From Pseudomonadota bacterium (lineage in GTDB: Bacteria; Pseudomonadota; Gammaproteobacteria; Burkholderiales; Rhodocyclaceae): a stretch of DNA of 64,000 bases. The position numbers were made by a program, and so were the translations under genes. The notes below the pieces were generated by a model, which was given only the letters and a program-made list of their open reading frames with translations, made no database searches and was not told the DNA's origin. The stretch spans positions 56,822-120,821 of the forward strand of contig JAFEDK010000014.1 in NCBI GenBank assembly GCA_018241665.1. Direction: 5' to 3'. Of the stretch, positions 1 to 64,000 are shown piece after piece. Within the stretch, counting starts at the first letter, position 1; each line of letters opens with the position of its first letter.

Positions 1-598
1 GCACCGCCACGTCGAAACGCAAGCCATTGAGACGCCCCTGGTCGAGTCCGATGGAGGACACTTCCATGGCCACCGCCTGGGCATCGGCAGCGCGGAATTC
101 CGCCAGGGTGCGATGCAGGGTCAGGCTGTCCGGCGTGGTGTTGAGGCTGGCCGACAGGGCGCCGGGAAAACCGATGCCGAGAGTGCCAACCACCCCGCAC
201 TTGCGGCCGAGAGCGGCAAATGCACGGGTCAACCACTGGCTCACCGAGGTCTTGCCGTTGGTGCCGGTCACGCCGACCAGCCAGAGGGCTTCTGACGGGC
301 GCCCGCAGACTTCGTCCGCCAGATAGCCCGACAGCGTCGCCAAGCCATCCACCGCCAGATTGGGAACCTGCAGGCCGGCATCCCAGGCGTGGCCCTGGCG
401 CTCCCACAGCACGGCAGCGGCACCCGCGTGCACGGCCTCGGTAATGAAACGCCGACCGTCCACACGGTGCCCCGGACAGGCCAGGAAGACATCACCGGCA
501 CGGACCTGGCGCGAATCGGCGCACAGGCGGGTCACTTCCACGCCGGCCTTGGCCAGCTCTTCGAGAACGGCGCGCGCCTTCTGCTGAGGCTGCTGCAT
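1..598 (-). CDS. murE: UDP-N-acetylmuramoyl-tripeptide synthetase MurE (N-terminal part)
   Basis: Cytoplasmic Mur ligase that adds the third residue (normally meso-diaminopimelate) to UDP-MurNAc-L-Ala-D-Glu. Only the first 199 codons are here; the gene runs off the left edge. Visible are an N-terminal MurE-type domain with CADSRQVRAGDVFLACPG and the ATP-binding loop GVTGTNGKTS near residue 110, followed by TTPDS and the MEVSS motif typical of MurE. The ATG lies directly after the ftsI stop codon (TAA then ATG), so the two are translationally adjacent in the dcw operon. Substrate choice (DAP or Lys) cannot be read because the C-terminal domain is missing; DAP is assumed from the Gram-negative context. 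Confidence 0.95.
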   Translation of the reverse strand, partial: MQQPQQKARAVLEELAKAGVEVTRLCADSRQVRAGDVFLACPGHRVDGRRFITEAVHAGAAAVLWERQGHAWDAGLQVPNLAVDGLATLSGYLADEVCGRPSEALWLVGVTGTNGKTSVSQWLTRAFAALGRKCGVVGTLGIGFPGALSASLNTTPDSLTLHRTLAEFRAADAQAVAMEVSSIGLDQGRLNGLRFDVAV

Positions 599-2356
599 TT
601 ACATGGACTCCCCGGAAGCGGCGGAAGTGCTGCCCTGGCGGGCAACCTGCAAGGGTTTCAAGGGGGCATCGGCCGGCACGCCGAGGGTCCGCAGGGCGCC
701 GCCCATCACCTGGGCGAAGACCGGGCCTGCCACGCTGCCACCGTAGTGTTTGCCGGCCGTCGGCTCGTCGATCATCACGGCGACGATCAGACGCGGATCG
801 GAAATGGGGGCGATGCCGACGAAGGAGGCCACGTACTTGAGGGCGTAACGGCCACCAACCAGCTTCATGGCCGTACCCGTCTTGCCGCCGACGCGATAGC
901 CCGGCACATTGGCCTCGACCGCGGTTCCTCCCGGCTGAACGACCATTTCAAGCATCTGGCGCACCTCGCGGGCAGTCTGCGGCGAGAACACCCGCGTACC
1001 GTGCAAGGGCGGCGCATCGAGACGCAGCAGGGACAAGGGCACCATGTCGCCATCGCGGGCGAACACCTGATAGGCGTTGGCCATCTGCATCAGGCTCACC
1101 GAGATGCCGTGCCCGTAGGACATCGTGGCCTGCTCGATCGGGCGCCAGCTCTTGGCCGGCCGCAGCCTCCCGCCGACCTCGCCTGGGAAGCCGAGCTTGA
1201 GCGGCGCACCGAAGCCGAGGTTGTCGAACATCTTCCACATCACTTCCGGCTGGAAGGCCAGGGCCATCTTGGCAGCACCGATGTTCGACGACTTCTGGAT
1301 CACCTGCGCCACCGACAAGGCACCATGGGGGTGAGCGTCGGAAATCGTCGCCGTACCGATGGTCATCCGGCCCGGGGCGCAGTTGATGATCGTGTTGGCC
1401 GTAAATTTGCCGTTTTCGAGCGCCAGCGCCGCCGTGAAGGGCTTCATCGTGGAGCCCGGCTCATAGGTGTCAGTCAGCGCGCGGTTGCGCAACTGCTCAC
1501 CGGTGAGGTGGACCCGGTTGTTCGGGTTGAAGGTCGGGGCATTGGCCAGCGCCAGGATCTCGCCGGTCTTCGCATCAAGCACCACGACACCACCGGCCTT
1601 GGCCTTGTTGTCGGTGATGGCCTGCTTCAACGCAGCATGGGCCAGGTACTGGATCTTGTTGTCGAGTGCCAGTGGCACTTCCTTGCCATCTTGTGGCGGA
1701 CGGATGGACTGCACGTCCTCGACCACATTGCCACGCCGGTCCTTGACCACCCGTCGGGAACCGGGCTTGCCCGCCAGCGCCGACTCGTAGGCCAGCTCGA
1801 TGCCTTCCTGGCCTTTGTCGTCAACGCCGGTAAAACCCAGCATATGTGCAGTGACTTCGCCGCCCGGATAGAAGCGGCGGTATTCCCGCTGATCATGAAT
1901 CCCCGGCAACTTGAGCGCAGCAATGCGGTCAGCGAGCTCGGGCGACACCTGGCGCTTCAGGAACACGAACTCCTTGTCCACTGCGAGCTTCTGATTGACT
2001 TCATTGACGTCCAGTTCCAGCAGACTGGCCAACTGGCGCGTCTGCGCAGGGCTGAGACGGGCATCCTCGGGGATCGCCCAGATCGATTTGACCGGCGAGG
2101 AGACTGCCAGCACATCGCCCTGGCGATCGGTGATCTTGCCGCGCGTTGCCGGCACACCCAGCAGACGGGCATAGCGGGACTCGCCCTTGGCCTGCAGGAA
2201 CTGGTCATTGACCCCCTGCAGGTAGGCCGCCCGGCCGATCAGCGCCAGGGAGCCACCGAGCAGGCACAGCAGCACGAAACGCGGCCGCCAGGCCGGCAGC
2301 TCGGAACGCAGGAGGGGATTGTGGTTGAAGGTGACGCCCTTCTTGGCCTTGGTCAT
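599..2356 (-). CDS. ftsI: Peptidoglycan D,D-transpeptidase FtsI (PBP3)
   Basis: Septal transpeptidase of the divisome, inner-membrane anchored with a periplasmic catalytic domain; 585 aa, a normal length for the family. One membrane segment lies at about residues 26-46. The penicillin-binding triads are all present: STMK with Ser302 as nucleophile, SSN at 356-358 and KTG at 491-493. The chosen ATG overlaps the ftsL stop (ATGA), which decides the start over upstream in-frame codons. It sits between ftsL and murE in the dcw order. Confidence 0.96.
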   Translation of the reverse strand: MTKAKKGVTFNHNPLLRSELPAWRPRFVLLCLLGGSLALIGRAAYLQGVNDQFLQAKGESRYARLLGVPATRGKITDRQGDVLAVSSPVKSIWAIPEDARLSPAQTRQLASLLELDVNEVNQKLAVDKEFVFLKRQVSPELADRIAALKLPGIHDQREYRRFYPGGEVTAHMLGFTGVDDKGQEGIELAYESALAGKPGSRRVVKDRRGNVVEDVQSIRPPQDGKEVPLALDNKIQYLAHAALKQAITDNKAKAGGVVVLDAKTGEILALANAPTFNPNNRVHLTGEQLRNRALTDTYEPGSTMKPFTAALALENGKFTANTIINCAPGRMTIGTATISDAHPHGALSVAQVIQKSSNIGAAKMALAFQPEVMWKMFDNLGFGAPLKLGFPGEVGGRLRPAKSWRPIEQATMSYGHGISVSLMQMANAYQVFARDGDMVPLSLLRLDAPPLHGTRVFSPQTAREVRQMLEMVVQPGGTAVEANVPGYRVGGKTGTAMKLVGGRYALKYVASFVGIAPISDPRLIVAVMIDEPTAGKHYGGSVAGPVFAQVMGGALRTLGVPADAPLKPLQVARQGSTSAASGESM

Positions 2357-2619
2357 GGCCGCTCCTCGATGGCAATGATCTGCCCAGACTGAGGCGGGCG
2401 CATCGCGAGTTTTTCGCGAGCGAGTTTTTCGATACGGGCGTGGGCGGCCCAGGTGCTCTGCTCCAGCTGGAGCTGACCCCACTCGACTTCCAGCTGGTTG
2501 GAACGTTGCTGCTCGCGCTCGACCGCGGCATACAGCTTGCGGGCCTGGTGCTGGGACGCCACCACGCCGAGGCTGCTGGCCACCACCAGCATCAGCAGGA
2601 ACCCGTTGAGGCGCGCCAT
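2353..2619 (-). CDS. ftsL: Cell division protein FtsL
   Basis: Small bitopic divisome protein, 88 aa, that in this family pairs with FtsB and FtsQ to recruit and activate FtsW/FtsI. A hydrophobic segment at about residues 6-21 is followed by a heptad-rich stretch starting with QHQARKLYAAVEREQQRSNQ, which should form the periplasmic coiled coil. Sequence is weakly conserved in this family, so the call rests on size, topology and the rsmH-ftsL-ftsI order. Its start is one base from the rsmH stop and its stop overlaps the ftsI start by four bases. Confidence 0.9.
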   Translation of the reverse strand: MARLNGFLLMLVVASSLGVVASQHQARKLYAAVEREQQRSNQLEVEWGQLQLEQSTWAAHARIEKLAREKLAMRPPQSGQIIAIEERP

Positions 2620-2620
2620 G

Positions 2621-3550
2621 TCAGGACTCCAGCCTTGTGGCAATGCGCATCACGGCACTGCGGGAACGCGGATTGGCAGCCACTTCCTCGTCGGACGGCC
2701 ACACGGGCTTGCCAACCAGGGCCAACTTGGGCTTCGGCAGATCGGCGGCACGCACCGGCAGACGTGCAGGAAGCTGCGGCGGACGCGACTCGTCACGCAT
2801 GAAGCGCTTGACGATGCGGTCCTCGAGAGAATGAAAACTGATCACCACCAGACGGCCGCCCACGGCCAGCCGTGCGACGACCTGCGGAAGGATCAGCGAC
2901 AGTTCCTCGAGCTCTTGATTGACACAAATCCGTAGAGCTTGGAAGGTACGCGTCGCCGGGTGCTGGCCCGGCTCGCGTGTGCGGACCGCTTTTTCCACGA
3001 TCGCGGCAAGCTGACCCGTGGTTGCAACAGCCCCCCCTGTCCGAGCAGTTGCAATCGCCTTTGCAATCTCATAAGCAAACCGTTCTTCACCGTATTCCCT
3101 CAGTACGCGGGTGATGTCAGCAATCGGCGCATCCGCCAACCATTCCGCCGCGGTCACGCCGCGGGTCGTATCCATTCGCATGTCGAGCGGCGCGTCGAAG
3201 CGGAAGCTCATGCCCCGCTCCGCCTCATCCAGCTGGGGGGACGACACACCCAGGTCCAGCAGGACTCCGTCCACTCGTTCGATTCCACGCTCGGCGAGCG
3301 CCTCGGCAAAATCCGAGAACGGCGCATGCACCAGCTCGAAACGCGGGTCTGACACTGCCTGGCCGGCGGCAATCGCCACCGGATCCCGGTCGAAGGCAAT
3401 CAGGCGTCCCTGTGGCCCGAGACGGGCCAAGATCGCGCGGCTGTGCCCGCCCCGCCCGAAAGTGCCGTCCACGTAGACGCCGTCCGGTTTGATAGCCAAG
3501 GCTGCCACTGCTTCTTCCAGTAGCACCGTGATATGCGGCGCGTTCGTCAC
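2621..3550 (-). CDS. rsmH: 16S rRNA (cytosine(1402)-N(4))-methyltransferase RsmH (MraW)
   Basis: AdoMet-dependent enzyme that N4-methylates C1402 in the 16S rRNA decoding centre. About 309 aa. The class I methyltransferase loop [11 protein letters not shown], the [20 protein letters not shown] block and [13 protein letters not shown] near the C terminus are diagnostic. I chose the GTG whose bases overlap the mraZ stop (GTGA), as is common in this operon; an in-frame start 18 bases upstream (3568) is possible. Second gene of the dcw operon. Confidence 0.95.
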
Positions 3551-3993
3551 AGCGGCAAGGTTTCCCAACCGGCAGGCATGAGCTGGTCACCCAGCGCGAA
3601 GATCGCCTCCTGCTGTTTCTGCCAGCCCGCATCCGACCAGAGTTCAAAGTGATCGCCCTGCCCCACCAGATGCACCTGCTTTTCAAATTGAGCGAAGGAG
3701 CGCAGCTCCGGCGCGATGAGGACACGCCCGGCCGCATCCATCTCCTCGTCGCGGGCAAAACCAACGAGCAGACGCTTGAGCAGGGCGGAATGCTGATCAA
3801 GGCTGGAACCAGCCAGCACTTTGTCGCGAATCGGCGCCCACGCCGGCGCCGGATAGATCAGCAGACAACGATGGGGGTGAGCGGTGAGGACGAGTTGATT
3901 CTCGGCGAGCTTCGTCAGCGCGTCCCGGTGCCGCGCCGGAATCGCCAGGCGACCCTTCGCATCGAGACTGAGCGCTGCGGCGCCTTGAAACAT
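3547..3993 (-). CDS. mraZ: Transcriptional regulator MraZ
   Basis: DNA-binding protein of 148 aa with two SpoVT/AbrB-like (MraZ) domains, one starting at [20 protein letters not shown] and a second around [17 protein letters not shown]. In characterised species MraZ forms an oligomeric ring and represses its own dcw operon by binding direct repeats upstream. Such repeats are present here about 40-75 bases upstream. Two adjacent ATGs (3996 and 3993) are possible starts; the second begins at the family-typical MFQG. Confidence 0.95.
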
Positions 3994-4030
3994 CATTCCC
4001 CCACTTCTCCACTCGGATGAACCGGAAAAA

Positions 4031-4068
4031 CTCACTTTTTCCCACTTTCATCCACTTCGCCCCACTTT
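4031..4068 (-). promoter_or_regulatory. Four MraZ boxes upstream of mraZ
   Basis: Read on the minus strand there are four repeats with exact 10-bp spacing: AAGTGGGG, AAGTGGAT, AAGTGGGA and AAGTGAGT, with their conserved AGTG(G/A) cores at 4061, 4051, 4041 and 4031. Known MraZ operators are GTGGG-type direct repeats with 10-bp period, so these are very likely the autoregulatory operator. The first box overlaps the predicted -10 element. The fourth copy is the most divergent. Confidence 0.88.
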
Positions 4069-4092
4069 AGAGGAAAAGAAATACTCGGTCAA
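4064..4092 (-). promoter_or_regulatory. Predicted sigma-70 promoter of the mraZ (dcw) operon
   Basis: Minus-strand TTGACC (4092-4087) and TAAAGT (4069-4064) are separated by exactly 17 bp, a good match to the housekeeping consensus. The -10 runs into the MraZ box array, so bound MraZ would block polymerase. Confidence 0.7.
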
Positions 4093-4327
4093 CTTGACCA
4101 CCACGTAAATTTCTTTTGGACACAAGCACTTACAGTTAAGAAGGGCGCAAGGCAAATCCGCTTATAAATCAATGCCCATAAGGAGGAATGCAAAAGTGTT
4201 GGATCAATCTCAACGCCTGCGGAACCTCAACAGACGAGAAAAAACAAGGTGAAATTGCACACCACCACACTGCGGGCAGACCGGAAACGGCCCCGCAGGT
4301 GGGGAAAAGTGGAGGAAAAACGTAAGA

Positions 4328-4715
4328 TGGGGGAAGCCCGCCGATAAGCCGGGTTTTGTCGAGCAGCCGGATCTGACGATCCAGCCGCCGGGCAATCATT
4401 CCTCTGGTCGACGCGTTACCGCGCCGCTCTAGCAGCCTACCCGGGGACTCCGCGAGCAGCGTCAACGTCCCCCTATTTGGCCTTGCCCCGGATGGGGTTT
4501 ACCGTGCCGTCACTGTCGCCAGTGCCGCGGTGGGCTCTTACCCCACCGTTTCACCCTTGCCTGATCTCCGAAGAGCCATCGGCGGTCTGCTCTCTGTTGC
4601 ACTTTCCGTCGCTTTCACCCGAAGGCTATGGCGCCCGGCCGTTAGCCGGCATCCTGCTCTATGGGGCCCGGACTTTCCTCGATGCAAAAAGCACCGCGAT
4701 TGCCTGGCGAACTTC
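4328..4715 (-). ncRNA. rnpB: RNase P RNA (class A)
   Basis: Catalytic RNA that matures tRNA 5' ends, about 388 nt. The first ten bases (GAAGTTCGCC, minus strand from 4715) pair perfectly, with G-U pairs, with GGCGGGCTTC near the 3' end to form helix P1. Conserved landmarks on the minus strand are GAGGAAAGTCCGGGC, ACAGAGAGCAGACCGCC, AAGGGTGAAACGGTGGGGTA, GGCAAGGCCAAATAGG and the 3' ACCCGGCTTATCGG element. Ends are set from P1 and are good to a few bases. A T-rich stretch follows the 3' end. Confidence 0.95.
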
Positions 4716-4759
4716 CCGGCGCGGAGTATAGCCGCTCAGGCCTTCCTGCGCCCGGAAAA

Positions 4760-5203
4760 TCAGTCCGGATCGCGCAAATCGGCCGCCTGCTCAACCACCC
4801 GGCCAACCACGCAGTCGAGACGGGACATGAATGCCGGGTCATCCATGCTCCCCCAGGCTGTCAGCGCCTCGCCCACCGAAATGCCGACCTCCAGCCTGCC
4901 GCAGCCACCGCTACCACTACCGACCAACCCCGGCAGGCGTCCGGCGACCTTGCGCCCTAGACGCCCACCACCGGCAAAAACCACCACCACGTCGTCCTTG
5001 TTACGGGGATCCACCCCCAGGCTGCGCACCCCTACTGCACGCAGGGCGGCGCCATGGCGCGCCTCGATCTGCTGGACGACTTCCGAATCCGTCCGGGGGC
5101 GCATATCGCTGCCATCCGGCCCGCGCATCTGGAAATACAACACACCACCAACCACCAGAAGGATCAGCACACACAAGCCGATCACCACTTTTCTCACATC
5201 CAT
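4760..5203 (-). CDS. Small membrane-anchored protein of unknown function
   Basis: 147 aa, not recognised. An N-terminal hydrophobic segment (about residues 6-25, VVIGLCVLILLVVGGVLYF) is followed by a soluble domain with a repeated DVVVVFAGGGRLGRKVAGRL stretch and a Gly-rich GSGSGGCGRL region, so it is probably a single-pass inner-membrane protein or an uncleaved signal anchor. It is transcribed in the same direction as rnpB, 45 bases upstream of it. Codon use matches its neighbours. Confidence 0.6.
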   Translation of the reverse strand: MDVRKVVIGLCVLILLVVGGVLYFQMRGPDGSDMRPRTDSEVVQQIEARHGAALRAVGVRSLGVDPRNKDDVVVVFAGGGRLGRKVAGRLPGLVGSGSGGCGRLEVGISVGEALTAWGSMDDPAFMSRLDCVVGRVVEQAADLRDPD

Positions 5204-5412
5204 GACTTATACCGTACCCGACAACCCGACTTCTTCGATTCCGACAACAGAACCACCCCGCGCCCCGACGGACGGGCCAGCCTGCCCCCTTGTCAGCAAA
5301 TATTGCAGAAAGCCATTTCCGTTGCATTTACTTACGTATGTGATCGCCACTCACACACCCCACCGCCCCCCCGGTGCTGCAATGAAAACGTTCCGTACCG
5401 GAGTCAGACACA

Positions 5413-5982
5413 ATGACAACACGACTCGTCCACCACGTGCTGCTGGCCTTCATTGCCACCACCACCCTGATTTCCACACTTCCGGCGAACGCCGATGGCC
5501 CGCGCGGACACGGCCGCGGCCCAGGGGGCTTTCCCGGCCCTCGCGGACCGATAGGCAACCCCGGCTACTGGCATCACGGCCATCACGATGGACGCTGGGG
5601 CTGGTGGTGGGTCGCCGGTGCAACTTGGCTATTCTACCCGCAGCCGGTCTACCCCTACCCTCCGGTCGTGGTTCAGCAATCACCTGAACCCGTGGTCGTA
5701 CAGCCGGCACCTCAACCCGTCGCCCAGAACTGGTACTACTGCGACAGTGCCAAGGCCTATTACCCCTACGTGCAAAGCTGCGCGGAAGGCTGGCGTAGCG
5801 TACCTGCGACACCTCCAGCCAGCACACCGGCCACCCCCAGCGCCCAAAGCAACTGGTACTACTGCGACAGCGCCAAGGCCTACTATCCCTACGTCCAGAG
5901 CTGCCCCGAAGGCTGGCGCGCCACCCCGGCGTCGGCGCCCGCCGCAAACGCGGCTCCCCCAGTCCCCGGAGGTACCCAATGA
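5413..5982 (+). CDS. Secreted protein with two WYYCDSAKAYYPYVQSC repeats
   Basis: 189 aa. Signal peptide (residues 1-27, ending PANA) then a Gly/His/Pro-rich stretch and a Pro/Val-rich linker (PVYPYPPVVVQQSPEPVVVQ). Two copies of a roughly 27-residue unit follow, NWYYCDSAKAYYPYVQSC then EGWR, separated by a Ser/Thr/Pro/Ala linker. Each unit has two cysteines and would fit a small disulfide-bonded module in the cell envelope. Similar single modules occur at the C terminus of proteobacterial exported proteins with no known function. The stop overlaps the next gene by four bases, so the two are co-expressed. Confidence 0.8.
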   Translation: MTTRLVHHVLLAFIATTTLISTLPANADGPRGHGRGPGGFPGPRGPIGNPGYWHHGHHDGRWGWWWVAGATWLFYPQPVYPYPPVVVQQSPEPVVVQPAPQPVAQNWYYCDSAKAYYPYVQSCAEGWRSVPATPPASTPATPSAQSNWYYCDSAKAYYPYVQSCPEGWRATPASAPAANAAPPVPGGTQ

Positions 5983-6452
5983 AAGCCGCTTTCGCCCTGC
6001 TCCCGCTTTTACTGCTGAGCGCATGCGCCAGCCTGCCAAGCGGCCCCCGCGTCGCCGTCATGCCGGCCCCCGGCAAGCCTTTCGACCTGTTCGTCGCCGA
6101 GGACCGGCAGTGCCGCACCTTCGCCGAGCAGTCCATCGGCACAGCCCCGCAGGATCTGGCCGCCCAGAACGTGATCAACAATGCCGCCGTGGGCACCGCT
6201 GTCGGCGCGGCGGTCGGCGCCCTGGGCGGCGGCCACAACGGTGCGGCGACAGGAGCCGCGGTCGGCATGGTGGCCGGCACCGCCAGCGGCGCGTCCCAGG
6301 CGGGCTATGCCGGTGCCGACGCCCAGCGCCGCTACGACATCGCCTACCAGCAATGCATGTACGCCAAGGGCAATCAGCTGCCGGGCTATGGCTACCGACA
6401 AGCCCCGTCGAGCGCACCCAGCTACTATTACCCGCCTCCGCCGCCGCGCTGA
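5979..6452 (+). CDS. Glycine-zipper outer-membrane lipoprotein
   Basis: 157 aa. The lipobox LLSACA places Cys at residue 15. After a short linker, residues of the form GTAVGAAVGALGGGHNGAAT repeat small amino acids every fourth position, the glycine-zipper pattern of YMGG/OmpA-like anchoring domains that insert in membranes. A Tyr/Pro-rich tail (SYYYPPPPPR) ends the protein. Its ATG overlaps the upstream secreted-protein gene, suggesting a shared envelope role. Confidence 0.8.
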   Translation: MKAAFALLPLLLLSACASLPSGPRVAVMPAPGKPFDLFVAEDRQCRTFAEQSIGTAPQDLAAQNVINNAAVGTAVGAAVGALGGGHNGAATGAAVGMVAGTASGASQAGYAGADAQRRYDIAYQQCMYAKGNQLPGYGYRQAPSSAPSYYYPPPPPR

Positions 6453-6518
6453 CCGGAACCCCGCTGCGGATGACTTCCCCTGCGCCGTCCGGCACAATCC
6501 GGCGCAGGAGAACCTTGC

Positions 6519-7682
6519 ATGAAATTCGATGTACTCGTCGTAGGCGCCGGACTCGCCGGCGCCGCCTTTGCCGCCGCATTGCGCGGCAGCAGCCTGAAGA
6601 TCGGGATTGTCGAAGCCCGCCCGCCCTACCGGCCTTCCGGCTGGGACCCGCGCATCTACGCGATCAGCCCCGGCAACGTGGACTTCCTGACCGCCATCGG
6701 CATCTGGCCACACCTGGACACCAGCCGCATCGCGCCGGTCTATGACATGGAGGTTCATGGCGACGCCGGCGGGCGCCTGGATCTCTCCGCCTATGATTGC
6801 GGCCTGAGGGAATTGGCCTGGATCGTCGAATCCAGCCTGATGCAGCAGGAACTGTGGGAAACCGTCAAGCGCCAGCACAACGTCACCCTGCTGTGCCCGG
6901 CGGAGCCCTCGGCCCTGATCGTGGACGACGATGCCGCGCGATTGACACTGGCCGATGGACGACGCCTGGAGGCACGCCTGATCGTCGCCGCCGACGGCCG
7001 GGACTCCTGGGTCCGCGAGGCTGCCGGCATCGACGCGCGCAACACGCCCTACGGCGAAAAAGGCGTGGTCGCCAACTTCCGCTGCGAGAAGCCCCACCAC
7101 AACACGGCCTTCCAGTGGTTCCGCAAGGACGGCATCCTCGCCTACCTGCCCCTGCCCGAGCAGCAGATGTCGATGGTGTGGTCCGCGCCGGACGCCCTCG
7201 CCGACGAACTAGTCGGCCTGCCACCCGCGGAACTGTGTGCCCGTGTCGCCGAAGCCGGTGAATGCCGGCTCGGCGCCTTCGAGCTGGTCACGCCCGCGGC
7301 AGCCTTCGCGCTGCGCCTGATGCGCGTCGAAACCGTCGTGCGGCCACGCCTGGCCCTCATCGGCGACGCAGCCCACGCCATTCATCCGCTATCCGGGCAC
7401 GGCATCAACCTCGGCTACCAGGACGCCCGCGTGCTGGCCGAACAACTGGCCACGCTGCCAGCCTGGCGCGACCCAGGCGAGTTATCGATCCTGCGCGCAT
7501 ATGCCCGCGCCCGCGCCGAGGAAACCGCGCTACTCCAGTACACCACCCACGGCCTCAACCGCCTGTTCAAGCCAGCCGCCCCGCTTTTGTCCGGGCTGCG
7601 CAACTTCGGACTGAACCTCACCAACCGCCTGCCGGTCGTACGTAATGCGCTGATGCGCTATGCCATTGCCGGCCGGTTCTGA
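6519..7682 (+). CDS. UbiH/COQ6-family FAD-dependent monooxygenase
   Basis: 387 aa flavoprotein. The N-terminal dinucleotide fold is VVGAGLAGAAFAAAL and the second FAD motif is GDAAHAIHPLSGHGINLGYQ near residue 285, both diagnostic for the ubiquinone-biosynthesis hydroxylases (UbiH, UbiF, UbiI, Coq6). These hydroxylate the ring of the prenylated quinone precursor. Which ring position it acts on cannot be told from sequence alone, so no symbol is given. dsbC follows 39 bases downstream. Confidence 0.88.
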   Translation: MKFDVLVVGAGLAGAAFAAALRGSSLKIGIVEARPPYRPSGWDPRIYAISPGNVDFLTAIGIWPHLDTSRIAPVYDMEVHGDAGGRLDLSAYDCGLRELAWIVESSLMQQELWETVKRQHNVTLLCPAEPSALIVDDDAARLTLADGRRLEARLIVAADGRDSWVREAAGIDARNTPYGEKGVVANFRCEKPHHNTAFQWFRKDGILAYLPLPEQQMSMVWSAPDALADELVGLPPAELCARVAEAGECRLGAFELVTPAAAFALRLMRVETVVRPRLALIGDAAHAIHPLSGHGINLGYQDARVLAEQLATLPAWRDPGELSILRAYARARAEETALLQYTTHGLNRLFKPAAPLLSGLRNFGLNLTNRLPVVRNALMRYAIAGRF

Positions 7683-7721
7683 ACTCGCCGCCCCTGAACC
7701 TGTAGTTCCTGGAGATCCTGG

Positions 7722-8450
7722 ATGAAATTCCCCTTCGTACGCTCGCTGCTCGCCACCCTTCTTCTCGCAGCGGGTGTCGCCCATGCAGCCGACGAAGCCT
7801 CGGTCAAGAAAGGCCTGGAGAGCTTCCTCAGCGCTCCGGCCGTCGACAGCGTCAAGAAAACCCCCTACGGCAACCTGTACGAAGTGGTGCTCAAATCCGG
7901 TGAGCTGCTGTACACCGACGCCGGCGTCAGCTTCATCATCGACGGCAGCCTGATCGACGCCAAGACGCGCAAGAATGTGACCCAGGCCCGCCTGGCCCAG
8001 TTGATGAAGATCGATTTCGGCACGCTGCCGCTGGATAACGCCATCAAGCAGGTGCGCGGCAACGGCAAGCGCGTGATCGCCACCTTCGAAGACCCCAACT
8101 GCGGCTACTGCAAGCGCCTCGCCAAGGACATGCAGGGCCTCAAGGACGCCACCGTTTACACCTTCCTGTATCCGATCCTGAGCCCGGACTCCACCGAAAA
8201 ATCGAAGAACATCTGGTGCGCCAAGGACCGGGCAACCGCCTGGAACGACTGGATGACCGCCGCCAAGGTGCCGCCGACCGCCGCTGCCAGCTGCGACACC
8301 AGCGCCATCGACCGCAACGTGGCCCTGGGCCAGAAACTGAAGGTCAGCGGCACGCCGACCATCTTCACCGCCGATGGCAACCGCCTGCCGGGCGCCGTAC
8401 CCTTGGCCCAGCTCGAGCAGGCCATGGCCCAGGCCGCGGGCGGCAAGTAG
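7722..8450 (+). CDS. dsbC: Thiol:disulfide interchange protein DsbC
   Basis: 242 aa periplasmic disulfide isomerase. Signal peptide at residues 1-22 (ending VAHA), an N-terminal dimerisation domain, then a thioredoxin fold with the active site CGYC at residues 127-130 and a cis-Pro loop SGTPTIF. The extra cysteine pair (WCAKD and ASCDTS) matches the structural disulfide of DsbC. In the family it reshuffles wrong disulfides and is kept reduced by DsbD. Confidence 0.93.
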   Translation: MKFPFVRSLLATLLLAAGVAHAADEASVKKGLESFLSAPAVDSVKKTPYGNLYEVVLKSGELLYTDAGVSFIIDGSLIDAKTRKNVTQARLAQLMKIDFGTLPLDNAIKQVRGNGKRVIATFEDPNCGYCKRLAKDMQGLKDATVYTFLYPILSPDSTEKSKNIWCAKDRATAWNDWMTAAKVPPTAAASCDTSAIDRNVALGQKLKVSGTPTIFTADGNRLPGAVPLAQLEQAMAQAAGGK

Positions 8451-8480
8451 GACGAGAGGCGCCGCCGCCCCGCCCCGGTC

Positions 8481-9329
8481 TCAGGCTGCGGCGCGTCGGC
8501 GGCGCGGCCTGACGATGGGCTGGCAGGCCGTCGACGGCTGGCCGAACAGATAGCCCTGCAGCCAGTCCACACCGGCATCACGGGCTACATCCAGTTGCAG
8601 CGGATGCTCGATGCACTGGCACGCCACCTGGGCGCCAAGGCGGCGAATCTCCTCGACCAGATCGGTCATGACTTTCCTCGCCAGGCTAAGGTGGCCGGAA
8701 TGGCCGATCAGGCTGCGATCCAGCTTGACCACGTCCGGCGCCAGCGTTTCGAGGCGCTCTAGGTCGGAAGTATGGCGCCCGAAATTGTCGATGGCGATCC
8801 GGTAACCACGCTCCCGGTAGCCGGAGATCGCCCTCAGCAAACCCGGCAGGGCCTCGAAACCATCGTCCGACACCTCCAGCACGATGCGGTCCGGCGTCAG
8901 GCCGCAACGGGCCAGGATGGATTCGAAGACATGCCCATGATGCTCGCGGATCGTCCGCAGATGCTGGGGATGCACATTGAGGGACAGGAAGCCGCCATGC
9001 TGGTTGCGCTCCTGCAGGAAGTTCAGCGCATGCAGGGTACGCGCCAGCCGGTCGAGGTGCACCAGTTCGGCATCGTCACGGGCATCCAGGAACACCGCTT
9101 GCGGCGAAAGGCCGACAGCATCCCCTTCCAGCACTTCCAGATGCGCCTCGTGGCCAAGCACGCGATCGCCCTCCCGCGCCATCACCGGCTGGAACAGCGT
9201 ACCCAGCAGCATCGAACCGAAACGCGCCCGCACCCGCCCTCCGGCAATGACGAAGCTCTGCTCCGGAGCCGACGGGCAGGCCAGCTGGTTGCGCTTGTTG
9301 AAATAATGGACGAGTTCGGTGAGGGGCAC
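8481..9329 (-). CDS. Degenerate EAL-domain protein
   Basis: 282 aa from a GTG preceded by GGGAG at good spacing; an in-frame upstream extension to 9452 is less likely. A short N-terminal segment leads into an EAL fold. Several catalytic positions are altered: EAL is EAH (residues 61-63), the DDFG loop is DNFG (181-184) and the catalytic glutamate of the AEGVE loop is Gln (residue 238 in CQCIE). The Asn of LNVHP, Glu of LEVSD and Lys of VKLD remain. It is therefore predicted to bind c-di-GMP or a partner rather than hydrolyse it. The Arg-rich C-terminal tail (RPRRRRAAA) is unusual. Confidence 0.82.
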   Translation of the reverse strand: MPLTELVHYFNKRNQLACPSAPEQSFVIAGGRVRARFGSMLLGTLFQPVMAREGDRVLGHEAHLEVLEGDAVGLSPQAVFLDARDDAELVHLDRLARTLHALNFLQERNQHGGFLSLNVHPQHLRTIREHHGHVFESILARCGLTPDRIVLEVSDDGFEALPGLLRAISGYRERGYRIAIDNFGRHTSDLERLETLAPDVVKLDRSLIGHSGHLSLARKVMTDLVEEIRRLGAQVACQCIEHPLQLDVARDAGVDWLQGYLFGQPSTACQPIVRPRRRRAAA

Positions 9330-9464
9330 GATGTTCTCCCGCGAGTGAATCCTGCGGCGCCGGCAGCCGGCTCCAAACCGGAGAACGATACCGACGCCCC
9401 CCATGCCAGCCAACCATGAAATAACGCAAAACTTATTCCCGGCTGTGACCACCTCCGCGAGGAC

Positions 9465-10715
9465 TCAACGGGGAATCTGGTCCCGTGGCCACAGCACCCA
9501 CATTTCACCCTTCTGGCGCATCCGCCCGGCCTGCACGCCCGCCTCGGCGCCAAAGCCCCAGAAGAAGTCCCCGCGCACGCCCCCCTTGATCGCGCTGCCG
9601 GTATCCTGGGCCAGCATCAGGCGGCGCAAGGGCTGCTGACTGTTGGGGTAGGTCGTCGACAAGAACACCGGCGCCCCCAGCGGCACGCTGCGCGGATCCA
9701 CCGCCATGCTGCGCCCTTCCGTCAGCGGCTGTCCGATGGCCCCGACCGGCCCGCCGGCGGAACTGGCCACCTCGCGGAAGAAGATGTAGCTCGGATTGGC
9801 GTTGAGCAACTCCTGCAGACGTGCCGGGTTGGCCCGCGCCCAGTTCTTGATGCCGTCCATCGAGGCCTGCTCCATCTTCATTTCGCCGCGATCCACCAAC
9901 CAGCGCCCTATCGATTGGTAAGCGTAGCCGTTGGTGTCGGCATAGGCCAGGCGAACCACGCCGCCGTCCGGCAGCTGCACGCGTCCCGACCCCTGCACCT
10001 GCAGGAAGAACAGCTCGATGGGATCCTCAGCATAGAGAATCGTCTTGCCCGCGAACTTGTCCGGCTGGCGCGCCATGTCGCTGCGGGAGAAATACGGCAC
10101 GACCTTGTTGCCGACCAGGCGGCCACGTACCCGCTGCCCCTTCAATTCAGGGAATAGATCGCCCAGCTCGATGGTCAGCAGATCCTCCGGCACCCCCAGC
10201 ACCGGCCACTGGAAAGACTTCGAGCGGGTCCGGCTGCCCTTGATCAGCGGCTCGTAGTAGCCCGTCACCAAGCCCTCCTGAGTACCGTCGGGATTGACCA
10301 CCCGCCACGGGTTGAAGCGTGCCTCCATGAAACTGCGCACCGTTGCCGCACTGGGACGCCCCCCCAGAGAGCGCGCGGCATCGCAGGGCGTCTGCCATAC
10401 GGGCTGGCGCGCCAGCGCCCGGCAGGATGCCAGGAAAGCCGGCCAGGCCTCGTCCAGAGAGTCACTGCTCCAGCCGGGCAACTCGGACCAGGACGACGAC
10501 AGCAGCGGCCGGCTCAGCGCCAGCGGCGTGATGCCGCCACTGCGTGCGGCCGGGGCCGCAGCGGGGGACGCGGCGGAGGACGTCACGGACGGCGCGTGGG
10601 CGGCCGGTGCGCAGTTGGCACAACCGGCATCGCTGACCGGCTTGGGCGCGCTGGCACAAGCGGCCAGCAGGGATGAAACCAGGACTACGGAGAGGCGGGG
10701 AAAAGCGCGGAACAT
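9465..10715 (-). CDS. mltA: Membrane-bound lytic murein transglycosylase A
   Basis: 416 aa outer-membrane lipoprotein that cleaves peptidoglycan to 1,6-anhydro-muropeptides. Lipobox LLAACA with Cys20. The MltA domain includes VTGYYEPLIKGS and IELFFLQVQGSGRVQLPDGG, and the C-terminal 3D domain carries the Asp triad (AVDPRS, LAQDTGSAIKG, RGDFFWG). A low-complexity Ala/Pro stretch of about 50 residues follows the lipobox. Transcribed away from the next unit. Confidence 0.95.
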   Translation of the reverse strand: MFRAFPRLSVVLVSSLLAACASAPKPVSDAGCANCAPAAHAPSVTSSAASPAAAPAARSGGITPLALSRPLLSSSWSELPGWSSDSLDEAWPAFLASCRALARQPVWQTPCDAARSLGGRPSAATVRSFMEARFNPWRVVNPDGTQEGLVTGYYEPLIKGSRTRSKSFQWPVLGVPEDLLTIELGDLFPELKGQRVRGRLVGNKVVPYFSRSDMARQPDKFAGKTILYAEDPIELFFLQVQGSGRVQLPDGGVVRLAYADTNGYAYQSIGRWLVDRGEMKMEQASMDGIKNWARANPARLQELLNANPSYIFFREVASSAGGPVGAIGQPLTEGRSMAVDPRSVPLGAPVFLSTTYPNSQQPLRRLMLAQDTGSAIKGGVRGDFFWGFGAEAGVQAGRMRQKGEMWVLWPRDQIPR

Positions 10716-10798
10716 GGATGGAGTACACTCACGGCTTGCAGAACAACCATTTCAGTATAACCACCGGTTCGCCGGCCGGGCGCACAGAAGGACACTCC

Positions 10799-10909
10799 AT
10801 GTGGTTGATCGGTCTTGAACTCGGCGTCGCCGCCGTGCTGCTCGCGATCGTCGGACTGGCCCTGCGCAGCCCCAGGAACAAGGACTCTGATCCCCCTCCC
10901 CATGACTGA
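10799..10909 (+). CDS. 36-aa single-pass membrane peptide
   Basis: A short frame, MWLIGLELGVAAVLLAIVGL at its start, with one hydrophobic segment (residues 2-22) and a charged tail RSPRNKDSDPPPHD. AGAAGGA sits eight bases upstream of the ATG, and the stop overlaps the start of the following ATPase gene (ATGACTGA), which supports real translation. Function unknown. It could be a small partner of the ATPase or a translation-coupling leader. Confidence 0.6.
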   Translation: MWLIGLELGVAAVLLAIVGLALRSPRNKDSDPPPHD

Positions 10910-11765
10910 CCTGAACCAGTTTCTCGCCCGCGCCGAACGGGTGCTCGAACGCCTCGAAGCCATCCTCCCCGCCGCCCCCACGCCGCCCAACTGGAACGCC
11001 GCGATCGCCTTCCGCTGGCGGCGTCGGCGCAACGCCGCCGGGCTGGTGCCGGTAGCCCATCCACACCAGATCCGCCTCGACGACCTGCAGGACATCGACG
11101 ACAAGAAGGAACGCATCGTCGCCAACACGCGCCAGTTCCTGGCCGGCAAACGCGCCAACAACGTGCTCCTCACCGGAGCCCGCGGCACCGGCAAGTCCTC
11201 GCTGGTGAAGGCGGTGCTCAACGAATTCGCCGCCGACGGCCTGCGCGTGATCGAGGTGGACAAGGACGACCTGGTGGACCTGCCTGACATCGTCGAACTG
11301 CTGGAAGACCGCCCCGAGCGATTCATCCTGTTCACCGACGATCTCTCCTTCGAAGATGGCGAGCCGGCCTACAAGGCTCTCAAGAGCATCCTCGACGGCT
11401 CCCTCGCCGCGGTACCGGACAATGTACTGATCTACGCCACCTCCAACCGGCGCCACCTGATGCCGGAGTATTTCGCCGAGAACGCCGCCACCGTGCACAA
11501 GGACGGCGAGGTCCATCCCTCCGAAGCCGTCGAGGAAAAGATCTCCCTGTCCGAGCGTTTCGGCCTGTGGATCTCCTTCTACCCTTTCAGCCAGGACGAA
11601 TACCTGGCAGTGGTGAAGCACTGGCTGGGCGAATTCGGCGTGCCCGCCGAGGCCATTCCGGCCGCCCGTGGCGACGCACTGCAATGGGCGCTGTTGCGCG
11701 GTTCGCGCAGCGGGCGGGTAGCCTGGCAGTTCGCCCGTGACTACGCGGGGCGCTTCGAAGCATGA
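10902..11765 (+). CDS. DUF815-family AAA+ ATPase
   Basis: 287 aa cytoplasmic P-loop ATPase. Walker A GARGTGKSS at residues 92-100, Walker B FILFTDDLSF at 141-150, sensor-type IYATSNRRHL near 185. This layout (N-terminal helical part, then AAA+ core with NTP site and a short lid) is typical of DUF815 proteins, which are widespread but have no settled function. The ATG overlaps the upstream 36-aa peptide and the stop overlaps the Nudix/ThiE gene, so the three form a tight operon. Confidence 0.88.
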   Translation: MTDLNQFLARAERVLERLEAILPAAPTPPNWNAAIAFRWRRRRNAAGLVPVAHPHQIRLDDLQDIDDKKERIVANTRQFLAGKRANNVLLTGARGTGKSSLVKAVLNEFAADGLRVIEVDKDDLVDLPDIVELLEDRPERFILFTDDLSFEDGEPAYKALKSILDGSLAAVPDNVLIYATSNRRHLMPEYFAENAATVHKDGEVHPSEAVEEKISLSERFGLWISFYPFSQDEYLAVVKHWLGEFGVPAEAIPAARGDALQWALLRGSRSGRVAWQFARDYAGRFEA

Positions 11766-12700
11766 AAAAGATCGTCCATGTGGCGGCCGCGGTGATCACC
11801 CGGCCCGACGGCAGTTTCCTGGTCGGCCAGCGCGCCGCCGACACCTTCTACGCCGGCTACTGGGAATTTCCGGGCGGCAAGGTGGAACCCGGCGAAACCC
11901 CGCGCGACGCGCTGATCCGCGAACTGCACGAAGAACTCGACATGCAGGTGGATGAAGCCTGGCCGTGGCTGACCCGCGAACACGTTTATGAACACGCCCA
12001 CGTCAGCCTGCATTTCTTCGAGGTGCCGGCCTGGCACGGAGAGATCCACGACCGCGTGCATGCCGCGCTCTCGTGGCAACAGGCCGACGCGATGACCGTC
12101 GAACCGATGCTGCCGGCCAACGGCCCAATCCTGAAGGCGCTTCGCCTGCCGCGCACAATGGGCATCACGCAGGCGGCGGAAGTCGGCGTGGCCACCCAAC
12201 TGGCGCGTCTCGACAAGGCCCTTGCCAACGGCCTGCGTCTGGTCCAGATCCGTGAAACCGGCCTGGCTGAAAGCGAACGGGAAGACTTTGCACTGGAAGC
12301 CGTCGCCCGCTGCCGAGCTTTTGGCGCCATCGCGCTGATCAATGGTGACGTGGAACTGGCCCGCCGCTGCAACGCCCATGGGGTGCATCTGCCCGGCCAT
12401 CTGCTGGCCAGCACTGTGACACGACCAGATTTCGAGTGGGTCGGCGCCGCCTGCCACAGCCGTGCTGAGCTCGAACACGCCGCAGCGCTGGGCCTCGACT
12501 ACGCGATGCTGGGATCCGTGAAAGCCACCGCCAGCCATCCTGGGCAGGCGGGACTGGGCTGGGACGTCTTTACGGAGCGGGTGCGCAACCTGCCGCTACC
12601 GGTTTTCGCCGTCGGCGGCCTGGACGCGGACGAGCTCAACACCGCCAAAGCGGCCGGTGCCCACGGCATCGCGGCAATACGGTCGATCTGGAAGGACTGA
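11762..12700 (+). CDS. Nudix hydrolase fused to a ThiE/TenI-like domain
   Basis: 312 aa. Residues 1-130 are a MutT-type domain with a complete Nudix box (GGKVEPGETPRDALIREL then HEELD, about residues 38-60), which in this family clears 8-oxo-dGTP from the nucleotide pool. Residues about 135-312 resemble thiamine-phosphate synthase (LVQIRE, GVHLPGHLL, PVFAVGG), but the second substrate loop reads LINGD instead of IND and the GQED motif is absent, so it is probably not a working thiamine synthase. The same fusion is common in beta- and gammaproteobacteria. Confidence 0.9.
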   Translation: MKKIVHVAAAVITRPDGSFLVGQRAADTFYAGYWEFPGGKVEPGETPRDALIRELHEELDMQVDEAWPWLTREHVYEHAHVSLHFFEVPAWHGEIHDRVHAALSWQQADAMTVEPMLPANGPILKALRLPRTMGITQAAEVGVATQLARLDKALANGLRLVQIRETGLAESEREDFALEAVARCRAFGAIALINGDVELARRCNAHGVHLPGHLLASTVTRPDFEWVGAACHSRAELEHAAALGLDYAMLGSVKATASHPGQAGLGWDVFTERVRNLPLPVFAVGGLDADELNTAKAAGAHGIAAIRSIWKD

Positions 12701-12907
12701 TCAGCGGCCGAAACGCGACAGGGGATCCGTCTCGTCGTCGAGAGGCGTTTCCCCTTCCACCCGGTACGCATCAGACGCCCAGGCGCCCAGGTCGATCTTT
12801 CGGCAGCGCTCGGAGCAGAACGGACGATGGGGGCTCTGCGGCCCCCACACCACCGGAGCGCCACAGGTCGGGCATTTCACCTCGCGAGGTGCACGCGGCT
12901 TTTCCAT
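12701..12907 (-). CDS. yacG: DNA gyrase inhibitor YacG
   Basis: 68 aa zinc-binding protein. The four zinc ligands are Cys12 and Cys15 (CPTC) and Cys31 and Cys35 (CSERC), the signature spacing of YacG, followed by the IDLGAWA motif. In E. coli it binds GyrB and inhibits gyrase. It sits directly downstream of zapD (start and stop share a base), the conserved order coaE-zapD-yacG. Confidence 0.93.
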
Positions 12908-13662
12908 CAGAGATTGCAGAAAGTCAGCTGGAACGGCACATCCACGTCCACCTGCCCCGGGCGGGTGACGGTTTCGGCGTTCATGAAGCGGATGTTGAGG
13001 GCGTACTTGTTGGCGCTGGTTTCCGGAACACAGTGGGCGCCGCTCTGCAGGCGGATGCGGATCATCTGCACGGTGCGGCCGCCCATGGTTTGCTGGAAGG
13101 CCCCGCGCAGCGCGGTCAGGTCTTCCGGCTGGCCGCTGGCACGGAGCAGGCGCAGCACGATGGCCTGGCCATCACGGATCGGCAACAGCGGATGCAACCA
13201 GGCGCTCAGGTCATGGCGGCGCTGCTCGGGATCGCGGTTCAGCCAGTGATGATAGGACGGCAGGTCGAACTCGCAGGCCCCGCCAGGAATCGCGGCGCGG
13301 CTGCGGATGTTCATCAGCCATTCGTTCTCGCGCAGATACTGGCCGGTCTTTCCCGCCATCGCGAGCAATGACGCCGAAGCCTGCTCGATCTCATAGAGGG
13401 CGCCGGACAACGCGTCTTCGGATATCTGGGGATTGTTGCGGAAGGACAGCAGGATCTGGCGCTGGCGCTCCAACTCCTGCACCAGATCGACCTTCAGATC
13501 GGCCCGGCTGGCCACTTCGAGAATCTCGAACACGGTCAACAGCATCACGTGGTGTTCGAGCGAGCCATCCGACGCAAGGAAATGTGCGGCCTTGTCGAAA
13601 AGGTCTTCCAGCCTCAGGAGCGTCCGGATCCTCTCGTTGAGCGGATATTCGTAAGTGATCAC
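12907..13662 (-). CDS. zapD: Cell division protein ZapD
   Basis: 251 aa cytoplasmic FtsZ-bundling protein. Begins [20 protein letters not shown], the conserved ZapD N terminus, and keeps the family motifs [16 protein letters not shown] and a C-terminal ending in VPFQLTFCN. It crosslinks FtsZ protofilaments through the FtsZ C-terminal tail. Coexpression with yacG and location downstream of coaE are the standard betaproteobacterial arrangement. Confidence 0.94.
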
Positions 13663-13716
13663 GCGCGCGCCTGGATATCGAGTGGGAAGGTGTCGGTCTG
13701 ACCGGCGCGAATCATA

Positions 13717-14340
13717 TCACACGCCCTCCCGCTGCGCGGCGAGCGCCAGGTAGCGGCGATGCAGGCCAGCGACCTGCTCCCGCAGCTGCGGCAGGTCGCC
13801 ACTGTTGTCCACCACGTCGTCCGCCGCCGCCAGACGCTCGGCCCGCCGGGCCTGCACGGCCATGATGGCCCGCACCTGGCAGGCCTCGAGGCCGCTGCGG
13901 CTGACAACGCGCTCGACCTGGATGTCCTCCGGACAGTCCACGACACACAGACGCTGCACCCGCCCGCGGTAGGTACCCGACTCGATCAGCAAGGGCACCA
14001 CCAGCAGTACATAAGGTGCTTGTGCAGTATGGCACTGGCGGTCACTCTCGGCGCGGATCATTGGATGAAGAATCCCCTCGAGCCGCTTGCGGGCGTCCGG
14101 ATCCTCGAAGGCCAGCGCCCGCATCGCGGGCCGGTTCAACGAGCCATCCTCGGCGATCACCCCGGCGCCGAAGGCTTCGCGTATCGCGGCCATCGCGGCA
14201 CCTTCCGGCGCCGTCAGGGCATGGGCAATCCGGTCGGTATCCACGACGGCCACGCCCAGCTCCGCAAAAAGCTCGGCTGCCGCGCTCTTGCCGCTACCAA
14301 TACCGCCGGTCAAACCGACGACGAAGGCTTGTTCGCTCAT
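13717..14340 (-). CDS. coaE: Dephospho-CoA kinase
   Basis: 207 aa enzyme for the last step of CoA synthesis (dephospho-CoA + ATP). P-loop GLTGGIGSGKS at residues 9-19, the conserved VDTDRIAH and the LVVPLLIESG and VVDCPEDIQ motifs. The ATG was chosen because it overlaps the stop of the upstream SPOR gene (ATGA). Confidence 0.95.
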   Translation of the reverse strand: MSEQAFVVGLTGGIGSGKSAAAELFAELGVAVVDTDRIAHALTAPEGAAMAAIREAFGAGVIAEDGSLNRPAMRALAFEDPDARKRLEGILHPMIRAESDRQCHTAQAPYVLLVVPLLIESGTYRGRVQRLCVVDCPEDIQVERVVSRSGLEACQVRAIMAVQARRAERLAAADDVVDNSGDLPQLREQVAGLHRRYLALAAQREGV

Positions 14341-15044
14341 GGCGTGCACTCGAGACGATTGACGCCACGCAGGCGCTCGGAAAGATCGCTGACCACGGTG
14401 GCCAGACTGTCGCTGGGGCCGCGCACTTCGAGACGGGACACCCCGCCGCCCCGCGCCAGCACCTGGGCGCTCCGCACGCCTTTTTCCTTCAATGCATCGA
14501 GCTGACGGCTGGCCGCCAGCTCGCTCTTGTAGAGGCCCAGGGAAATCGCAAACTGGGTCGGCCCGGCTTCCTGCATGATGAAGAGGTCGGTGATACCGAG
14601 TTTGCGCAACTCGGCCGCCTTCTTATCGGCGGCATCCTTGCTGCCCTGCGACGGAATATGCACCCACCAGGACGAAGGCGCCTCGCCACGCGCCTCGGTC
14701 AGTTTGAAACCGGAACCCGCCTTGGCGATGCGTGCCGACAGCTCCCTGGCCTGGTCGCCACTCAGGCCGCTGAAGATCACGCAGGCCTGCGGCGCGACAG
14801 CCTCCTGCGCGGGCACCTCCTCGACCTTGACCTCCGCCGCTGGCGCCTGGGCTGGCACGGGGGCACGTCGCGCCGGCGCTCGCGGCTCCTCGCCGACCAG
14901 ACGAATCCCTTCCGGGTTCAGCTGGTTGCTCAGCCGCTCCGGCTCACCGTGATGGAGCTCTCCGCCCAGCCAGCCCCTCCACAGGGACAGGGCGAGCAGA
15001 TTGGCAAACAGCAGGATGATGACGAACACACGCAATGGGGCCAT
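14337..15044 (-). CDS. SPOR-domain protein
   Basis: 235 aa. A membrane segment at residues 5-22 (VFVIILLFANLLALSLW) is followed by an Ala/Pro/Glu linker and a C-terminal SPOR domain (about residues 160-235), the fold that binds denuded septal glycan. This topology is like FtsN-type or related septal proteins. Gene order coaX-SPOR-coaE is typical of betaproteobacteria. The exact role is not known. Confidence 0.86.
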   Translation of the reverse strand: MAPLRVFVIILLFANLLALSLWRGWLGGELHHGEPERLSNQLNPEGIRLVGEEPRAPARRAPVPAQAPAAEVKVEEVPAQEAVAPQACVIFSGLSGDQARELSARIAKAGSGFKLTEARGEAPSSWWVHIPSQGSKDAADKKAAELRKLGITDLFIMQEAGPTQFAISLGLYKSELAASRQLDALKEKGVRSAQVLARGGGVSRLEVRGPSDSLATVVSDLSERLRGVNRLECTP

Positions 15045-15114
15045 GGGCTCAAGACTAACGTATCCGCCGCACGCGGAAAAGGCACCTGCCCCGGGCGGAA
15101 CGCCGCGCCGTGCT

Positions 15115-15834
15115 TCAGGCTTCGGCCTGCATGCGGGCCAGACCTTCGAGAACCAGGTTGTCCACCACGCGCAGCGGGCACTCGAGATGGGGCGCCAAGG
15201 TCGCCGCCGCACCACCGTTGAGGAGGCAGACAGCATTCGACTCGCTGCCGACGAGGCGGAACATGCGCTCGATCGCCCCGAGCTGGGCCTGCAGGCAACC
15301 GCTGACGATAGCGTCCGCCGTGCGCCGCGGCGCTGCGACGAAACGCCCGTCGGAATACGGCAGCTGGGCCGTGTCGCGGGCCAGGGACAGGCGCATCAGA
15401 TCCAGTCCCGGCAGGATCACGCCTCCTTGGAAGACGCCGGCGGCATCAAGCACATCCGCCGTCGTTGCCGTTCCCGAGGTCACCACCAAAGCCGCACCGC
15501 CATGGAGCGCACGAGCGCCGACCAGGGCGGCCCAGCGATCCGCACCAAGACGGGCCGGCTCGGTGTAACGGTTGAGCACGCCAAACCCCTCCGCCTGAGG
15601 CTGGATCCACACCGGAATCACCTGGCGGGAGGCGAGCATCGCGCCGAGCCGACCACCGACCGTGGTACCTGCCACGTTGGCGCCTAGCATGCGATGGACT
15701 TCCCCGAGTCCGGCCAGCACATCCGCAAAACCGTCCAGAGCACTCAGCAGCACCGCACCCTGCCCCCGCCAGCGGGCGCCATCGTGGAGCCCCCACTTGA
15801 GGCGGGTATTGCCCACGTCGAGCAACAGATCCAT
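15115..15834 (-). CDS. coaX: Type III pantothenate kinase
   Basis: 239 aa. First step of CoA synthesis, pantothenate + ATP, no feedback by CoA in this type. MDLLLDVGNTRLKWG at the N terminus holds the catalytic Asp and the phosphate loop; GADRWAALVGA and TSGTATTADVLD are the other type III motifs. The start overlaps the birA stop (ATGA). With coaE close by, two of the CoA pathway steps are encoded in this block. Confidence 0.94.
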   Translation of the reverse strand: MDLLLDVGNTRLKWGLHDGARWRGQGAVLLSALDGFADVLAGLGEVHRMLGANVAGTTVGGRLGAMLASRQVIPVWIQPQAEGFGVLNRYTEPARLGADRWAALVGARALHGGAALVVTSGTATTADVLDAAGVFQGGVILPGLDLMRLSLARDTAQLPYSDGRFVAAPRRTADAIVSGCLQAQLGAIERMFRLVGSESNAVCLLNGGAAATLAPHLECPLRVVDNLVLEGLARMQAEA

Positions 15835-16637
15835 CAAACCACCCTCAAGGAGACGTCACCCGACAGCACCCGGCGCACACCATCGCATGTCTGCAACAGC
15901 AATGCGCCGTCCTCGTCCGCCCCCAGACAGATCCCGGCCAGTTCCTCGGCCTCCCCGAGGATGCGCACCGGCAGATCGGCGAAAGCATTGCGCTGCTGCC
16001 AGGCACCTCGCAGCGCGCCAAAACCGGCGGCGGCATAGATATCGAGCAGGCGATGCAACTGGAGCAGCACCAGCCCGAGCAACTGGCTCGACCCCGGCGG
16101 CTGAGCGAGACAGGCAGCGAGATCGGTTACCCCGGTCGGATAGTCGACGCGGGCATCCGGCGGCAGGCGCCGGTTGATCCCGATCCCGATCACGGCGGCT
16201 GGCGTTCTGCCGCGCCCCGGCAGAAGTTCCACCAGGATGCCTGCCAGCTTGTGGCCGTGGATCAGCACGTCATTGGGCCACTTGAGCTGGACGCCCTCCA
16301 CCCCCAGTTCCTCCAGTGCCCGCGCAACGGCGAGCCCGGCCACCAGGGACAGGCCGGCCGGCACCAGCGCCCCCGGCTCGAAACGCCACAGGGCCGAGAA
16401 GGTCAGGCTCGCGCCCGGCCACGATTGCCAGACGCGGCCGCGGCGACCTCGCCCCGCGGTCTGCACATCAGCAGCCAGCACGTGCACGCGCCCGTCATCC
16501 GGCGGCGGGTCGGCCAGCAGACGGCTGTTGGTGGAGTCGCACTCCGGCAGGATCTGCACGGAAAATCCGGCGGCTTCACCGTTGAGGGCGGCCGCCACCT
16601 CGGCCCCGTCGAGGGCCTCGCAAGCAGAATGGTCCAC
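15834..16637 (-). CDS. birA: Biotin--[acetyl-CoA-carboxylase] ligase BirA
   Basis: 267 aa, GTG start. Makes biotinyl-AMP and attaches biotin to carrier lysines. The biotin-binding loop GRGRRGRVW, KWPNDVLI and KLAGILVE are all present. There is no N-terminal winged helix, so this form should lack the DNA-binding repressor function of E. coli BirA. Translationally coupled to coaX. Confidence 0.94.
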   Translation of the reverse strand: MDHSACEALDGAEVAAALNGEAAGFSVQILPECDSTNSRLLADPPPDDGRVHVLAADVQTAGRGRRGRVWQSWPGASLTFSALWRFEPGALVPAGLSLVAGLAVARALEELGVEGVQLKWPNDVLIHGHKLAGILVELLPGRGRTPAAVIGIGINRRLPPDARVDYPTGVTDLAACLAQPPGSSQLLGLVLLQLHRLLDIYAAAGFGALRGAWQQRNAFADLPVRILGEAEELAGICLGADEDGALLLQTCDGVRRVLSGDVSLRVV

Positions 16638-16801
16638 GAATCAAACCCGGCTGTTGAAAACGAGCCGGACATTATGGGCCAAGGCGGGAGCACTGAGAAA
16701 CGGGCCGGCGACGGGTCCATGACACCGACACACCCCGGACGCTCCTGGGAGCTGCGGGCAATCCGCCCCCCGCAGACGGAGGGCAGGATGCAGACGCCCG
16801 A

Positions 16802-18208
16802 TCAGGCGTGATCGGGCTCTTCCAGCCCCAGCTCCTGGATCTTGCGGGTAATCGTATTACGGCCAATGCCCAGCAACTGGGCCGCCTCAATCCGCCGCCC
16901 ACCGGTCGCGGCCAGCGCCCGGCGAATCAGGATGCGCTCGAAATCCCGGCTCAGGCGATCAAAGACCTCACCCGGATTCTGGGCCAGCGCCCGGTCCGCC
17001 TCCGCCATCAGGGCGTCGCCCCAGTTGGCCGGCAGCTCGCGGGTCGGTTGATCCTTCAATTCCGGCGGCAGATCGGCAACCTCGACGGTCTGGCCCGGCG
17101 CCATCACGGTCAACCAGTGGCACAGGTTCTCCAGCTGGCGCACGTTGCCGGGAAAGTCCAGACTCTGAAGATACTTCAGCGTCGCATCGGACAGGCGCTT
17201 GGCTTCGACGCCCAGCTCTTGCGCGGACAGCGCGATGAAGTGCTTCGCCAGCGGCGGGATGTCCTCGCGCCGCTCTCGCAGCGGCGGCAGGCGCAGCCGG
17301 ATCACGTTCAGGCGGTGGAACAAGTCCTCGCGGAACAGGCCTTGGCGGACACGGTCCTCCATGTTCTGGTGGGTGGCAGCGATGACCCGCACATTGGCCT
17401 TGATCGGCTGATGGCCGCCAACCCGGTAGAAGTTGCCGTCGGACAGCACGCGCAGCAGCCGCGTTTGCAACTCGGCCGGCATGTCGCCGATTTCGTCGAG
17501 GAACAGCGTGCCGCCTTCCGCCTGCTCGAAACGCCCGCGGCGCATGGTCTGGGCGCCGGTGAATGCCCCGCGCTCATGACCGAACAGCTCGGACTCGAGC
17601 AGATCCCGTGGAATCGCCGCCGTGTTGATCGCAATGAAAGGCGCGTCCCGGCGCGGGCTATGGCGGTGCAATGCCCGCGCCACCAGTTCCTTGCCGGTTC
17701 CCGACTCACCATTGATGAGCACGGTGGCATGCGACTGGGACAGGCGCCCGATGGCCCGGAACACCTCCTGCATCGCCGGCGCCTGGCCGAGGATTTCCGG
17801 AACCGCGCTGAGCACCTCTTCGGTGCCGGCCTGGTGGGCACTTTCGTCGATGGCGCGACGCACCAACTCGACCGCCTGGTCCACATCGAACGGTTTGGGC
17901 AGGTACTCGAAGGCCCCCCCCTGGAAGGCCGCCACGGCACTGTCCAGATCGGAATAGGCGGTCATGATGATGACCGGCATGTGGGGGAAACGAGCCTTGA
18001 CCTTGCTCAGCAGGGCCAGGCCCGACTCGCCGGGCATGCGGATGTCCGACAACAAGACCCGGGGCGGCTGGGACGTTCCCTCGAGCGCCGACATCACCTC
18101 ACTGGCGGTCCCAAAACTCTTGTACGGAATCTCCTCCCGGGCCAGGGCTTTTTCGAGCACCCAGCGGATCGAGCGGTCATCATCAACTATCCATACGGCT
18201 GCATTCAT
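16802..18208 (-). CDS. glnG: Nitrogen regulation response regulator NtrC
   Basis: 468 aa sigma-54 activator. Receiver with phosphoacceptor Asp55 ([10 protein letters not shown]), a AAA+ domain with GESGTGKE and the sigma-54 contact loop GAFTGA, and a C-terminal Fis-type helix-turn-helix ending in [16 protein letters not shown]. Domain order and length match NtrC. The ATG at [10 protein letters not shown] is used; a GTG 15 bases upstream is possible. An NtrC-type box lies just upstream, suggesting autoregulation. Confidence 0.95.
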
Positions 18209-18260
18209 ATCATTCACACGCACAAGAGTGAAACATGGCAGTGCTCTGCCTTACCATCAA

Positions 18261-18277
18261 TGCACCATTTGGGTGCA
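18261..18277. promoter_or_regulatory. NtrC binding site between glnL and glnG
   Basis: Perfect dyad TGCACC-N5-GGTGCA, the consensus NtrC (NRI) site. It lies about 55 bp upstream of the glnG start inside the 84-bp gap, so NtrC likely controls glnG apart from glnL. Confidence 0.8.
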
Positions 18278-18292
18278 TTCGCTATACTGTTC

Positions 18293-19366
18293 TCAAGCAT
18301 CCGCATCCCGCGTGATGGGCAGAAAAACGGTGAAACAGGTCCGCCCCGGACGGGAATCCACGTCGATTGCCCCCTGGTGCTGATCAATGAAACTCTGCGC
18401 CAGCGACAGCCCCAGGCCACTGCCGTTCTCGCGCCCGGAAACCAGCGGATAGAAGATCTTGTCGCGGATCTCTTCCGGCACGCCCGGCCCGTTGTCTATG
18501 ACTTGCAACTGCAATGCCAGCTTGAAGCGCCGCTTGGCCATCGTGATCTGCCGCGCCGCGCGGGTACGCAGCACGATCTCGCCCTCCCCCTGCATGGCCT
18601 GGGCCGCATTACGGGCGATGTTGAGAATGGCCTGGATCAGCTGCTCCCGGTCACCGGTGATCCCGGGAAGGCTCGTGTCATAGTCACGACGCACCTCGAC
18701 CGACGGAAACTCGGCGAGAATCAAGCGCCGCACCCGCTCTAGCACATCATGGGGATTCAGCTGCGACGGCTGCATCATCCGGTGGGAGGTGAGCAGCCGG
18801 TTCATCAGATCCTGCAGGCGATCCGCCTCCGCGATGATGACCTGGGTATATTCCCGCAACTGGGGATCGTCCAGCTCCCGCTCCAGCAATTGGGCCGAAC
18901 CACGAATGCCGCCAAGGGGGTTCTTGATTTCGTGCGCAAGATTGCGGATCAGCTCCCGGTTTGCCTGCTGCTGGTGCGCCAGCTGCTCTTCCCGTGCCAC
19001 TTTCAGGTGCGCGTCCATCGGGCGGAACTCCAGAAGGAGGCGCGCACCGGCAGCCTCGACGGGCGTAACCGTGCAATCCAGGTGCAAGGCCACCATTCCG
19101 GGGCGATTCACGGTCAGGTTGTGCCCCGTGTAGCTCCAGTTGTCGCGCAGGACGTTGTTCAAGGCGTTGTCGAGTCCGGCAGGCTCACCGAGCAGGCGTC
19201 GCAGGGAGAAACCGACGATCTTCCGGCTACTGACGGCGAACAGGTTTTCCGCCCCAGGGTTAAGGTAGCGCACCACGAATTCGTCATCGATCAGGACGAC
19301 TGCCGAAGACAGCAATTCCAGACCGGCGAAGGCGGGGGGCGTGATGTCGAGCTGATCGTTTTGCAT
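18293..19366 (-). CDS. glnL: Nitrogen sensor histidine kinase NtrB
   Basis: 357 aa soluble kinase/phosphatase for NtrC. PAS-like N-terminal domain, then HisKA with LAHEIKNPLGGIRGSAQLLE (phospho-His in the first few residues), the N-box ILNIARNAAQAM, G1 DNGPGVP and G2 GSGLGLSLA. No transmembrane segment, as expected for NtrB, which is controlled by PII. The ATG at MQNDQLD is chosen over longer forms with no match to the family. Confidence 0.94.
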   Translation of the reverse strand: MQNDQLDITPPAFAGLELLSSAVVLIDDEFVVRYLNPGAENLFAVSSRKIVGFSLRRLLGEPAGLDNALNNVLRDNWSYTGHNLTVNRPGMVALHLDCTVTPVEAAGARLLLEFRPMDAHLKVAREEQLAHQQQANRELIRNLAHEIKNPLGGIRGSAQLLERELDDPQLREYTQVIIAEADRLQDLMNRLLTSHRMMQPSQLNPHDVLERVRRLILAEFPSVEVRRDYDTSLPGITGDREQLIQAILNIARNAAQAMQGEGEIVLRTRAARQITMAKRRFKLALQLQVIDNGPGVPEEIRDKIFYPLVSGRENGSGLGLSLAQSFIDQHQGAIDVDSRPGRTCFTVFLPITRDADA

Positions 19367-19447
19367 ACGCAGGCCCAATGCAAGAAGCAGACCAGGTACA
19401 GCGGAGCAGGCATGTCGCCCGAGGCCCGCCGTCACCCTATAGAGCGC

Positions 19448-19915
19448 TCAGCGCAAATTGGAAATTTCCCGCTTCAGCGCCTCGACATTGCGCTCATGCA
19501 GCTGAATCCTGTCCCGCAGGGGCTGCAGACGCTCGCTGGCACGGCGCGTGGCATCCTGTTCCGCGAGTTGCCGGCTGGCAGCGTCGAGCGCTCCCTGCTC
19601 CGAATTCAGCTCATCCTCCAGAATGCGGCGGCGATCCGTGTCACGCGCCTTTTGCGTTCCCGCATCGACTCGCGGAAAACCCGCCGAGCCACCAGAAGCC
19701 CCACCTGACGACGCCGGCGACGCAGCCGGACGCGTCGCCCCAGGCACCGACGACACGGCCTGGTCACGGGCAAGCACACTGCACCCTTTCGAGGAGGTCT
19801 TGCTGTTGGTATAGGTCACATGCCCCGCTTCATCGACGCACTTGTAGATGTCGGCATGCACCAGCGGCGAACACAGCAGTGCAGCCAGCACCAGGGTTGT
19901 TCGAGGACTCATCAT
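19448..19915 (-). CDS. DUF4124 exported protein
   Basis: About 155 aa. A signal peptide (to about residue 22, SPLVHA) is followed by a DUF4124 motif, IYKCVDEAGHVTYTNSK, with the two typical cysteines. A Ser/Gly/Ala linker leads to a predicted coiled coil that begins near ARDTDRRRILEDELNS and runs to the C terminus. Function unknown. Lies between glnA and glnL; its start codon (two adjacent ATGs at 19915 and 19912) is ambiguous. Confidence 0.75.
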   Translation of the reverse strand: MMSPRTTLVLAALLCSPLVHADIYKCVDEAGHVTYTNSKTSSKGCSVLARDQAVSSVPGATRPAASPASSGGASGGSAGFPRVDAGTQKARDTDRRRILEDELNSEQGALDAASRQLAEQDATRRASERLQPLRDRIQLHERNVEALKREISNLR

Positions 19916-19991
19916 TGGCACGGGTGAAAACCGGAAGCGGGAGCTAGTTTAGGGGCCGGACAGGACAAATACAAACTCCTGACCCGGAAAC

Positions 19992-20023
19992 GAAAAAGGA
20001 CGGGAGCAATCCCGTCCTTTTTC
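19992..20023 (-). terminator. Rho-independent terminator downstream of glnA
   Basis: Perfect 14-bp stem, GAAAAAGGACGGGA with TCCCGTCCTTTTTC, around a GCAA tetraloop. T-runs lie on both strands, so it could also work in the other direction, but the neighbouring genes are both minus strand. It ends the glnA transcript before the DUF4124 gene. Confidence 0.9.
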
Positions 20024-20068
20024 AACGCAGCAACCGGCCAGCACGCTGACCGGCCCGATCCGGAAGGA

Positions 20069-21478
20069 TCAGATGGCGTAGTACATCTCGAACTCGACCG
20101 GATGCACTTCGACGCGCAGACGGTTCACTTCTTCGCTCTTGAGGGCGATGAAGGAGTCGATGAAGTCATTGCTGAACACACCACCGCGGGTCAGGAACTC
20201 GCGATCCTTGTCCAGGGCTTCCAGAGCCTGTTCGAGGCTGGAGCAGACGGTCGGGATGAGCGCATCTTCTTCCGGCGGCAGGTCGTACAGGTTCTTGTCG
20301 GCGGGGTCGCCCGGGTGGATCTTGTTCTGGATACCGTCGAGGCCGGCCATCATCAGCGCGGCGAAGCACAGGTAGGGGTTCGCGCCCGGATCCGGGAAAC
20401 GGGTCTCGATGCGGCGAGCCTTTTCGCTGTTGACGAACGGGATGCGGATGGAAGCGGAACGGTTCTTGGCGGAGTAGGCCAGCTTCACCGGAGCTTCGTA
20501 GTGCGGAACCAGACGCTTGTAGGAGTTGGTCAGCGGGTTGGTGATCGCGTTCAGGGCACGGGCGTGCTTGATGATGCCGCCGATGTAGTACAGGGCGGTC
20601 TCGGACAGGCCGGCGTAGCCGTTGCCAGCGAACAGATTCTTGCCGTCCTTCCAGATGGACTGGTGCACGTGCATGCCGGAACCGTTGTCGCCAACGATGG
20701 GCTTCGGCATGAAGGTCGCGGTCTTGCCGTACTGGTGAGCGACGTTCTGGACGATGTACTTGGTGATCTGGGTCTGGTCGGCACGACGCACCAGAGTGTT
20801 GAACTTGGTGCCGATTTCGTTCTGGCCAGCGGTCGCCACTTCGTGGTGATGCACTTCAACCGGCACGCCGCAGGCTTCGAGAGCCAGACACATGGCGGCA
20901 CGCATGTCGTTGAAGGAATCGACCGGGGGAACCGGGAAGTAGCCGCCCTTCACAGCGGGACGGTAGCCGGTGTTGCCGCCTTCGAACTTGATGTCGGAAG
21001 ACCAGGCACCTTCTTCGGAGAAGATCTTGTGGTAGGCACCGGACATGCCGACCTTCCACTCGACGGAGTCGAAGATGAAGAATTCGGGTTCCGGGCCGAA
21101 GAAGGCGGTGTCGCCGATACCGGAGGACTTCAGGTAAGCCTCGGCGCGGTTGGCAATGGAACGCGGATCGCGGTCGTAGCCCTTGCCGTCGGCCGGATCG
21201 ATCACGTCACAGGTCAGGACCAGGGTGGTCTCATCGAAGAACGGGTCGATGTAGGCGGTGTTGGCGTCCGGCATCAGCAGCATGTCGGAGGCCTGGATAC
21301 CCTTCCAGCCCGCGATGGAGGAACCGTCAAAGGCATGACCGCTTTCGAACTTGTCTTCATCGAAAGCACTGATGGGCACGCCGACGTGCTGTTCCTTGCC
21401 CTTGGTGTCGGTGAAGCGGAAGTCGACAAACTTGACTTCGTTCTCCTGGACGATCTTCATGACGTCTTGCGGGGTCAT
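20069..21478 (-). CDS. glnA: Glutamine synthetase type I
   Basis: 469 aa, 12-mer ATP-dependent glutamate-ammonia ligase. Signature [29 protein letters not shown] and the adenylylation loop with Tyr398 in NLYDLPPEE, which makes it the adenylylated GSI-beta form. AGGAG lies eight bases upstream of the ATG. Upstream sits a full NtrC/sigma-54 promoter; glnL and glnG are downstream. Confidence 0.97.
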
Positions 21479-21561
21479 ATAACTCACTCCTAACGGGTTG
21501 AAGCTGCTGCGCAGTGGATAAAGGTCAATTATTACGACAATTCAGTCGGCGAAACCAACAA

Positions 21562-21576
21562 GCAGCAAGCGTGCCA
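21562..21576 (-). promoter_or_regulatory. Sigma-54 promoter of glnA
   Basis: Minus strand reads TGGCACGCTTGCTGC, with GG and GC separated by 10 bases, one mismatch from the TGGCACG-N4-TTGC consensus. It lies 84-98 bases upstream of the glnA ATG. Confidence 0.82.
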
Positions 21577-21639
21577 GCGCGCGATTGAAAACACTTCATT
21601 GTGCCACAAGGCTATTGCGCAGGGTTCTTTAAAAAATAC

Positions 21640-21655
21640 GCACCATAACGGTGCA
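21640..21655. promoter_or_regulatory. NtrC site 1 upstream of glnA
   Basis: GCACC-ATAAC-GGTGC dyad, NtrC consensus with one base lost at one end. Centre lies about 78 bp upstream of the sigma-54 promoter. Confidence 0.8.
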
Positions 21656-21668
21656 ACGAAGTTGCTAA

Positions 21669-21685
21669 TGCACTATTATGGTGCA
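21669..21685. promoter_or_regulatory. NtrC site 2 upstream of glnA
   Basis: TGCACT-ATTAT-GGTGCA dyad, centre about 30 bp (three helical turns) from site 1, the arrangement used for cooperative NtrC binding. It overlaps the stop codon of the CDF transporter gene. Confidence 0.82.
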
Positions 21686-22854
21686 ATTCTGCAGAGCAAG
21701 GCGATCCGCCCCCAGTGGGGCGATGCACCATTGCAGTAATCCCGCAAGCGCCGCTGCAGCCCTGTCAATCGATCAGCATCCGCGCACCAATCAAAAGGCA
21801 GATATACCTCAGCCTCGACCCGCTCACCGACGTAGTGGAAAACCGCAGGCGCGGCCTGGGGCACGCCGTCGAGCAAAGCATCCAGCTCGGCCACCAGCGC
21901 CTCGCGGCCAGGCAGCGTACGCCCCGCAGCGGCAAGCTGATCCTCCTCGGTGTCCACATGCACCAGCACGTCGAGCACGTCCTCATGACGGCTGCGCACC
22001 CGGTGGCGGGCCAACTCGGCAATTCGATGCCCCTCCGACACGCTGATCCGCGCATCGACACGAACATGGGCGTCCACCAGCACCCGATGGGCCATGCGGC
22101 GAGTGCGCAACTCATGAACGTCGAGCACGCCGGGCGTCTCGGTCACCGTCGCACGGATCTTCGCCACCTCATCGGGCGGCACACCGGTATCGATGAGTTC
22201 CCGCAGCGCCTCGTAGCCAAGCATCGCCCCCATGCGCAGGATCATGAAACCCACCAGTGCCGCACCGAGAGGCTCAAGGAAACGGTAGCCGAGCAGGCTG
22301 CCGCCAATGCCAACCGCCACCACCAGCGACGAGGCCGCATCCGCCCGCGCATGCCAGGCGTTGGCCACCAGCATCGGCGAGCGCAGGCGCTGGGCCACGG
22401 AGAGCATGTAGCGGAACAGGCCTTCCTTGCCGGCCAGCGTCAGCAAGGCCATCCACAAGGCCATCGGATGCAGCTCGGGCAAGGCGTCCAGGGTTTGCAG
22501 GCGGCCGGCGGCCGTCAGCAGGAAGCCGGCACCGACACCCGCCAGCACCAGGCCCAGCACCAGCGACGCCGCGGTCTCGTAGCGGCCGTGGCCATAGGGA
22601 TGCAATTCATCGGCAGGGCTCGCTCCATGACGACTGGCGAACATCACCAGGAAATCGCCGAGGAGGTCCGACAGCGTGTGCATGCCGTCGGCGACCAGGC
22701 TCTGGGCATGGGAAATCAAGCCAACGGTGATCTGCAGCACCGTCAGGACGACATTGACGACGACACTGACCCAGGTGGCCTGCTGGGCCTTGCGGGCACG
22801 CTCGGCGTCGAGGGTCTCGCCAGGCACCGCGGTAGAAGGGGCTTCGAAAGACAT
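21676..22854 (-). CDS. Cation diffusion facilitator (CDF) transporter
   Basis: 392 aa inner-membrane proton/divalent metal antiporter. The TM2 metal site is VADGMHTLSDLLGD and the TM5 site is HARADAASS, both with the Asp/His pattern of CDF proteins; the HPYGHGRYE motif sits in between. A long cytosolic C-terminal domain with several His (LDVHELRTRRMAHRV, HEDVLDVLVHVD) should be the metal-sensing domain. It belongs to the MamB/FieF-like subgroup; the metal (Fe, Mn, Zn) cannot be read. Start at MSFEAPS. Confidence 0.88.
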   Translation of the reverse strand: MSFEAPSTAVPGETLDAERARKAQQATWVSVVVNVVLTVLQITVGLISHAQSLVADGMHTLSDLLGDFLVMFASRHGASPADELHPYGHGRYETAASLVLGLVLAGVGAGFLLTAAGRLQTLDALPELHPMALWMALLTLAGKEGLFRYMLSVAQRLRSPMLVANAWHARADAASSLVVAVGIGGSLLGYRFLEPLGAALVGFMILRMGAMLGYEALRELIDTGVPPDEVAKIRATVTETPGVLDVHELRTRRMAHRVLVDAHVRVDARISVSEGHRIAELARHRVRSRHEDVLDVLVHVDTEEDQLAAAGRTLPGREALVAELDALLDGVPQAAPAVFHYVGERVEAEVYLPFDWCADADRLTGLQRRLRDYCNGASPHWGRIALLCRIAP

Positions 22855-22917
22855 GACTTGCAGCCCGTAGGGCCGGGGGTATACTCGCAAGCCCGCCATT
22901 CTAGCCGGATGTCCGCC

Positions 22918-23370
22918 ATGGGAAAATTAAGCGAAACCCTTGCCCTCGCCCAGGAACGCGGCCGCAGCCTGAACGTTCCCTACGCCGGGAGCCTGACCCC
23001 CAGGGAAGCCTGGGAAGTGCTGCAGCTTGCCCCCGGAGCCAAGCTCGTGGACGTGCGTACCCGTGCCGAATGGGACTGGGTCGGACGCGTGCCGGGCACC
23101 GTGGAGATCGAATGGATGCTTTACCCGGGCAATGAACCGAATCCGCATTTTCTGGCCCAATTCAAGCGCCAGGTCGACCCCGAAGCCTTGGTGATGTTCC
23201 TGTGCCGCAGCGGCGCCCGTTCCAACGCGGCCGCCACGCTGGCCGCGGCGTCGGGCTTCACCAATGCCTACAACATCCTGGAAGGCTTCGAAGGCGACAA
23301 GGACGCCAGCGGGCACCGCAACGCAGTTGGCGGCTGGCGCCATGCCGGCCTGCCATGGAACCAGGGCTGA
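22918..23370 (+). CDS. Rhodanese-like domain protein
   Basis: 150 aa single rhodanese domain. VDVRTRAEWDWVGRV opens the fold and the active loop CRSGARS (Cys96) is intact, so sulfurtransferase activity is possible. A second ATG nine bases upstream (22909) is equally acceptable. It lies 18 bases upstream of nadA and probably shares its transcript. In family terms it may supply sulfur for the Fe-S cluster of NadA, but that is inference. Confidence 0.85.
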   Translation: MGKLSETLALAQERGRSLNVPYAGSLTPREAWEVLQLAPGAKLVDVRTRAEWDWVGRVPGTVEIEWMLYPGNEPNPHFLAQFKRQVDPEALVMFLCRSGARSNAAATLAAASGFTNAYNILEGFEGDKDASGHRNAVGGWRHAGLPWNQG

Positions 23371-23388
23371 ACCAACAGGACTCAATCG

Positions 23389-24489
23389 ATGCAAGCCGTA
23401 CCGATCAGTTTCGACCGTTTCAACACCCTCGCCGACGCCGACGCGCATGAGCGCATCCGCGCCGCCCGCGCCCGCCTCGGCGACAAGGCCGTGCTGCTGT
23501 GCCACCACTACCAGCGCGCCGACGTGTACCAGTACGCCGACCTGACCGGCGACTCCCTCAAGCTGTCGCGCCTCGCCGCCGAAACCGATGCCGAATACAT
23601 CGTGTTCTGCGGCGTGCATTTCATGGCCGAAGTGGCGGACATCATGTCCAAGCCGCACCAGCAGGCCATCCTGCCCGACCTCGCGGCCGGCTGTTCGATG
23701 GCCGACATGGCCAACCTGGCCAAGGTCGAGCGCTGCTGGCGCGAGCTGTCCGAAGTACTGGACACCCCCGACACGCTGATCACGCCGGTCACCTACATCA
23801 ACTCGGCGGCCGACCTGAAGGCCTTCTGCGGCGAGCACGGCGGCATCGTGTGCACCTCCACCAACGCCCCCACCATCCTCGACTGGGCCTTCAAGCAGCG
23901 CGAGAAGGTGCTGTTCTTCCCCGACCAGCACCTGGGCCGGTGGACCGGCTTCAACAAGGGCATCCCCCTCGACGAGATGGTGGTGTGGGATCCCGACCAG
24001 GAATACGGCGGCCTCAGCGTCGAACAGATCAAGAAGGCCAAGATCCTGCTGTGGAAGGGCCACTGTTCGGTGCACCAGATGTTCCAGCCGGCGCACATCA
24101 TCAAGTTCCGCAACCAGTACCCGGACGGCAAGGTCATCTCCCACCCGGAAAGCGCGCTGGAAGTGTGCCGCCAGTCCGACTTCGTCGGCTCCACCGAGTA
24201 CATCATCAAGGTCGTCAAGGAATCCGCCCCTGGCACCCGCTGGCTGGTCGGCACCGAGCTGAACCTGGTGAACCGCCTCGCCGAGGAAGTGAAGCACGAG
24301 GGCAAGATCGTCCAGTTCATGGCGCCCACCGTGTGCATGTGTTCGACGATGCAGCGCATCGACCCGCAACACCTGGCCTGGACCCTCGAGAACCTCGCCG
24401 ACGGCAAGGTGGTCAATCGCATCACGGTACCCGAACACGAGGCCGCGCTGGCCAAGGTCGCCCTCGAGCGCATGCTCGCGGTATCCTGA
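23389..24489 (+). CDS. nadA: Quinolinate synthase A
   Basis: 366 aa [4Fe-4S] enzyme that condenses iminoaspartate with DHAP in NAD synthesis. LLCHHYQRADVYQYADLTGD near residue 40, CGVHFMAEVADIM, VCTSTNAP and MCSTMQRID give the three cluster cysteines in the classical places. It belongs to the longer A-type family. Followed by a strong terminator. Confidence 0.96.
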   Translation: MQAVPISFDRFNTLADADAHERIRAARARLGDKAVLLCHHYQRADVYQYADLTGDSLKLSRLAAETDAEYIVFCGVHFMAEVADIMSKPHQQAILPDLAAGCSMADMANLAKVERCWRELSEVLDTPDTLITPVTYINSAADLKAFCGEHGGIVCTSTNAPTILDWAFKQREKVLFFPDQHLGRWTGFNKGIPLDEMVVWDPDQEYGGLSVEQIKKAKILLWKGHCSVHQMFQPAHIIKFRNQYPDGKVISHPESALEVCRQSDFVGSTEYIIKVVKESAPGTRWLVGTELNLVNRLAEEVKHEGKIVQFMAPTVCMCSTMQRIDPQHLAWTLENLADGKVVNRITVPEHEAALAKVALERMLAVS

Positions 24490-24511
24490 GCGCACCTCTC
24501 GTCAGCCCACG

Positions 24512-24533
24512 ACGGCGCCTGCGGGCGCCGTTT
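24512..24533 (+). terminator. Rho-independent terminator after nadA
   Basis: Stem ACGGCGCC with GGCGCCGT around a TGCG loop, then TTTTGC. It closes the rhodanese-nadA unit. Confidence 0.8.
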
Positions 24534-24601
24534 TGCATGGAGCGGCGCAAGATGCGGCAAACCGGCGACAGGTGCAGAATGCAGGAAAAAAGGAGACCGC
24601 G

Positions 24602-25354
24602 ATGAGCACCACGCTGCGCATCTGCACCTACAACATTCACAAGGGCTTTTCCCAGTTCAACCGGCGCCTGGCCATCCACGAACTGCGCGACCGCCTGCGC
24701 CTACTGGGCGCCGACGTAGTCTTCCTGCAGGAAGTCCAGGGCATGCACCTGCGCCACGCCAGTCGCCACCCCGACTGGCCGCAGCTGCCGCAACACGAGT
24801 TCCTGGCCCGCGACGTATGGCAGCAGACCGCCTACGGCGGCAACGCGGTGTATGACCACGGCCACCACGGCAACGCGATCCTCAGCCGCCACCCCATCCT
24901 GTCCCAGGCCAACCAGGACGTCTCCGACCACCGCTTCGAGAGTCGCGGCCTGCTCCACTGCGAGATCCGCGTCGACGGCGTGGCGCAGCCGGTGCATTGC
25001 ATCTGCGTGCACCTGGGCCTCACCGCCGGCAGCCGGCGCCGCCAGATGGCGGCCCTGGTCGAACGCCTGGATACCCTGGCGCCGGACGGCTCGCCGCTGA
25101 TCATCGCGGGTGACTTCAACGACTGGCGCAACCACGCCGACGACTGTCTCACAGGGCCGCTCGGCGTGACCGAGGTCTTCACATCGATCCGGGGCCGCCC
25201 GGCGCGCAGCTTTCCGAGCACCCTGCCGGTGCTGCGCCTGGACCGCATCTACGTGCGCGGCTTCGCCGTCGATCGCGCCGAAGTGCATTACGGCGCCCCC
25301 TGGAGCCAGATTTCCGACCACGCGCCGCTGACCGCCCAGATCCGCCTCCGCTGA
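24602..25354 (+). CDS. Endonuclease/exonuclease/phosphatase (EEP) family protein
   Basis: 250 aa, cytoplasmic. Conserved EEP motifs TYNIHKGF, QEVQG, IIAGDFNDW and SDHAPL give the metal-dependent phosphoesterase active site. Such proteins with a clsB neighbour are common in Gram-negatives, and the substrate is unknown. GGAGACCGCG sits upstream of the ATG. clsB starts 13 bases after its stop, so they form a two-gene operon. Confidence 0.87.
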   Translation: MSTTLRICTYNIHKGFSQFNRRLAIHELRDRLRLLGADVVFLQEVQGMHLRHASRHPDWPQLPQHEFLARDVWQQTAYGGNAVYDHGHHGNAILSRHPILSQANQDVSDHRFESRGLLHCEIRVDGVAQPVHCICVHLGLTAGSRRRQMAALVERLDTLAPDGSPLIIAGDFNDWRNHADDCLTGPLGVTEVFTSIRGRPARSFPSTLPVLRLDRIYVRGFAVDRAEVHYGAPWSQISDHAPLTAQIRLR

Positions 25355-25367
25355 AGCACACCGCCCC

Positions 25368-26528
25368 ATGAGCACCACCTGGCTGCGCGGCAACGCGCTG
25401 ACCCTGCTGGAGAACGGGACCGAGTTCTTCCCGGCCCTGCAGACCGCCATCGACGGAGCCCGCCACGAGATCTTCCTCGAGACCTACATCTTCGCCAACG
25501 ATGACATCGGCCAGACGATCGCTGCCGCACTGGCCCGCGCCGCGGCCCGCGGCGTCAGCGTGCGCCTGCTCGTCGATGGCTTCGGCGGCCGCGAGTTCGT
25601 CGCCGAACACCTCGCCCCGCTGAGCGCGGCCGGCGTCAACGTGCTGATCTACCGCCGCGAAGTCGGCACCCTGTCCTTGCGGCGCCGCCGGCTGCGCCGG
25701 CTGCACCGCAAACTGGCGGTCATCGACGGGCAGATCGCCTTCGTTGGCGGCATCAACATCACCAGCGACTACGAGGCACCCAGCCTCGACGCCCCCCGCC
25801 ACGACTACGCGGTGCGCGTCGAAGGCCCCTTGCTCGGCCCCATCCACGCCGGCGTGCGCCACGTGTGGGAACTGGTGGCCTGGGCCTCTTTCCGGCAGCG
25901 CCTGCGCCTGCCGGCCAGTCCGCCGGTCATGCCCGAGCCCTGTGGCGACGTGGAGGCTGCCTTCCTGGTCCGCGACAACATCCGCCACCGGCGCGACATC
26001 GAAGACGCCTACCTGCTCGGCATCGCCGGCGCACGGCGGGAGATCATTCTCGCCAACGCCTATTTCCTGCCCGGCCGGCGCTTCCGCCACGCCTTGCTGG
26101 ACGCTTCCCGGCGCGGCGTGATGATCACCCTGCTGGTCCAGGGGCTCGCCGACCACCCCCTTCAACAGCGCGCCACCCGCGCGCTTTACGGCCAGTTGCT
26201 GGCTGGCGGCCTGCGCATCGTCGAATACCATCGCAGCTACCTGCACGCCAAGGTAGCCGTCATCGACGGACGCTGGGCCACCGTCGGCTCCTCCAACATC
26301 GACCCCTTCAGCCTGCTGCTGGCCCGCGAGGCCAACGTGGTGGTCCGCAATAGCAGCTTTGCAGAGCGCCTGCGCAACTGCCTGACCCGGGCGATCCGTG
26401 AGGGCGGACAGGAAATCTCCGCGGCCGACTGGCAACGGGGGCCGCGCCTGCAGCGCCTGCTCAACTGGGCCGCCTACGGACTGGTGCGCCTGATGATCGG
26501 CATTGCCGGCTACCGCAACCACCATTGA
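25368..26528 (+). CDS. clsB: Cardiolipin synthase B
   Basis: 386 aa phospholipase D superfamily enzyme. Two HKD motifs: HRKLAVIDGQIAFVGG (near residue 112) and HAKVAVIDGRWATVGSSN (near 290). In ClsB these form one active site that makes cardiolipin or phosphatidyl-trimethylpropanediol-like products from PG. No clear N-terminal transmembrane helices, which is the ClsB form and not ClsA. Operon with the EEP gene. Confidence 0.9.
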   Translation: MSTTWLRGNALTLLENGTEFFPALQTAIDGARHEIFLETYIFANDDIGQTIAAALARAAARGVSVRLLVDGFGGREFVAEHLAPLSAAGVNVLIYRREVGTLSLRRRRLRRLHRKLAVIDGQIAFVGGINITSDYEAPSLDAPRHDYAVRVEGPLLGPIHAGVRHVWELVAWASFRQRLRLPASPPVMPEPCGDVEAAFLVRDNIRHRRDIEDAYLLGIAGARREIILANAYFLPGRRFRHALLDASRRGVMITLLVQGLADHPLQQRATRALYGQLLAGGLRIVEYHRSYLHAKVAVIDGRWATVGSSNIDPFSLLLAREANVVVRNSSFAERLRNCLTRAIREGGQEISAADWQRGPRLQRLLNWAAYGLVRLMIGIAGYRNHH

Positions 26529-26605
26529 AGGCTGGCACGGAACACCAAGCACGGCGCCAGCGGCTACCATACGGGGCTTCCGAGTCTCCTGAACGCCCCG
26601 CCACC

Positions 26606-27091
26606 ATGTATTCCGCCCCCGCCTTCGAGGCCAAGATCTGCCCCCCTGAACAGCTGCGCGAGCGCATCGCCACGCTGCCTCGCCCGCTGGTATTCACCAA
26701 CGGCTGCTTCGACATCCTGCATCGCGGCCACGTCACCTACCTGGCCCAGGCCCGTGCCCTCGGCGCAGCGATGGTCGTCGCCCTCAACAGCGACGACTCG
26801 GTACGCCGCCAGGGCAAGGGCGACGACCGCCCAATCAACACACTGCAAGATCGCCTCGCGGTGATGGCCTCCCTCGGCTGTGTCGACCTCGTCACCTGGT
26901 TCGACGAGGACACCCCGATCGCCCGCATCCTCGAATGCCAGCCCGACGTACTGGTCAAGGGCGGCGACTGGGCGCCGGACCGCATCGTCGGCGCCCCTGA
27001 AACCCTGGCCCGCGGCGGCTCGGTGCATTCGATCCCGTTCGAGCATCAACGCTCCACCACCGCCCTGCTCGAGAAGATCCGGCGGTTGTAA
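26606..27091 (+). CDS. rfaE2: D-glycero-beta-D-manno-heptose 1-phosphate adenylyltransferase
   Basis: 161 aa. The nucleotidyltransferase core has the TNGCFDILHRGHVTYL motif (HxGH) and a C-terminal PFEHQRSTTALL block. It is the stand-alone C-terminal half of HldE, and makes ADP-heptose for the LPS inner core. A kinase partner is not in this window. Downstream begins the 14-bp tandem array and the palindromic repeats. Confidence 0.92.
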   Translation: MYSAPAFEAKICPPEQLRERIATLPRPLVFTNGCFDILHRGHVTYLAQARALGAAMVVALNSDDSVRRQGKGDDRPINTLQDRLAVMASLGCVDLVTWFDEDTPIARILECQPDVLVKGGDWAPDRIVGAPETLARGGSVHSIPFEHQRSTTALLEKIRRL

Positions 27092-27103
27092 ACGCAGGCC
27101 CTG

Positions 27104-27187
27104 CTGTGGGCTACTTGCTGTGGGCTACTTGCTGTGGGCTACTTGCTGTGGGCTACTTGCTGTGGGCTACTTGCTGTGGGCTACTTG
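27104..27187. repeat. 14-bp tandem array, six perfect copies
   Basis: Unit CTGTGGGCTACTTG repeated six times with no error, followed by a seventh partial CTGTGGG that fuses into the first palindromic element. A short slippage-prone array, intergenic, just downstream of rfaE2. Confidence 0.95.
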
Positions 27188-27258
27188 CTGTGGGGGCGAA
27201 TTCATTCGCCCACGGTGGCTAATCCACGTGAGGCGGGCGAATGAATTCGCCCCCACAG
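27188..27258. repeat. REP-like palindromic pair A
   Basis: GTGGGGGCGAATTCATTCGC(CC) at 27190-27211 faces its exact reverse complement at 27235-27256, with a 23-nt spacer. The whole unit could fold into one long hairpin. Same element recurs at 28477, 42597 and 42740. Confidence 0.9.
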
Positions 27259-27293
27259 TTTTCCTCCACAGTTTTCCTCCACAGTTTTCCTCC
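27255..27293. repeat. 13-bp tandem repeat, three copies
   Basis: ACAGTTTTCCTCC repeated three times, directly after the palindromic pair. Intergenic, upstream of cysK. Confidence 0.9.
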
Positions 27294-27494
27294 ACGGCTT
27301 TCCCCCACCGCGTCCTCCCGCAGCCGCCGTCACAGACCCGGTCCGCCGCAGCCCCCTGCAAACCCGCCCCGATGCTCTTCTCGAGGCGCCCTGGCAATTA
27401 TTTGCATATGCGCTTTCGATCTATGGAATGCTGGCTGACGGTTCTAGAATGAATTAGAGAAACAATAACCACTTTCCCGACAAGGAGAATCACC

Positions 27495-28427
27495 ATGCGT
27501 ATCGCCAACAACGTTGCTGAACTGGTCGGCCACACCCCGCTCGTCAAGCTCAACCGGCTGGCTCCCGCCAACGGCGCGACCCTCGCGCTGAAGCTGGAGT
27601 TCTTCAACCCGGCCCACAGCGTGAAGGACCGCATCGCCGCGGCGATGCTCGATGCTGCCGAGGCTGCCGGCAAGATCAAGCCCGACACCATCATCCTCGA
27701 GCCCACCTCCGGCAACACCGGCATCGGCCTGGCGATGGTCTGTGCGGCGCGCGGCTACAAGTGTGCGTTCGTGATGCCCGAAACGATGAGCCGCGAGCGC
27801 AAGCTGCTGCTCAAGGCCTACGGGGCAGAACTGATCCTCACCCCGGGCCCCGAAGGCATGCCGGGCGCGCTGAAGAAGGCCGCCGAACTGGCCGACGCCG
27901 ATTCCCGCTACTTCATCCCGCAGCAGTTCGAGAACCCCGCCAACCCGGCCATCCACCGCAAGACCACGGCCGAGGAGATCTGGGCCGACACCGATGGCCA
28001 GGTGGACATCTTCGTGTCCGGCATCGGCACCGGCGGCACCATCACCGGCGTCGGCGAAGTGCTCAAGGAGCGCAAGCCGGGCGTCAAGGTCATCGCCGTC
28101 GAACCCGCCGCCAGCCCGGTGCTGTCCGGCGGCCAGCGCGGCCCGCACCCGATCCAGGGGATCGGCGCCGGCTTCGTGCCGGCCATCCTCAACACCGCGA
28201 TCTACGACGAGATCGTGCAGGTGCCCAATGACGCCGCGCTCGACACCGCCCGCAAGCTGGCCACCGAGGAAGGCCTGCTGGTCGGCATCTCCTCCGGCGC
28301 CGCCGTGTGGGCCGCGCTGCAGGTGGCCGAGCGCCCCGAAAACGCCGGCAAGCTGGTGGTGGTGATCATCCCGTCCTTCGGGGAACGTTACCTGTCTACC
28401 GTGCTCTATCAGCATCTGGAAGTCTGA
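27495..28427 (+). CDS. cysK: Cysteine synthase A
   Basis: 310 aa PLP enzyme, O-acetylserine + sulfide to cysteine. PLP lysine is K44 in HSVKDRI, then TSGNTG, GTGGT and a C-terminal [15 protein letters not shown]. The GAHSVKD-type loop and [11 protein letters not shown] point to CysK more than CysM. AAGGAG is placed six bases upstream of the ATG. No clear promoter hexamers were found. Confidence 0.93.
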
Positions 28428-28476
28428 GCCCTGGGTTCTTCCAACGCCATGTGTGGGCGGACCGTTCCCTTGACTC

Positions 28477-28498
28477 GTGGGGGCGAATTCATTCGCCC
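28477..28498. repeat. REP-like single element B
   Basis: One copy of the 22-bp GTGGGGGCGAATTCATTCGC(CC) element in the cysK-patB gap, with no inverted mate. Confidence 0.88.
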
Positions 28499-28569
28499 TC
28501 CGTCCCTCAAACCCCAGACAGCGCAGGCACACACCGGCCCGGCTGTGCCGCCCTGACCGAGACCTCTCC

Positions 28570-29724
28570 GTGACGACCTTCGACTTCAGCACCGGCCCTG
28601 AGCGGGCCGGCTCCGACAGCATCAAGTGGCGGCGCTACGCCGGCCGCGACGTGATTCCCATGTGGGTGGCGGACATGGACTTCGCCGCCCCGCCGGCTGT
28701 GCTGGAGGCCCTCCACGCGCGCATCGACCACGGCGTATTCGGCTATGCCGATCCGTGGCCGAACGTTGCCGAGGCGGTCATCGACGGCATCGCCCGCGAC
28801 CACGCCTGGCAGGTCAAGCCGGAGTGGCTGGTGTGGCTGCCGGGGGTCGTCACCGGCTTTAACGTCGCGGTACGCGCGGTTGGCCAGCCGGGTGACGGGG
28901 TGTTCACCGCAACGCCGGTCTATCCACCCTTCCTGCACGCGCCGGGCAATTTCGAGCAGCGCCTGGTCACCACGCCGCTGGTCCGGCACGGTACGCGCTG
29001 GGAATGGGACTGGAGCCGCACCGAAGCCGCGGTGGCCGACGGCGTGCGCCTGTTCATGCTGTGCAATCCGCACAACCCGGTCGGTCGCGTATTCGACCGG
29101 CACGAGCTTGGCCGCGTCGCCGCGCTGACCGAACGTCATGATCTCGTGATCTGCTCCGACGAGATCCACTGCGGTCTGGTCCTCGACCCAGCCAAACCGC
29201 ACATTCCCATCGCAGCCCTCGACGAGTCCGTGGCCAGGCGCACCATCACGCTGATGGCGCCATCCAAGACCTGGAACATCCCGGCGCTGTACTGCGCCTT
29301 CGCGATCATTCCGGATGCCAACCTGCGCACCCGCTACAAGCGCGCGATGGCCGGCATCGTGCCGCACGTCAATGTACTCGGGCTGGCCGCCACCGAAGTC
29401 GCCTACCGGGACTGCGGCCCGTGGCGGGAAGCCCTGCTCGACACCCTGCGCGCCAACGCGGCACGGGTCGTCGAAGTCATCAACGGCCTGCCGGGCCTGG
29501 CCACCACGCCCGTCGAAGCCACCTACCTGGCATGGATCGACTGCCGTGAGCTCCTCGCTGCCCGTGGCATCGCCAATGCGGCAGCCTTCTTCGAGGCCGC
29601 CGGTGTCGGCCTGTCCGACGGCAAGGACTTCGGGCTGCCGGGCTTCGTGCGCCTCAATTTCGGCTGCCCGCCAGCCCGTCTGGAGGAAGGCCTGGCGCGC
29701 ATCCGCCGCGCGGTGATTTCCTGA
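28570..29724 (+). CDS. PatB/MalY-type PLP C-S lyase (aminotransferase class I fold)
   Basis: 384 aa from the GTG at TTFDFSTGPERAG. The motifs MWVADMDFAAPP, CNPHNPVGRVF, CSDEIHCGL and PSKTWNIPALYCAF (the PLP lysine in SKT) match the MalY/PatB subgroup, which act on cystathionine or other thioether amino acids. It sits next to cysK, so a role in cysteine/methionine turnover is inferred. The longer upstream frame would read through the palindromic repeat and is not used. Confidence 0.88.
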   Translation: MTTFDFSTGPERAGSDSIKWRRYAGRDVIPMWVADMDFAAPPAVLEALHARIDHGVFGYADPWPNVAEAVIDGIARDHAWQVKPEWLVWLPGVVTGFNVAVRAVGQPGDGVFTATPVYPPFLHAPGNFEQRLVTTPLVRHGTRWEWDWSRTEAAVADGVRLFMLCNPHNPVGRVFDRHELGRVAALTERHDLVICSDEIHCGLVLDPAKPHIPIAALDESVARRTITLMAPSKTWNIPALYCAFAIIPDANLRTRYKRAMAGIVPHVNVLGLAATEVAYRDCGPWREALLDTLRANAARVVEVINGLPGLATTPVEATYLAWIDCRELLAARGIANAAAFFEAAGVGLSDGKDFGLPGFVRLNFGCPPARLEEGLARIRRAVIS

Positions 29725-29757
29725 ATTTCCTGATCTAGCGCAAGAATCCCGGCTTCC

Positions 29758-29780
29758 CAACGCGCATACTGGGCGCGTTG
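29758..29780. other. 8-bp inverted repeat upstream of hoxF
   Basis: CAACGCGC and GCGCGTTG around a 7-nt loop, 23 bases before the hoxF start. Could be a regulator site or the end of the previous transcript; no T-run follows. Confidence 0.4.
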
Positions 29781-29802
29781 CCACCCGCAGCCGGAGGTTC
29801 TT

Positions 29803-31614
29803 GTGAGTACGCTCCCTGCCACCCCGACCGCCGCCCTCGACGGCATTCTGCAGCGCCACGGCCACTACCCGACCGAGCTGCTGCAGATCCTGATCGAAGC
29901 CCAGGACCTCGAAGGCTGGCTGCCGGCACCGACCCTGACCTACCTCGCCCAGGCCCTGCACATTCCGCGCAGCCGGGTGGAAGGGGTCGCCGGTTTCTAC
30001 AGTTTCCTCTACACGCAACCGGTAGGCCGCTACCGGGTGCTGTTTTCCGACAACATCACCGACCGCATGCTCGGCAACACCGAGCTGATGGACGCTCTGT
30101 GCCGCAAGCTGTGGATCGAGCCGGGCAAGCTGTCGGAGGACGGTCTGGTGAGCATCACCACCACCTCGTGCACCGGACTGTGCGACCAGGGGCCGGGCAT
30201 GCTCGTCAACGGCCGGGCGATCGGCCAGCTGACCCACCGGCGTATCAACGAGATCGCCGAGATGATCCGCCAGCAGCGCCCCCTCGACCTGTGGCCCGCC
30301 GAGTATTTCCAGATCAGCGACAACATCCGCCGCAAGGACAGCCTGCTCAACCTGGACATGAAACCGGGCGCAGCGCTGAGCGCGGTCGTCGAGATGGGCC
30401 GTGAAGGCTGGCTGCAGGAAGTGCAGAAATCCAACCTGCGCGGCCGCGGCGGCGCCGGCTTCGCCACCGCGGTCAAGTGGGCCAGCGCGCGCAATGCGGC
30501 GGGCGAACCCAAGGTCATCGTCTGCAACGCAGACGAAGGCGAGCCTGGCACCTTCAAGGACCGGGTGCTGCTCAACAGCTATGCCGACCTGGTCTTCGAA
30601 GGCATGACGCTGGCTGCCTGGGCGGTCGGCGCGTCGGAAGGCTTCCTCTACCTGCGCGGCGAATACCGCTACCTGCTGCCGCTGCTGGAAGCCGTGCTGG
30701 CCCGCCGCCGCGAGGCCGGTCTGCTCGGCCGCCACATCCTGCACGAGCCCTGCTTCGACTTCGACATCCGCATCCACCTGGGCGCCGGCGCCTACGTGTG
30801 CGGCGAGGAAACGGCGCTGATCGAATCCCTCGAAGGCAAGCGCGGCACGCCACGGATCCGCCCGCCCTTCCCGGTCACCAAGGGCTATCTGGGCCGCCCG
30901 ACGGTGGTGAACAACGTCGAAACCCTGGCCAAGACCTGCCTGATCGCCCTCGGTGGCGGCGAGGCCTTTGCCGCCAGCGGCACCGCCCAGTCGGCCGGCA
31001 CCAAGCTGCTGTCCATCTCCGGCGACTGCGCCGAGCCCGGCATCTACGAATATCCCTTCGGCGTGCCGATCGCCCGGATCCTTGAGGACTGCGGCGCCAG
31101 CGACACCCAGGCCGTGCAGGTGGGCGGCGCGGCCGGCGTGTGCCTGGCCGGCTACGAGTTCCAGCGCCGCATCGCCTACGAGGACGTGCCCACCGCCGGT
31201 GCCTTCATGATCTTCGACGGCACACGCGACCTGTTCGACGTGGCCCGCGCCTTCGTGCATTTCTTCGCCCACGAGAGCTGCGGCTTCTGCACCCCCTGCC
31301 GGGTCGGCACCTCGCTGCTGCAGGGCTTCATGGACAAGCTGGCCGACGGCCACGGCGCCAAGGCCGATCTGGCCGACATCGACTGGCTCGACCGCCTGCT
31401 CAAGAACGCCAGCCACTGCGGCCTCGGCAGCGCCGCGCCGAATCCGGTCATCGACACCCTGCAGAAATTCCGTCCGGCCTACGAGCGGCGCCTGGTATCC
31501 CTCGACTTCGAACCGGCCTTCGACCTCGACGCGGCGCTGGCCGAAGCCCGCCAGCTCACCGCCCGCGACGACCCCGGCGCCCATCTGCAGACCCACGAGG
31601 AGGAAGAAAAATGA
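29803..31614 (+). CDS. hoxF: NAD-reducing hydrogenase diaphorase subunit HoxF
   Basis: 603 aa, GTG start with CGGAGG upstream. The N-terminal 170 residues are a HoxE/NuoE-like [2Fe-2S] thioredoxin domain (SCTGLCDQGPGML), then the FMN/NADH-binding NuoF-like domain (RGRGGAGFATAVKW, CNADEGEPGTFKDR) and a [4Fe-4S] motif SCGFCTPCRVGTS. It is the NAD(H)-reacting subunit of group 3d [NiFe]-hydrogenase. First gene of the operon; overlaps hoxU by four bases. Confidence 0.95.
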   Translation: MSTLPATPTAALDGILQRHGHYPTELLQILIEAQDLEGWLPAPTLTYLAQALHIPRSRVEGVAGFYSFLYTQPVGRYRVLFSDNITDRMLGNTELMDALCRKLWIEPGKLSEDGLVSITTTSCTGLCDQGPGMLVNGRAIGQLTHRRINEIAEMIRQQRPLDLWPAEYFQISDNIRRKDSLLNLDMKPGAALSAVVEMGREGWLQEVQKSNLRGRGGAGFATAVKWASARNAAGEPKVIVCNADEGEPGTFKDRVLLNSYADLVFEGMTLAAWAVGASEGFLYLRGEYRYLLPLLEAVLARRREAGLLGRHILHEPCFDFDIRIHLGAGAYVCGEETALIESLEGKRGTPRIRPPFPVTKGYLGRPTVVNNVETLAKTCLIALGGGEAFAASGTAQSAGTKLLSISGDCAEPGIYEYPFGVPIARILEDCGASDTQAVQVGGAAGVCLAGYEFQRRIAYEDVPTAGAFMIFDGTRDLFDVARAFVHFFAHESCGFCTPCRVGTSLLQGFMDKLADGHGAKADLADIDWLDRLLKNASHCGLGSAAPNPVIDTLQKFRPAYERRLVSLDFEPAFDLDAALAEARQLTARDDPGAHLQTHEEEEK

Positions 31615-32318
31615 CCAAGCAGTTTCTCCTCGACGGCCAGCCGGTGCCCTTCGAGGACGGCCAGACCATCCTCGAAGCCGCCCGCAAGGCCGGCCACTAC
31701 ATCCCCAGCCTGTGCTGGCACCAGGACTTTCCGCCCCACGGCAGCTGCAAGCTGTGCATCGTCAAGGCCGCCGGCCGCCACGTGTCCGCCTGCGCGACGC
31801 CAGCCAAGGAAGGCTGGGAAGTGGAGAGCAACACCCCGGAGATGAACGGCGAACGGCGCGGTCTGCTGCAGATGCTGTTCGTCGAAGGCAACCACTTCTG
31901 CCCATCCTGCGAGAAAAGCGGCAACTGCGAGCTGCAGGCCCTCGGCTACGAGTACGAGATGCTCACGCCGCGCTTCCGCCACTTCTTTCCGGAGCGCCCG
32001 GTGGACGCCTCCCACCCGGACATGCTGCTCGACTTCAACCGCTGCATCTTCTGCGAGCTATGCGTGCGCGCTAGCCGCGACGTGGACGGCAAGTCGGTGT
32101 TCGCGCTGACCGGCCGGGGCATCCACAAGCACCTGACGGTCAATGCGGAATCCGGCAGGCTGGCCGATACGGATTTCTCGAAGGACGATCTGGCCGCACG
32201 CATCTGCCCGGTCGGCGTGATCCTGCCCAAGGGCCGCGGCTTCGCGGTGCCGATCGGCGAGCGGACCTTCGACACCGAGACGATCCGCAGCAAGACGCTG
32301 AAGGAGGAGGAATCATGA
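31611..32318 (+). CDS. hoxU: NAD-reducing hydrogenase subunit HoxU
   Basis: 235 aa electron-transfer subunit similar to the N-terminal part of NuoG. Cluster ligands seen: CKLCIVKA and SACATP for [2Fe-2S], HFCPSCEKSGNC and the CIFCELCVRASRD plus CPVGV pair for [4Fe-4S]. It passes electrons between HoxF and HoxY. Overlaps both neighbours (ATGA at each end). Confidence 0.95.
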   Translation: MTKQFLLDGQPVPFEDGQTILEAARKAGHYIPSLCWHQDFPPHGSCKLCIVKAAGRHVSACATPAKEGWEVESNTPEMNGERRGLLQMLFVEGNHFCPSCEKSGNCELQALGYEYEMLTPRFRHFFPERPVDASHPDMLLDFNRCIFCELCVRASRDVDGKSVFALTGRGIHKHLTVNAESGRLADTDFSKDDLAARICPVGVILPKGRGFAVPIGERTFDTETIRSKTLKEEES

Positions 32319-32872
32319 GCCCGACTCCCGTCCCGGCCCGCAAGCTGCGCGTCGCCACCACCTCGCTGGCCGGCTGCTTCGGTTGCCACATGTCCTTTCT
32401 GGACATCGACGAGCACCTGTTCGAGCTGGTCGAGCTGGTCGAGTTCGACCGCTCGCCGCTGACCGACATCAAGGACGTCGGCCCCTGCGACATCGGCCTC
32501 ATCGAAGGCGGCGTCTGCAACGCAGAAAACGTCCACGTGCTGCGCGAGTTCCGCCGCAACTGCAAAACCCTGATCGCCCTCGGCGCCTGCGCCGTGAACG
32601 GCGGCCTGCCGGCCCAGCGCAACCACCTGCCACTGTCCGAATGCCTGCGCGAGGTTTACCAGTTCCGCCCCGGCCTCGAGAACGGGCAGATCCCCAACGA
32701 CCCGGAGCTGCCGCTGCCGCTGGACAAGGTGCGGCCGATCCACGAGGTGGTCCGCGTCGATTACTTCCTGCCTGGCTGCCCGCCGTCCGGCCCGGCGATC
32801 TGGAAGTTCCTCACCGATCTGATCGCCGGCCGCACGCCGCGGCTCGCGAATGGATTGCTGCATTACGACTGA
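32315..32872 (+). CDS. hoxY: NAD-reducing hydrogenase small subunit HoxY
   Basis: 185 aa. The proximal [4Fe-4S] ligands are Cys21 and Cys24 (CFGC), Cys92 (GACAVNGG) and Cys155 (PGCPPSG). It has no Tat signal, so the enzyme is cytoplasmic as expected for the bidirectional group. Partner of HoxH. Confidence 0.95.
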   Translation: MSPTPVPARKLRVATTSLAGCFGCHMSFLDIDEHLFELVELVEFDRSPLTDIKDVGPCDIGLIEGGVCNAENVHVLREFRRNCKTLIALGACAVNGGLPAQRNHLPLSECLREVYQFRPGLENGQIPNDPELPLPLDKVRPIHEVVRVDYFLPGCPPSGPAIWKFLTDLIAGRTPRLANGLLHYD

Positions 32873-32882
32873 GGTTCGCACC

Positions 32883-34349
32883 ATGAGCTTCGAACTGGAA
32901 ACCGCCGCCAACCGGGAAAGCCTGCGCCGCGTCGCCATCGACCCCGTGTCGCGGGTCGAAGGCCACGGCAAGGTCACGCTGCGACTCGACAACGCCGGCC
33001 ATGTGAAGGAAGCGCGGCTGCACATCGTCGAGTTCCGCGGCTTCGAGAAATTCATCCAGGGCCGCCCGTATTGGGAAGTTCCGGTGATGGTGCAACGCCT
33101 GTGCGGCATCTGCCCGGTCAGCCACCACCTGGCCGCGTCCAAGGCCCTCGACCCGGTGGTCGGCGCCACGCAGATCACGCCCACCGCCGAGAAGATCCGC
33201 CGCCTGATGCACTACGGGCAGATCCTGCAATCCCACGCACTGCACTTCTTCCACCTGTCCTCGCCGGACCTGCTGTTCGGCTTCGAGTCGCCGGTGCAGC
33301 AACGCAACATCGTCGGCGTCGCCGCCGCCTACCCCCACGTGGCGAAGGAAGGCGTGCTGCTGCGCAAGTTCGGCCAGGAGATCATCCGTGTCACCGCCGG
33401 CAAGCGCGTGCATGGCACCGGCGCGATCCCCGGCGGCGTGAACAAGTCGCTGAGCAGCGACGAGCGCGACCTGCTGCGCAAGGATGCCGACCAGGTGGTG
33501 AGCTGGAGCCGCGACGCGGTACGCCTCGCCCGCCGCCTGCATGAAGCCAACGGCCCGCTGTACGACGAATTCGGCCTGTTCCGCAGCCACCTGTTCAGCC
33601 TGCTGCGGGCCGACGGCGCAATGGATCTCTACGACGGTCACCTGCGCCTGCGCGACGCCCGCGGCCAGATCGTCCGCGACAATATGCCCTGCGCCGACTA
33701 CGAGCAGCACATCGTCGAGGAAGTGAAGCCGTGGAGCTACATGAAGTTCCCCTTCATCCGCGAGCTGGGCCCGGCCAAAGGCTGGTACAAGGTCGGCCCG
33801 CTGGCCCGCGTGCAGAACTGCGATTTCATCCCCAGCCCGCTGGCCGAGGCGGAACGCCAGGACTTCATCGCCCGCGGCGACGGCGAACCCATCCACGCGC
33901 CGCTGGCCTACCACTGGGCACGCATGATCGAGATGCTGCACGCCGCCGAGGTGATCCGCGATCTGCTCGACGACCCGGACCTGCTGTCCGACGACCGCCT
34001 CGCCAGCGGTCCGAAGGGGCGTGAAGGGATCGGCATCATCGAGGCGCCGCGCGGCACACTGATCCACCATTACCGGGTCGGCGAAGACGATCTGGTCAGC
34101 TACTGCAACCTGATCGTATCCACCACCCACAACAACCAGGCCATGAACGAGGCGGTGCGCCAGGTCGCCCGCCGCTACCTGGACGGCCGCCAGCTCACCG
34201 AAGGGCTGCTGAACCACATCGAGGTAGCGATCCGTGCCTTCGACCCCTGCCTGTCTTGCGCCACTCACGCGCTTGGCAAGATGCCGCTGGCCGTCGAACT
34301 GGTGGACGAGGATGGACGCCTCGTGGACAAGGCCATCAGCGGAGGGTAA
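32883..34349 (+). CDS. hoxH: NAD-reducing hydrogenase large subunit HoxH
   Basis: 488 aa. Carries the NiFe(CN)2CO site. Four ligand cysteines: Cys74 and Cys77 in RLCGICPVSH, and Cys456 and Cys459 in DPCLSCATH, both standard. After His462 a 26-residue tail (ALGKMPLAVELVDEDGRLVD...) remains, which is the peptide removed by HoxW. Start at MSFELE, preceded by a weak AGGTT. Confidence 0.96.
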   Translation: MSFELETAANRESLRRVAIDPVSRVEGHGKVTLRLDNAGHVKEARLHIVEFRGFEKFIQGRPYWEVPVMVQRLCGICPVSHHLAASKALDPVVGATQITPTAEKIRRLMHYGQILQSHALHFFHLSSPDLLFGFESPVQQRNIVGVAAAYPHVAKEGVLLRKFGQEIIRVTAGKRVHGTGAIPGGVNKSLSSDERDLLRKDADQVVSWSRDAVRLARRLHEANGPLYDEFGLFRSHLFSLLRADGAMDLYDGHLRLRDARGQIVRDNMPCADYEQHIVEEVKPWSYMKFPFIRELGPAKGWYKVGPLARVQNCDFIPSPLAEAERQDFIARGDGEPIHAPLAYHWARMIEMLHAAEVIRDLLDDPDLLSDDRLASGPKGREGIGIIEAPRGTLIHHYRVGEDDLVSYCNLIVSTTHNNQAMNEAVRQVARRYLDGRQLTEGLLNHIEVAIRAFDPCLSCATHALGKMPLAVELVDEDGRLVDKAISGG

Positions 34350-34353
34350 GCAC

Positions 34354-34818
34354 GTGCGGCTGGTGATCTTTGCGGTGGGCAACCCGTCACGGGGTGACGA
34401 TGCCCTCGGTCCGCGGCTGATGGCCGAGCTGGAAAGCTGGAATCTGCCCGATGTACGGCTGGTCAGCGACTTCCAGTTGCAGGTCGAGCACGCCCTCGAC
34501 CTGGACGACCGGGACCTGGCGCTGTTCATCGATGCCGGCACGGGTACGCCGGCCCCCTTCTCGTTCCGGGAGATCCGCCCCGCCCCCGACCGTTCGATCA
34601 GCTCCCACGCCCTCTCGCCGGAAGCCGTGCTGTACGTCCATGAAGAAATCCGCCGGCCGCCACCGCCGGCCTTCGTGCTGTGCGTGCGCGGTGAGGCTTT
34701 CCAGCTCGGTGAGGGCCTCAGCCCGACCGCGGAGACCCATCTGAAGGCAGCGAGAAAGCACCTGCTGGACTGCCTCGCAACGATCGACGCGGCAGCCTGG
34801 CGGCGGCGAGCCGCCTGA
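34354..34818 (+). CDS. hoxW: Hydrogenase maturation protease HoxW
   Basis: 154 aa, GTG start four bases after hoxH. FAVGNPSRGDDALGPRL and DAGTG are the metal-binding motifs of the HyaD/HoxW-type proteases that clip the C terminus of HoxH after Ni insertion. Last gene of the operon. No HypA-F genes are nearby, so these must lie elsewhere. Confidence 0.92.
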   Translation: MRLVIFAVGNPSRGDDALGPRLMAELESWNLPDVRLVSDFQLQVEHALDLDDRDLALFIDAGTGTPAPFSFREIRPAPDRSISSHALSPEAVLYVHEEIRRPPPPAFVLCVRGEAFQLGEGLSPTAETHLKAARKHLLDCLATIDAAAWRRRAA

Positions 34819-34847
34819 CGCCATCACGGCGAAGCCCGGAAGCGGTT

Positions 34848-35366
34848 TCAGGTACCGGTGTGCAGCGTAGCCGGCTCGCGCCGGGACGTATATTCGCGAA
34901 TCAGCACGGCAATCGCCCGTGCCGCCTCATCGGGAAGCAGGATGCCGCCCCGCAGCTGGGCGGCCAGCACCAGCGGCCCGCCCTCCTGGCTGCTACGGCA
35001 ATCACGCACCAGCAGCAACTGATCGCAGGGCACCTCGTGCCAGGCCGACGAACGGGTATCGATGGCAATGCTGAGCGCATCCTTCTGGGAGGCCAGCCAG
35101 TCGCGGATTTCATCGGCGAAAGCCGCACAAGACAACACCCGCTCGGAGTCACCGCAGCGGCCGAAACCACTCGCCCACACCAGTTCCTCCTGAAGGCTGG
35201 CGCCATCCGGACTCAGCACCCCGATAGCGATCCGCTCCGCATCGAGGGCGCGCAGCAGTTGCCGCAGCGCACGCAGGCTGGCAAAGCGCGCATCGTTCAG
35301 ATGACGCACCAGCGCCGCACCGGTAATGGCCGCCTCGGAGACAGGGTCACCCACGGCCGACCTCAT
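34848..35366 (-). CDS. Uncharacterised protein, possibly GAF-like
   Basis: 172 aa, no recognised family. The pattern (about 10 helices and strands, ARFASLRALRQLLRALDAE then IAIGVLSPDGASLQEELV) is compatible with a GAF-type small-molecule sensor, but no motif proves it. It is convergent to hoxW with only 29 bases between, and may be a regulator of the hydrogenase region. ATG start. Confidence 0.6.
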   Translation of the reverse strand: MRSAVGDPVSEAAITGAALVRHLNDARFASLRALRQLLRALDAERIAIGVLSPDGASLQEELVWASGFGRCGDSERVLSCAAFADEIRDWLASQKDALSIAIDTRSSAWHEVPCDQLLLVRDCRSSQEGGPLVLAAQLRGGILLPDEAARAIAVLIREYTSRREPATLHTGT

Positions 35367-35805
35367 CTGACAGCTTCATCGATTCCCCCGGGCTAAACGT
35401 TCCCACCACGGCCCCGACCTGGTCCGCAGCGCGAACAGGGCTCAGGCTGCCGACGGACGGCAGCAGGCCTGGTCGCATCGAAGGCACACAATAACGACAA
35501 AAGCATAAATACAAAATATATCATTATTGTTAAATTCTACCGCACATTGAAGATTGTCACATAAGATCCTGACATATACACCCCCTTCTTGCGGACAATC
35601 GCCAATATCATCACAGCATCACCGGAGACGTGGCGCGGCACCTTGACCCGCTTCAATTCCGGACAAAGAAGAGCGGCCTACACTGCGGTGCACGACCACC
35701 GCTCCTGCACCCGGAAGTTGGACAACGGCAATCCAAAAACGATCGGCCCCGGCAGCGCAGGGCTGCCGGGGCCGATCAGTTACGGGTAACGCCAAGCTGG
35801 CGCGC
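35367..35805. other. Non-coding gap, 439 bp
   Basis: An AT-rich block (about 35,490-35,580, runs of A and T) lies behind the GAF-like gene and probably holds its promoter. The right part holds the terminator of the downstream minus-strand gene. No coding frame of typical codon use was seen. Confidence 0.5.
35736..35777 (-). terminator. Strong terminator of the HTH-receiver gene
   Basis: A perfect 16-bp stem, GATCGGCCCCGGCAGC with its complement, around GCAGG. On the minus strand it is followed by GTTTTTGG, the T-tract expected for a rho-independent terminator. Confidence 0.85.
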
Positions 35806-36432
35806 TCAGGCTCCCCGCACGCGCCGCTGCAGCGCCATGATCTTGGCCTGCACGTAACCCTTCAATTCGCGGAAGGGCACCGGCTTGGAATACAGGATGA
35901 CGTCGGGAGGCAGCCCCCCTTGCTCGGCTATGTCGTCATCGGTCAGACCGCTGACGACCACGATGTCGAGATCCTGCAACTGGGTATCGGCACGCAGCCG
36001 GCGGATCATCTCGAAGCCGTCGATACCCGGCATGCGCAGGTCGGTGATCAGCAGGTCCGGCGCCTCGCGGCCGATCTCGAGCAGGCCGTCGATCCCGCTG
36101 GAAACCAGGCGCACTTGCAGCGGCAGGCCCCATGAGGTGAAGGTGTGCTCGTAGAGCTTCTGGAGGATTCGATCATCCTCGGCCACCAAAATCTGCAGCG
36201 CATTGCCCGGAGCACGGGCCTGCGTCCCCTGGCCGCCGCCGGCCATCGAACGGGCACGGAATTCCTCGATGGAACTCACGCGGATCCGGCGATGCCCGCC
36301 CGCAGTCTTCCAGCCCTCGAGCTGGCCGTTCTCGACCATCTGCTGAATGGTGCCCAAGGAAAGACCCAGCCGCTGGGCTGCTTCGGAAGTGCTGCAATAT
36401 TCCTTTTCAGGAGATTCGGGCGTGGCGGCCAT
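35806..36432 (-). CDS. Response regulator with N-terminal MerR/excisionase-type HTH
   Basis: 208 aa. Residues 12-62 are a helix-turn-helix of the excisionase/MerR-like class (SEAAQRLGLSLGTIQQMVEN then WKTAGGHRRI), and residues 79-205 are a receiver with phosphoacceptor Asp131 (LITDLRMPG) and K at SKPVPF. The order DNA-binding first, receiver last is the reverse of the common layout. No kinase is encoded next to it on the same strand. Ends in a strong terminator. Confidence 0.88.
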   Translation of the reverse strand: MAATPESPEKEYCSTSEAAQRLGLSLGTIQQMVENGQLEGWKTAGGHRRIRVSSIEEFRARSMAGGGQGTQARAPGNALQILVAEDDRILQKLYEHTFTSWGLPLQVRLVSSGIDGLLEIGREAPDLLITDLRMPGIDGFEMIRRLRADTQLQDLDIVVVSGLTDDDIAEQGGLPPDVILYSKPVPFRELKGYVQAKIMALQRRVRGA

Positions 36433-36881
36433 GGATTAATCAGGCAATTCGAATGGCAATTACAAAAGATCTTATCAGTTTAGACGGACATGACGAAAAG
36501 CTCACGATCGCTACGCCAGAATTGGGCGTAGCATCGCCAGTCCGCGAGAATTGATGAGATCCCCCAAAAAAACGTCGTCCCCATGCACAGGCGACCACAC
36601 CTCGGATTTTGCCCTTGTCATGCCAGGACCGCCGATGGCGACCTGACCCGGAAACCCGGCAAGGATGGGAGAGCAAGCACGAAGGCATTGAAAACACAGG
36701 CTTTGCCACGACACGGACGGCTGCCTGGAATGCCCGCCGATACGGATCTGCAACACGGCGGCAGAATTATGACCCACTTATCGACGTTCGCAAAATCAGC
36801 TTGCAGAAAGCCGCTGCTTTTACGGGCCTCGCGCCCGGATGGTAGTCTGCCGCTTCCACGACCAAGGACGGATACCCGAGT
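36433..36881. other. Non-coding gap, 449 bp
   Basis: Divergent intergenic region between the HTH-receiver gene and the large sensor kinase. No credible coding frame. An AAGGA sits upstream of the kinase start. No repeat was seen. Confidence 0.4.
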
Positions 36882-39800
36882 GTGCTAACGCACGCAGATC
36901 GAAGCAGCCGGGCCGGCGCACTCGCCGGGCTGATGCTGATTGCATTAAGCGCCTGGCTCGCCGCCGGATTCCCTGCCCTGATCACGCCCGGGAGCGGAAC
37001 GCTCGCCGGCTTCGCCCTGGCCGGCGCGGGCCTGCTGGCAGCCAACACCACCTTCCCGCGGCAGCGGGCGCTGCAAACCCTGCTGGCGGTTGCCCTCGGC
37101 ACCCTGGCCGTGCTGAGCCTCGTCCGCGCCTTGCAGACGGCGAGTCCGCCGGCCAGCCTGCCGTCCCCCGTCACGGCCATCGTACTGGGCCTCGCCGCCA
37201 CCATTCTCGCCGGACTGCCCAGGGCCAGGAGCCAGCTTCCCCACATCGCCCTGCAGCTGCTGTTGCAATGGCTGTGCCTGCTGATCCTGCTGGGAAGCGC
37301 GGCCCAGGTACTGAATAGCATCGTCGGCATCGACCTGTTCGATTTCGGCGGCCGCCGCTTTGCCCTGGACTGGGCATCGGCACTGGCACTGGCGATCCTG
37401 GCTGTGGGCCTCGGCGCGACCCTGCTGCGCCTGCCGGGCCTGCGCAGCTTCTACCGCCACCGCCAGGACCGGCAGATCTTCGCCGTCGGAAGCTCGATGC
37501 TGCTGATCGCCGCCATCGCCGCCTGGCTGATCGGCGTCGGCGCCTTGGCGGGGCAGACCCTGTCCCTGTTCCGCCATACCCTGCAGTCCGCCTTGACCGC
37601 CAACATCAGCGTCCTTGGCAATGCCATCCACCACGCGGCTGCCGCCGCCGAGCAGGGCATCCAGCTGGCCCGCACCGACAACACCATCCGCCTCGGGGCC
37701 GGCGGCGCGGAACTCCACGCCGAGCTGCAGCGCCTCCTGATTGCCGGCCAGCCCTCGGGCCTGAAAGCCTTGTGGGTCACCGATGCGGCCGGCCGGATCC
37801 TCGCCAGCACCGGCGACCGCTCCACCGTCGAGCACAACCGCATGCGCATCGACCGGCGCAGCTGGCTGTTCTGGAATGATGCTTACTGGCTGGAGCTACG
37901 GATTCCGGTGGGCAGCGGCACCACGAGCCAGGGCGAGATCGTGGTGCAGGCGCGCCTCGAGCATCTCGCCGACGTCCTCAACGACATCGACAACCTGAGC
38001 CATTCCGGCGAACTCGTCGTCTGCCGGTCCGGCGGAGCCCATGCCGACTGCTTTCCGACCCGCCTGACACCGCATGCCTTCACCACCCCGAAAGTGGTGG
38101 ATGGCGTGCGCATCCCGATGGCCCGCGCACTGGACGGGGAATACGGCTTCGGCCTGTCCCGCGACTACCGGGGGCGGGCGGTCCTCGCAGCCTACGCCCC
38201 GCTGCCCGAGTTCGGCCTCGGCATCGTGCAGAAGCTGGACACCGGCGACATCCACGACCTCCTGCTCGAACAGCTGCGGATTTCCGCACTGCTGATCGGC
38301 GTGCTGGTGCTGACCGGCTCGGTCTTCCTGTATAGCCGCATCAGCCCGGTCGTCAGCAAGCAGGCCCGCACCCGCCTGCACCTCGATAAAGCCCAGCGCA
38401 TCGGGCGCATCGGCAGTTGGGAATATGACGTCACCCGCGGCACCGTGGCGTGGACCGAGGACGCCGCCGACGTACTGGGGCTGGGCCCGACGACCGACCT
38501 GTCCACCATCGACGCGATCTTCAAGCACATTCCCCCGGAACAGCGGCAGGACGTCAGGCTCGCGCTGGGGGCCGCGCTCAACGGCGGCACGCCACTCGAC
38601 ATCGAGCACCAGTTCATCCTGCCGGACGGCAGCCTCCGCTGGGTTCATGTACAGGGCAAGGTGCAGCAACGCACCGACAGCGCCCCGACGAGCATGATCG
38701 GCGTCACCCATGACATCACCGAGCGCGTCCGCGCCGAAGAAAAGATCCGCCGCCGCGACGCCTTCCTCAACGAAGCACAGCGCATTGCCCACCTGGGCAG
38801 TTGGGAATGGCGCCTGGACACCGACGAGCAGCTCTGGTCCGACGAGTGTTTCCGGCTGTTCGGCTACGAGCCGAACGAAGTCAGCGCAAGCCTGGAGCAA
38901 TTCAAGAGTCTGGTCGTGCCGGAAGACCTGCCCGCCGTCCTCAAACAAGTCGATACCGTCATCGCGACCCGCCAGCCGTGCACCTATCAGATGCGCATCC
39001 GGCGCCCGGACGGGGAGATCCGTTACCTGGACAGCCACGCCGAATTCACCGCCGACAGCGACGGCCGCCGGCAACGCCTGATCGGCACCAACCTCGACAT
39101 CACCGAACAGGTCCGCGCCAAGAAGCGGCTGGCCTACCTGGCGCGCCTGTACGCAGTCCTCAGCAAAGCCAACCAGGCCATCGTGCGGATCCGCGACAAC
39201 GACGAGCTGCTGCAGGCCCTGTGCCGGATCATGGTCGAGGATGGCGGCCTGGTCATGGCCTGGAGCTGCCGGATCGAAGACGGCCGGCCATCGCACATCA
39301 TCCACTGGGGCCATGAGGACGGTTACATCGAAACGACGCTGACCATCTACGACACCCTGACGGACGGCCAGGGCCCGACCCGCCGCGCCACCCGCGAGGG
39401 CCGCCATGTGCTGTGCGACGACATCGCCACCGATCCCGACATGGCGCCGTGGCGCGGCCTCGCCCTGAGCCGCGGCTACCGCTCGTCGGCGGCCTTCCAG
39501 ATCCGCCACCAGGACGAAATCACCCTGATCAACCTGTACGCGCCGGAGCCGCATTTCTTCACCGCCGAGATCGTCAGCCTGCTCGACGACCTGTGCCAGG
39601 ACGTCGCCTTCGCCTTCGAGGCAGCCCACCACAACACCCTGCGCCAGAAGGCCGAGACCGAATTGCGCCAGCTCAACGAGGAACTCGAGTGGCGGGTGGC
39701 CGAACGGACCCGCGCCCTCGAAGACGTGAACCGCGAACTGGAATCCTTCAGCTCGGCGGTATCCCATGACCTGCGCGCGCCGCTGCGCAGCATCGACGGT

Positions 39801-40424
39801 TTCAGCCAGGCCTTGCAGCGCCGCTACCAAGAGCACCTCGACGACGCCGGCCGCGACTATCTCGATCGCGTCCGCCGCGCCGCCCAGCGCATGGGACGGC
39901 TCATCGACGACATGCTCAAGCTATCCCGCGTGGCCCGCGGCCCGGTCCGCCGGCAACGGGTCGACCTGAGTACGCTGGCCCGCCAGATCCTCGATGAACT
40001 GCAACGCAACGACCCGGAGCGGCAGGTGGACATCCAGGTCACGGACGGCCTCATCGTCTTCGGCGACGCCGGCCTGCTGCGCATCCTGCTCGACAACCTG
40101 CTCGGCAACGCCTGGAAATTCACCCGCCACACACCGCGGCCGGAGATCCGCTTCGGCTGCCGGGCCGACGACGAACGCCCGATCTTCTTCGTGGCCGACA
40201 ACGGAGCCGGCTTCGATCCCGCCTATGCCCGGAAGCTGTTCAAGGAATTCCAGCGCCTGCACGCGGAGAGTGAATTCGAAGGCACCGGCATCGGCCTCGC
40301 CACCGTCGAGCGGGTGGTGCGCCGCCACCACGGCAAGGTGTGGGCGGAAGGCGCGGTCGGCCAAGGCGCGACGATCCACTTCACCTTGCCCCAGCGGGAA
40401 AGCGCAAGGGACAATAAAGCCTGA
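36882..40424 (+). CDS. Multi-PAS membrane sensor histidine kinase
   Basis: 1180 aa, GTG start (spacing from AAGGA is long, so the start is not certain). Seven hydrophobic segments within residues about 12-230, then an extracytoplasmic domain (about 230-460) with a Cache-like look, TM8 near 470, two PAS/PAC domains (about 500-745, WVHVQGKVQQRTDS and RYLDSHAEFTAD), a GAF domain (about 760-920) and HisKA with SHDLRAPLRSIDGFSQALQ (phospho-His near 961). HATPase has DNLLGNAWKF and the G motif FEGTGIGLATVERV. No receiver is attached, so it should act on the next genes. Confidence 0.9.
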   Translation: MLTHADRSSRAGALAGLMLIALSAWLAAGFPALITPGSGTLAGFALAGAGLLAANTTFPRQRALQTLLAVALGTLAVLSLVRALQTASPPASLPSPVTAIVLGLAATILAGLPRARSQLPHIALQLLLQWLCLLILLGSAAQVLNSIVGIDLFDFGGRRFALDWASALALAILAVGLGATLLRLPGLRSFYRHRQDRQIFAVGSSMLLIAAIAAWLIGVGALAGQTLSLFRHTLQSALTANISVLGNAIHHAAAAAEQGIQLARTDNTIRLGAGGAELHAELQRLLIAGQPSGLKALWVTDAAGRILASTGDRSTVEHNRMRIDRRSWLFWNDAYWLELRIPVGSGTTSQGEIVVQARLEHLADVLNDIDNLSHSGELVVCRSGGAHADCFPTRLTPHAFTTPKVVDGVRIPMARALDGEYGFGLSRDYRGRAVLAAYAPLPEFGLGIVQKLDTGDIHDLLLEQLRISALLIGVLVLTGSVFLYSRISPVVSKQARTRLHLDKAQRIGRIGSWEYDVTRGTVAWTEDAADVLGLGPTTDLSTIDAIFKHIPPEQRQDVRLALGAALNGGTPLDIEHQFILPDGSLRWVHVQGKVQQRTDSAPTSMIGVTHDITERVRAEEKIRRRDAFLNEAQRIAHLGSWEWRLDTDEQLWSDECFRLFGYEPNEVSASLEQFKSLVVPEDLPAVLKQVDTVIATRQPCTYQMRIRRPDGEIRYLDSHAEFTADSDGRRQRLIGTNLDITEQVRAKKRLAYLARLYAVLSKANQAIVRIRDNDELLQALCRIMVEDGGLVMAWSCRIEDGRPSHIIHWGHEDGYIETTLTIYDTLTDGQGPTRRATREGRHVLCDDIATDPDMAPWRGLALSRGYRSSAAFQIRHQDEITLINLYAPEPHFFTAEIVSLLDDLCQDVAFAFEAAHHNTLRQKAETELRQLNEELEWRVAERTRALEDVNRELESFSSAVSHDLRAPLRSIDGFSQALQRRYQEHLDDAGRDYLDRVRRAAQRMGRLIDDMLKLSRVARGPVRRQRVDLSTLARQILDELQRNDPERQVDIQVTDGLIVFGDAGLLRILLDNLLGNAWKFTRHTPRPEIRFGCRADDERPIFFVADNGAGFDPAYARKLFKEFQRLHAESEFEGTGIGLATVERVVRRHHGKVWAEGAVGQGATIHFTLPQRESARDNKA

Positions 40425-40446
40425 CGCCACGCAGCAACCGAATTCC

Positions 40447-41952
40447 ATGAGCCCACCGCCCCGTCTGCACGTCCTGCTGATCGAAGACTCGCCCGACGAT
40501 GCCGACCTGATCCTGCTGGAGCTCGAAATGCACTGGCCGGACCTCGCCTTCCAGCGGGTGGACACCGAGGCCGCCATGCGCGCAGCGCTGGCCGTCCAAC
40601 CCTGGGACCTGGTGATCTCCGACTACCACCTTCCCCGCTTCAGCGCCACCGCAGCCCTCGAACTGCTGCGTGAGCTGGGCTGCGACCTGCCCTTCATCGC
40701 CGTCTCAGGCTTCGTCGGCGAAGAGTCCGCAGCCGCGCTGATCAAGGCGGGCGCCTCCGACTTCGTCGTCAAGGACAACCTCCCGCGCCTGCAACCCGCC
40801 ATCGAGCGGGCCCTGCGCGAAGCGGCCATCCGGCGCGACCACGAACACGCCCAGGAAGCCCTGCGCCTCAGCGAAAAGCGCCTGCGCGCCATCACCAACG
40901 CCGTCGGTGAAGCCCTTTTCGCCACCGACGCCCGTGGCGCGCTGCTATGGATGAACCCGGAAGCCGAGCGCCTGCTCGGGTGGACCGAGGAGGAGCTGCT
41001 TGGCCAGCAGATCCACTACATCATCCACCGCCCCGCCGCCGACGCCGCACCGTCCGACCCCGCCTGCTGCGGCACCTTGCTGGCCCTGCGCAGCGGCCAG
41101 ACCCAGCGCATCGACGACGACATCTACCTGCACAAGGACGGCACGCCGGTGCCCGTCTCCTTCGTCGCCACCCCGCTCATCGAGGACGGCCGCATCGTCG
41201 GCGCCGTTTCAGCGGCCCAGCCCATCGGGGCGCGCAAGCGCGTCCAGCAGGAACTGCGCGACGCCCGGCGCCGCTCCCAGGAACTGTCGGCCCACCTCCA
41301 GTCGGTGCGCGAAGAAGAACGCACCCACATCGCCCGCGAGCTGCACGACGAACTCGGCCAGCTGCTCACCGCCATCAAGATGGATGCCGCCTGGCTGCGC
41401 GCCCGCCTGCCCGCCGACGTCCAGCCGCTGCACGACAAGCTCGCCGGCATGACCCAGTTGATCGACAGCACCGTCGACTGGGTGCGCCGCATGTCGTCCG
41501 AACTGCGTCCGGTGATGCTCGACGACCTGGGCCTGCGCGACGCCGTCGAATGGTTCCTGGAAGGCTTCGGCCACCGCCACGGCATCGCCTGCAGCCTGGA
41601 GGCCGCCGCCGCCGAAGACCTGCAGACCGACAAGCCGCGCGCCACCGCGGCATTCCGCATCATCCAGGAATGCCTCACCAACATCGCCCGCCACGCCGCC
41701 GCCAGCCACGTACTGGTCTCCCTGGAGCGGGACACCGACGCCATCGAGATCACCGTCAGCGACAACGGCCGCGGTTTCGATCCGGCCACCGCCGGCACCC
41801 GCTCGTCCTTCGGCCTGCTCGGCATCCGCGAACGCGCCGAAGCCCTCGGCGGCAGCAGCGAGATCCGCAGCGCCCCCGGCCACGGCACCACCATCGCGGT
41901 ACGCCTGCCCCTCGGCGAGCCCGCCCATCAAGACAAGGACTGCCCCCGATGA
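40447..41952 (+). CDS. Receiver-PAS-histidine kinase of NarX/HisKA_3 type
   Basis: 501 aa, 22 bases after the big kinase. N-terminal receiver with Asp59 (VISDYHLPRF), a PAS domain (GEALFATDARGALLWMNPEA) and HisKA_3 with RTHIARELHDELGQLLTAIK (phospho-His) plus a HATPase ending SFGLLGIRERAEALGG. No transmembrane segment, so soluble. The receiver may accept phosphate from the upstream kinase. Overlaps the next response regulator gene by four bases (ATGA). Confidence 0.92.
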   Translation: MSPPPRLHVLLIEDSPDDADLILLELEMHWPDLAFQRVDTEAAMRAALAVQPWDLVISDYHLPRFSATAALELLRELGCDLPFIAVSGFVGEESAAALIKAGASDFVVKDNLPRLQPAIERALREAAIRRDHEHAQEALRLSEKRLRAITNAVGEALFATDARGALLWMNPEAERLLGWTEEELLGQQIHYIIHRPAADAAPSDPACCGTLLALRSGQTQRIDDDIYLHKDGTPVPVSFVATPLIEDGRIVGAVSAAQPIGARKRVQQELRDARRRSQELSAHLQSVREEERTHIARELHDELGQLLTAIKMDAAWLRARLPADVQPLHDKLAGMTQLIDSTVDWVRRMSSELRPVMLDDLGLRDAVEWFLEGFGHRHGIACSLEAAAAEDLQTDKPRATAAFRIIQECLTNIARHAAASHVLVSLERDTDAIEITVSDNGRGFDPATAGTRSSFGLLGIRERAEALGGSSEIRSAPGHGTTIAVRLPLGEPAHQDKDCPR

Positions 41953-42587
41953 TCCGTCTCATGCTGGCCGACGACCACAGCATCGTCCGCACCGGCCTCA
42001 AGCAGGTCCTCAGCGACGCACCGGAGTTCACGGTCTGCGCCGAAGCCGCCACCGGCGACGAGGTCATCGCCCAGGTCCGCCAGGCGCCGCCCGACCTGCT
42101 GCTGCTCGACATGTCGATGCCCGGCCGCAGCGGCATCGAGCTGATCAAGCAGTTGAAGAGTGAGTACCCCCGGCTGCCGATCCTGGTCCTCAGCATGCAC
42201 AAGGAAGAGCAGTACGCCGTCCGCGCCATCAAGGCCGGCGCGGCCGGCTACCTGACCAAGGAGCACGCCGGCGAGGAACTCATCGGCGCGCTGCGTAAGG
42301 TCGCCGGCGGTGGCGTCTTCATCAGCCCGGCCGTCGCCGAACGCCTGGCCCTCGAATACAGCGCCCGCCACAACGAACTGCCCCACACCACGCTGTCCGA
42401 CCGGGAATACCAGATCTTCCAGATGATCGTCGCCGGCGCCACCATCACCGCCATCTCCGAACGCCTGTCCCTCAGCGTCAAGACCGTCAGCACCCACAAG
42501 TCGCGCATCCTTCAGAAGATGGGCATGAGCAGCAGCGCCGAGCTGATCCACTACGCCATCGAACACCAGTTGGTCGAATTGCGCTGA
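41949..42587 (+). CDS. NarL/FixJ-family response regulator
   Basis: 212 aa. Receiver with Asp54 (LLLLDMSMPGR) and a C-terminal LuxR-type HTH (LSDREYQIFQMIVAGATITA then KTVSTHKSRILQKM). Output of the kinase pair just upstream; target genes are unknown. Confidence 0.94.
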   Translation: MIRLMLADDHSIVRTGLKQVLSDAPEFTVCAEAATGDEVIAQVRQAPPDLLLLDMSMPGRSGIELIKQLKSEYPRLPILVLSMHKEEQYAVRAIKAGAAGYLTKEHAGEELIGALRKVAGGGVFISPAVAERLALEYSARHNELPHTTLSDREYQIFQMIVAGATITAISERLSLSVKTVSTHKSRILQKMGMSSSAELIHYAIEHQLVELR

Positions 42588-42596
42588 AGCGGCGGC

Positions 42597-42618
42597 GGGC
42601 GAATGAATTCGCCCCTAC
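42597..42618. repeat. REP-like single element C
   Basis: GGGCGAATGAATTCGCCCCT variant of the palindromic element (one base differs, CCCCTAC versus CCCCCAC), ten bases after the stop of the NarL-type gene. Confidence 0.85.
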
Positions 42619-42739
42619 GGAAGCACCTCGCTCACCGCGAAGCCCCTCCCCCCGCTGGGGCAAGTCATTCCCGCCACGGCAGGATCTTGCTCACGACTGA
42701 GCCCGCTTGCTCCCTGCCGGCGGGTCCGCTTCCCCGTCT

Positions 42740-42806
42740 GTGGGGGCGAATTCATTCGCCCTCGGATCTTATTCAACCAGCGCAGGGCGAATGAATTCGC
42801 CCCCAC
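42740..42806. repeat. REP-like palindromic pair D
   Basis: Two inverted 22-bp copies with a 23-nt spacer, the same overall length (67 bp) as the pair near 27,190; the spacer sequence differs. Confidence 0.9.
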
Positions 42807-43151
42807 AGACGTCCGCCCCCACAGGCGTCTGCTCCGCGGCATCCCGCTGAAATCCCTCCCGTCTCCCCGCCGGCCCTAGGAATCCTCCTACACGCGACCG
42901 GTCGCTTCCGACAAAAACTTTAAGCCTCCGCCGATATTCGCCCTCCGCGGCGATCGGCACCATTGCGTCCGTAATCCAGGCGCATGACGGGGGCCTCCAG
43001 CCCGACCGGCAGATGCGCGCAGACCAATCAGTGCGGCCCCCTTCCCTGCATCGATGCAGACGCGGGAGCCGCCCGAGGAGAGCCCAGCAATGACGGTCAG
43101 CGGACATATCGACAGCGTGGCAGCCCGCCACCTTCACGCCGGAGTGCGGCC

Positions 43152-44342
43152 ATGACGCGCCTCGCCGCCTCCCCGCTGCTGGCCCTCGGCGCCGGCCTGC
43201 CCGGCGCCGTCGCCGTGGCCGTGATCGGCGCCCCCAGCTGGCCGACCTTCGCCGCCGCCGGCGCCGCGCTGCTCATCGGCGGTGGCATCGGCTGGGCGAT
43301 CCGCCACGGCCTGCGCCAGGAGGCCGCCCTCGCCACCCAGCAACGCCATCGCGAAACGGAAACGACCCAAGTGGAAAAACTGACGCCCTACGTGGCCAGC
43401 CTCGACCAACTGGCCGAACGCCTGTTCCCCCTGTGGAGCCGCCAGATCGAGAGCGGCCGCTCCCAGATGGAAAGCGCCGTGGTCGGCCTGACCCTGGCCT
43501 TCTCCGCTATCGTCGATCGCCTCGACGTGTCGGTGCGCACCGCCGACGCGGCCTCCGGCGCGGCCGACGGCGAAGGCGGCCTGCTCGGCGTGTTCACCCG
43601 CAGCGAAACCCGCCTGCAATCCCTGATCGAATCCCTGCAGACCGCCAACCGCCACAAGGAAGAGATGGTTGCCGAGGTGAAGCGCCTGCAGCAGTTCATC
43701 GTCGAACTGCAGAAGATGGCGGTGGATGTCGCCGGCATCGCCGACCAGACCAACCTGCTGGCCCTCAACGCGGCCATCGAGGCCGCCCGCGCCGGCGAGG
43801 CCGGGCGCGGCTTCGCGGTGGTGGCCGACGAAGTGCGCAAGCTGTCCGGCCAGTCCAAGACCACCGGTGTCAACATGGGCAGCGCGGTGGATGCCATCAG
43901 CAAGGCCATCGCCACCGCCGTCGCCAGCGCCGAGAGCACCGCCGTCAATGACGCCCGCGCGCTGCAGGCCTCGGAGGACGCCATCGGCGAAGTGCTCGGC
44001 GGCTTCCGCGGCATCATCGACGGCCTCGTCGAATCCAGCCACACCCTGCGCAACGAGAGCGCCGGCATCAAGTCCGACGTCTCCGACGCCCTCGTCCAGC
44101 TCCAGTTCCAGGACCGGGTCAGCCAGATCCTCAGCCACGTCCGCGACAGCATCGACGCGCTGCCGGCGCAGCTGGCCACCAGCCACGCCGACGTCGCCCA
44201 CGGCGGCTGGCCGCAGCCCCTGCCGGTGGATCGCATGCTGGCCAGCCTGTCCGGCAGCTACGCCACCGCCGAAGAACGCCAGATCCACACCGGTGGTGCC
44301 GCTGCCGCCGGTGACGACCCGTCAGAAATCACCTTCTTCTAG
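43152..44342 (+). CDS. Short methyl-accepting chemotaxis-type receptor
   Basis: 396 aa. Two N-terminal hydrophobic segments (about residues 5-25 and 33-52) with almost no periplasmic loop, no HAMP domain, then a signalling coiled coil with the hairpin tip [19 protein letters not shown]. The C-terminal stretch includes [16 protein letters not shown]. It is therefore an unusual receptor that may sense inside the cell or at the membrane. AGGAG links it to cheY downstream. Confidence 0.87.
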
Positions 44343-44352
44343 GAGTACATCC

Positions 44353-44721
44353 ATGGCTAAAACCATTCTCGTGGTGGACGATTCCGCCTCCCTGCGCCAG
44401 GTCGTCAGCATCGCCCTGAAGGGCGCCGGCTATGACGTCGTCGAGGCCTGCGACGGCAAGGACGCCCTCGGCAAGCTCGACGGCCGCAAGGTGCACCTGG
44501 TCATCAGCGACGTGAACATGCCCAACATGGACGGCATCACCTTCGTCAAGGAGATGAAGAAGCTGCCCGGCTACAAGTTCACCCCGGTCGTCATGCTGAC
44601 CACCGAAAACCAGGAAGCCAAGAAGGCCGAAGGCCAGGCCGCCGGCGCCAAGGCCTGGATGGTCAAGCCCTTCGCCCCGGCGCAGATGCTCAACGCCGTC
44701 TCCAAGCTGATCCTGCCCTGA
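44353..44721 (+). CDS. cheY: CheY-type response regulator
   Basis: 122 aa single receiver. Asp pair at 9-10 (VVDDSAS), phosphoacceptor Asp53 (VISDVNMPN), Thr of MLTTEN and Lys of MVKPFAP. Length and motifs are typical. AGGAG lies upstream of the ATG. Confidence 0.93.
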   Translation: MAKTILVVDDSASLRQVVSIALKGAGYDVVEACDGKDALGKLDGRKVHLVISDVNMPNMDGITFVKEMKKLPGYKFTPVVMLTTENQEAKKAEGQAAGAKAWMVKPFAPAQMLNAVSKLILP

Positions 44722-44749
44722 GCGGCCGGCCAGCAGCCAGGAAAGCGCC

Positions 44750-45058
44750 ATGAGCCTCGACATCGCCCGGGACGACGGCCACACCCGCGTCCGCTTCAGC
44801 GACGAGCTGAACATCTACAACGCCGCCGCCATCCGGGACGCCCTGCTGGCCCTGCCGGCGGACGAAAGCCCCTGCCACCTCGACCTGGGCGACGTCATCG
44901 AAGTCGACTGCGCCGGCCTGCAAGTGGTGCTGGCCGCCCTGCGCAGCCTGCCCGCCAGCCGCCTTGAACGCTGCAGCGCGGCGGTGCGCGACTGCCTCGC
45001 CCTGTGCGGCCTCGACGCGCTGCTGCCGGCCGCCCCCACCTCCAGCGGAGAGCAATGA
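44750..45058 (+). CDS. STAS-domain protein
   Basis: 102 aa. Fold with ELNIYNAAAIRDALLAL and a LDLGDVIEVDCAGLQVVLAAL core, like anti-sigma factor antagonists. The residue after D in VDCAGLQ is Cys, not the phosphorylatable Ser of SpoIIAA, so phospho-control is doubtful. It overlaps cheA by four bases; a role in the CheA array is inferred. Confidence 0.88.
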   Translation: MSLDIARDDGHTRVRFSDELNIYNAAAIRDALLALPADESPCHLDLGDVIEVDCAGLQVVLAALRSLPASRLERCSAAVRDCLALCGLDALLPAAPTSSGEQ

Positions 45059-47214
45059 ACATGGACATCGATCAGGCCATCCCGACCTTCCTCCTCGAAG
45101 CCCGCGAACTGCTGGAGCAGATGGAGGACGGCCTCTTGCAGATCGAGAACGGCGAGGGCGACGGGGAGACCGTCAATGCCATCTTCCGCGCCGCCCACAC
45201 CATCAAGGGCTCGGCCGGCATCTTCGGCTTCGACGAGGTGGTCGGCTTCACCCACACCGTCGAGAACGTCCTCGACCGCGTGCGCGGCAATGAACTCGCC
45301 ATCGACCGCCCGCTGGCCGAACTGCTGCTGGCCAGCGGCGACCATATCGGCACCCTGCTGCAGCGCGTCGCCGACAAGGCCCACGGCCACGACCCGGTCG
45401 TCAACGCGATCGGCCACGACCTGCTCGGCCAGCTGGCCCGCTTCACCACCACCAGCACCCTGCCGGTTGCGGCCGCCAGCGCCGCGCCTGTCGCCGCCCC
45501 GGCCGCGAGCAGCGGCGGCGACAGCGCGATCACCGGCAACTGGCATGTCTCCCTGCGCTTCAGCCGGGAAGTCCTGCAGCACGGCATGGACCCGCTGTCC
45601 TTCATCCGCTACCTGGGCAGCCTCGGCGACATCGAGGGCATCGTCACCCTGCAGGACGCGCTGCCGCCCCTCGACGCGCTGGACCCGGAAGCCTGCTACC
45701 TGGGCTTCGAGATCAGCCTGAAGAGCGAGGCCAGCCACGCCGACATCGACGGCGCCTTCGACTTCGTGCGCGACGACGCGACCATCCACATCCTGCCGCC
45801 CCGCAGCCCGCTGCAGGCCTACGCCGACATGCTGACGGCGCTGTCGCCGGAGCCGGCCAGCCTCGGCGAAGCGCTGGTGCGCTGCGGCACCCTCGACGCC
45901 GCCGAGCTGGAACGGGCCCTGGCGCCCGCCCCCGCAACAACGACGGCCCTCGTGCCCGTCATCGCCGACGACACCCCGGCCCTGCCCGCCCTCATCGACG
46001 CGGCAGTCCCCGCCGCCGGCGGCAAGCCGCCCCGCGACAGCGGCCGCGCCAAGACCCTGCGCGTGGATGCCGACAAGCTCGACAAGCTGATCAACCTGGT
46101 CGGCGAGCTGGTCATCGCCGGTGCCGGCGCCAACATGATCGCCGGCCAGCTGAAGGCCCGCCGCATGCTCGAAGCCACCTCGACGATGGCGCGCCTGATC
46201 GAGGAAGTCCGCGACAGCACCCTCAACCTGCGCATGGTGCAGATCGGCGAGACCTTCAACCGCTTCCAGCGCGTGGTGCGCGACGTGGCCCGCGACCTCG
46301 GCAAGGACATCCGCCTGGTCATCAACGGCGCCGAGACCGAACTCGACAAGACCATGGTCGAGAAGATCGGCGACCCGCTGATGCACCTGGTGCGCAACGC
46401 CATGGACCATGGCATCGAGCCCGCCGAGCTGCGCGTGGCCCGCGGCAAGCCGGCCCAGGGCACGATCCGCCTCGACGCCCGCCACGACTCCGGCGGCGTG
46501 CTGATCGAAGTCAGCGACGACGGCAATGGCCTCAACCGCGAGCGCATCCTTCGGAAAGCCGTCGAGAAAGGCCTCGTCAGCCCCCAGCAGAACCTCTCCG
46601 ACGAAGACGTCTACAAGCTGATCTTCGCCCCCGGCTTCTCCACCGCCGAACAGCTCAGCAACATCTCCGGGCGCGGCGTCGGCATGGACGTGGTCAAGAA
46701 GAACATCGAAGCCCTGCACGGCAGCATCGAGATCGACAGCGTCGAAGGCCAGGGCAGCACCATGCGCATCCGCCTGCCGCTGACCCTCGCCATCATCGAC
46801 GGCTTCCTGGTCGGCGTCGGCGATGCCTCCTTCGTGATCCCGCTGGACCAGGTCGTCGAGTGCATCGAACTGCCTGCCGCCGAACGCCAGTCCGGCCAGC
46901 GCCGCGACTACCTCAACCAGCGCGGCCAGATCCTGCCCTACACCCGCCTGCGCGACGCCCTCGACCTGCCGGTCGGCAAGGAGGGGCGCCATACCGACCG
47001 CAACCTGGTGGTCGTGCAGTACGGCGGCAAGCGCGCCGGGCTGGTGGTGGACAGCCTGCACGGCGAGATCCAGACCGTCATCAAGCCCCTCGGCCGCGTC
47101 TTCAGCCGCGTCCAGGGCATCAGCGGGTCGACCATCCTGGGCAGCGGCGCCGTCGCGCTGATCCTCGACGTTCCACGCCTCCTGCAACAGGTCACCGACC
47201 GCGCGGCCGCCTGA
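45055..47214 (+). CDS. cheA: Chemotaxis histidine kinase CheA
   Basis: 719 aa. HPt domain with phospho-His48 (AAHTIKGSAG), a central domain of uncertain type, then dimerisation, HATPase (HLVRNAMDHGIE, SDDGNGLNRERI, ISGRGVGMDVVKK) and a CheW-like end (GDASFVIPLDQVVECIEL). ATG at MNMD overlaps the STAS stop. It should phosphorylate the CheY two genes upstream. Confidence 0.95.
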   Translation: MNMDIDQAIPTFLLEARELLEQMEDGLLQIENGEGDGETVNAIFRAAHTIKGSAGIFGFDEVVGFTHTVENVLDRVRGNELAIDRPLAELLLASGDHIGTLLQRVADKAHGHDPVVNAIGHDLLGQLARFTTTSTLPVAAASAAPVAAPAASSGGDSAITGNWHVSLRFSREVLQHGMDPLSFIRYLGSLGDIEGIVTLQDALPPLDALDPEACYLGFEISLKSEASHADIDGAFDFVRDDATIHILPPRSPLQAYADMLTALSPEPASLGEALVRCGTLDAAELERALAPAPATTTALVPVIADDTPALPALIDAAVPAAGGKPPRDSGRAKTLRVDADKLDKLINLVGELVIAGAGANMIAGQLKARRMLEATSTMARLIEEVRDSTLNLRMVQIGETFNRFQRVVRDVARDLGKDIRLVINGAETELDKTMVEKIGDPLMHLVRNAMDHGIEPAELRVARGKPAQGTIRLDARHDSGGVLIEVSDDGNGLNRERILRKAVEKGLVSPQQNLSDEDVYKLIFAPGFSTAEQLSNISGRGVGMDVVKKNIEALHGSIEIDSVEGQGSTMRIRLPLTLAIIDGFLVGVGDASFVIPLDQVVECIELPAAERQSGQRRDYLNQRGQILPYTRLRDALDLPVGKEGRHTDRNLVVVQYGGKRAGLVVDSLHGEIQTVIKPLGRVFSRVQGISGSTILGSGAVALILDVPRLLQQVTDRAAA

Positions 47215-47250
47215 CCCGCCACTTTCTGAAATCCCAGCCGGAGAACATTC

Positions 47251-48888
47251 ATGTTCAGCAATCTGAAAATCAGCCAACGCCTGGCCTTCGGGTTCGGGCT
47301 CGTCCTGGCCCTGCTGGCCGCCATCGTCTACATCGGCACCAGCCGCATGATGGCGATCAACGACAGCGTCCAGCAGATCACCACCGTCAATAACGAGAAG
47401 ACCCGCGTCAGCAACGCGATGGTGGACAACCTGCGCGACTCGGCGATCGCCCTGCGCAACCTGCTGCTGAGCCAGGACGACGGCGTCACCAAGACCGAAA
47501 GCGCTCGCCTCGATGCCCGCGCAAAGAGCTACGCAGACGGCGAAGCCGAACTGGACAAGCTGCTCGCCGCCGGCGCCAGCGACGAGGAACGTGCCCTCGC
47601 CGGCAAGATCAAGAACCTCAAGGAAACCGTAATGCGCCTGCAGGTCCAGGTGCTCGACACCGCCCGCCAGGGCCGCATGGCCGACGCCACCGCGCTGCTG
47701 TTCAAGGAAGTCCGCCCGGCCCAGCGGGAATGGCTGGACAGCCTGGCCAAGTTCGTCGACGAGGAAACCAAGGCCACCGAGATCGCCGCCCGCAAGGCCA
47801 GCGAGACCTACGACAGCGCGCTGAAGAGCATGCTGGTGCTGAGCGCCATCGCCATTGCGATCGGTATTGCGCTGGCGATCAGCGTAACCCGCTCCATCAC
47901 CGGCCCGCTGGCCCAGGCAGTGGGCATCGCCCGCGCCCTTGCCGATGGGGACCTGAGCACCCGTATCGAGGTGAACCGCAAGGACGAAGCCGGCCAGCTG
48001 CTGCAAGCCCTGCAGGACATGGTCGACAAGCTGTCCGACATCATCGGCCAAGTGCATAGCACCGCCGACAGCCTCGGCAGCGCCTCCGAGCAGGTGTCCG
48101 CCACTGCCCAGAGCCTGTCCCAGGCCACCAGCGAGCAGGCCGCCAGCGTCGAGGAAGTGTCCGCCACCGTCGAGCAGGCCTCCGCCTCGATCAACCAGAA
48201 CAGCGACAACGCCCGCCTCACCGACACCATGGCCTCCAAGGCCGCCGAAGAGGCTGCTTCCGGCGGCGATGCCGTGTCCCAGACCGTATCCGCGATGAAG
48301 GAGATCGCCGAGAAGATCGGCATCATCGACGACATCGCCTACCAGACCAACCTGCTGGCCCTCAACGCCGCCATCGAAGCGGCCCGTGCCGGCGAGCACG
48401 GCAAGGGCTTCGCCGTCGTCGCCGCCGAGGTGCGCAAGCTGGCCGAGCGCTCCCAGGAAGCCGCCCAGGAAATCGGCGAAGTCGCCGGCAGCTCCGTGCG
48501 CCTGGCCGACCAGGCCGGCCACCTGCTGCAGGCCATGGTCCCGGCGATCCGCAAGACGTCGGAACTGGTGCAGGAAATTGCCGCAGCCTCCGAGGAACAG
48601 TCGGGTGGCGTCAGCCAGATCAGCACCGCCATGCACCAGCTCAACCAGGTCACCCAGCAGAACGCCTCCGCGTCGGAAGAGCTGGCCGCCACCGCCGAGG
48701 AGATGAGCGCCCAGGCCGAGCAGCTGCAGCAGCTGATCCAGTTCTTCAAGACCACCGGAATCCGCCCCACGCCGCGCCAGGTCCGCAGCAACAAGGGCCG
48801 GCGCCCCGCCGACAAACCGCTGGCGCCGCAAGGCGAGCTGGCGGTTGCCGGCGCCGGCCTGTCGCCGCAGGACTTCGTCCGCTTCTGA
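47251..48888 (+). CDS. Methyl-accepting chemotaxis protein (four-helix-bundle sensor)
   Basis: 545 aa. TM1 at about 12-32, a periplasmic helical domain of about 160 residues (4HB type: [20 protein letters not shown]), TM2 at about 193-213, a HAMP and a full signalling domain with [18 protein letters not shown] tip. The signalling part is almost identical to that of the receptor at 49,484. The C-terminal tail ends DFVRF with no CheR-binding pentapeptide of the NWETF kind. Confidence 0.93.
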
Positions 48889-48914
48889 ACGGCCTGCCCC
48901 AACGGAGACCCCAC

Positions 48915-49448
48915 ATGCAGCCCAGACACGACAACAACGGCAGCCCCAGCGCAGAAACCGGGAAGGAGCAGTACCTCACCTTCAACCTGCGCGGCGAGCT
49001 GTTCGCCATCGGCATCCTGTCGATCCGCGAAATCATCGAGTACGCCCAACTGACCCAGGTGCCGATGATGCCGCCCTACATCCGCGGGGTCATCAACCTG
49101 CGCGGCTCGGTGGTGCCGGTGGTGGACCTGCTGGCCCGCTTCGGCCAGGGCCTCACCGAACCCAAGCGGCGCACCTGCGTGGTGATCGTCGAGGTGGACG
49201 GCGAGGACGGCATCCAGCAGCTCGGCGTGCTGGTGGACGCGGTCAACGAAGTGCTGGAGATCCCCGCCACCGACGTGGAGCCGCCGCCGTCCTTCGGCGT
49301 ACACATCCGCAACGAGTTCATCCGCGGCATGGGCAAGATCGGCGAGCGCTTCGTGATCCTCCTCGACGTGGCCCGCAGCTTCGCGGTGGATGAGCTGGCC
49401 GGCCTCGCCTCGGTCGCCGCCACTGAGTCCGAAACCCTCGCGGCCTGA
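48915..49448 (+). CDS. cheW: Chemotaxis coupling protein CheW
   Basis: 177 aa, single CheW domain. Core motifs [20 protein letters not shown] and [20 protein letters not shown] are standard. It connects receptors to CheA. Sits between two receptors. Confidence 0.94.
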
Positions 49449-49483
49449 ACGGCACGCCCCGACGCCCCCAAGGAAGGACCCTC

Positions 49484-51421
49484 ATGCAACTCAAGTCCTG
49501 GAAGGACATGGCCATCGGCAGCCGCCTGATCGCGGTGCAGAGCGCCCTGTCCCTACTCATGGTGCTCATCCTCGCGGGCGTCATCGGCCACTACGCCGAG
49601 CGCTACCTCGAGGAGCGCGGCATCGCCGAGATGCAGCGCACCACCCAGCGCCTGCTCGACACCCTCGCCACCGCCGACGACAGCCTGCGCCTCGGCATGG
49701 AGCGCAGCCTGGCCCTCTACCGCGCCCCCTACAGCGGCCCGATGAGCGTGGACGCCGGCCACCTGATCCCGTCCGGCAACCAGCAGCTGCCGCAGCTGAA
49801 GAGCGGCAACCTGGTCCTCAACAACGACAACGATGCCGCCGACCGCTTCACCGCGCTCACCGGCCTCGTCGCCACCATCTCGGTGCGCCAGGGCGACGAC
49901 TTCTTCTTCGTCACCAGCTCCGGCAAGGACGCCGGCGGCGTGCGCAACGTGGGCGCACGCCTCGACCGCAAGCACCCGGCCTACGAGCGCCTGCTGCGCG
50001 GCGAGATCTACGCCGGCCCGTCCAAGCGCGACGGCATGTTCAACTACGCCTACTACCAGCCGATCAAGGACGCCCGCGGTGCCATCATCGGCGCCTTCGC
50101 CATCGGCATGAACATGACCGACGGCATGAAAAGCCTGCGCGACAAGTTCCTCGGCATGAAGATCGGCGAGACCGGCTACGCCGCGGTGCTCGACAACAGC
50201 TTCGAACCGGGCCTGGTGTATATCCACCCGGCCGCCGAAGGCAAGAACATCGCCGGCGCCAAGGACTCCAGCGGCCGCGAGTTCATCCGCGAAGTGCTCG
50301 CCAAGAAGAAGGGCGTCACCTTCTACCCGTGGCTCAACAAGGAACTCGGCGAGACCGAGGCCCGCGAGAAGGTCGCCGTGCATGACATGTACGCGCCCTG
50401 GGGCTGGGAGATCATGGTCACCACCTACCGGGACGAATTCACCCGCGAATCCCGCGAGTTGGCCGCGGTCATCCTCGGCGGCACCGCGCTGCTGGTGCTG
50501 GCCCTCAATGTCGTGCTCTACGGCATGATCCGCCGCCTGGTGCGCCGCCCGCTGCAGCAGGCGGTGAACACCGCCCAGGTGATCGCCAGCGGCGACTTCA
50601 CGACCCGCATCGAAGTCCATGGCAACGATGAGGCCGGTCAGTTGCTGGGCGCCCTGCGCGACATGAGCGAGCGCCTGTCCGACGTGATCGGCCAGGTACG
50701 CAGCTCGGCCGACAGCCTCGGCAGCGCTTCCGAACAGGTTTCCGCCACCGCCCAGAGCCTGTCCCAGGCCACCAGCGAGCAGGCCGCCAGCGTCGAGGAA
50801 GTCTCCGCCACCGTCGAGCAGGCCTCCGCCTCCATCAACCAGAACAGCGACAACGCCCGCCTCACCGACACCATGGCCTCCAAGGCCGCCGAAGAGGCCG
50901 CTTCCGGCGGCGACGCCGTGTCCCAGACCGTCTCCGCGATGAAGGAGATCGCCGAGAAGATCGGCATCATCGACGACATCGCCTACCAGACCAACCTGCT
51001 GGCGCTCAACGCCGCCATCGAGGCGGCCCGCGCCGGCGAGCACGGCAAGGGCTTCGCCGTCGTCGCCGCCGAGGTGCGCAAGCTGGCCGAGCGTTCCCAG
51101 GAAGCCGCCCAGGAGATCGGCGAAGTCGCCGGCAGCTCCGTGCGCCTGGCCGACCAGGCCGGCCACCTGTTGCAGGCCATGGTCCCGGCGATCCGCAAGA
51201 CCTCGGAGCTGGTGCAGGAAATCGCCGCGGCCTCCGAGGAGCAATCCGGTGGCGTCGGCCAGATCAGCACCGCGATGCACCAGTTGAACCAGGTCACCCA
51301 GCAGAACGCGGCGGCCTCCGAGGAGCTGGCTGCCACCGCCGAGGAAATGAGCGCCCAGGCCGAGCAACTGCAACAACTGGTGGCCTTCTTCCGGACCGCG
51401 ACGCCGGCCGGCCACCGCTGA
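49484..51421 (+). CDS. Methyl-accepting chemotaxis protein (Cache sensor)
   Basis: 645 aa. TM1 about 20-37, a periplasmic Cache-type domain (about 45-320; [47 protein letters not shown]), TM2 about 325-345, HAMP and signalling domain. The signalling region from about residue 405 on matches the receptor at 47,251 almost residue for residue. Ligand unknown. Confidence 0.93.
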
Positions 51422-51432
51422 CAAGGACGTCA

Positions 51433-52041
51433 ATGGAAATTCCGTCATCCCCTTCACCCACCGGAGGGCACTCCCTGCAACTGGTCGTCGAGATCAGTGC
51501 CGGGATCCGCCAGGTCACCGCCCTGTCCAGCCAGGTCAACCTGGTGGCCCTCAACGCGATGCTGGCGGCCAAGCAGGCCGGCAGCCAGGCCCGCGGCTTC
51601 GGCATCGTGTCCGGCGAGCTGCGCCAGTTCAGCGGCCAGCTCGACCGGCAGATGCACGAGCTCGGCGACTTCATCGGCGACCTGGTCCATTCGGTCGCCG
51701 AGTCCGCCCGCATCCGGCTGCACGTGGCCCATCTCGACCAGATCCCGGCGGCCATCCAGCCCCGCCTGGCCGGCGCCGCTGCGCGCATCGAGGCCCGCCA
51801 GGCACGCATCGACAGCGACGGCAGCGAGCGCTGGTTCGGCCTCGGCAACCGGCTCGACCACGCGCTGCGCCTGTGCAACACCGGCATCGCCCTGTCCCGC
51901 GCGGCCAAGATCGAGGCCGTCTATGGCCAGGCCCTGGCGGCCAGCCTGCGCCAGGTGGCCGACGAGATCGAGGACGCCATCGTCACCATCCTGGGCACCA
52001 TCAAGCAATTGCGCCGGGCCCTCGCCCACCACGCCGGCTGA
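51433..52041 (+). CDS. Truncated MCP-like cytoplasmic protein
   Basis: 202 aa with no transmembrane segment. Residues about 20-60 resemble the receptor hairpin tip (SSQVNLVALNAMLAAKQAGS), but the long coiled coil needed for a standard receptor is missing and the rest (IRLHVAHLDQIPAAIQPRLA onward) is helical with no known family. It may bind CheA/CheW or compete with receptors. It lies 11 bases after the Cache receptor gene. Function is inference. Confidence 0.7.
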   Translation: MEIPSSPSPTGGHSLQLVVEISAGIRQVTALSSQVNLVALNAMLAAKQAGSQARGFGIVSGELRQFSGQLDRQMHELGDFIGDLVHSVAESARIRLHVAHLDQIPAAIQPRLAGAAARIEARQARIDSDGSERWFGLGNRLDHALRLCNTGIALSRAAKIEAVYGQALAASLRQVADEIEDAIVTILGTIKQLRRALAHHAG

Positions 52042-52063
52042 ATCCCAGCCGACAGGAACCACA

Positions 52064-52831
52064 ATGAAAAAAACCACCTCCATCTTCCAGGATGGCGAGC
52101 ACCAGTGGATCGTCGTCGCCCGTGACCCGCAGCGCCCCGACTACCTGATCGACACCAACGAATACCTGGTCATGGACGGCCAGCGCGCGCTGCTCACCGA
52201 CCCGGGCGGCTCGGAAATCTTCTCGGCGGTCTTCTCGGCCCTCACCGCCGCCGTCGACCCGCGCCACATCGAAGTCCTGTTCGCCTCCCACCAGGATCCA
52301 GACATCATCTCGTCGCTGGCCCTGTGGCTGGAGTTCAAGCCGGAACTCAAGTGCCACCTGAGCTGGCTGTGGTCCGAGTTCGTGCCCCACTTCGGCGGCC
52401 GGGACGATACCTTCATCCACATCCCCGACGAGGGCGGCACGATCCGCCTCGGCCGCCTCACCCTCGAGGCGCTGCCGGCCCACTACCTGCACTCGTCCGG
52501 CAACTTCCACCTGTACGACCGCAAGGCGCACATCCTCTTCAGCGGCGACGTGGGGGCGGCCCGCCTCAGCGGCGACTATCCCCTGTTCGTCGAAGACTTC
52601 GACCGCCACATCCGCCAGGCCGAAGGTTTCCACCGCCGCTGGATGGGCTCGACCGAAGCCAAGCGCGACTGGTGCGAGCGGGTCAGCCAGTTGCCGATCG
52701 ACATGCTCTGTCCGCAGCACGGCGCCATCTACCAGGGCACCGACGTGATGCGCTTCATCAACTGGTTCGACGAGCTGCCGGTGGGCAGCGGCCTGCGCCG
52801 GGCGGCCAGCCCCATGCCGGCGCAGGCGTGA
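52064..52831 (+). CDS. Oxygen-binding di-iron protein (flavodiiron-like metallo-beta-lactamase fold)
   Basis: 255 aa. Di-iron ligands seen in the flavodiiron order: His76-x-Asp78-x-Asp80 (SHQDPD), His140, Asp162 (FSGDVGA) and His219 (PQHG). It lacks the flavodoxin domain, so it should not reduce O2 on its own. Related stand-alone proteins (ODP) act as O2 sensors in chemotaxis of other bacteria. Position inside the receptor cluster supports that role. Confidence 0.85.
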   Translation: MKKTTSIFQDGEHQWIVVARDPQRPDYLIDTNEYLVMDGQRALLTDPGGSEIFSAVFSALTAAVDPRHIEVLFASHQDPDIISSLALWLEFKPELKCHLSWLWSEFVPHFGGRDDTFIHIPDEGGTIRLGRLTLEALPAHYLHSSGNFHLYDRKAHILFSGDVGAARLSGDYPLFVEDFDRHIRQAEGFHRRWMGSTEAKRDWCERVSQLPIDMLCPQHGAIYQGTDVMRFINWFDELPVGSGLRRAASPMPAQA

Positions 52832-52899
52832 GAAGATCACAGGCCAACCACATCCCACCCCTGCCCTGAGCACGCCCGCCCATGCCCAAGGAGAACGCC

Positions 52900-54594
52900 A
52901 TGTTGCACATTCTGCTGATCGAGGACTCGGACGACGACGCCGAGTTGCTGCGCCTGGCACTGCTCGACAGCGAGATCGTGGCCCAGCTCACCCGCGTGGC
53001 CACCCGTGCCGGGCTGATCGCGGCCCTGGGCGAGCGGACCTGGGACCTGGTCGTCTGCGACCACCACCTGCCCGACCTGGACGCCCTGATCGCCCTCGAC
53101 ATCATCGCCGCGGCGGGTGGCGGCGAGCCGGCGATGCCGGTGATCGTGATGTCCGGCACGATGGAAACCGCCGAGGCCGTAGAGGCCATGCACCGCGGCG
53201 CCCGCGACTGCATGGCCAAGCAGGACCTGCCCAAGCTGCTGCCGGTGCTGGAGCGGGAGATCGCCCATGCCCGCGCCCAGGCCGAGCTGCGCAGCGCCCG
53301 CGCCACCCTGCAGCAGCGCGCCGAGCAGAACCCGGTGACCGGCCTGCCCAACCGGGCGCGCCTGGAACTGCACCTGCAGACCCTGCTGCGCGACGAAGGC
53401 GCGGTGGCCCTGCTGCTCATCGAGGCGGGGCGCCGCAGCCATGCGATCCGCGCACTGCTGCCCGACGCCGGCCACAAGCTGCAGCAGGAGATGGCGCGAC
53501 GGCTCGCCATGCAGACCGGCCCCGAAGACCTGCTGGCCCACCTGGACGACGGCAGCTTCGCGGTGGTGATGCCCCATTGCAGCGGCGAAGCTGCCCTGGC
53601 CGCCCTGGCCGGGCGCCTGAACCAGGCCCTGGAGCCCCCCTTCGAGCTGGGCGACTACCGCATCGCGATCAGCAGCCGCATCGGCGCCTGTCGCGCCGGC
53701 GACGACGCCGAGCACATGCTGCTGGCCGCGACCGCCGCGCTGCTGCAGGTCGATGCCCGGCGCGGCGGCGCCTACCGCCTGTACACACCGGACATGCACC
53801 AGGTCGGCAAGCGCCGCCTGATCCTGGAAAGCGCGCTGCACCAGGCCCTGTCCCGCGAAGAGTTCGAGCTCCACTACCAGCCGAAGGCCTCCATCTCGAA
53901 TGGCACCATCGTCGGGGCCGAGGCCCTGCTGCGCTGGCGCCACCCCACCCTGGGCCCGATCTCGCCGCTGGAGTTCGTGCCCATCCTGGAAGACTCCGGC
54001 CTCATCGTCGAGGTCGGGCGCTGGGTCATCGAGCAGGCCTGTCTGCAGGCCTGCCGCTGGCGGGACGCGGGACTCCCGCCGATCAACATCGCGGTCAACC
54101 TGTCGGCCGCCCAGTTCCACGAGAGCGGCCTCATCGACACGATCCGCGACATCCTGGCTGGGAGCCACCTGCCGCCCGAGCGCCTGGTGCTGGAGATCAC
54201 CGAGCGGGTCGCCATCAACGGCGAAGCACCGACCATCGCGGTGATGGACGCCCTGCACCGCCTGGGTGTGCGCATCGCCCTCGACGACTTCGGCGCCGAC
54301 TACTCCTCTCTCGGCTACCTCAAGCGCTTTCCGATCGACACGCTGAAGATCGACCGGATGTTCATCACCGATCTGGATGCCAGCGAAGCCGACCGCAACA
54401 TCGTCCGCGCCATCGTCGCCATGGGCCACAGCCTCGGCCTGCGGGTCGTCGCCGAAGGCATCGAGACTGAAACCCAGCGGGCCTTCCTGGCCACCTGCGC
54501 CTGCGACGTGATGCAGGGCTACCTGTACAGTCGCCCGCTACCGGCGGACGATTTCACCCGCTTCCTGGCCAGCACCGCGTTGCAGCAAGCCTGA
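52900..54594 (+). CDS. Receiver-GGDEF-EAL protein (likely c-di-GMP phosphodiesterase)
   Basis: 564 aa. AAGGAG lies six bases before the second ATG, which is chosen. Receiver with Asp54, a GGDEF domain whose active loop is LDDGSF instead of GGDEF (inactive as a cyclase), and an EAL domain that keeps EALLRWRHP, LEITE, DDFGADYSS, KIDRMF and EGIET, so it should degrade c-di-GMP. It is in the right place to be phosphorylated by CheA. Confidence 0.92.
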   Translation: MLHILLIEDSDDDAELLRLALLDSEIVAQLTRVATRAGLIAALGERTWDLVVCDHHLPDLDALIALDIIAAAGGGEPAMPVIVMSGTMETAEAVEAMHRGARDCMAKQDLPKLLPVLEREIAHARAQAELRSARATLQQRAEQNPVTGLPNRARLELHLQTLLRDEGAVALLLIEAGRRSHAIRALLPDAGHKLQQEMARRLAMQTGPEDLLAHLDDGSFAVVMPHCSGEAALAALAGRLNQALEPPFELGDYRIAISSRIGACRAGDDAEHMLLAATAALLQVDARRGGAYRLYTPDMHQVGKRRLILESALHQALSREEFELHYQPKASISNGTIVGAEALLRWRHPTLGPISPLEFVPILEDSGLIVEVGRWVIEQACLQACRWRDAGLPPINIAVNLSAAQFHESGLIDTIRDILAGSHLPPERLVLEITERVAINGEAPTIAVMDALHRLGVRIALDDFGADYSSLGYLKRFPIDTLKIDRMFITDLDASEADRNIVRAIVAMGHSLGLRVVAEGIETETQRAFLATCACDVMQGYLYSRPLPADDFTRFLASTALQQA

Positions 54595-54622
54595 TCCAGC
54601 CGGCCCCGGCGCGGCACAGGCC

Positions 54623-56068
54623 TCACCCGGCTCCGCTCGCCGTGCCGCCGCGCCTGGCGACCTCCAGCACCAGCGGCTGCTCCGGCCGCAGGGAGACGTT
54701 GAAGCACGGCTGCGGCGCGGCCATGCCGGCGGGCACCGACAGGGTGAAGCGCTGCAGGATCATCGCGGTGATCACCTTCATCTCGGTCAGCGCCAGGTGC
54801 TGGCCGAGGCACACCCGCGGACCGGCGCCGAAGGGCAGATACGCCCCCCGCGGGAATTCCGCCGCCGCCGGACCAAAGCGTTCGGGCTGGAAGCACAACG
54901 GCTCCGGAAACCAGCGCGCGTCATGGTGCATCCGCAGCACCGGCAGCATGAACATCGTGCCCGCCGGGAAATGCCAGTTCCCCAGCGCAATCGGCCGGGT
55001 CGAGCGCCGGCTGTTGAGCAGCGGCGCGGTCGGGTAGAGGCGCAGCGTCTCCTGCACGGTCTGGGCCAGGTAGGGCAGCTTCGGCAAGTCTGCAGCGGCC
55101 GGGGAGTGCTCGCCGAAGGCGCGCCTGACCTCCTCCACCGCCGTTGCCTGGGCCTGCGGATGGGCTGCCATGCACCAGGCCCACCAGCCCAGCGTCGCGG
55201 CAGCGGTCTCATGACCGGCCAGGAAGCTCGTCATGCATTCGTCGCGCACCGCCTGCAACGGCCAGGCCTGCCCATCCTCCCGGTGCAGCCGCAGCAGGCG
55301 CGTCAGCAGGTCGTCCGGCCAGGCGTCGTCCGGCTGCTGCAGGCGAGCCTGCAGATGGCGCCCCACCAGGCCGTTGAGCGCGGCCAGCGCCTGCCGCTTG
55401 TGGCGCTTCCAGGGCATCCAGTCCGGCGCGCTCACCGGCCAGTAGAACTCCGCATTGGCCGCCGCGCTGACCGTGCGCACCGCCTCTTCGGCCACCCGCG
55501 CCTCGTCGCCGATCTCGCTCGAGAACAGCATGCGCAGGATCACATCCATCGTCAGCGAGGTCAGCGCACTCTCGATCGGCAGCACGCCGCCGTCCGCCGG
55601 CCAGCGCGCCAGGGCCGCGTGCGTGGCGGCGGCGATGGTCGGCACGAAGGCCTCCACCGCCTTGCCCGAGAAAGCCGGCTGCAGCGCATGGCGCTTGGCC
55701 TTCCACGCCTCGCCCTCGGCGATGAACACGCTGTGCCCGTGGAGCTGGGCAAACACGCGCATGCCACGCTCCCAGCGGATCAGCGCGTCGTGGTGGGTCA
55801 CCAGCAGCTCGCGCACCAGCTGGGGGTCGGTGACGACGATCTGGTGCTCCGGCCAGATGCGCAGATGCACCACGTCGCCGAACTGCGCCTGCCAGGCGGA
55901 CAGCTCGCCGAACAGGTCGCGCGACATGCGCCGCAGCAGATTCCAGCCGGTAACGCCGGCGGTGGGGCCCGGAGGCCAGGATCCCGGCGCGCCGGACAAC
56001 GGCGCCGGGGACGAAGAGCCCGAATGGAACGGGCAGCGGGGAGAGGTCGGTGTGTTCATGGCGGCCAT
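54623..56068 (-). CDS. Cytochrome P450
   Basis: 481 aa soluble haem monooxygenase. I-helix FLAGHETAAATLGWW, ExxR ETLR and the haem loop FGAGPRVCLGQ with Cys420. No membrane anchor. Length and motifs are like the bacterial CYP family, possibly CYP102- or CYP110-type; substrate unknown. An AraC-type regulator is divergent with 77 bases between. A second start 9 bases downstream (56059) is possible. Confidence 0.9.
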   Translation of the reverse strand: MAAMNTPTSPRCPFHSGSSSPAPLSGAPGSWPPGPTAGVTGWNLLRRMSRDLFGELSAWQAQFGDVVHLRIWPEHQIVVTDPQLVRELLVTHHDALIRWERGMRVFAQLHGHSVFIAEGEAWKAKRHALQPAFSGKAVEAFVPTIAAATHAALARWPADGGVLPIESALTSLTMDVILRMLFSSEIGDEARVAEEAVRTVSAAANAEFYWPVSAPDWMPWKRHKRQALAALNGLVGRHLQARLQQPDDAWPDDLLTRLLRLHREDGQAWPLQAVRDECMTSFLAGHETAAATLGWWAWCMAAHPQAQATAVEEVRRAFGEHSPAAADLPKLPYLAQTVQETLRLYPTAPLLNSRRSTRPIALGNWHFPAGTMFMLPVLRMHHDARWFPEPLCFQPERFGPAAAEFPRGAYLPFGAGPRVCLGQHLALTEMKVITAMILQRFTLSVPAGMAAPQPCFNVSLRPEQPLVLEVARRGGTASGAG

Positions 56069-56145
56069 TCTTGATCCGCCCGCTGGGGCCGTCTTGAACG
56101 CAAACGACATGTCCACGACGGCGCCGCTGCCTATACTGTCGGCCC

Positions 56146-57081
56146 ATGTCATCGTGCCCGCCGCCCTTCCCCGCCTGCCCTGATCCGCTGGCCCGCGCGC
56201 CACGGCTGCCCGCCGCCGGCGCGGCCCCCTGGTCCCGGCTGTACCCCGCACCGCCGGCGCTGCAGACGGCGGTGGTGGCGATCCTGTGCCGCGACACCCG
56301 CGGCGTTGCCCTCAGCGATGCGCAGCGCCTGTCCCATTTTCCGGCCTCGCCGCTGATCTCCCTGTCCTGGTTCCAGGGCATGGATGTCGGCCTCGTCGAG
56401 CGGGACGCGGACAGTGGCCGCTGGACGCCCTTCGGCAACCGGGTGGTCATCTCCGGCAGCCAGTCCCGCCCGCGGGTGAGCTGGGCGCCGACCAGCGGGC
56501 GCGGCGGCCTGGTGTGCTTCACCCCCGACATGGCGCAGGCCCTGTTCGGCCTCGAACTGGGCGCCGTGCATGACCGCTTCGTCGCCGCCGATACCGTGCT
56601 GGACGCCTGCTGGCGCCCCTTCATCGACGCCCTGGCCGCAGCCCCCGACGATGCCGCCACACTGGCCGTGCTGGAGCGCCACCTCGCACCGCGCTGGCAG
56701 GCCCTGCAAGGCCGCGCTTCGGCCGCGCCGTCGCTGCGCCAGCTCGGCCGCCACTGGGTGGAACGCCTCGCGCTGCAGGCCCGCGGCTGGCGGCAAACCC
56801 ACAGCCCGCGACAGGTCGAGCGGCGCATCAAGGCCTTCAGCGGACGCTCCCTGCGCGAGTGGCAGGCCCTGGTGCGCACCGAGGGCGTTTTTTTTGCCGC
56901 GCGGGAACGCTACGAAAGCGGGCGCCCCTTCGACTGGGCCGGCCTCGCCCAGGACGAAGGTTTTGCCGACCAGGCCCACATGAGCCGCGAGTCGCGCCGC
57001 ATCACCGGCTTCGCCCCGACCGAATTCGCGCGCCGCTTCATCGAGGACGAATCCTTCTGGATGTATCGGCTGTGGGTTTGA
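56146..57081 (+). CDS. AraC-family transcriptional regulator
   Basis: 311 aa. C-terminal helix-turn-helix pair (FADQAHMSRESRRITGF as the second motif). The N-terminal region is not assigned. A TATACT hexamer ends eight bases before the ATG, so the transcript could be leaderless. It is divergent to the P450 and may control it or the downstream TonB receptor. Confidence 0.88.
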   Translation: MSSCPPPFPACPDPLARAPRLPAAGAAPWSRLYPAPPALQTAVVAILCRDTRGVALSDAQRLSHFPASPLISLSWFQGMDVGLVERDADSGRWTPFGNRVVISGSQSRPRVSWAPTSGRGGLVCFTPDMAQALFGLELGAVHDRFVAADTVLDACWRPFIDALAAAPDDAATLAVLERHLAPRWQALQGRASAAPSLRQLGRHWVERLALQARGWRQTHSPRQVERRIKAFSGRSLREWQALVRTEGVFFAARERYESGRPFDWAGLAQDEGFADQAHMSRESRRITGFAPTEFARRFIEDESFWMYRLWV

Positions 57082-57430
57082 CAGGCGGCCCGAATGAATA
57101 TATCCGTCCATTCATTCCAGAATTCAAGAAATTGACCGGGCAGAAATTCAGACATATTCAAGCAATTCAAATAACAATATAGATTTACAAGCGAATCAAT
57201 CCACTAAAAAAACAATCAACCACGAACAGCCTGTTGCATTTGAAATAGAACTGATGCCCCGTGCGCAATTCCGGACAGCCTATTCCGTGCAACCCGCCGC
57301 AGCGATCCGCGCATTTCCACCCTGCACCCCGCTTTTTTCCTGAGAAACCGTCGCCTCAAATAGAGATCAATTACGCCGGCATGCGATTTGCCTACGGCCT
57401 TGCCTATTTCCACGCAAGCCAACAGGGAGC
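57082..57430. other. AT-rich intergenic region, 349 bp
   Basis: Noticeably lower GC than the neighbours. Probably holds the TonB receptor promoter. No clear Fur box or inverted repeat seen. Confidence 0.4.
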
Positions 57431-60310
57431 ATGTCGATGCATCGAACCCAGTCCTTCGTTCCACGCGCAGCAGCAGAACCCCCAGCCGGTCGCCTTTTCC
57501 GTCCCTCACCGCTGACTGTTGCCCTGTTGAGCACCCTGGCGGTCTGGCCCGTCACCCAGGTGGTGGCCGCAGACGCACCGTCGCTCGGCGCCCTGCAGGC
57601 CGAGATCGCCCAACTGCGCGCCGAGAACGCGGCCCTCAAGCAACGCCTGGACGGCACGCCTCCCCCGGTCGCGACAGCCGGCACCAGCACGCCGGCCGCT
57701 GTGGAAACACAGGAGCCCGCCGCCGCCCCCGCCGCCGGTGGTCAGAACCTCGGCTCGGTGGTGATCTCGTCCCGCCGCAAGACGCCGCTGGCCGAATTGC
57801 AGGACACCCCGAAATCCATTTCCGTGGTCTCCGGCGACGAACTGGAAAAACAGCAGGTCAATAACTACCGGGACATCCTGAAGCGCATCGGCAACGTGAA
57901 ATGGGGTGGCTCCAGCACCAACCCCACCACCACCGCGCTGAGCCTGCGCGGTCTGGGCTACCTGGGCACCGGCGGGGCGCTGACCTTCGATGCCAGCGTC
58001 AACACCACCGTCGATGACGTGCCCTACATCCTGTCGAACATGGCCGTCTTCAACAGCTATTACGACCTGGAAACGGTGGACGTGGCGCGCGGCCCGCAGG
58101 GCACCACCGGAGGCTACAGCGCCAGCCTGGGCAAGATCAGCTTCACCAGCAAGGCACCGCGCTTCGTGCCGGAAGCCGAGGCCTCCATCACCTACGGCCA
58201 GCGCAGCACCCTGATCACCAAGGGCGTGCTCGGCGGGCCGATCGTCGATGACGTGCTGGCCTGGCGCGCCACCCTGTACCGGGAGCAATCCAACGGCACC
58301 GTCGAGAACCAGTATTACAACGCCCGCAACGGCGGCGGCAACGAAGTCAGCTACGGCAACATCGACCGCACCTTCGGCAAGCTGCAGTTCCTGCTCACCC
58401 CCAGCCGCGACTTCAGCGCCCGCCTGAGCGTGGACGTGACCCCCAACAGCAAGGAATACGGCATTTCCTCCAACGGCGGCATCTACCCGCGCGCCGTCCC
58501 GGCCTTCTACGACACCCTCGACGCCAGCGGCAAGCCGATCGCCGTCAACCAGGCCCTGCAGGACACGGGCCGCCTGAGCCGGCGCTGGTTCACCCAGAGC
58601 AACAGCTGGAACTACGCCGACAACTACCTCAACGAATCCAACCGCGCCGAGCACTACCCGATCGCCAACGACACCAAGGGCGCCTCGGCGGTGCTCAAGT
58701 GGAAGCTCAACGATTACACGCTGACCTCGATCACCGCCTGGCGCGACTACCACTTCGACTTCGGCAGCCCCAACTTCAGCAACCCGACGCCCTTCGACGT
58801 CCTGCGCGGCCCTTCGTCGGGCCTCGGCTACTTCCGCCAGAAGACCCAGGAGCTGCGCCTCAACTCGCCGGTCGGCGGCCTGTTCGACTACCAGGTCGGG
58901 GTCTTCCTCGCCGATGTCTTCAAGTCGAACGGCGGCGAAGGGCGCGGCACCAAGTTCGGCTCCGACGCCGGCGCCTACTACGCCAACGTGGCCCAGTACC
59001 AACGCCTGGACGCGGACGGCGCCGGCCGCTACCTGCTGGTCAATTCCCTCGACCGGCTCGGCTACAACACCTACTCCGAAAAGCGCGACACCAGCGCCGC
59101 GCTGTACGGTAGCCTGAACTTCCGGCCCACGGAGCAGCTGACCATCAACACCGGCCTGCGCGCCGCCGCCGAAAAGCGCCGCAACGAGGTGAACTACAGC
59201 CAGATCTACGAGCAGGGCTTCGCCGCCGAGCTCAACCCGGTGTCGGTCAGCAACCTTAACCTCGGCGGCTTCAGCAGCAATGCCACCGGCGCCCTCAACG
59301 GCAACAACAACGCCGCCCAGCTGGCCCTGGCCAACTACACGGCGCAGAAGTACTTCGGCGTGGCCAGCTACAGCGCCCTCAACGCCAGCCAGCGCCAACA
59401 GATCGCCGACGCCAAGGCCATCCGCGCCGCGCAGCTCACCGGCCTGTACGGCCAGACCGCCGCCGAGCCCTTCAGCAAGGTGCTGTACGCCGCCAACATC
59501 AGCCCGATCATCAAGCTCAGCGACACCCAGACCGCCTACTTCTCGTGGCAGCACGGCGAGAAGGCCGGCATCGCGCAGATCGTCGGCACCACCGCCAGCG
59601 GCGGCACCTCGGTGCCGGTCAAGCCAGAACGCACCGACTCCTTCGAGGTGGGCCTGCGCTCGGCCCTGCTCGGCCGCGCCCTGACCGTCAACACCACCTT
59701 CTTCTACCAGAACACCCGCGACTACATCAGCAACCTGTACTTCTACGACGACGCCCGCACCCGCGCCAACAACGACGGCACCCTGTACTACACCAGCGGC
59801 GTCGGCAACGTGCCCAAGGTGCGTACCAAGGGTATCGAGGTGGACGTGGCCTACGCCGTGCGCGACACCAGCGTGCGCCTGTCCGGCGCCTACAACGACG
59901 CCCGCTACGTGGACTTCAAGTTCGCCGCCAAGCCGCTGGAACTGGGCGGTACCAGCGTGCCCTACTACGACGTCAGCGGACGGCGGGTCGCCGGCGTCGG
60001 CCCCTTCAGCTTCAACCTGTTCGCCGAGCACATCTGGCACGTCTTCGGCGACAAGCGCCTGTTCGCCAACTTCAACTACAACCGGACCAGCAGCTACCTC
60101 ACCGACCCCTCCCTGTCGCGCTACAGCAAGGTGGACGGCTACGGCCTCACCGACGCCTCGGTTGGCATCCGTACCGCCGACAACAAGTTCGAAGTCAGCC
60201 TGCTGGCCAAGAACCTGTTCAACGTGGACTACGGCTACCAGCCGGTGTGGAACCTCTACATCCCCGGCACCGACCGCTGGCTGGGGGTCACCGTCAGCGG
60301 CAAGCTCTGA
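57431..60310 (+). CDS. TonB-dependent outer-membrane receptor
   Basis: 959 aa. Signal peptide (hydrophobic core about 28-47, ending VVAA), then an unusual coiled-coil heptad stretch (LGALQAEIAQLRAENAALKQ, about 50-72) before the plug domain (VVISSRRKTPLAELQDTPKS, DLETVDVARGPQGTTGGYSA) and a 22-strand barrel ending GVTVSGKL. The last residue is Leu, not Phe/Trp. Siderophore or other ligand unknown. AGGGAG upstream of the ATG. Confidence 0.9.
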   Translation: MSMHRTQSFVPRAAAEPPAGRLFRPSPLTVALLSTLAVWPVTQVVAADAPSLGALQAEIAQLRAENAALKQRLDGTPPPVATAGTSTPAAVETQEPAAAPAAGGQNLGSVVISSRRKTPLAELQDTPKSISVVSGDELEKQQVNNYRDILKRIGNVKWGGSSTNPTTTALSLRGLGYLGTGGALTFDASVNTTVDDVPYILSNMAVFNSYYDLETVDVARGPQGTTGGYSASLGKISFTSKAPRFVPEAEASITYGQRSTLITKGVLGGPIVDDVLAWRATLYREQSNGTVENQYYNARNGGGNEVSYGNIDRTFGKLQFLLTPSRDFSARLSVDVTPNSKEYGISSNGGIYPRAVPAFYDTLDASGKPIAVNQALQDTGRLSRRWFTQSNSWNYADNYLNESNRAEHYPIANDTKGASAVLKWKLNDYTLTSITAWRDYHFDFGSPNFSNPTPFDVLRGPSSGLGYFRQKTQELRLNSPVGGLFDYQVGVFLADVFKSNGGEGRGTKFGSDAGAYYANVAQYQRLDADGAGRYLLVNSLDRLGYNTYSEKRDTSAALYGSLNFRPTEQLTINTGLRAAAEKRRNEVNYSQIYEQGFAAELNPVSVSNLNLGGFSSNATGALNGNNNAAQLALANYTAQKYFGVASYSALNASQRQQIADAKAIRAAQLTGLYGQTAAEPFSKVLYAANISPIIKLSDTQTAYFSWQHGEKAGIAQIVGTTASGGTSVPVKPERTDSFEVGLRSALLGRALTVNTTFFYQNTRDYISNLYFYDDARTRANNDGTLYYTSGVGNVPKVRTKGIEVDVAYAVRDTSVRLSGAYNDARYVDFKFAAKPLELGGTSVPYYDVSGRRVAGVGPFSFNLFAEHIWHVFGDKRLFANFNYNRTSSYLTDPSLSRYSKVDGYGLTDASVGIRTADNKFEVSLLAKNLFNVDYGYQPVWNLYIPGTDRWLGVTVSGKL

Positions 60311-60640
60311 TCCACCCCGGATCGGCAGCCACCACGGCGCGGGATTGCCCGACGAGGAACAGGCCGGGCAATCCCGTAAAAACGGAAATAACGGCAAAAC
60401 GTGAAAAAAGCACGCTTCCCCCGGCGTGCGTCCCAAGGCCCCGTGAATTACTCGACGGGCGCCCCCGAGAGCATCGGTCAGAATCGGCAGAAGCAAGGCA
60501 ACACAACGATGTCAGCCCGCAGCCGATGACCTAGTCATGTCTTCAACATCTTTGACCGAAGCCATGCACCGGCCCGTTTCAGGCGCTGCGGATAGACGCC
60601 CACCGTTCGATACGCTGCTTAAATTGGGAAAATCAGAAAA
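60311..60640. other. Intergenic region, 330 bp, with 12-bp stem
   Basis: A perfect inverted repeat, CGGGATTGCCCG with CGGGCAATCCCG (60340-60376, 13-nt loop), is the likely end of the TonB receptor transcript although no T-run follows. The remainder holds no coding frame I can support. Confidence 0.5.
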
Positions 60641-61150
60641 ATGAAGAAACTTGCTCTGGCTCTCGCCACCGTCAGCCTGTTCGCCACCGCCGCCGCCCAG
60701 GCTTCGGTTGCCGATCTGAGTACCTGGACCACCGCCGGCAATGCATCCGCCTCCGCCAGCCAGGCCAACCTGACCGCCTATGGCGCCATCTCGAGCAACG
60801 TCTCGAACGTGACCTCGTTCGACTGGTTCTTCCAGGCCAACGACTACCTGCCCTTCAACGACTACGGCTGGTACCAGCTCAACGGCGGCGCCATCAACGT
60901 GCTGTCCGACATCAGCAGCGTTGGCAACTTCGGCAATTCCGGCTGGCAGACCCTCGTCTTCAACACCGCCTTCACCGGCAACCTGACCTTCGGCGTCAAC
61001 AACGCCCTGGACGAGGGCTTGTCCAGCCAGCTGTACGTCAAGAACGTCGAATCCGCCTCCAAGGTGCCGGAACCCGTTTCCCTGTCCCTCGTCGCGATGG
61101 GCCTCGCCGGCCTCGGCCTCAGCCGCCGCAAGGCCAAGCAAGCCGCCTGA
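60641..61150 (+). CDS. PEP-CTERM sorting domain protein
   Basis: 169 aa. Signal peptide (to about 21, AAAQA), a Ser/Ala/Asn-rich secreted part and a C-terminal VPEPVSLSLVAMGLAGLGLS segment followed by RRKAKQAA, the PEP-CTERM tripartite signal. In bacteria with an exosortase (EpsH) it is a secreted or matrix protein. A terminator follows. Confidence 0.92.
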   Translation: MKKLALALATVSLFATAAAQASVADLSTWTTAGNASASASQANLTAYGAISSNVSNVTSFDWFFQANDYLPFNDYGWYQLNGGAINVLSDISSVGNFGNSGWQTLVFNTAFTGNLTFGVNNALDEGLSSQLYVKNVESASKVPEPVSLSLVAMGLAGLGLSRRKAKQAA

Positions 61151-61174
61151 TCCGCTTCGCCCGGCTCGCGAAAG

Positions 61175-61195
61175 ACCCGCTTCGGCGGGTTTTGT
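61175..61195 (+). terminator. Terminator after PEP-CTERM gene
   Basis: ACCCGC and GCGGGT around TTCG, then TTTTG. Confidence 0.8.
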
Positions 61196-61348
61196 CGTTT
61201 ACGCGGCCCATTTCCCCGCGTGCTCAGCCAGCCGTGGACCGATTTTAGCGGAGAATAGGCGCGATGGAATGAACGCGTGACATCGACCCAATGCAGTTAT
61301 TGAGCCTCAAATAAGCAATTAGCCTACATCAAGAATCTAGGCTAGCGG

Positions 61349-61936
61349 TTACCACTTAAGTGAAAGAAGCTTAATTTTTCTTGCGTTGCCCACGATCTCT
61401 GCACCAATTTCTCTGACTTGATCGTCGGTCAAGTCAGTGGCACTTTCAACATAATAAAAAGCCCCAGAGAGTTGCCGACTACCTTCAATCAGCATGTGAT
61501 CGAGAGGGCCTTGACCCCGCTGATTTTCAACATTGAGCTTATGAAGTATCGCGACGACAGACATTTCTGAAAAGTCGCGTACTATAGGCCGATAGGGCTT
61601 CTCGCCTTCAAACACACGCCTCATTGCGATTAGGTCTTGGCGAGAAATAGTCTTTCGGCTTTTCGCGTACTCGAGAATTAGCCAATACCTATGCCCAATC
61701 TCTGCAGTGGCATACGTTTCGAACGCATCATGGGTCACTTCTTCTTTTTGTTCCGCTTCGTTTCGCTGGTACAGCCATCCAACACCGGAAACCAGCACGC
61801 TTGAAATGAGAAGAAGCGATACGGGCGAATTAATGGCAGTCCAGAAACGTGATAAATATTTAGGCACATTACGCTTTTCCTGAGTCAGAACCTTTGGAGG
61901 CTTGGGGCGAATGCTTGGACACGGCGGTTTTCGCAT
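61349..61936 (-). CDS. Small membrane protein, partner of FRG gene
   Basis: 195 aa. One membrane segment at residues 37-56 (NSPVSLLLISSVLVSGVGW), with a basic N terminus and a mostly helical cytoplasmic or periplasmic domain containing VTHDAFETYATAEIGHRYWL. Not recognised as any family. It lies 48 bases after the FRG gene on the same strand. Codon use and GC are lower than those of the rest of the window. Confidence 0.7.
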   Translation of the reverse strand: MRKPPCPSIRPKPPKVLTQEKRNVPKYLSRFWTAINSPVSLLLISSVLVSGVGWLYQRNEAEQKEEVTHDAFETYATAEIGHRYWLILEYAKSRKTISRQDLIAMRRVFEGEKPYRPIVRDFSEMSVVAILHKLNVENQRGQGPLDHMLIEGSRQLSGAFYYVESATDLTDDQVREIGAEIVGNARKIKLLSLKW

Positions 61937-61984
61937 ACGAAGTCCTAACGCTCGCGATCACTTGTCGGCACTAGGTGGTCAAGC

Positions 61985-62923
61985 CTACTTTTGTCGGCCA
62001 GGGCGTTGCGTTGCGACATCATTCATCGCAACCAAGCGCTTAATCTCCCCCTGTGCCATGTCGAGAGAGCATTCGCAACTTGTGTCCCAAGAGGTTTCAA
62101 TGGCGGTGCGTAATCGTCTAAGCTCATTAAGCAAGCTAGATGGTGTTTTCACTGTCAACGCCAGCGAAATCAAGCTGTCGATCTCCGCGACTACCTTGGC
62201 GATGGGATCAATCGTCTTCGAGGCCTGCAGAACATTAATGATTCCAGGGGTTAAAAGCTCGAGCGATCGAGCAACTGCAGTAACGACTCCCCGTACGGCT
62301 AATGCAAGCGGATCCGACTGAGTGTCTTCCAGATCACCGAGCCGGAAAATGAAATTGTTGTCCGCCGAGTTCGTTGTAAAGCACTTGCTCTCCACGCCAG
62401 GCAGCTTCAGAAGATCGAAGTTTCTCACCACACCCAGGTCTCTCCACGCCGCCGGACCAACTGAATAGCCGTCCTGCCTAAGCCAGCGGTGCATCAAAGC
62501 ACCAGAGTCCAGCGGCAACGCTAGGAATGAGTGATCAGAAAAGACGACTCCTGAAGAGGCGGCGATGCCCCGGTCGACCGAGTACACAACGCATTCGCGG
62601 TTCGGTTCCGCTTGTTGAAGGGCAAAGTACAGGGCAACCTCCGGCGTGCCGGTGAGATCGATAACGGGTGAGCGGCCGATATAGTGTTGAAGGATTGCGA
62701 GCCGATCATGCTCGTTCGGAATCTGGTAGCCAGCGACCCCGTGAGCAGCGGTGTGAAACCATCGACAAATCGCCCACATTTCCATCATCGTTTGCTCGTC
62801 GAGCCGAGTGATCGACGGCTTTACAGTAGGCCAGATACGGTTCTGTCCTCGAAAGAGGATTCTGTCTCCTTGGTCATCGGCCTTTCTCCTCATCCACTCA
62901 AGGGCATCGCCGGCAGACGTCAT
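61985..62923 (-). CDS. FRG-domain protein
   Basis: 312 aa. Keeps the FRG signature ILFRGQNRIWP (residues 22-32) and LQHYIGRSPVIDLTGTPEVA near 78-97, the typical N-terminal fold of FRG proteins, which occur in defence-related and toxin-like neighbourhoods. The C-terminal third (VVAEIDSLISLALTVKTPSS) is helical with no known family. GGAG lies upstream of the ATG. The gene and its partner sit in lower-GC DNA. Confidence 0.85.
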   Translation of the reverse strand: MTSAGDALEWMRRKADDQGDRILFRGQNRIWPTVKPSITRLDEQTMMEMWAICRWFHTAAHGVAGYQIPNEHDRLAILQHYIGRSPVIDLTGTPEVALYFALQQAEPNRECVVYSVDRGIAASSGVVFSDHSFLALPLDSGALMHRWLRQDGYSVGPAAWRDLGVVRNFDLLKLPGVESKCFTTNSADNNFIFRLGDLEDTQSDPLALAVRGVVTAVARSLELLTPGIINVLQASKTIDPIAKVVAEIDSLISLALTVKTPSSLLNELRRLRTAIETSWDTSCECSLDMAQGEIKRLVAMNDVATQRPGRQK

Positions 62924-63400
62924 GGCAACTCCAAGCTGCAGTCAGCACCACCGAACTTAATAGGGATGGAGCTCTTTAGCATAAAAAATTTTTGAATTTA
63001 CAAACCGCGTTTATCCAATGACAGTCCACTCATTATTTTTAGAAATTACAGCAATAACACTCCATAGAAAACAGAACCTCTGCCGTTGTGGCTCCCAGTT
63101 AAGAGGTTAGAGCAATTGCGCGAATACCTTCATTATCATTGCCATTGCGTCAATTGATGCTTTGCGACACAGGAGGCATGGACTGACCCATATTCAGCGG
63201 CGCCACGAAATTTCTTCTCGTGGCCGAAAAACCAACCGCTGCTCTATAGCTTCAACATAGATGAATGCGATTGGCTTGCAAGTCGAAGTAGCAGGTATCG
63301 GCTACTTCAGGCTGCCCCCTACCTGATGCAAGAGCAATTCACCCCATCAGGCGAGTAGTTCTCGGAAGCAGTTCTTGAAACATACCAATGGCAAACGCCT
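62924..63400. other. Low-GC non-coding stretch
   Basis: About 480 bp upstream of the FRG gene. The left end (about 62,960-63,050) is AT-rich and would hold the FRG promoter. An 8-bp inverted repeat GAAGTAGC/GCTACTTC is at 63285-63308. One plus-strand frame (about 63,068-63,358) is open except for one internal TGA and could be a decayed gene, but nothing is recognised. Confidence 0.4.
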
Positions 63401-63660
63401 GTCAAGGCTTTAGGCAAGGATCCCGTCAGACGAACGTCTCCAACAAAGCAACCATCCTGTCGAAACCGCCCTCTGTTGAGGTGATCGTCTCCCCGCTCCG
63501 CAGGCTCGCGACCTCCTCCGAGGTACTCGCGACCATCCCGGAGGTGCTCTCGCCCCCCGCCGAGATCGTCCGTCCTGTATCGGAAGTCCTCGATTGGGCG
63601 CGGGGGATAGGACGGGACCGTCTCCGGGCTGCTCGGGCCCCTCTCCCGGCCAGGCCGCCC

Positions 63661-63717
63661 CTATGCTGGCGCTCCTCGCGAGCAGCTCCGGGTTCCTCGC
63701 GAGGAGCGCCAGCATAG
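63661..63717. repeat. Perfect 21-bp inverted repeat
   Basis: Left arm CTATGCTGGCGCTCCTCGCG(A) and right arm its exact complement, loop 15 nt. It is GC-rich and has no T-run, so it is unlikely to be a simple terminator. It may be a site of a mobile element or the origin of a replicon. Confidence 0.85.
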
Positions 63718-63992
63718 GAAGGGGCTGTCCCCGAGGGGCTCGCAAGCGCTTCGCGGACAGGGCGGTACATTCGCCGGGCTCCTCATGAGGCGCTTTCGGA
63801 GGGTCGGGACGGCTTCTGGGAATGTCTGGCAGAGCGGATTGCGGGTGCGGAGCGGCTCGGCGGGGGGCGCGCGGACATCGCAGGGGGGCGGCGGGTGATT
63901 GGCGCGCCGCCGGACGGCTACAGAGAGTGGGCCGACCGGCTGGCGGAGGGGGAATCAGGCTTCCGGCTTGGCGACGCTGTATTGACCCAGTA
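63717..63992 (+). CDS. Unrecognised reading frame end, start unclear
   Basis: Plus-strand frame, open from just after the inverted repeat, ends with TAA near 63,992. The last part reads as a plausible soluble protein (DGFWECLAERIAGAERLGGG and GYREWADRLAEG). There is no good start codon, so it may be the end of a truncated gene. No family known. Confidence 0.3.
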
Positions 63993-64000
63993 AAACCCTG

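Follow-up and report, generated by a model that had tools for sequence, protein, structure and literature searches.

What signal enters, and what output leaves, a che-type operon in which receptors, CheA, CheW and CheY are joined by a STAS protein, a member of the oxygen-binding di-iron protein (ODP) family and a REC-GGDEF-EAL gene? Such an operon lies at positions 43152 to 54594 of the window, the whole 64,000-nucleotide stretch analyzed here, and its host is a Zoogloea-like bacterium. It comprises ten genes, all on the + strand, with intergenic gaps of -4 to 50 bp (Table 1); the CheA start and the STAS stop overlap by 4 bp. An initial annotation had named receptors, CheA, CheW, CheY, STAS, a di-iron sensor and a c-di-GMP gene, and we recovered this set at the same positions, on the same strand and with short gaps, but its count of three receptors was too low, since Pfam matched MCPsignal in four proteins. 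Our best reading, which we consider to have an even chance of being right, is that the operon would encode a chemosensory array coupling O2/redox sensing to c-di-GMP breakdown. It is a known kind of system in altered form, with one receptor type that is possibly new (MCP1).

Table 1. Features of the operon and its upstream neighborhood (window positions)
Feature	Coordinates	Strand	Basis
PAS-GAF-HisKA histidine kinase, conserved neighbor	36933..40424	+	Pfam; ORF open from GTG 36882
REC-PAS-HisKA_3 hybrid kinase, conserved neighbor	40447..41952	+	Pfam
NarL/LuxR-type response regulator	41949..42587	+	Pfam
REP-like palindrome GGGCGAATGAATTCGCCC, three copies, in gap upstream of MCP1	42597..42802	.	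Sequence
MCP1, receptor with CheZ-like C-terminal module	43152..44342	+	MCPsignal (Pfam)
CheY-type receiver	44353..44721	+	Response_reg (Pfam)
STAS protein, CheS-like by position and size; site D-C-A-G	44750..45058	+	Pfam
CheA (Hpt, H-kinase_dim, HATPase and CheW domains)	45055..47214	+	Pfam
MCP2, 4HB-HAMP receptor, methylation-type motifs, C-terminal DFVRF	47251..48888	+	Pfam, motifs
CheW	48915..49448	+	Pfam
MCP3, double-Cache (Cache_3-Cache_2) HAMP receptor, no pentapeptide	49484..51421	+	Pfam
sMCP, 202-aa MCP without recognized sensor domain	51433..52041	+	MCPsignal 35.4 bits (cut-off 34.6), residues 20-94
ODP, oxygen-binding di-iron protein family	52064..52831	+	PF19583, E 2e-72
REC-GGDEF (degenerate, DDGSF)-EAL	52882..54594	+	Pfam; 50 bp after ODP

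Conservation and history of the operon

We compared gene order across the best 80 of 143 loci, a sample in which free sMCP-ODP pairs are underrepresented. The ordinary operon type reads MCP-CheY-STAS-CheA-MCP-CheW-CheR-CheD-CheB, and in Gallionella/Sulfuricella-type relatives a short-MCP+ODP pair is placed between CheW and CheR. Three other genomes share with the window the loss of CheR-CheD-CheB and the gain of a double-Cache MCP and REC-GGDEF-EAL; the full set occurs in SZAS-76, SZAS-77 (on two contigs) and Zoogloea sp. LCSB751. The gene set would derive from an operon type containing CheR-CheD-CheB. The sMCP-ODP pair is conserved inside che operons of the window lineage, the MAG CTSoil_117 and Gallionella/Sulfuricella-type genomes, and is also found as a free pair. 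Where Gallionella/Sulfuricella loci continue past ODP (n = 12), CheR comes next in 11; the twelfth, L121, is a short contig without any che gene. As a check, the initial annotation had proposed looking for two pairings in other genomes: STAS-CheA proved to be kept widely, but ODP followed directly by REC-GGDEF-EAL was encountered only in the window and its three relatives, so the latter gene looks like a recent addition. The conserved neighborhood also reaches upstream beyond the annotated cluster, to a kinase, a hybrid kinase and a NarL-type regulator, with the HisKA_3 and NarL pair upstream of all che-linked ODP loci that extend that far and an HK-type gene likewise upstream at L096, L097 and L106.

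In comparisons with the three relatives, every comparable cluster gene except STAS had a dN/dS below 0.32, indicating purifying selection, and this together with the shared gene order argues that the gene set is not due to chance. In SZAS-77 a contig break left CheW unfound and MCP2 and MCP3 partial, and sMCP and ODP, missed by gene calls at L112 and L114, were taken from ORFs (L112) and from the overlapping locus L056 (LCSB751). Values against CTSoil_117 (0.30 to 1.31) were set aside because dS was high (0.60 to 0.89) and its MCP1 and MCP3 matches were unclear orthologues. STAS, with a dN/dS of 0.88 to 1.30 over 102 codons at low dS, appears to evolve nearly without constraint. It is a single STAS domain encoded beside cheA, as is CheS. 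The position that is normally a phosphorylated Ser in STAS proteins is Cys in the window and in the three relatives, and an anti-sigma role is disfavored on this ground.

Neither CheR nor CheB was found in the operon or on its contig, as the initial annotation had said of methylation enzymes, but four CheR and three CheB matches lie elsewhere in the host genome. Its further reading of an array without methylation finds no support, as methylation-type motifs and one CheR-type pentapeptide are retained in the operon's receptors (motif rules as given in PMC7390727). Adaptation, if any, would run via the CheR and CheB encoded elsewhere.

The sensor cassette and the c-di-GMP output

ODP scored 243.4 bits against PF19583 (cut-off 27.2) and matched the solved ODPs 6qrq (E 1.5e-63) and 6qnm (E 1.1e-57). 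Alignments with both show HQDPD, LHS/MHS, SGD and PQHG, and an alignment with seven ODP relatives has all of them retained; the HxDxD, H, D and H within them we take to be the di-iron ligand positions. Its partner sMCP lies 22 bp upstream, with MCPsignal as its lone Pfam match above cut-off, and a ~205-aa protein, whose likeness to sMCP was read by eye, precedes the ODP homologue in Shewanella aestuarii and Pseudoalteromonas records. The tip of sMCP is without the Glu of Tsr position 385 in 83 of 83 sMCPs. A second conserved motif, LSRAAKIEAVYG, is also present, and the second half of the protein aligns in register with the canonical tip (score 20.9, with none of 40 column-permuted controls above 16.5; Prob 13), keeping an invariant Glu at the place where that of the first tip is lost. 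The N-terminal and C-terminal halves resemble each other weakly (Prob 5; second run, Prob 2.2) and, unlike the tip comparison, not beyond their controls. A bolder reading is that a single sMCP chain may act as a receptor pseudo-dimer. An AlphaFold model (pLDDT 89.6) gives two straight helices (10 to 102 and 109 to 201), but that of MCP1 (pLDDT 73.3) likewise runs one helix (144 to 349) through the canonical tip, so the models do not decide the hairpin topology of sMCP; a Foldseek search with the sMCP model found nothing in the PDB with an E-value of 0.001 or below.

In the window as in its three relatives, the GGDEF site of the last gene is DDGSF, a departure from the diguanylate cyclase active site that makes cyclase activity unlikely. 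The catalytic EAL residues, in EALLRW, AVNLS (the N), LEITER (the E), DDFG, LKID, EGIETE and MQGY, are intact in all rows (read by eye). With a degenerate GGDEF and an intact EAL, c-di-GMP breakdown is the likely output, and REC-GGDEF-EAL is predicted to be a phosphorylation-controlled c-di-GMP phosphodiesterase. The initial proposal of an array linking O2 or redox state to c-di-GMP thus survives as the best reading, with the gene set kept as a lineage unit, but not its two-way turnover. The host genome has 30 EAL matches, so finding one of them next to a che cluster is in itself nothing unusual, and the counts leave room for a chance neighbor; the argument against chance is conservation, REC-GGDEF-EAL keeping its place in four genomes with a dN/dS of 0.165 to 0.192.

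An EAL gene also lies near ODP at L126, L128 and L131, at the last of which, a free pair, a REC-GGDEF-EAL gene stands two genes further along. The host genome carries another ODP copy (L052), again with an EAL gene nearby.

A receptor with a CheZ-like end

MCP1 has a canonical tip at residues ~200 to 231, QFQDRVSQ at 318 to 325 and the C-terminal end EITFF; its CheZ-like end is a feature absent from the initial annotation. When a profile of the MCP1 family was searched against 2,125 proteins, CheZ (E 1e-7) was the sole non-family match below E 0.19. QFQDxxxQ is invariant in the aligned family, so the D-x-x-x-Q active-site pair of CheZ is present. Outside the tip, Q318, F319, Q320, D321, Q325, L337, H379 and F396 are invariant over 23 rows, down to 23% identity, and in alignment they match the CheZ site in register, whereas control receptor ends gave no alignment with CheZ (P 0.9). 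These patterns suggest that MCP1 could combine two roles, belonging to the lattice and dephosphorylating CheY, its descending arm having turned into a CheZ-type D-x-x-x-Q module, a proposal for which we see the chances as evenly balanced.

For the phosphatase step only, a lesser but serious contender is that the MCP1 end is no phosphatase, QFQDxxxQ being a docking motif and the likeness to CheZ having arisen by convergence. Single-sequence scores are weak, as that explanation would have it: in the reverse search the CheZ profile scored the window MCP1 alone at E 0.61, Pfam CheZ (PF04344) gave no match to MCP1 up to E 1, and an MCP1 paralogue at C10 reached 22.2 bits, under the cut-off of 30.7. 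In a search of PDB sequences up to E 10, a profile of MCP1 ends matched mostly coiled coils, which give similarity by chance, and listed no CheZ; the CheZ-profile matches include one unrelated protein, L054_5 (E 0.019). Against a docking motif stand the eight invariant residues, the matched register and the failure of the control ends to align.

In a phylum-wide sample of 298 other genomes, 20 had an MCP1-type end with an E-value of 2.2e-14 or lower. At E 0.001 the search matched 129 of 299 genomes, a figure that includes matches in frames of >1100 aa that look like coiled-coil chance. Besides our own, 19 of these loci were read in their central ORF; 18 had FQDxxxQ there, and a recognizable tip was present in 16 of these 18. 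The conserved C-terminal peptide (EITFF/VELF) would belong to the proposed MCP1 receptor type, which would head the STAS-CheA operon class, a generalization from sequence that could fall either way.

Proposed mechanism and alternatives

Going by family membership, the di-iron site of ODP would be where O2 (or iron) binds. As conserved synteny suggests, ODP would act on sMCP, a short soluble receptor, and the sMCP tip would enter the CheA/CheW lattice alongside MCP2 and MCP3. The lattice would tune CheA activity, and CheA-P would pass phosphate to CheY and to the receiver of REC-GGDEF-EAL. STAS, CheS-like in place and size, may bias transfer between the receivers, as CheS would suggest, and the CheZ-like module of MCP1, on profile evidence, would strip phosphate from a receiver inside the array. 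Receiver phosphorylation would alter EAL activity such that c-di-GMP falls, a direction that we infer, and lower c-di-GMP would favor exit from flocs or biofilm.

Of the ten proteins, few are as conserved as CheY (98.4 to 99.2% identity to the three relatives), and there are relatives with the same core in which no c-di-GMP gene comes immediately behind ODP, both of which speak for ordinary aerotaxis, with the array driving flagella via CheY and REC-GGDEF-EAL a phosphate sink or passenger. However, another che cluster at C4 (CheV-like, CheY, CheZ and CheA genes) could serve the flagella, and the retention of REC-GGDEF-EAL with its EAL residues intact also counts against ordinary aerotaxis, which we consider unlikely; flagella may still be served by the operon's CheY. 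In a variant compatible with the O2-to-c-di-GMP array, and rather doubtful in our estimate, ODP would sense nitric oxide or iron instead. Flavo-diiron proteins are relatives of ODP, with weak matches to 1e5d, 4dik and others, and free pairs lie beside hemerythrin and DUF2249 genes (L062) and near a Crp-family regulator and HemN (L051), but the solved ODPs carry the name oxygen-binding and PMC7666581 terms ODP an oxygen sensor. It is improbable that the upstream kinase/HisKA_3/NarL system rather than CheA serves REC-GGDEF-EAL: the genes of that system are kept in the neighborhood of the cluster and the HisKA_3 kinase receiver resembles that of REC-GGDEF-EAL (66 bits), but 564 bp with repeats separate them from MCP1, whereas REC-GGDEF-EAL follows ODP within the che run, and in CTSoil_117 a lone receiver of like kind (101 bits) comes directly after ODP.

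Relation to known systems

The initial annotation knew of no system with exactly this gene set, and among the matches listed by our literature search, judged by titles and abstract openings, none concerned this set or a receptor with a CheZ-like end; it had overlooked that STAS-CheA (CheS) and ODP with a sensorless MCP are already known. We take the hallmark of Wsp to be a REC-GGDEF cyclase output with its own CheR/CheB homologues, and the window operon has neither. In Wsp (ACF), a receptor/CheA system described in PMC11253619, the output enzyme WspR is a cyclase, whereas the window has a degenerate GGDEF, an intact EAL and a CheY. CheS, according to PMC12654446 a CheA-binding protein with an influence on the transfer between two CheYs, is in Sinorhizobium meliloti and Agrobacterium likewise a single-STAS-domain protein of the che cluster; the likeness is one of position and size, and the window STAS differs in evolving fast. 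The Treponema ODP is described in PMC7666581 as genetically coupled to an MCP homologue that has no membrane or sensing module and is able to modulate CheA. Treponema denticola TDE2498/TDE2496 thus shares with the window an ODP-family sensor and such an MCP homologue, but the window sMCP, compared with a Treponema receptor known by description, has just 202 aa and a tip without the Glu of Tsr 385, and its pair with ODP belongs to a proteobacterial operon that also encodes STAS and a c-di-GMP enzyme. Plasmid operons of Aeromonas sp. BC14 and Pseudomonas sp. HR96 have the same order, MCP-receiver-STAS-CheA-MCP-CheW, and a first MCP with QFQDxxxQ and the end TFF, as in MCP1, but the window has MCP3, sMCP-ODP and REC-GGDEF-EAL in place of CheR-CheD-CheB. 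CheZ itself shares the FQDxxxQ site and an alignable helix with the MCP1 end, which differs in being part of a receptor and below the Pfam cut-off.

If the proposed reading of MCP1 is true, its CheZ-like end would be a built-in off-switch for arrays of this class, and given its occurrence in 20 of 298 other genomes, many arrays would both control the kinase and remove phosphate within a single lattice. For the operon as a whole, a common chemotaxis operon would have been re-plumbed by a tail swap, losing its adaptation genes and gaining an O2-sensor cassette and a c-di-GMP phosphodiesterase. According to PMC9012009, Zoogloea resiniphila is a dominant floc former in activated sludge, which would make an O2-to-c-di-GMP switch relevant to how flocs form.

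Organization of the chemosensory cluster

The genome containing the window (5.4 Mb, 55 contigs, 99.95% complete) carries ten consecutive chemosensory genes separated by successive gaps of 10, 28, -4, 36, 26, 35, 11, 22, and 50 bp. The initial annotation was correct about the cluster itself: ten genes lie on one strand, and Pfam supplies their names. The same genes are carried by a named relative, Zoogloea sp. LCSB751. No sigma-70-like promoter was detected within 42400-55000, an absence that carries little weight.

Upstream lie genes of the soluble NAD-reducing NiFe hydrogenase type, of which a Complex1_51K fusion and NiFeSe_Hases were identified by Pfam and two intervening genes by eye. Downstream of the operon, each of the four genomes containing it (the window, L112, L113, and L114) carries a P450 gene and a gene for an AraC-type regulator, both named by eye and matched by profile. 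The REP-like palindrome GGGCGAATGAATTCGCCC has 649 exact matches genome-wide on both strands, compared with 0 for the backwards-read pattern; in the places listed, it often occurs in pairs ~41 bp apart and in runs.

Coordinates of the cluster and of other features discussed
Feature	Sequence	Positions	Strand
MCP1, CheY, STAS, CheA, MCP2 (4HB), CheW, MCP3 (double Cache), sMCP (short MCP), ODP (di-iron protein), REC-GGDEF-EAL	Window	43152-54594	+
REP-like palindrome	Window	27194, 27235, 28481, 42597, 42744, 42785	
NiFe hydrogenase genes	Window	29803-34346	
P450 gene, AraC-type regulator	Window	54623-57081	
ODP flanked by PAS-HAMP-MCP and GGDEF-EAL protein	Own genome, contig C51 (L052)	7502-12155	
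CheD-like protein	Own genome, contig C10 (L047)	6178-6768	
Free sMCP-ODP pair, REC-GGDEF-EAL gene two genes downstream	Hydrogenophilus MAG (L131)	2-5645	

Operon history

We read gene order in loci around relatives, with genes annotated by profile. A core of MCP-CheY-STAS-CheA-MCP-CheW-CheR-(CheD)-CheB, its order varying slightly between loci, is present with CheR/CheB in eight STAS-CheA clusters, one in the window's own genome (C10, L047) and the others in family genomes (L098 to L101, L104, L105, and L108). The same operon type occurs on plasmids in the records named Aeromonas sp. BC14 and Pseudomonas sp. HR96. Neither CheR nor CheB was found in the stretch read for the window, LCSB751, the MAGs SZAS-77 and CTSoil_117 (C40), or two further family STAS-CheA clusters, L102 and L103; clusters L107, L109, and L111 are ended by contig ends. 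Since related STAS-CheA operons normally contain both enzymes, their absence from the window is best read as a loss, and given L102 and L103, such loss may have occurred more than once.

In the window, SZAS-76, SZAS-77, and LCSB751, CheW is followed by MCP3-sMCP-ODP-REC-GGDEF-EAL, the SZAS-77 CheW falling in a contig break. Among ten other same-genus genomes sampled, sMCP was found in two, SZAS-77 (98%) and LCSB751 (91%), and both have a CheA orthologue at 95%. CTSoil_117 (L059/L124) has STAS-CheA-MCP-CheW-MCP-sMCP-ODP and a lone REC, without CheR/CheB. Genomes titled Gallionella, Gallionellaceae, Sulfuricella, Sulfurimicrobium, or Nitrosomonadales have the sMCP-ODP pair inserted after CheW and before CheR. 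CheR comes next in 11 of the 12 loci of this group that continue past ODP (L116 to L120, L122, L123, and L125 to L128; L129 stops at ODP), with CheW upstream in 10 of these 11 (L119 begins at sMCP), while the twelfth, L121, has no che genes on its 6.2 kb. Wherever a che-linked ODP locus extends far enough upstream, it includes a HisKA_3 kinase and a NarL-type regulator there (13 genomes: the window, L112, L114/L096, L097, L106, L116, L117, L120, L122, L123, L126, L128, and L129), with three other genes intervening in L106.

In S. meliloti, CheS consists of a STAS domain alone; it binds CheA and aids it in distinguishing two CheYs, according to PMC12654446. Two adjacent CheY-type genes occur in five Gallionella/Nitrosomonadales versions (L120, L122, L125, L128, and L129), and the window has CheY plus the receiver on its output enzyme. 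The STAS gene is fast evolving (dN/dS 0.88-1.30), a rate that points away from a tightly constrained role or towards a partner that changes.

Sensor pair, output, and adaptation

The window's ODP matches PF19583 at 243.4 bits, as well as the solved ODPs 6qrq and 6qnm. Its own genome holds four strong (244-259 bits) and two weaker ODP matches, a second sMCP-ODP pair (C23), and, on C51, a second ODP-c-di-GMP neighborhood. Free sMCP-ODP pairs are frequent among Rhodocyclales loci; one (L062) neighbors PhaC, hemerythrin, and DUF2249 genes, and genes matching these neighbors in size only recur across many other loci, while another (L051) neighbors a Crp-family regulator and HemN. In records of Shewanella aestuarii and Pseudoalteromonas xiamenensis, ODP homologues (51% and 47%, respectively) follow a protein of 207 or 205 aa, which is annotated as hypothetical or chemotaxis protein and by eye resembles sMCP. 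At the sMCP tip position that we equate with Tsr Glu385, Glu is absent in all 83 unique sMCPs (68 by pattern, 15 by eye). The C half aligns in register with the canonical tip at a score of 20.9 (Prob 13, P 0.002), whereas none of 40 permuted controls exceeded 16.5 and the reversed control gave 14.1; this is suggestive, short of proof, of a second, degenerate tip.

By eye, the receiver of REC-GGDEF-EAL retains an acidic pocket together with Asp, Ser, and Lys, its GGDEF site reads DDGSF, and none of its EAL residues is missing in the window or the three relatives. Given the usual roles of these residues, the enzyme, with dN/dS of 0.165-0.192, a DDGSF site, and complete EAL residues, is likely to hydrolyze c-di-GMP.

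EE-type motifs are kept in MCP2 and MCP3, as in receptors of CheR-containing clusters (by eye). In line with the rule given in PMC7390727, the pentapeptide that closes MCP2-type receptors is aromatic at positions 2 and 5 in 15 of 15 ODP clusters with a visible end (DFVRF in the window); MCP3 lacks such a pentapeptide. Genome-wide, there are four CheR and three CheB matches, none on the window's contig, and adaptation could plausibly occur in trans through these enzymes encoded elsewhere. The main thrust of the initial annotation, a system linking O2 or redox state to c-di-GMP, stands; its view of methylation as missing is not supported, given the retained motifs and pentapeptide and CheR/CheB elsewhere, nor is two-way c-di-GMP turnover, given DDGSF.

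A CheZ-like end on MCP1

Counting duplicates from overlapping loci, 84 called proteins have a canonical tip; QDxxxQ lies 115 to 128 residues past this tip in 30 of them, solely before it in 3, and is absent in 51. The motif also occurs in other Pseudomonadota and in the Aeromonas and Pseudomonas records, where the first MCP carries it. From 2125 unique called proteins, a profile built on MCP1 ends retrieved 34 family members (5 script-labeled "other," their tip pattern deviating or cut), then the set's only CheZ (E 1e-7), with the next match no better than E 0.19. In reverse, a profile of 17 CheZ proteins retrieved CheZ first; the matches that follow are mostly MCP1-type proteins and start at E 1.1e-5, with the window's MCP1 reaching just E 0.61 and one unrelated protein E 0.019. 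In profile-profile comparison with CheZ, MCP1 ends gave Prob 68 and P 6e-6, whereas 35 control receptor ends gave P 0.9. Outside the tip, Q318, F319, Q320, D321, Q325, L337, H379, and F396 are invariant in 23 MCP1-type proteins. MCP1 itself has no Pfam CheZ match, its C10 paralogue scores 22.2 bits against that model, below cut-off, and no CheZ appeared among PDB matches of the MCP1 end. Among the papers listed by a literature search with most subscription journals outside its coverage, none dealt with a receptor with a CheZ-like end.

The CheD-like protein on C10 has NNVELF at its C terminus, a peptide of the kind that also closes MCP1-type receptors, and judging from this likeness, such an end is a possible docking peptide shared by both. 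Altogether, the system is a variant of an already known kind, in which MCP1 with its CheZ-like end is the likeliest surprise for a specialist.
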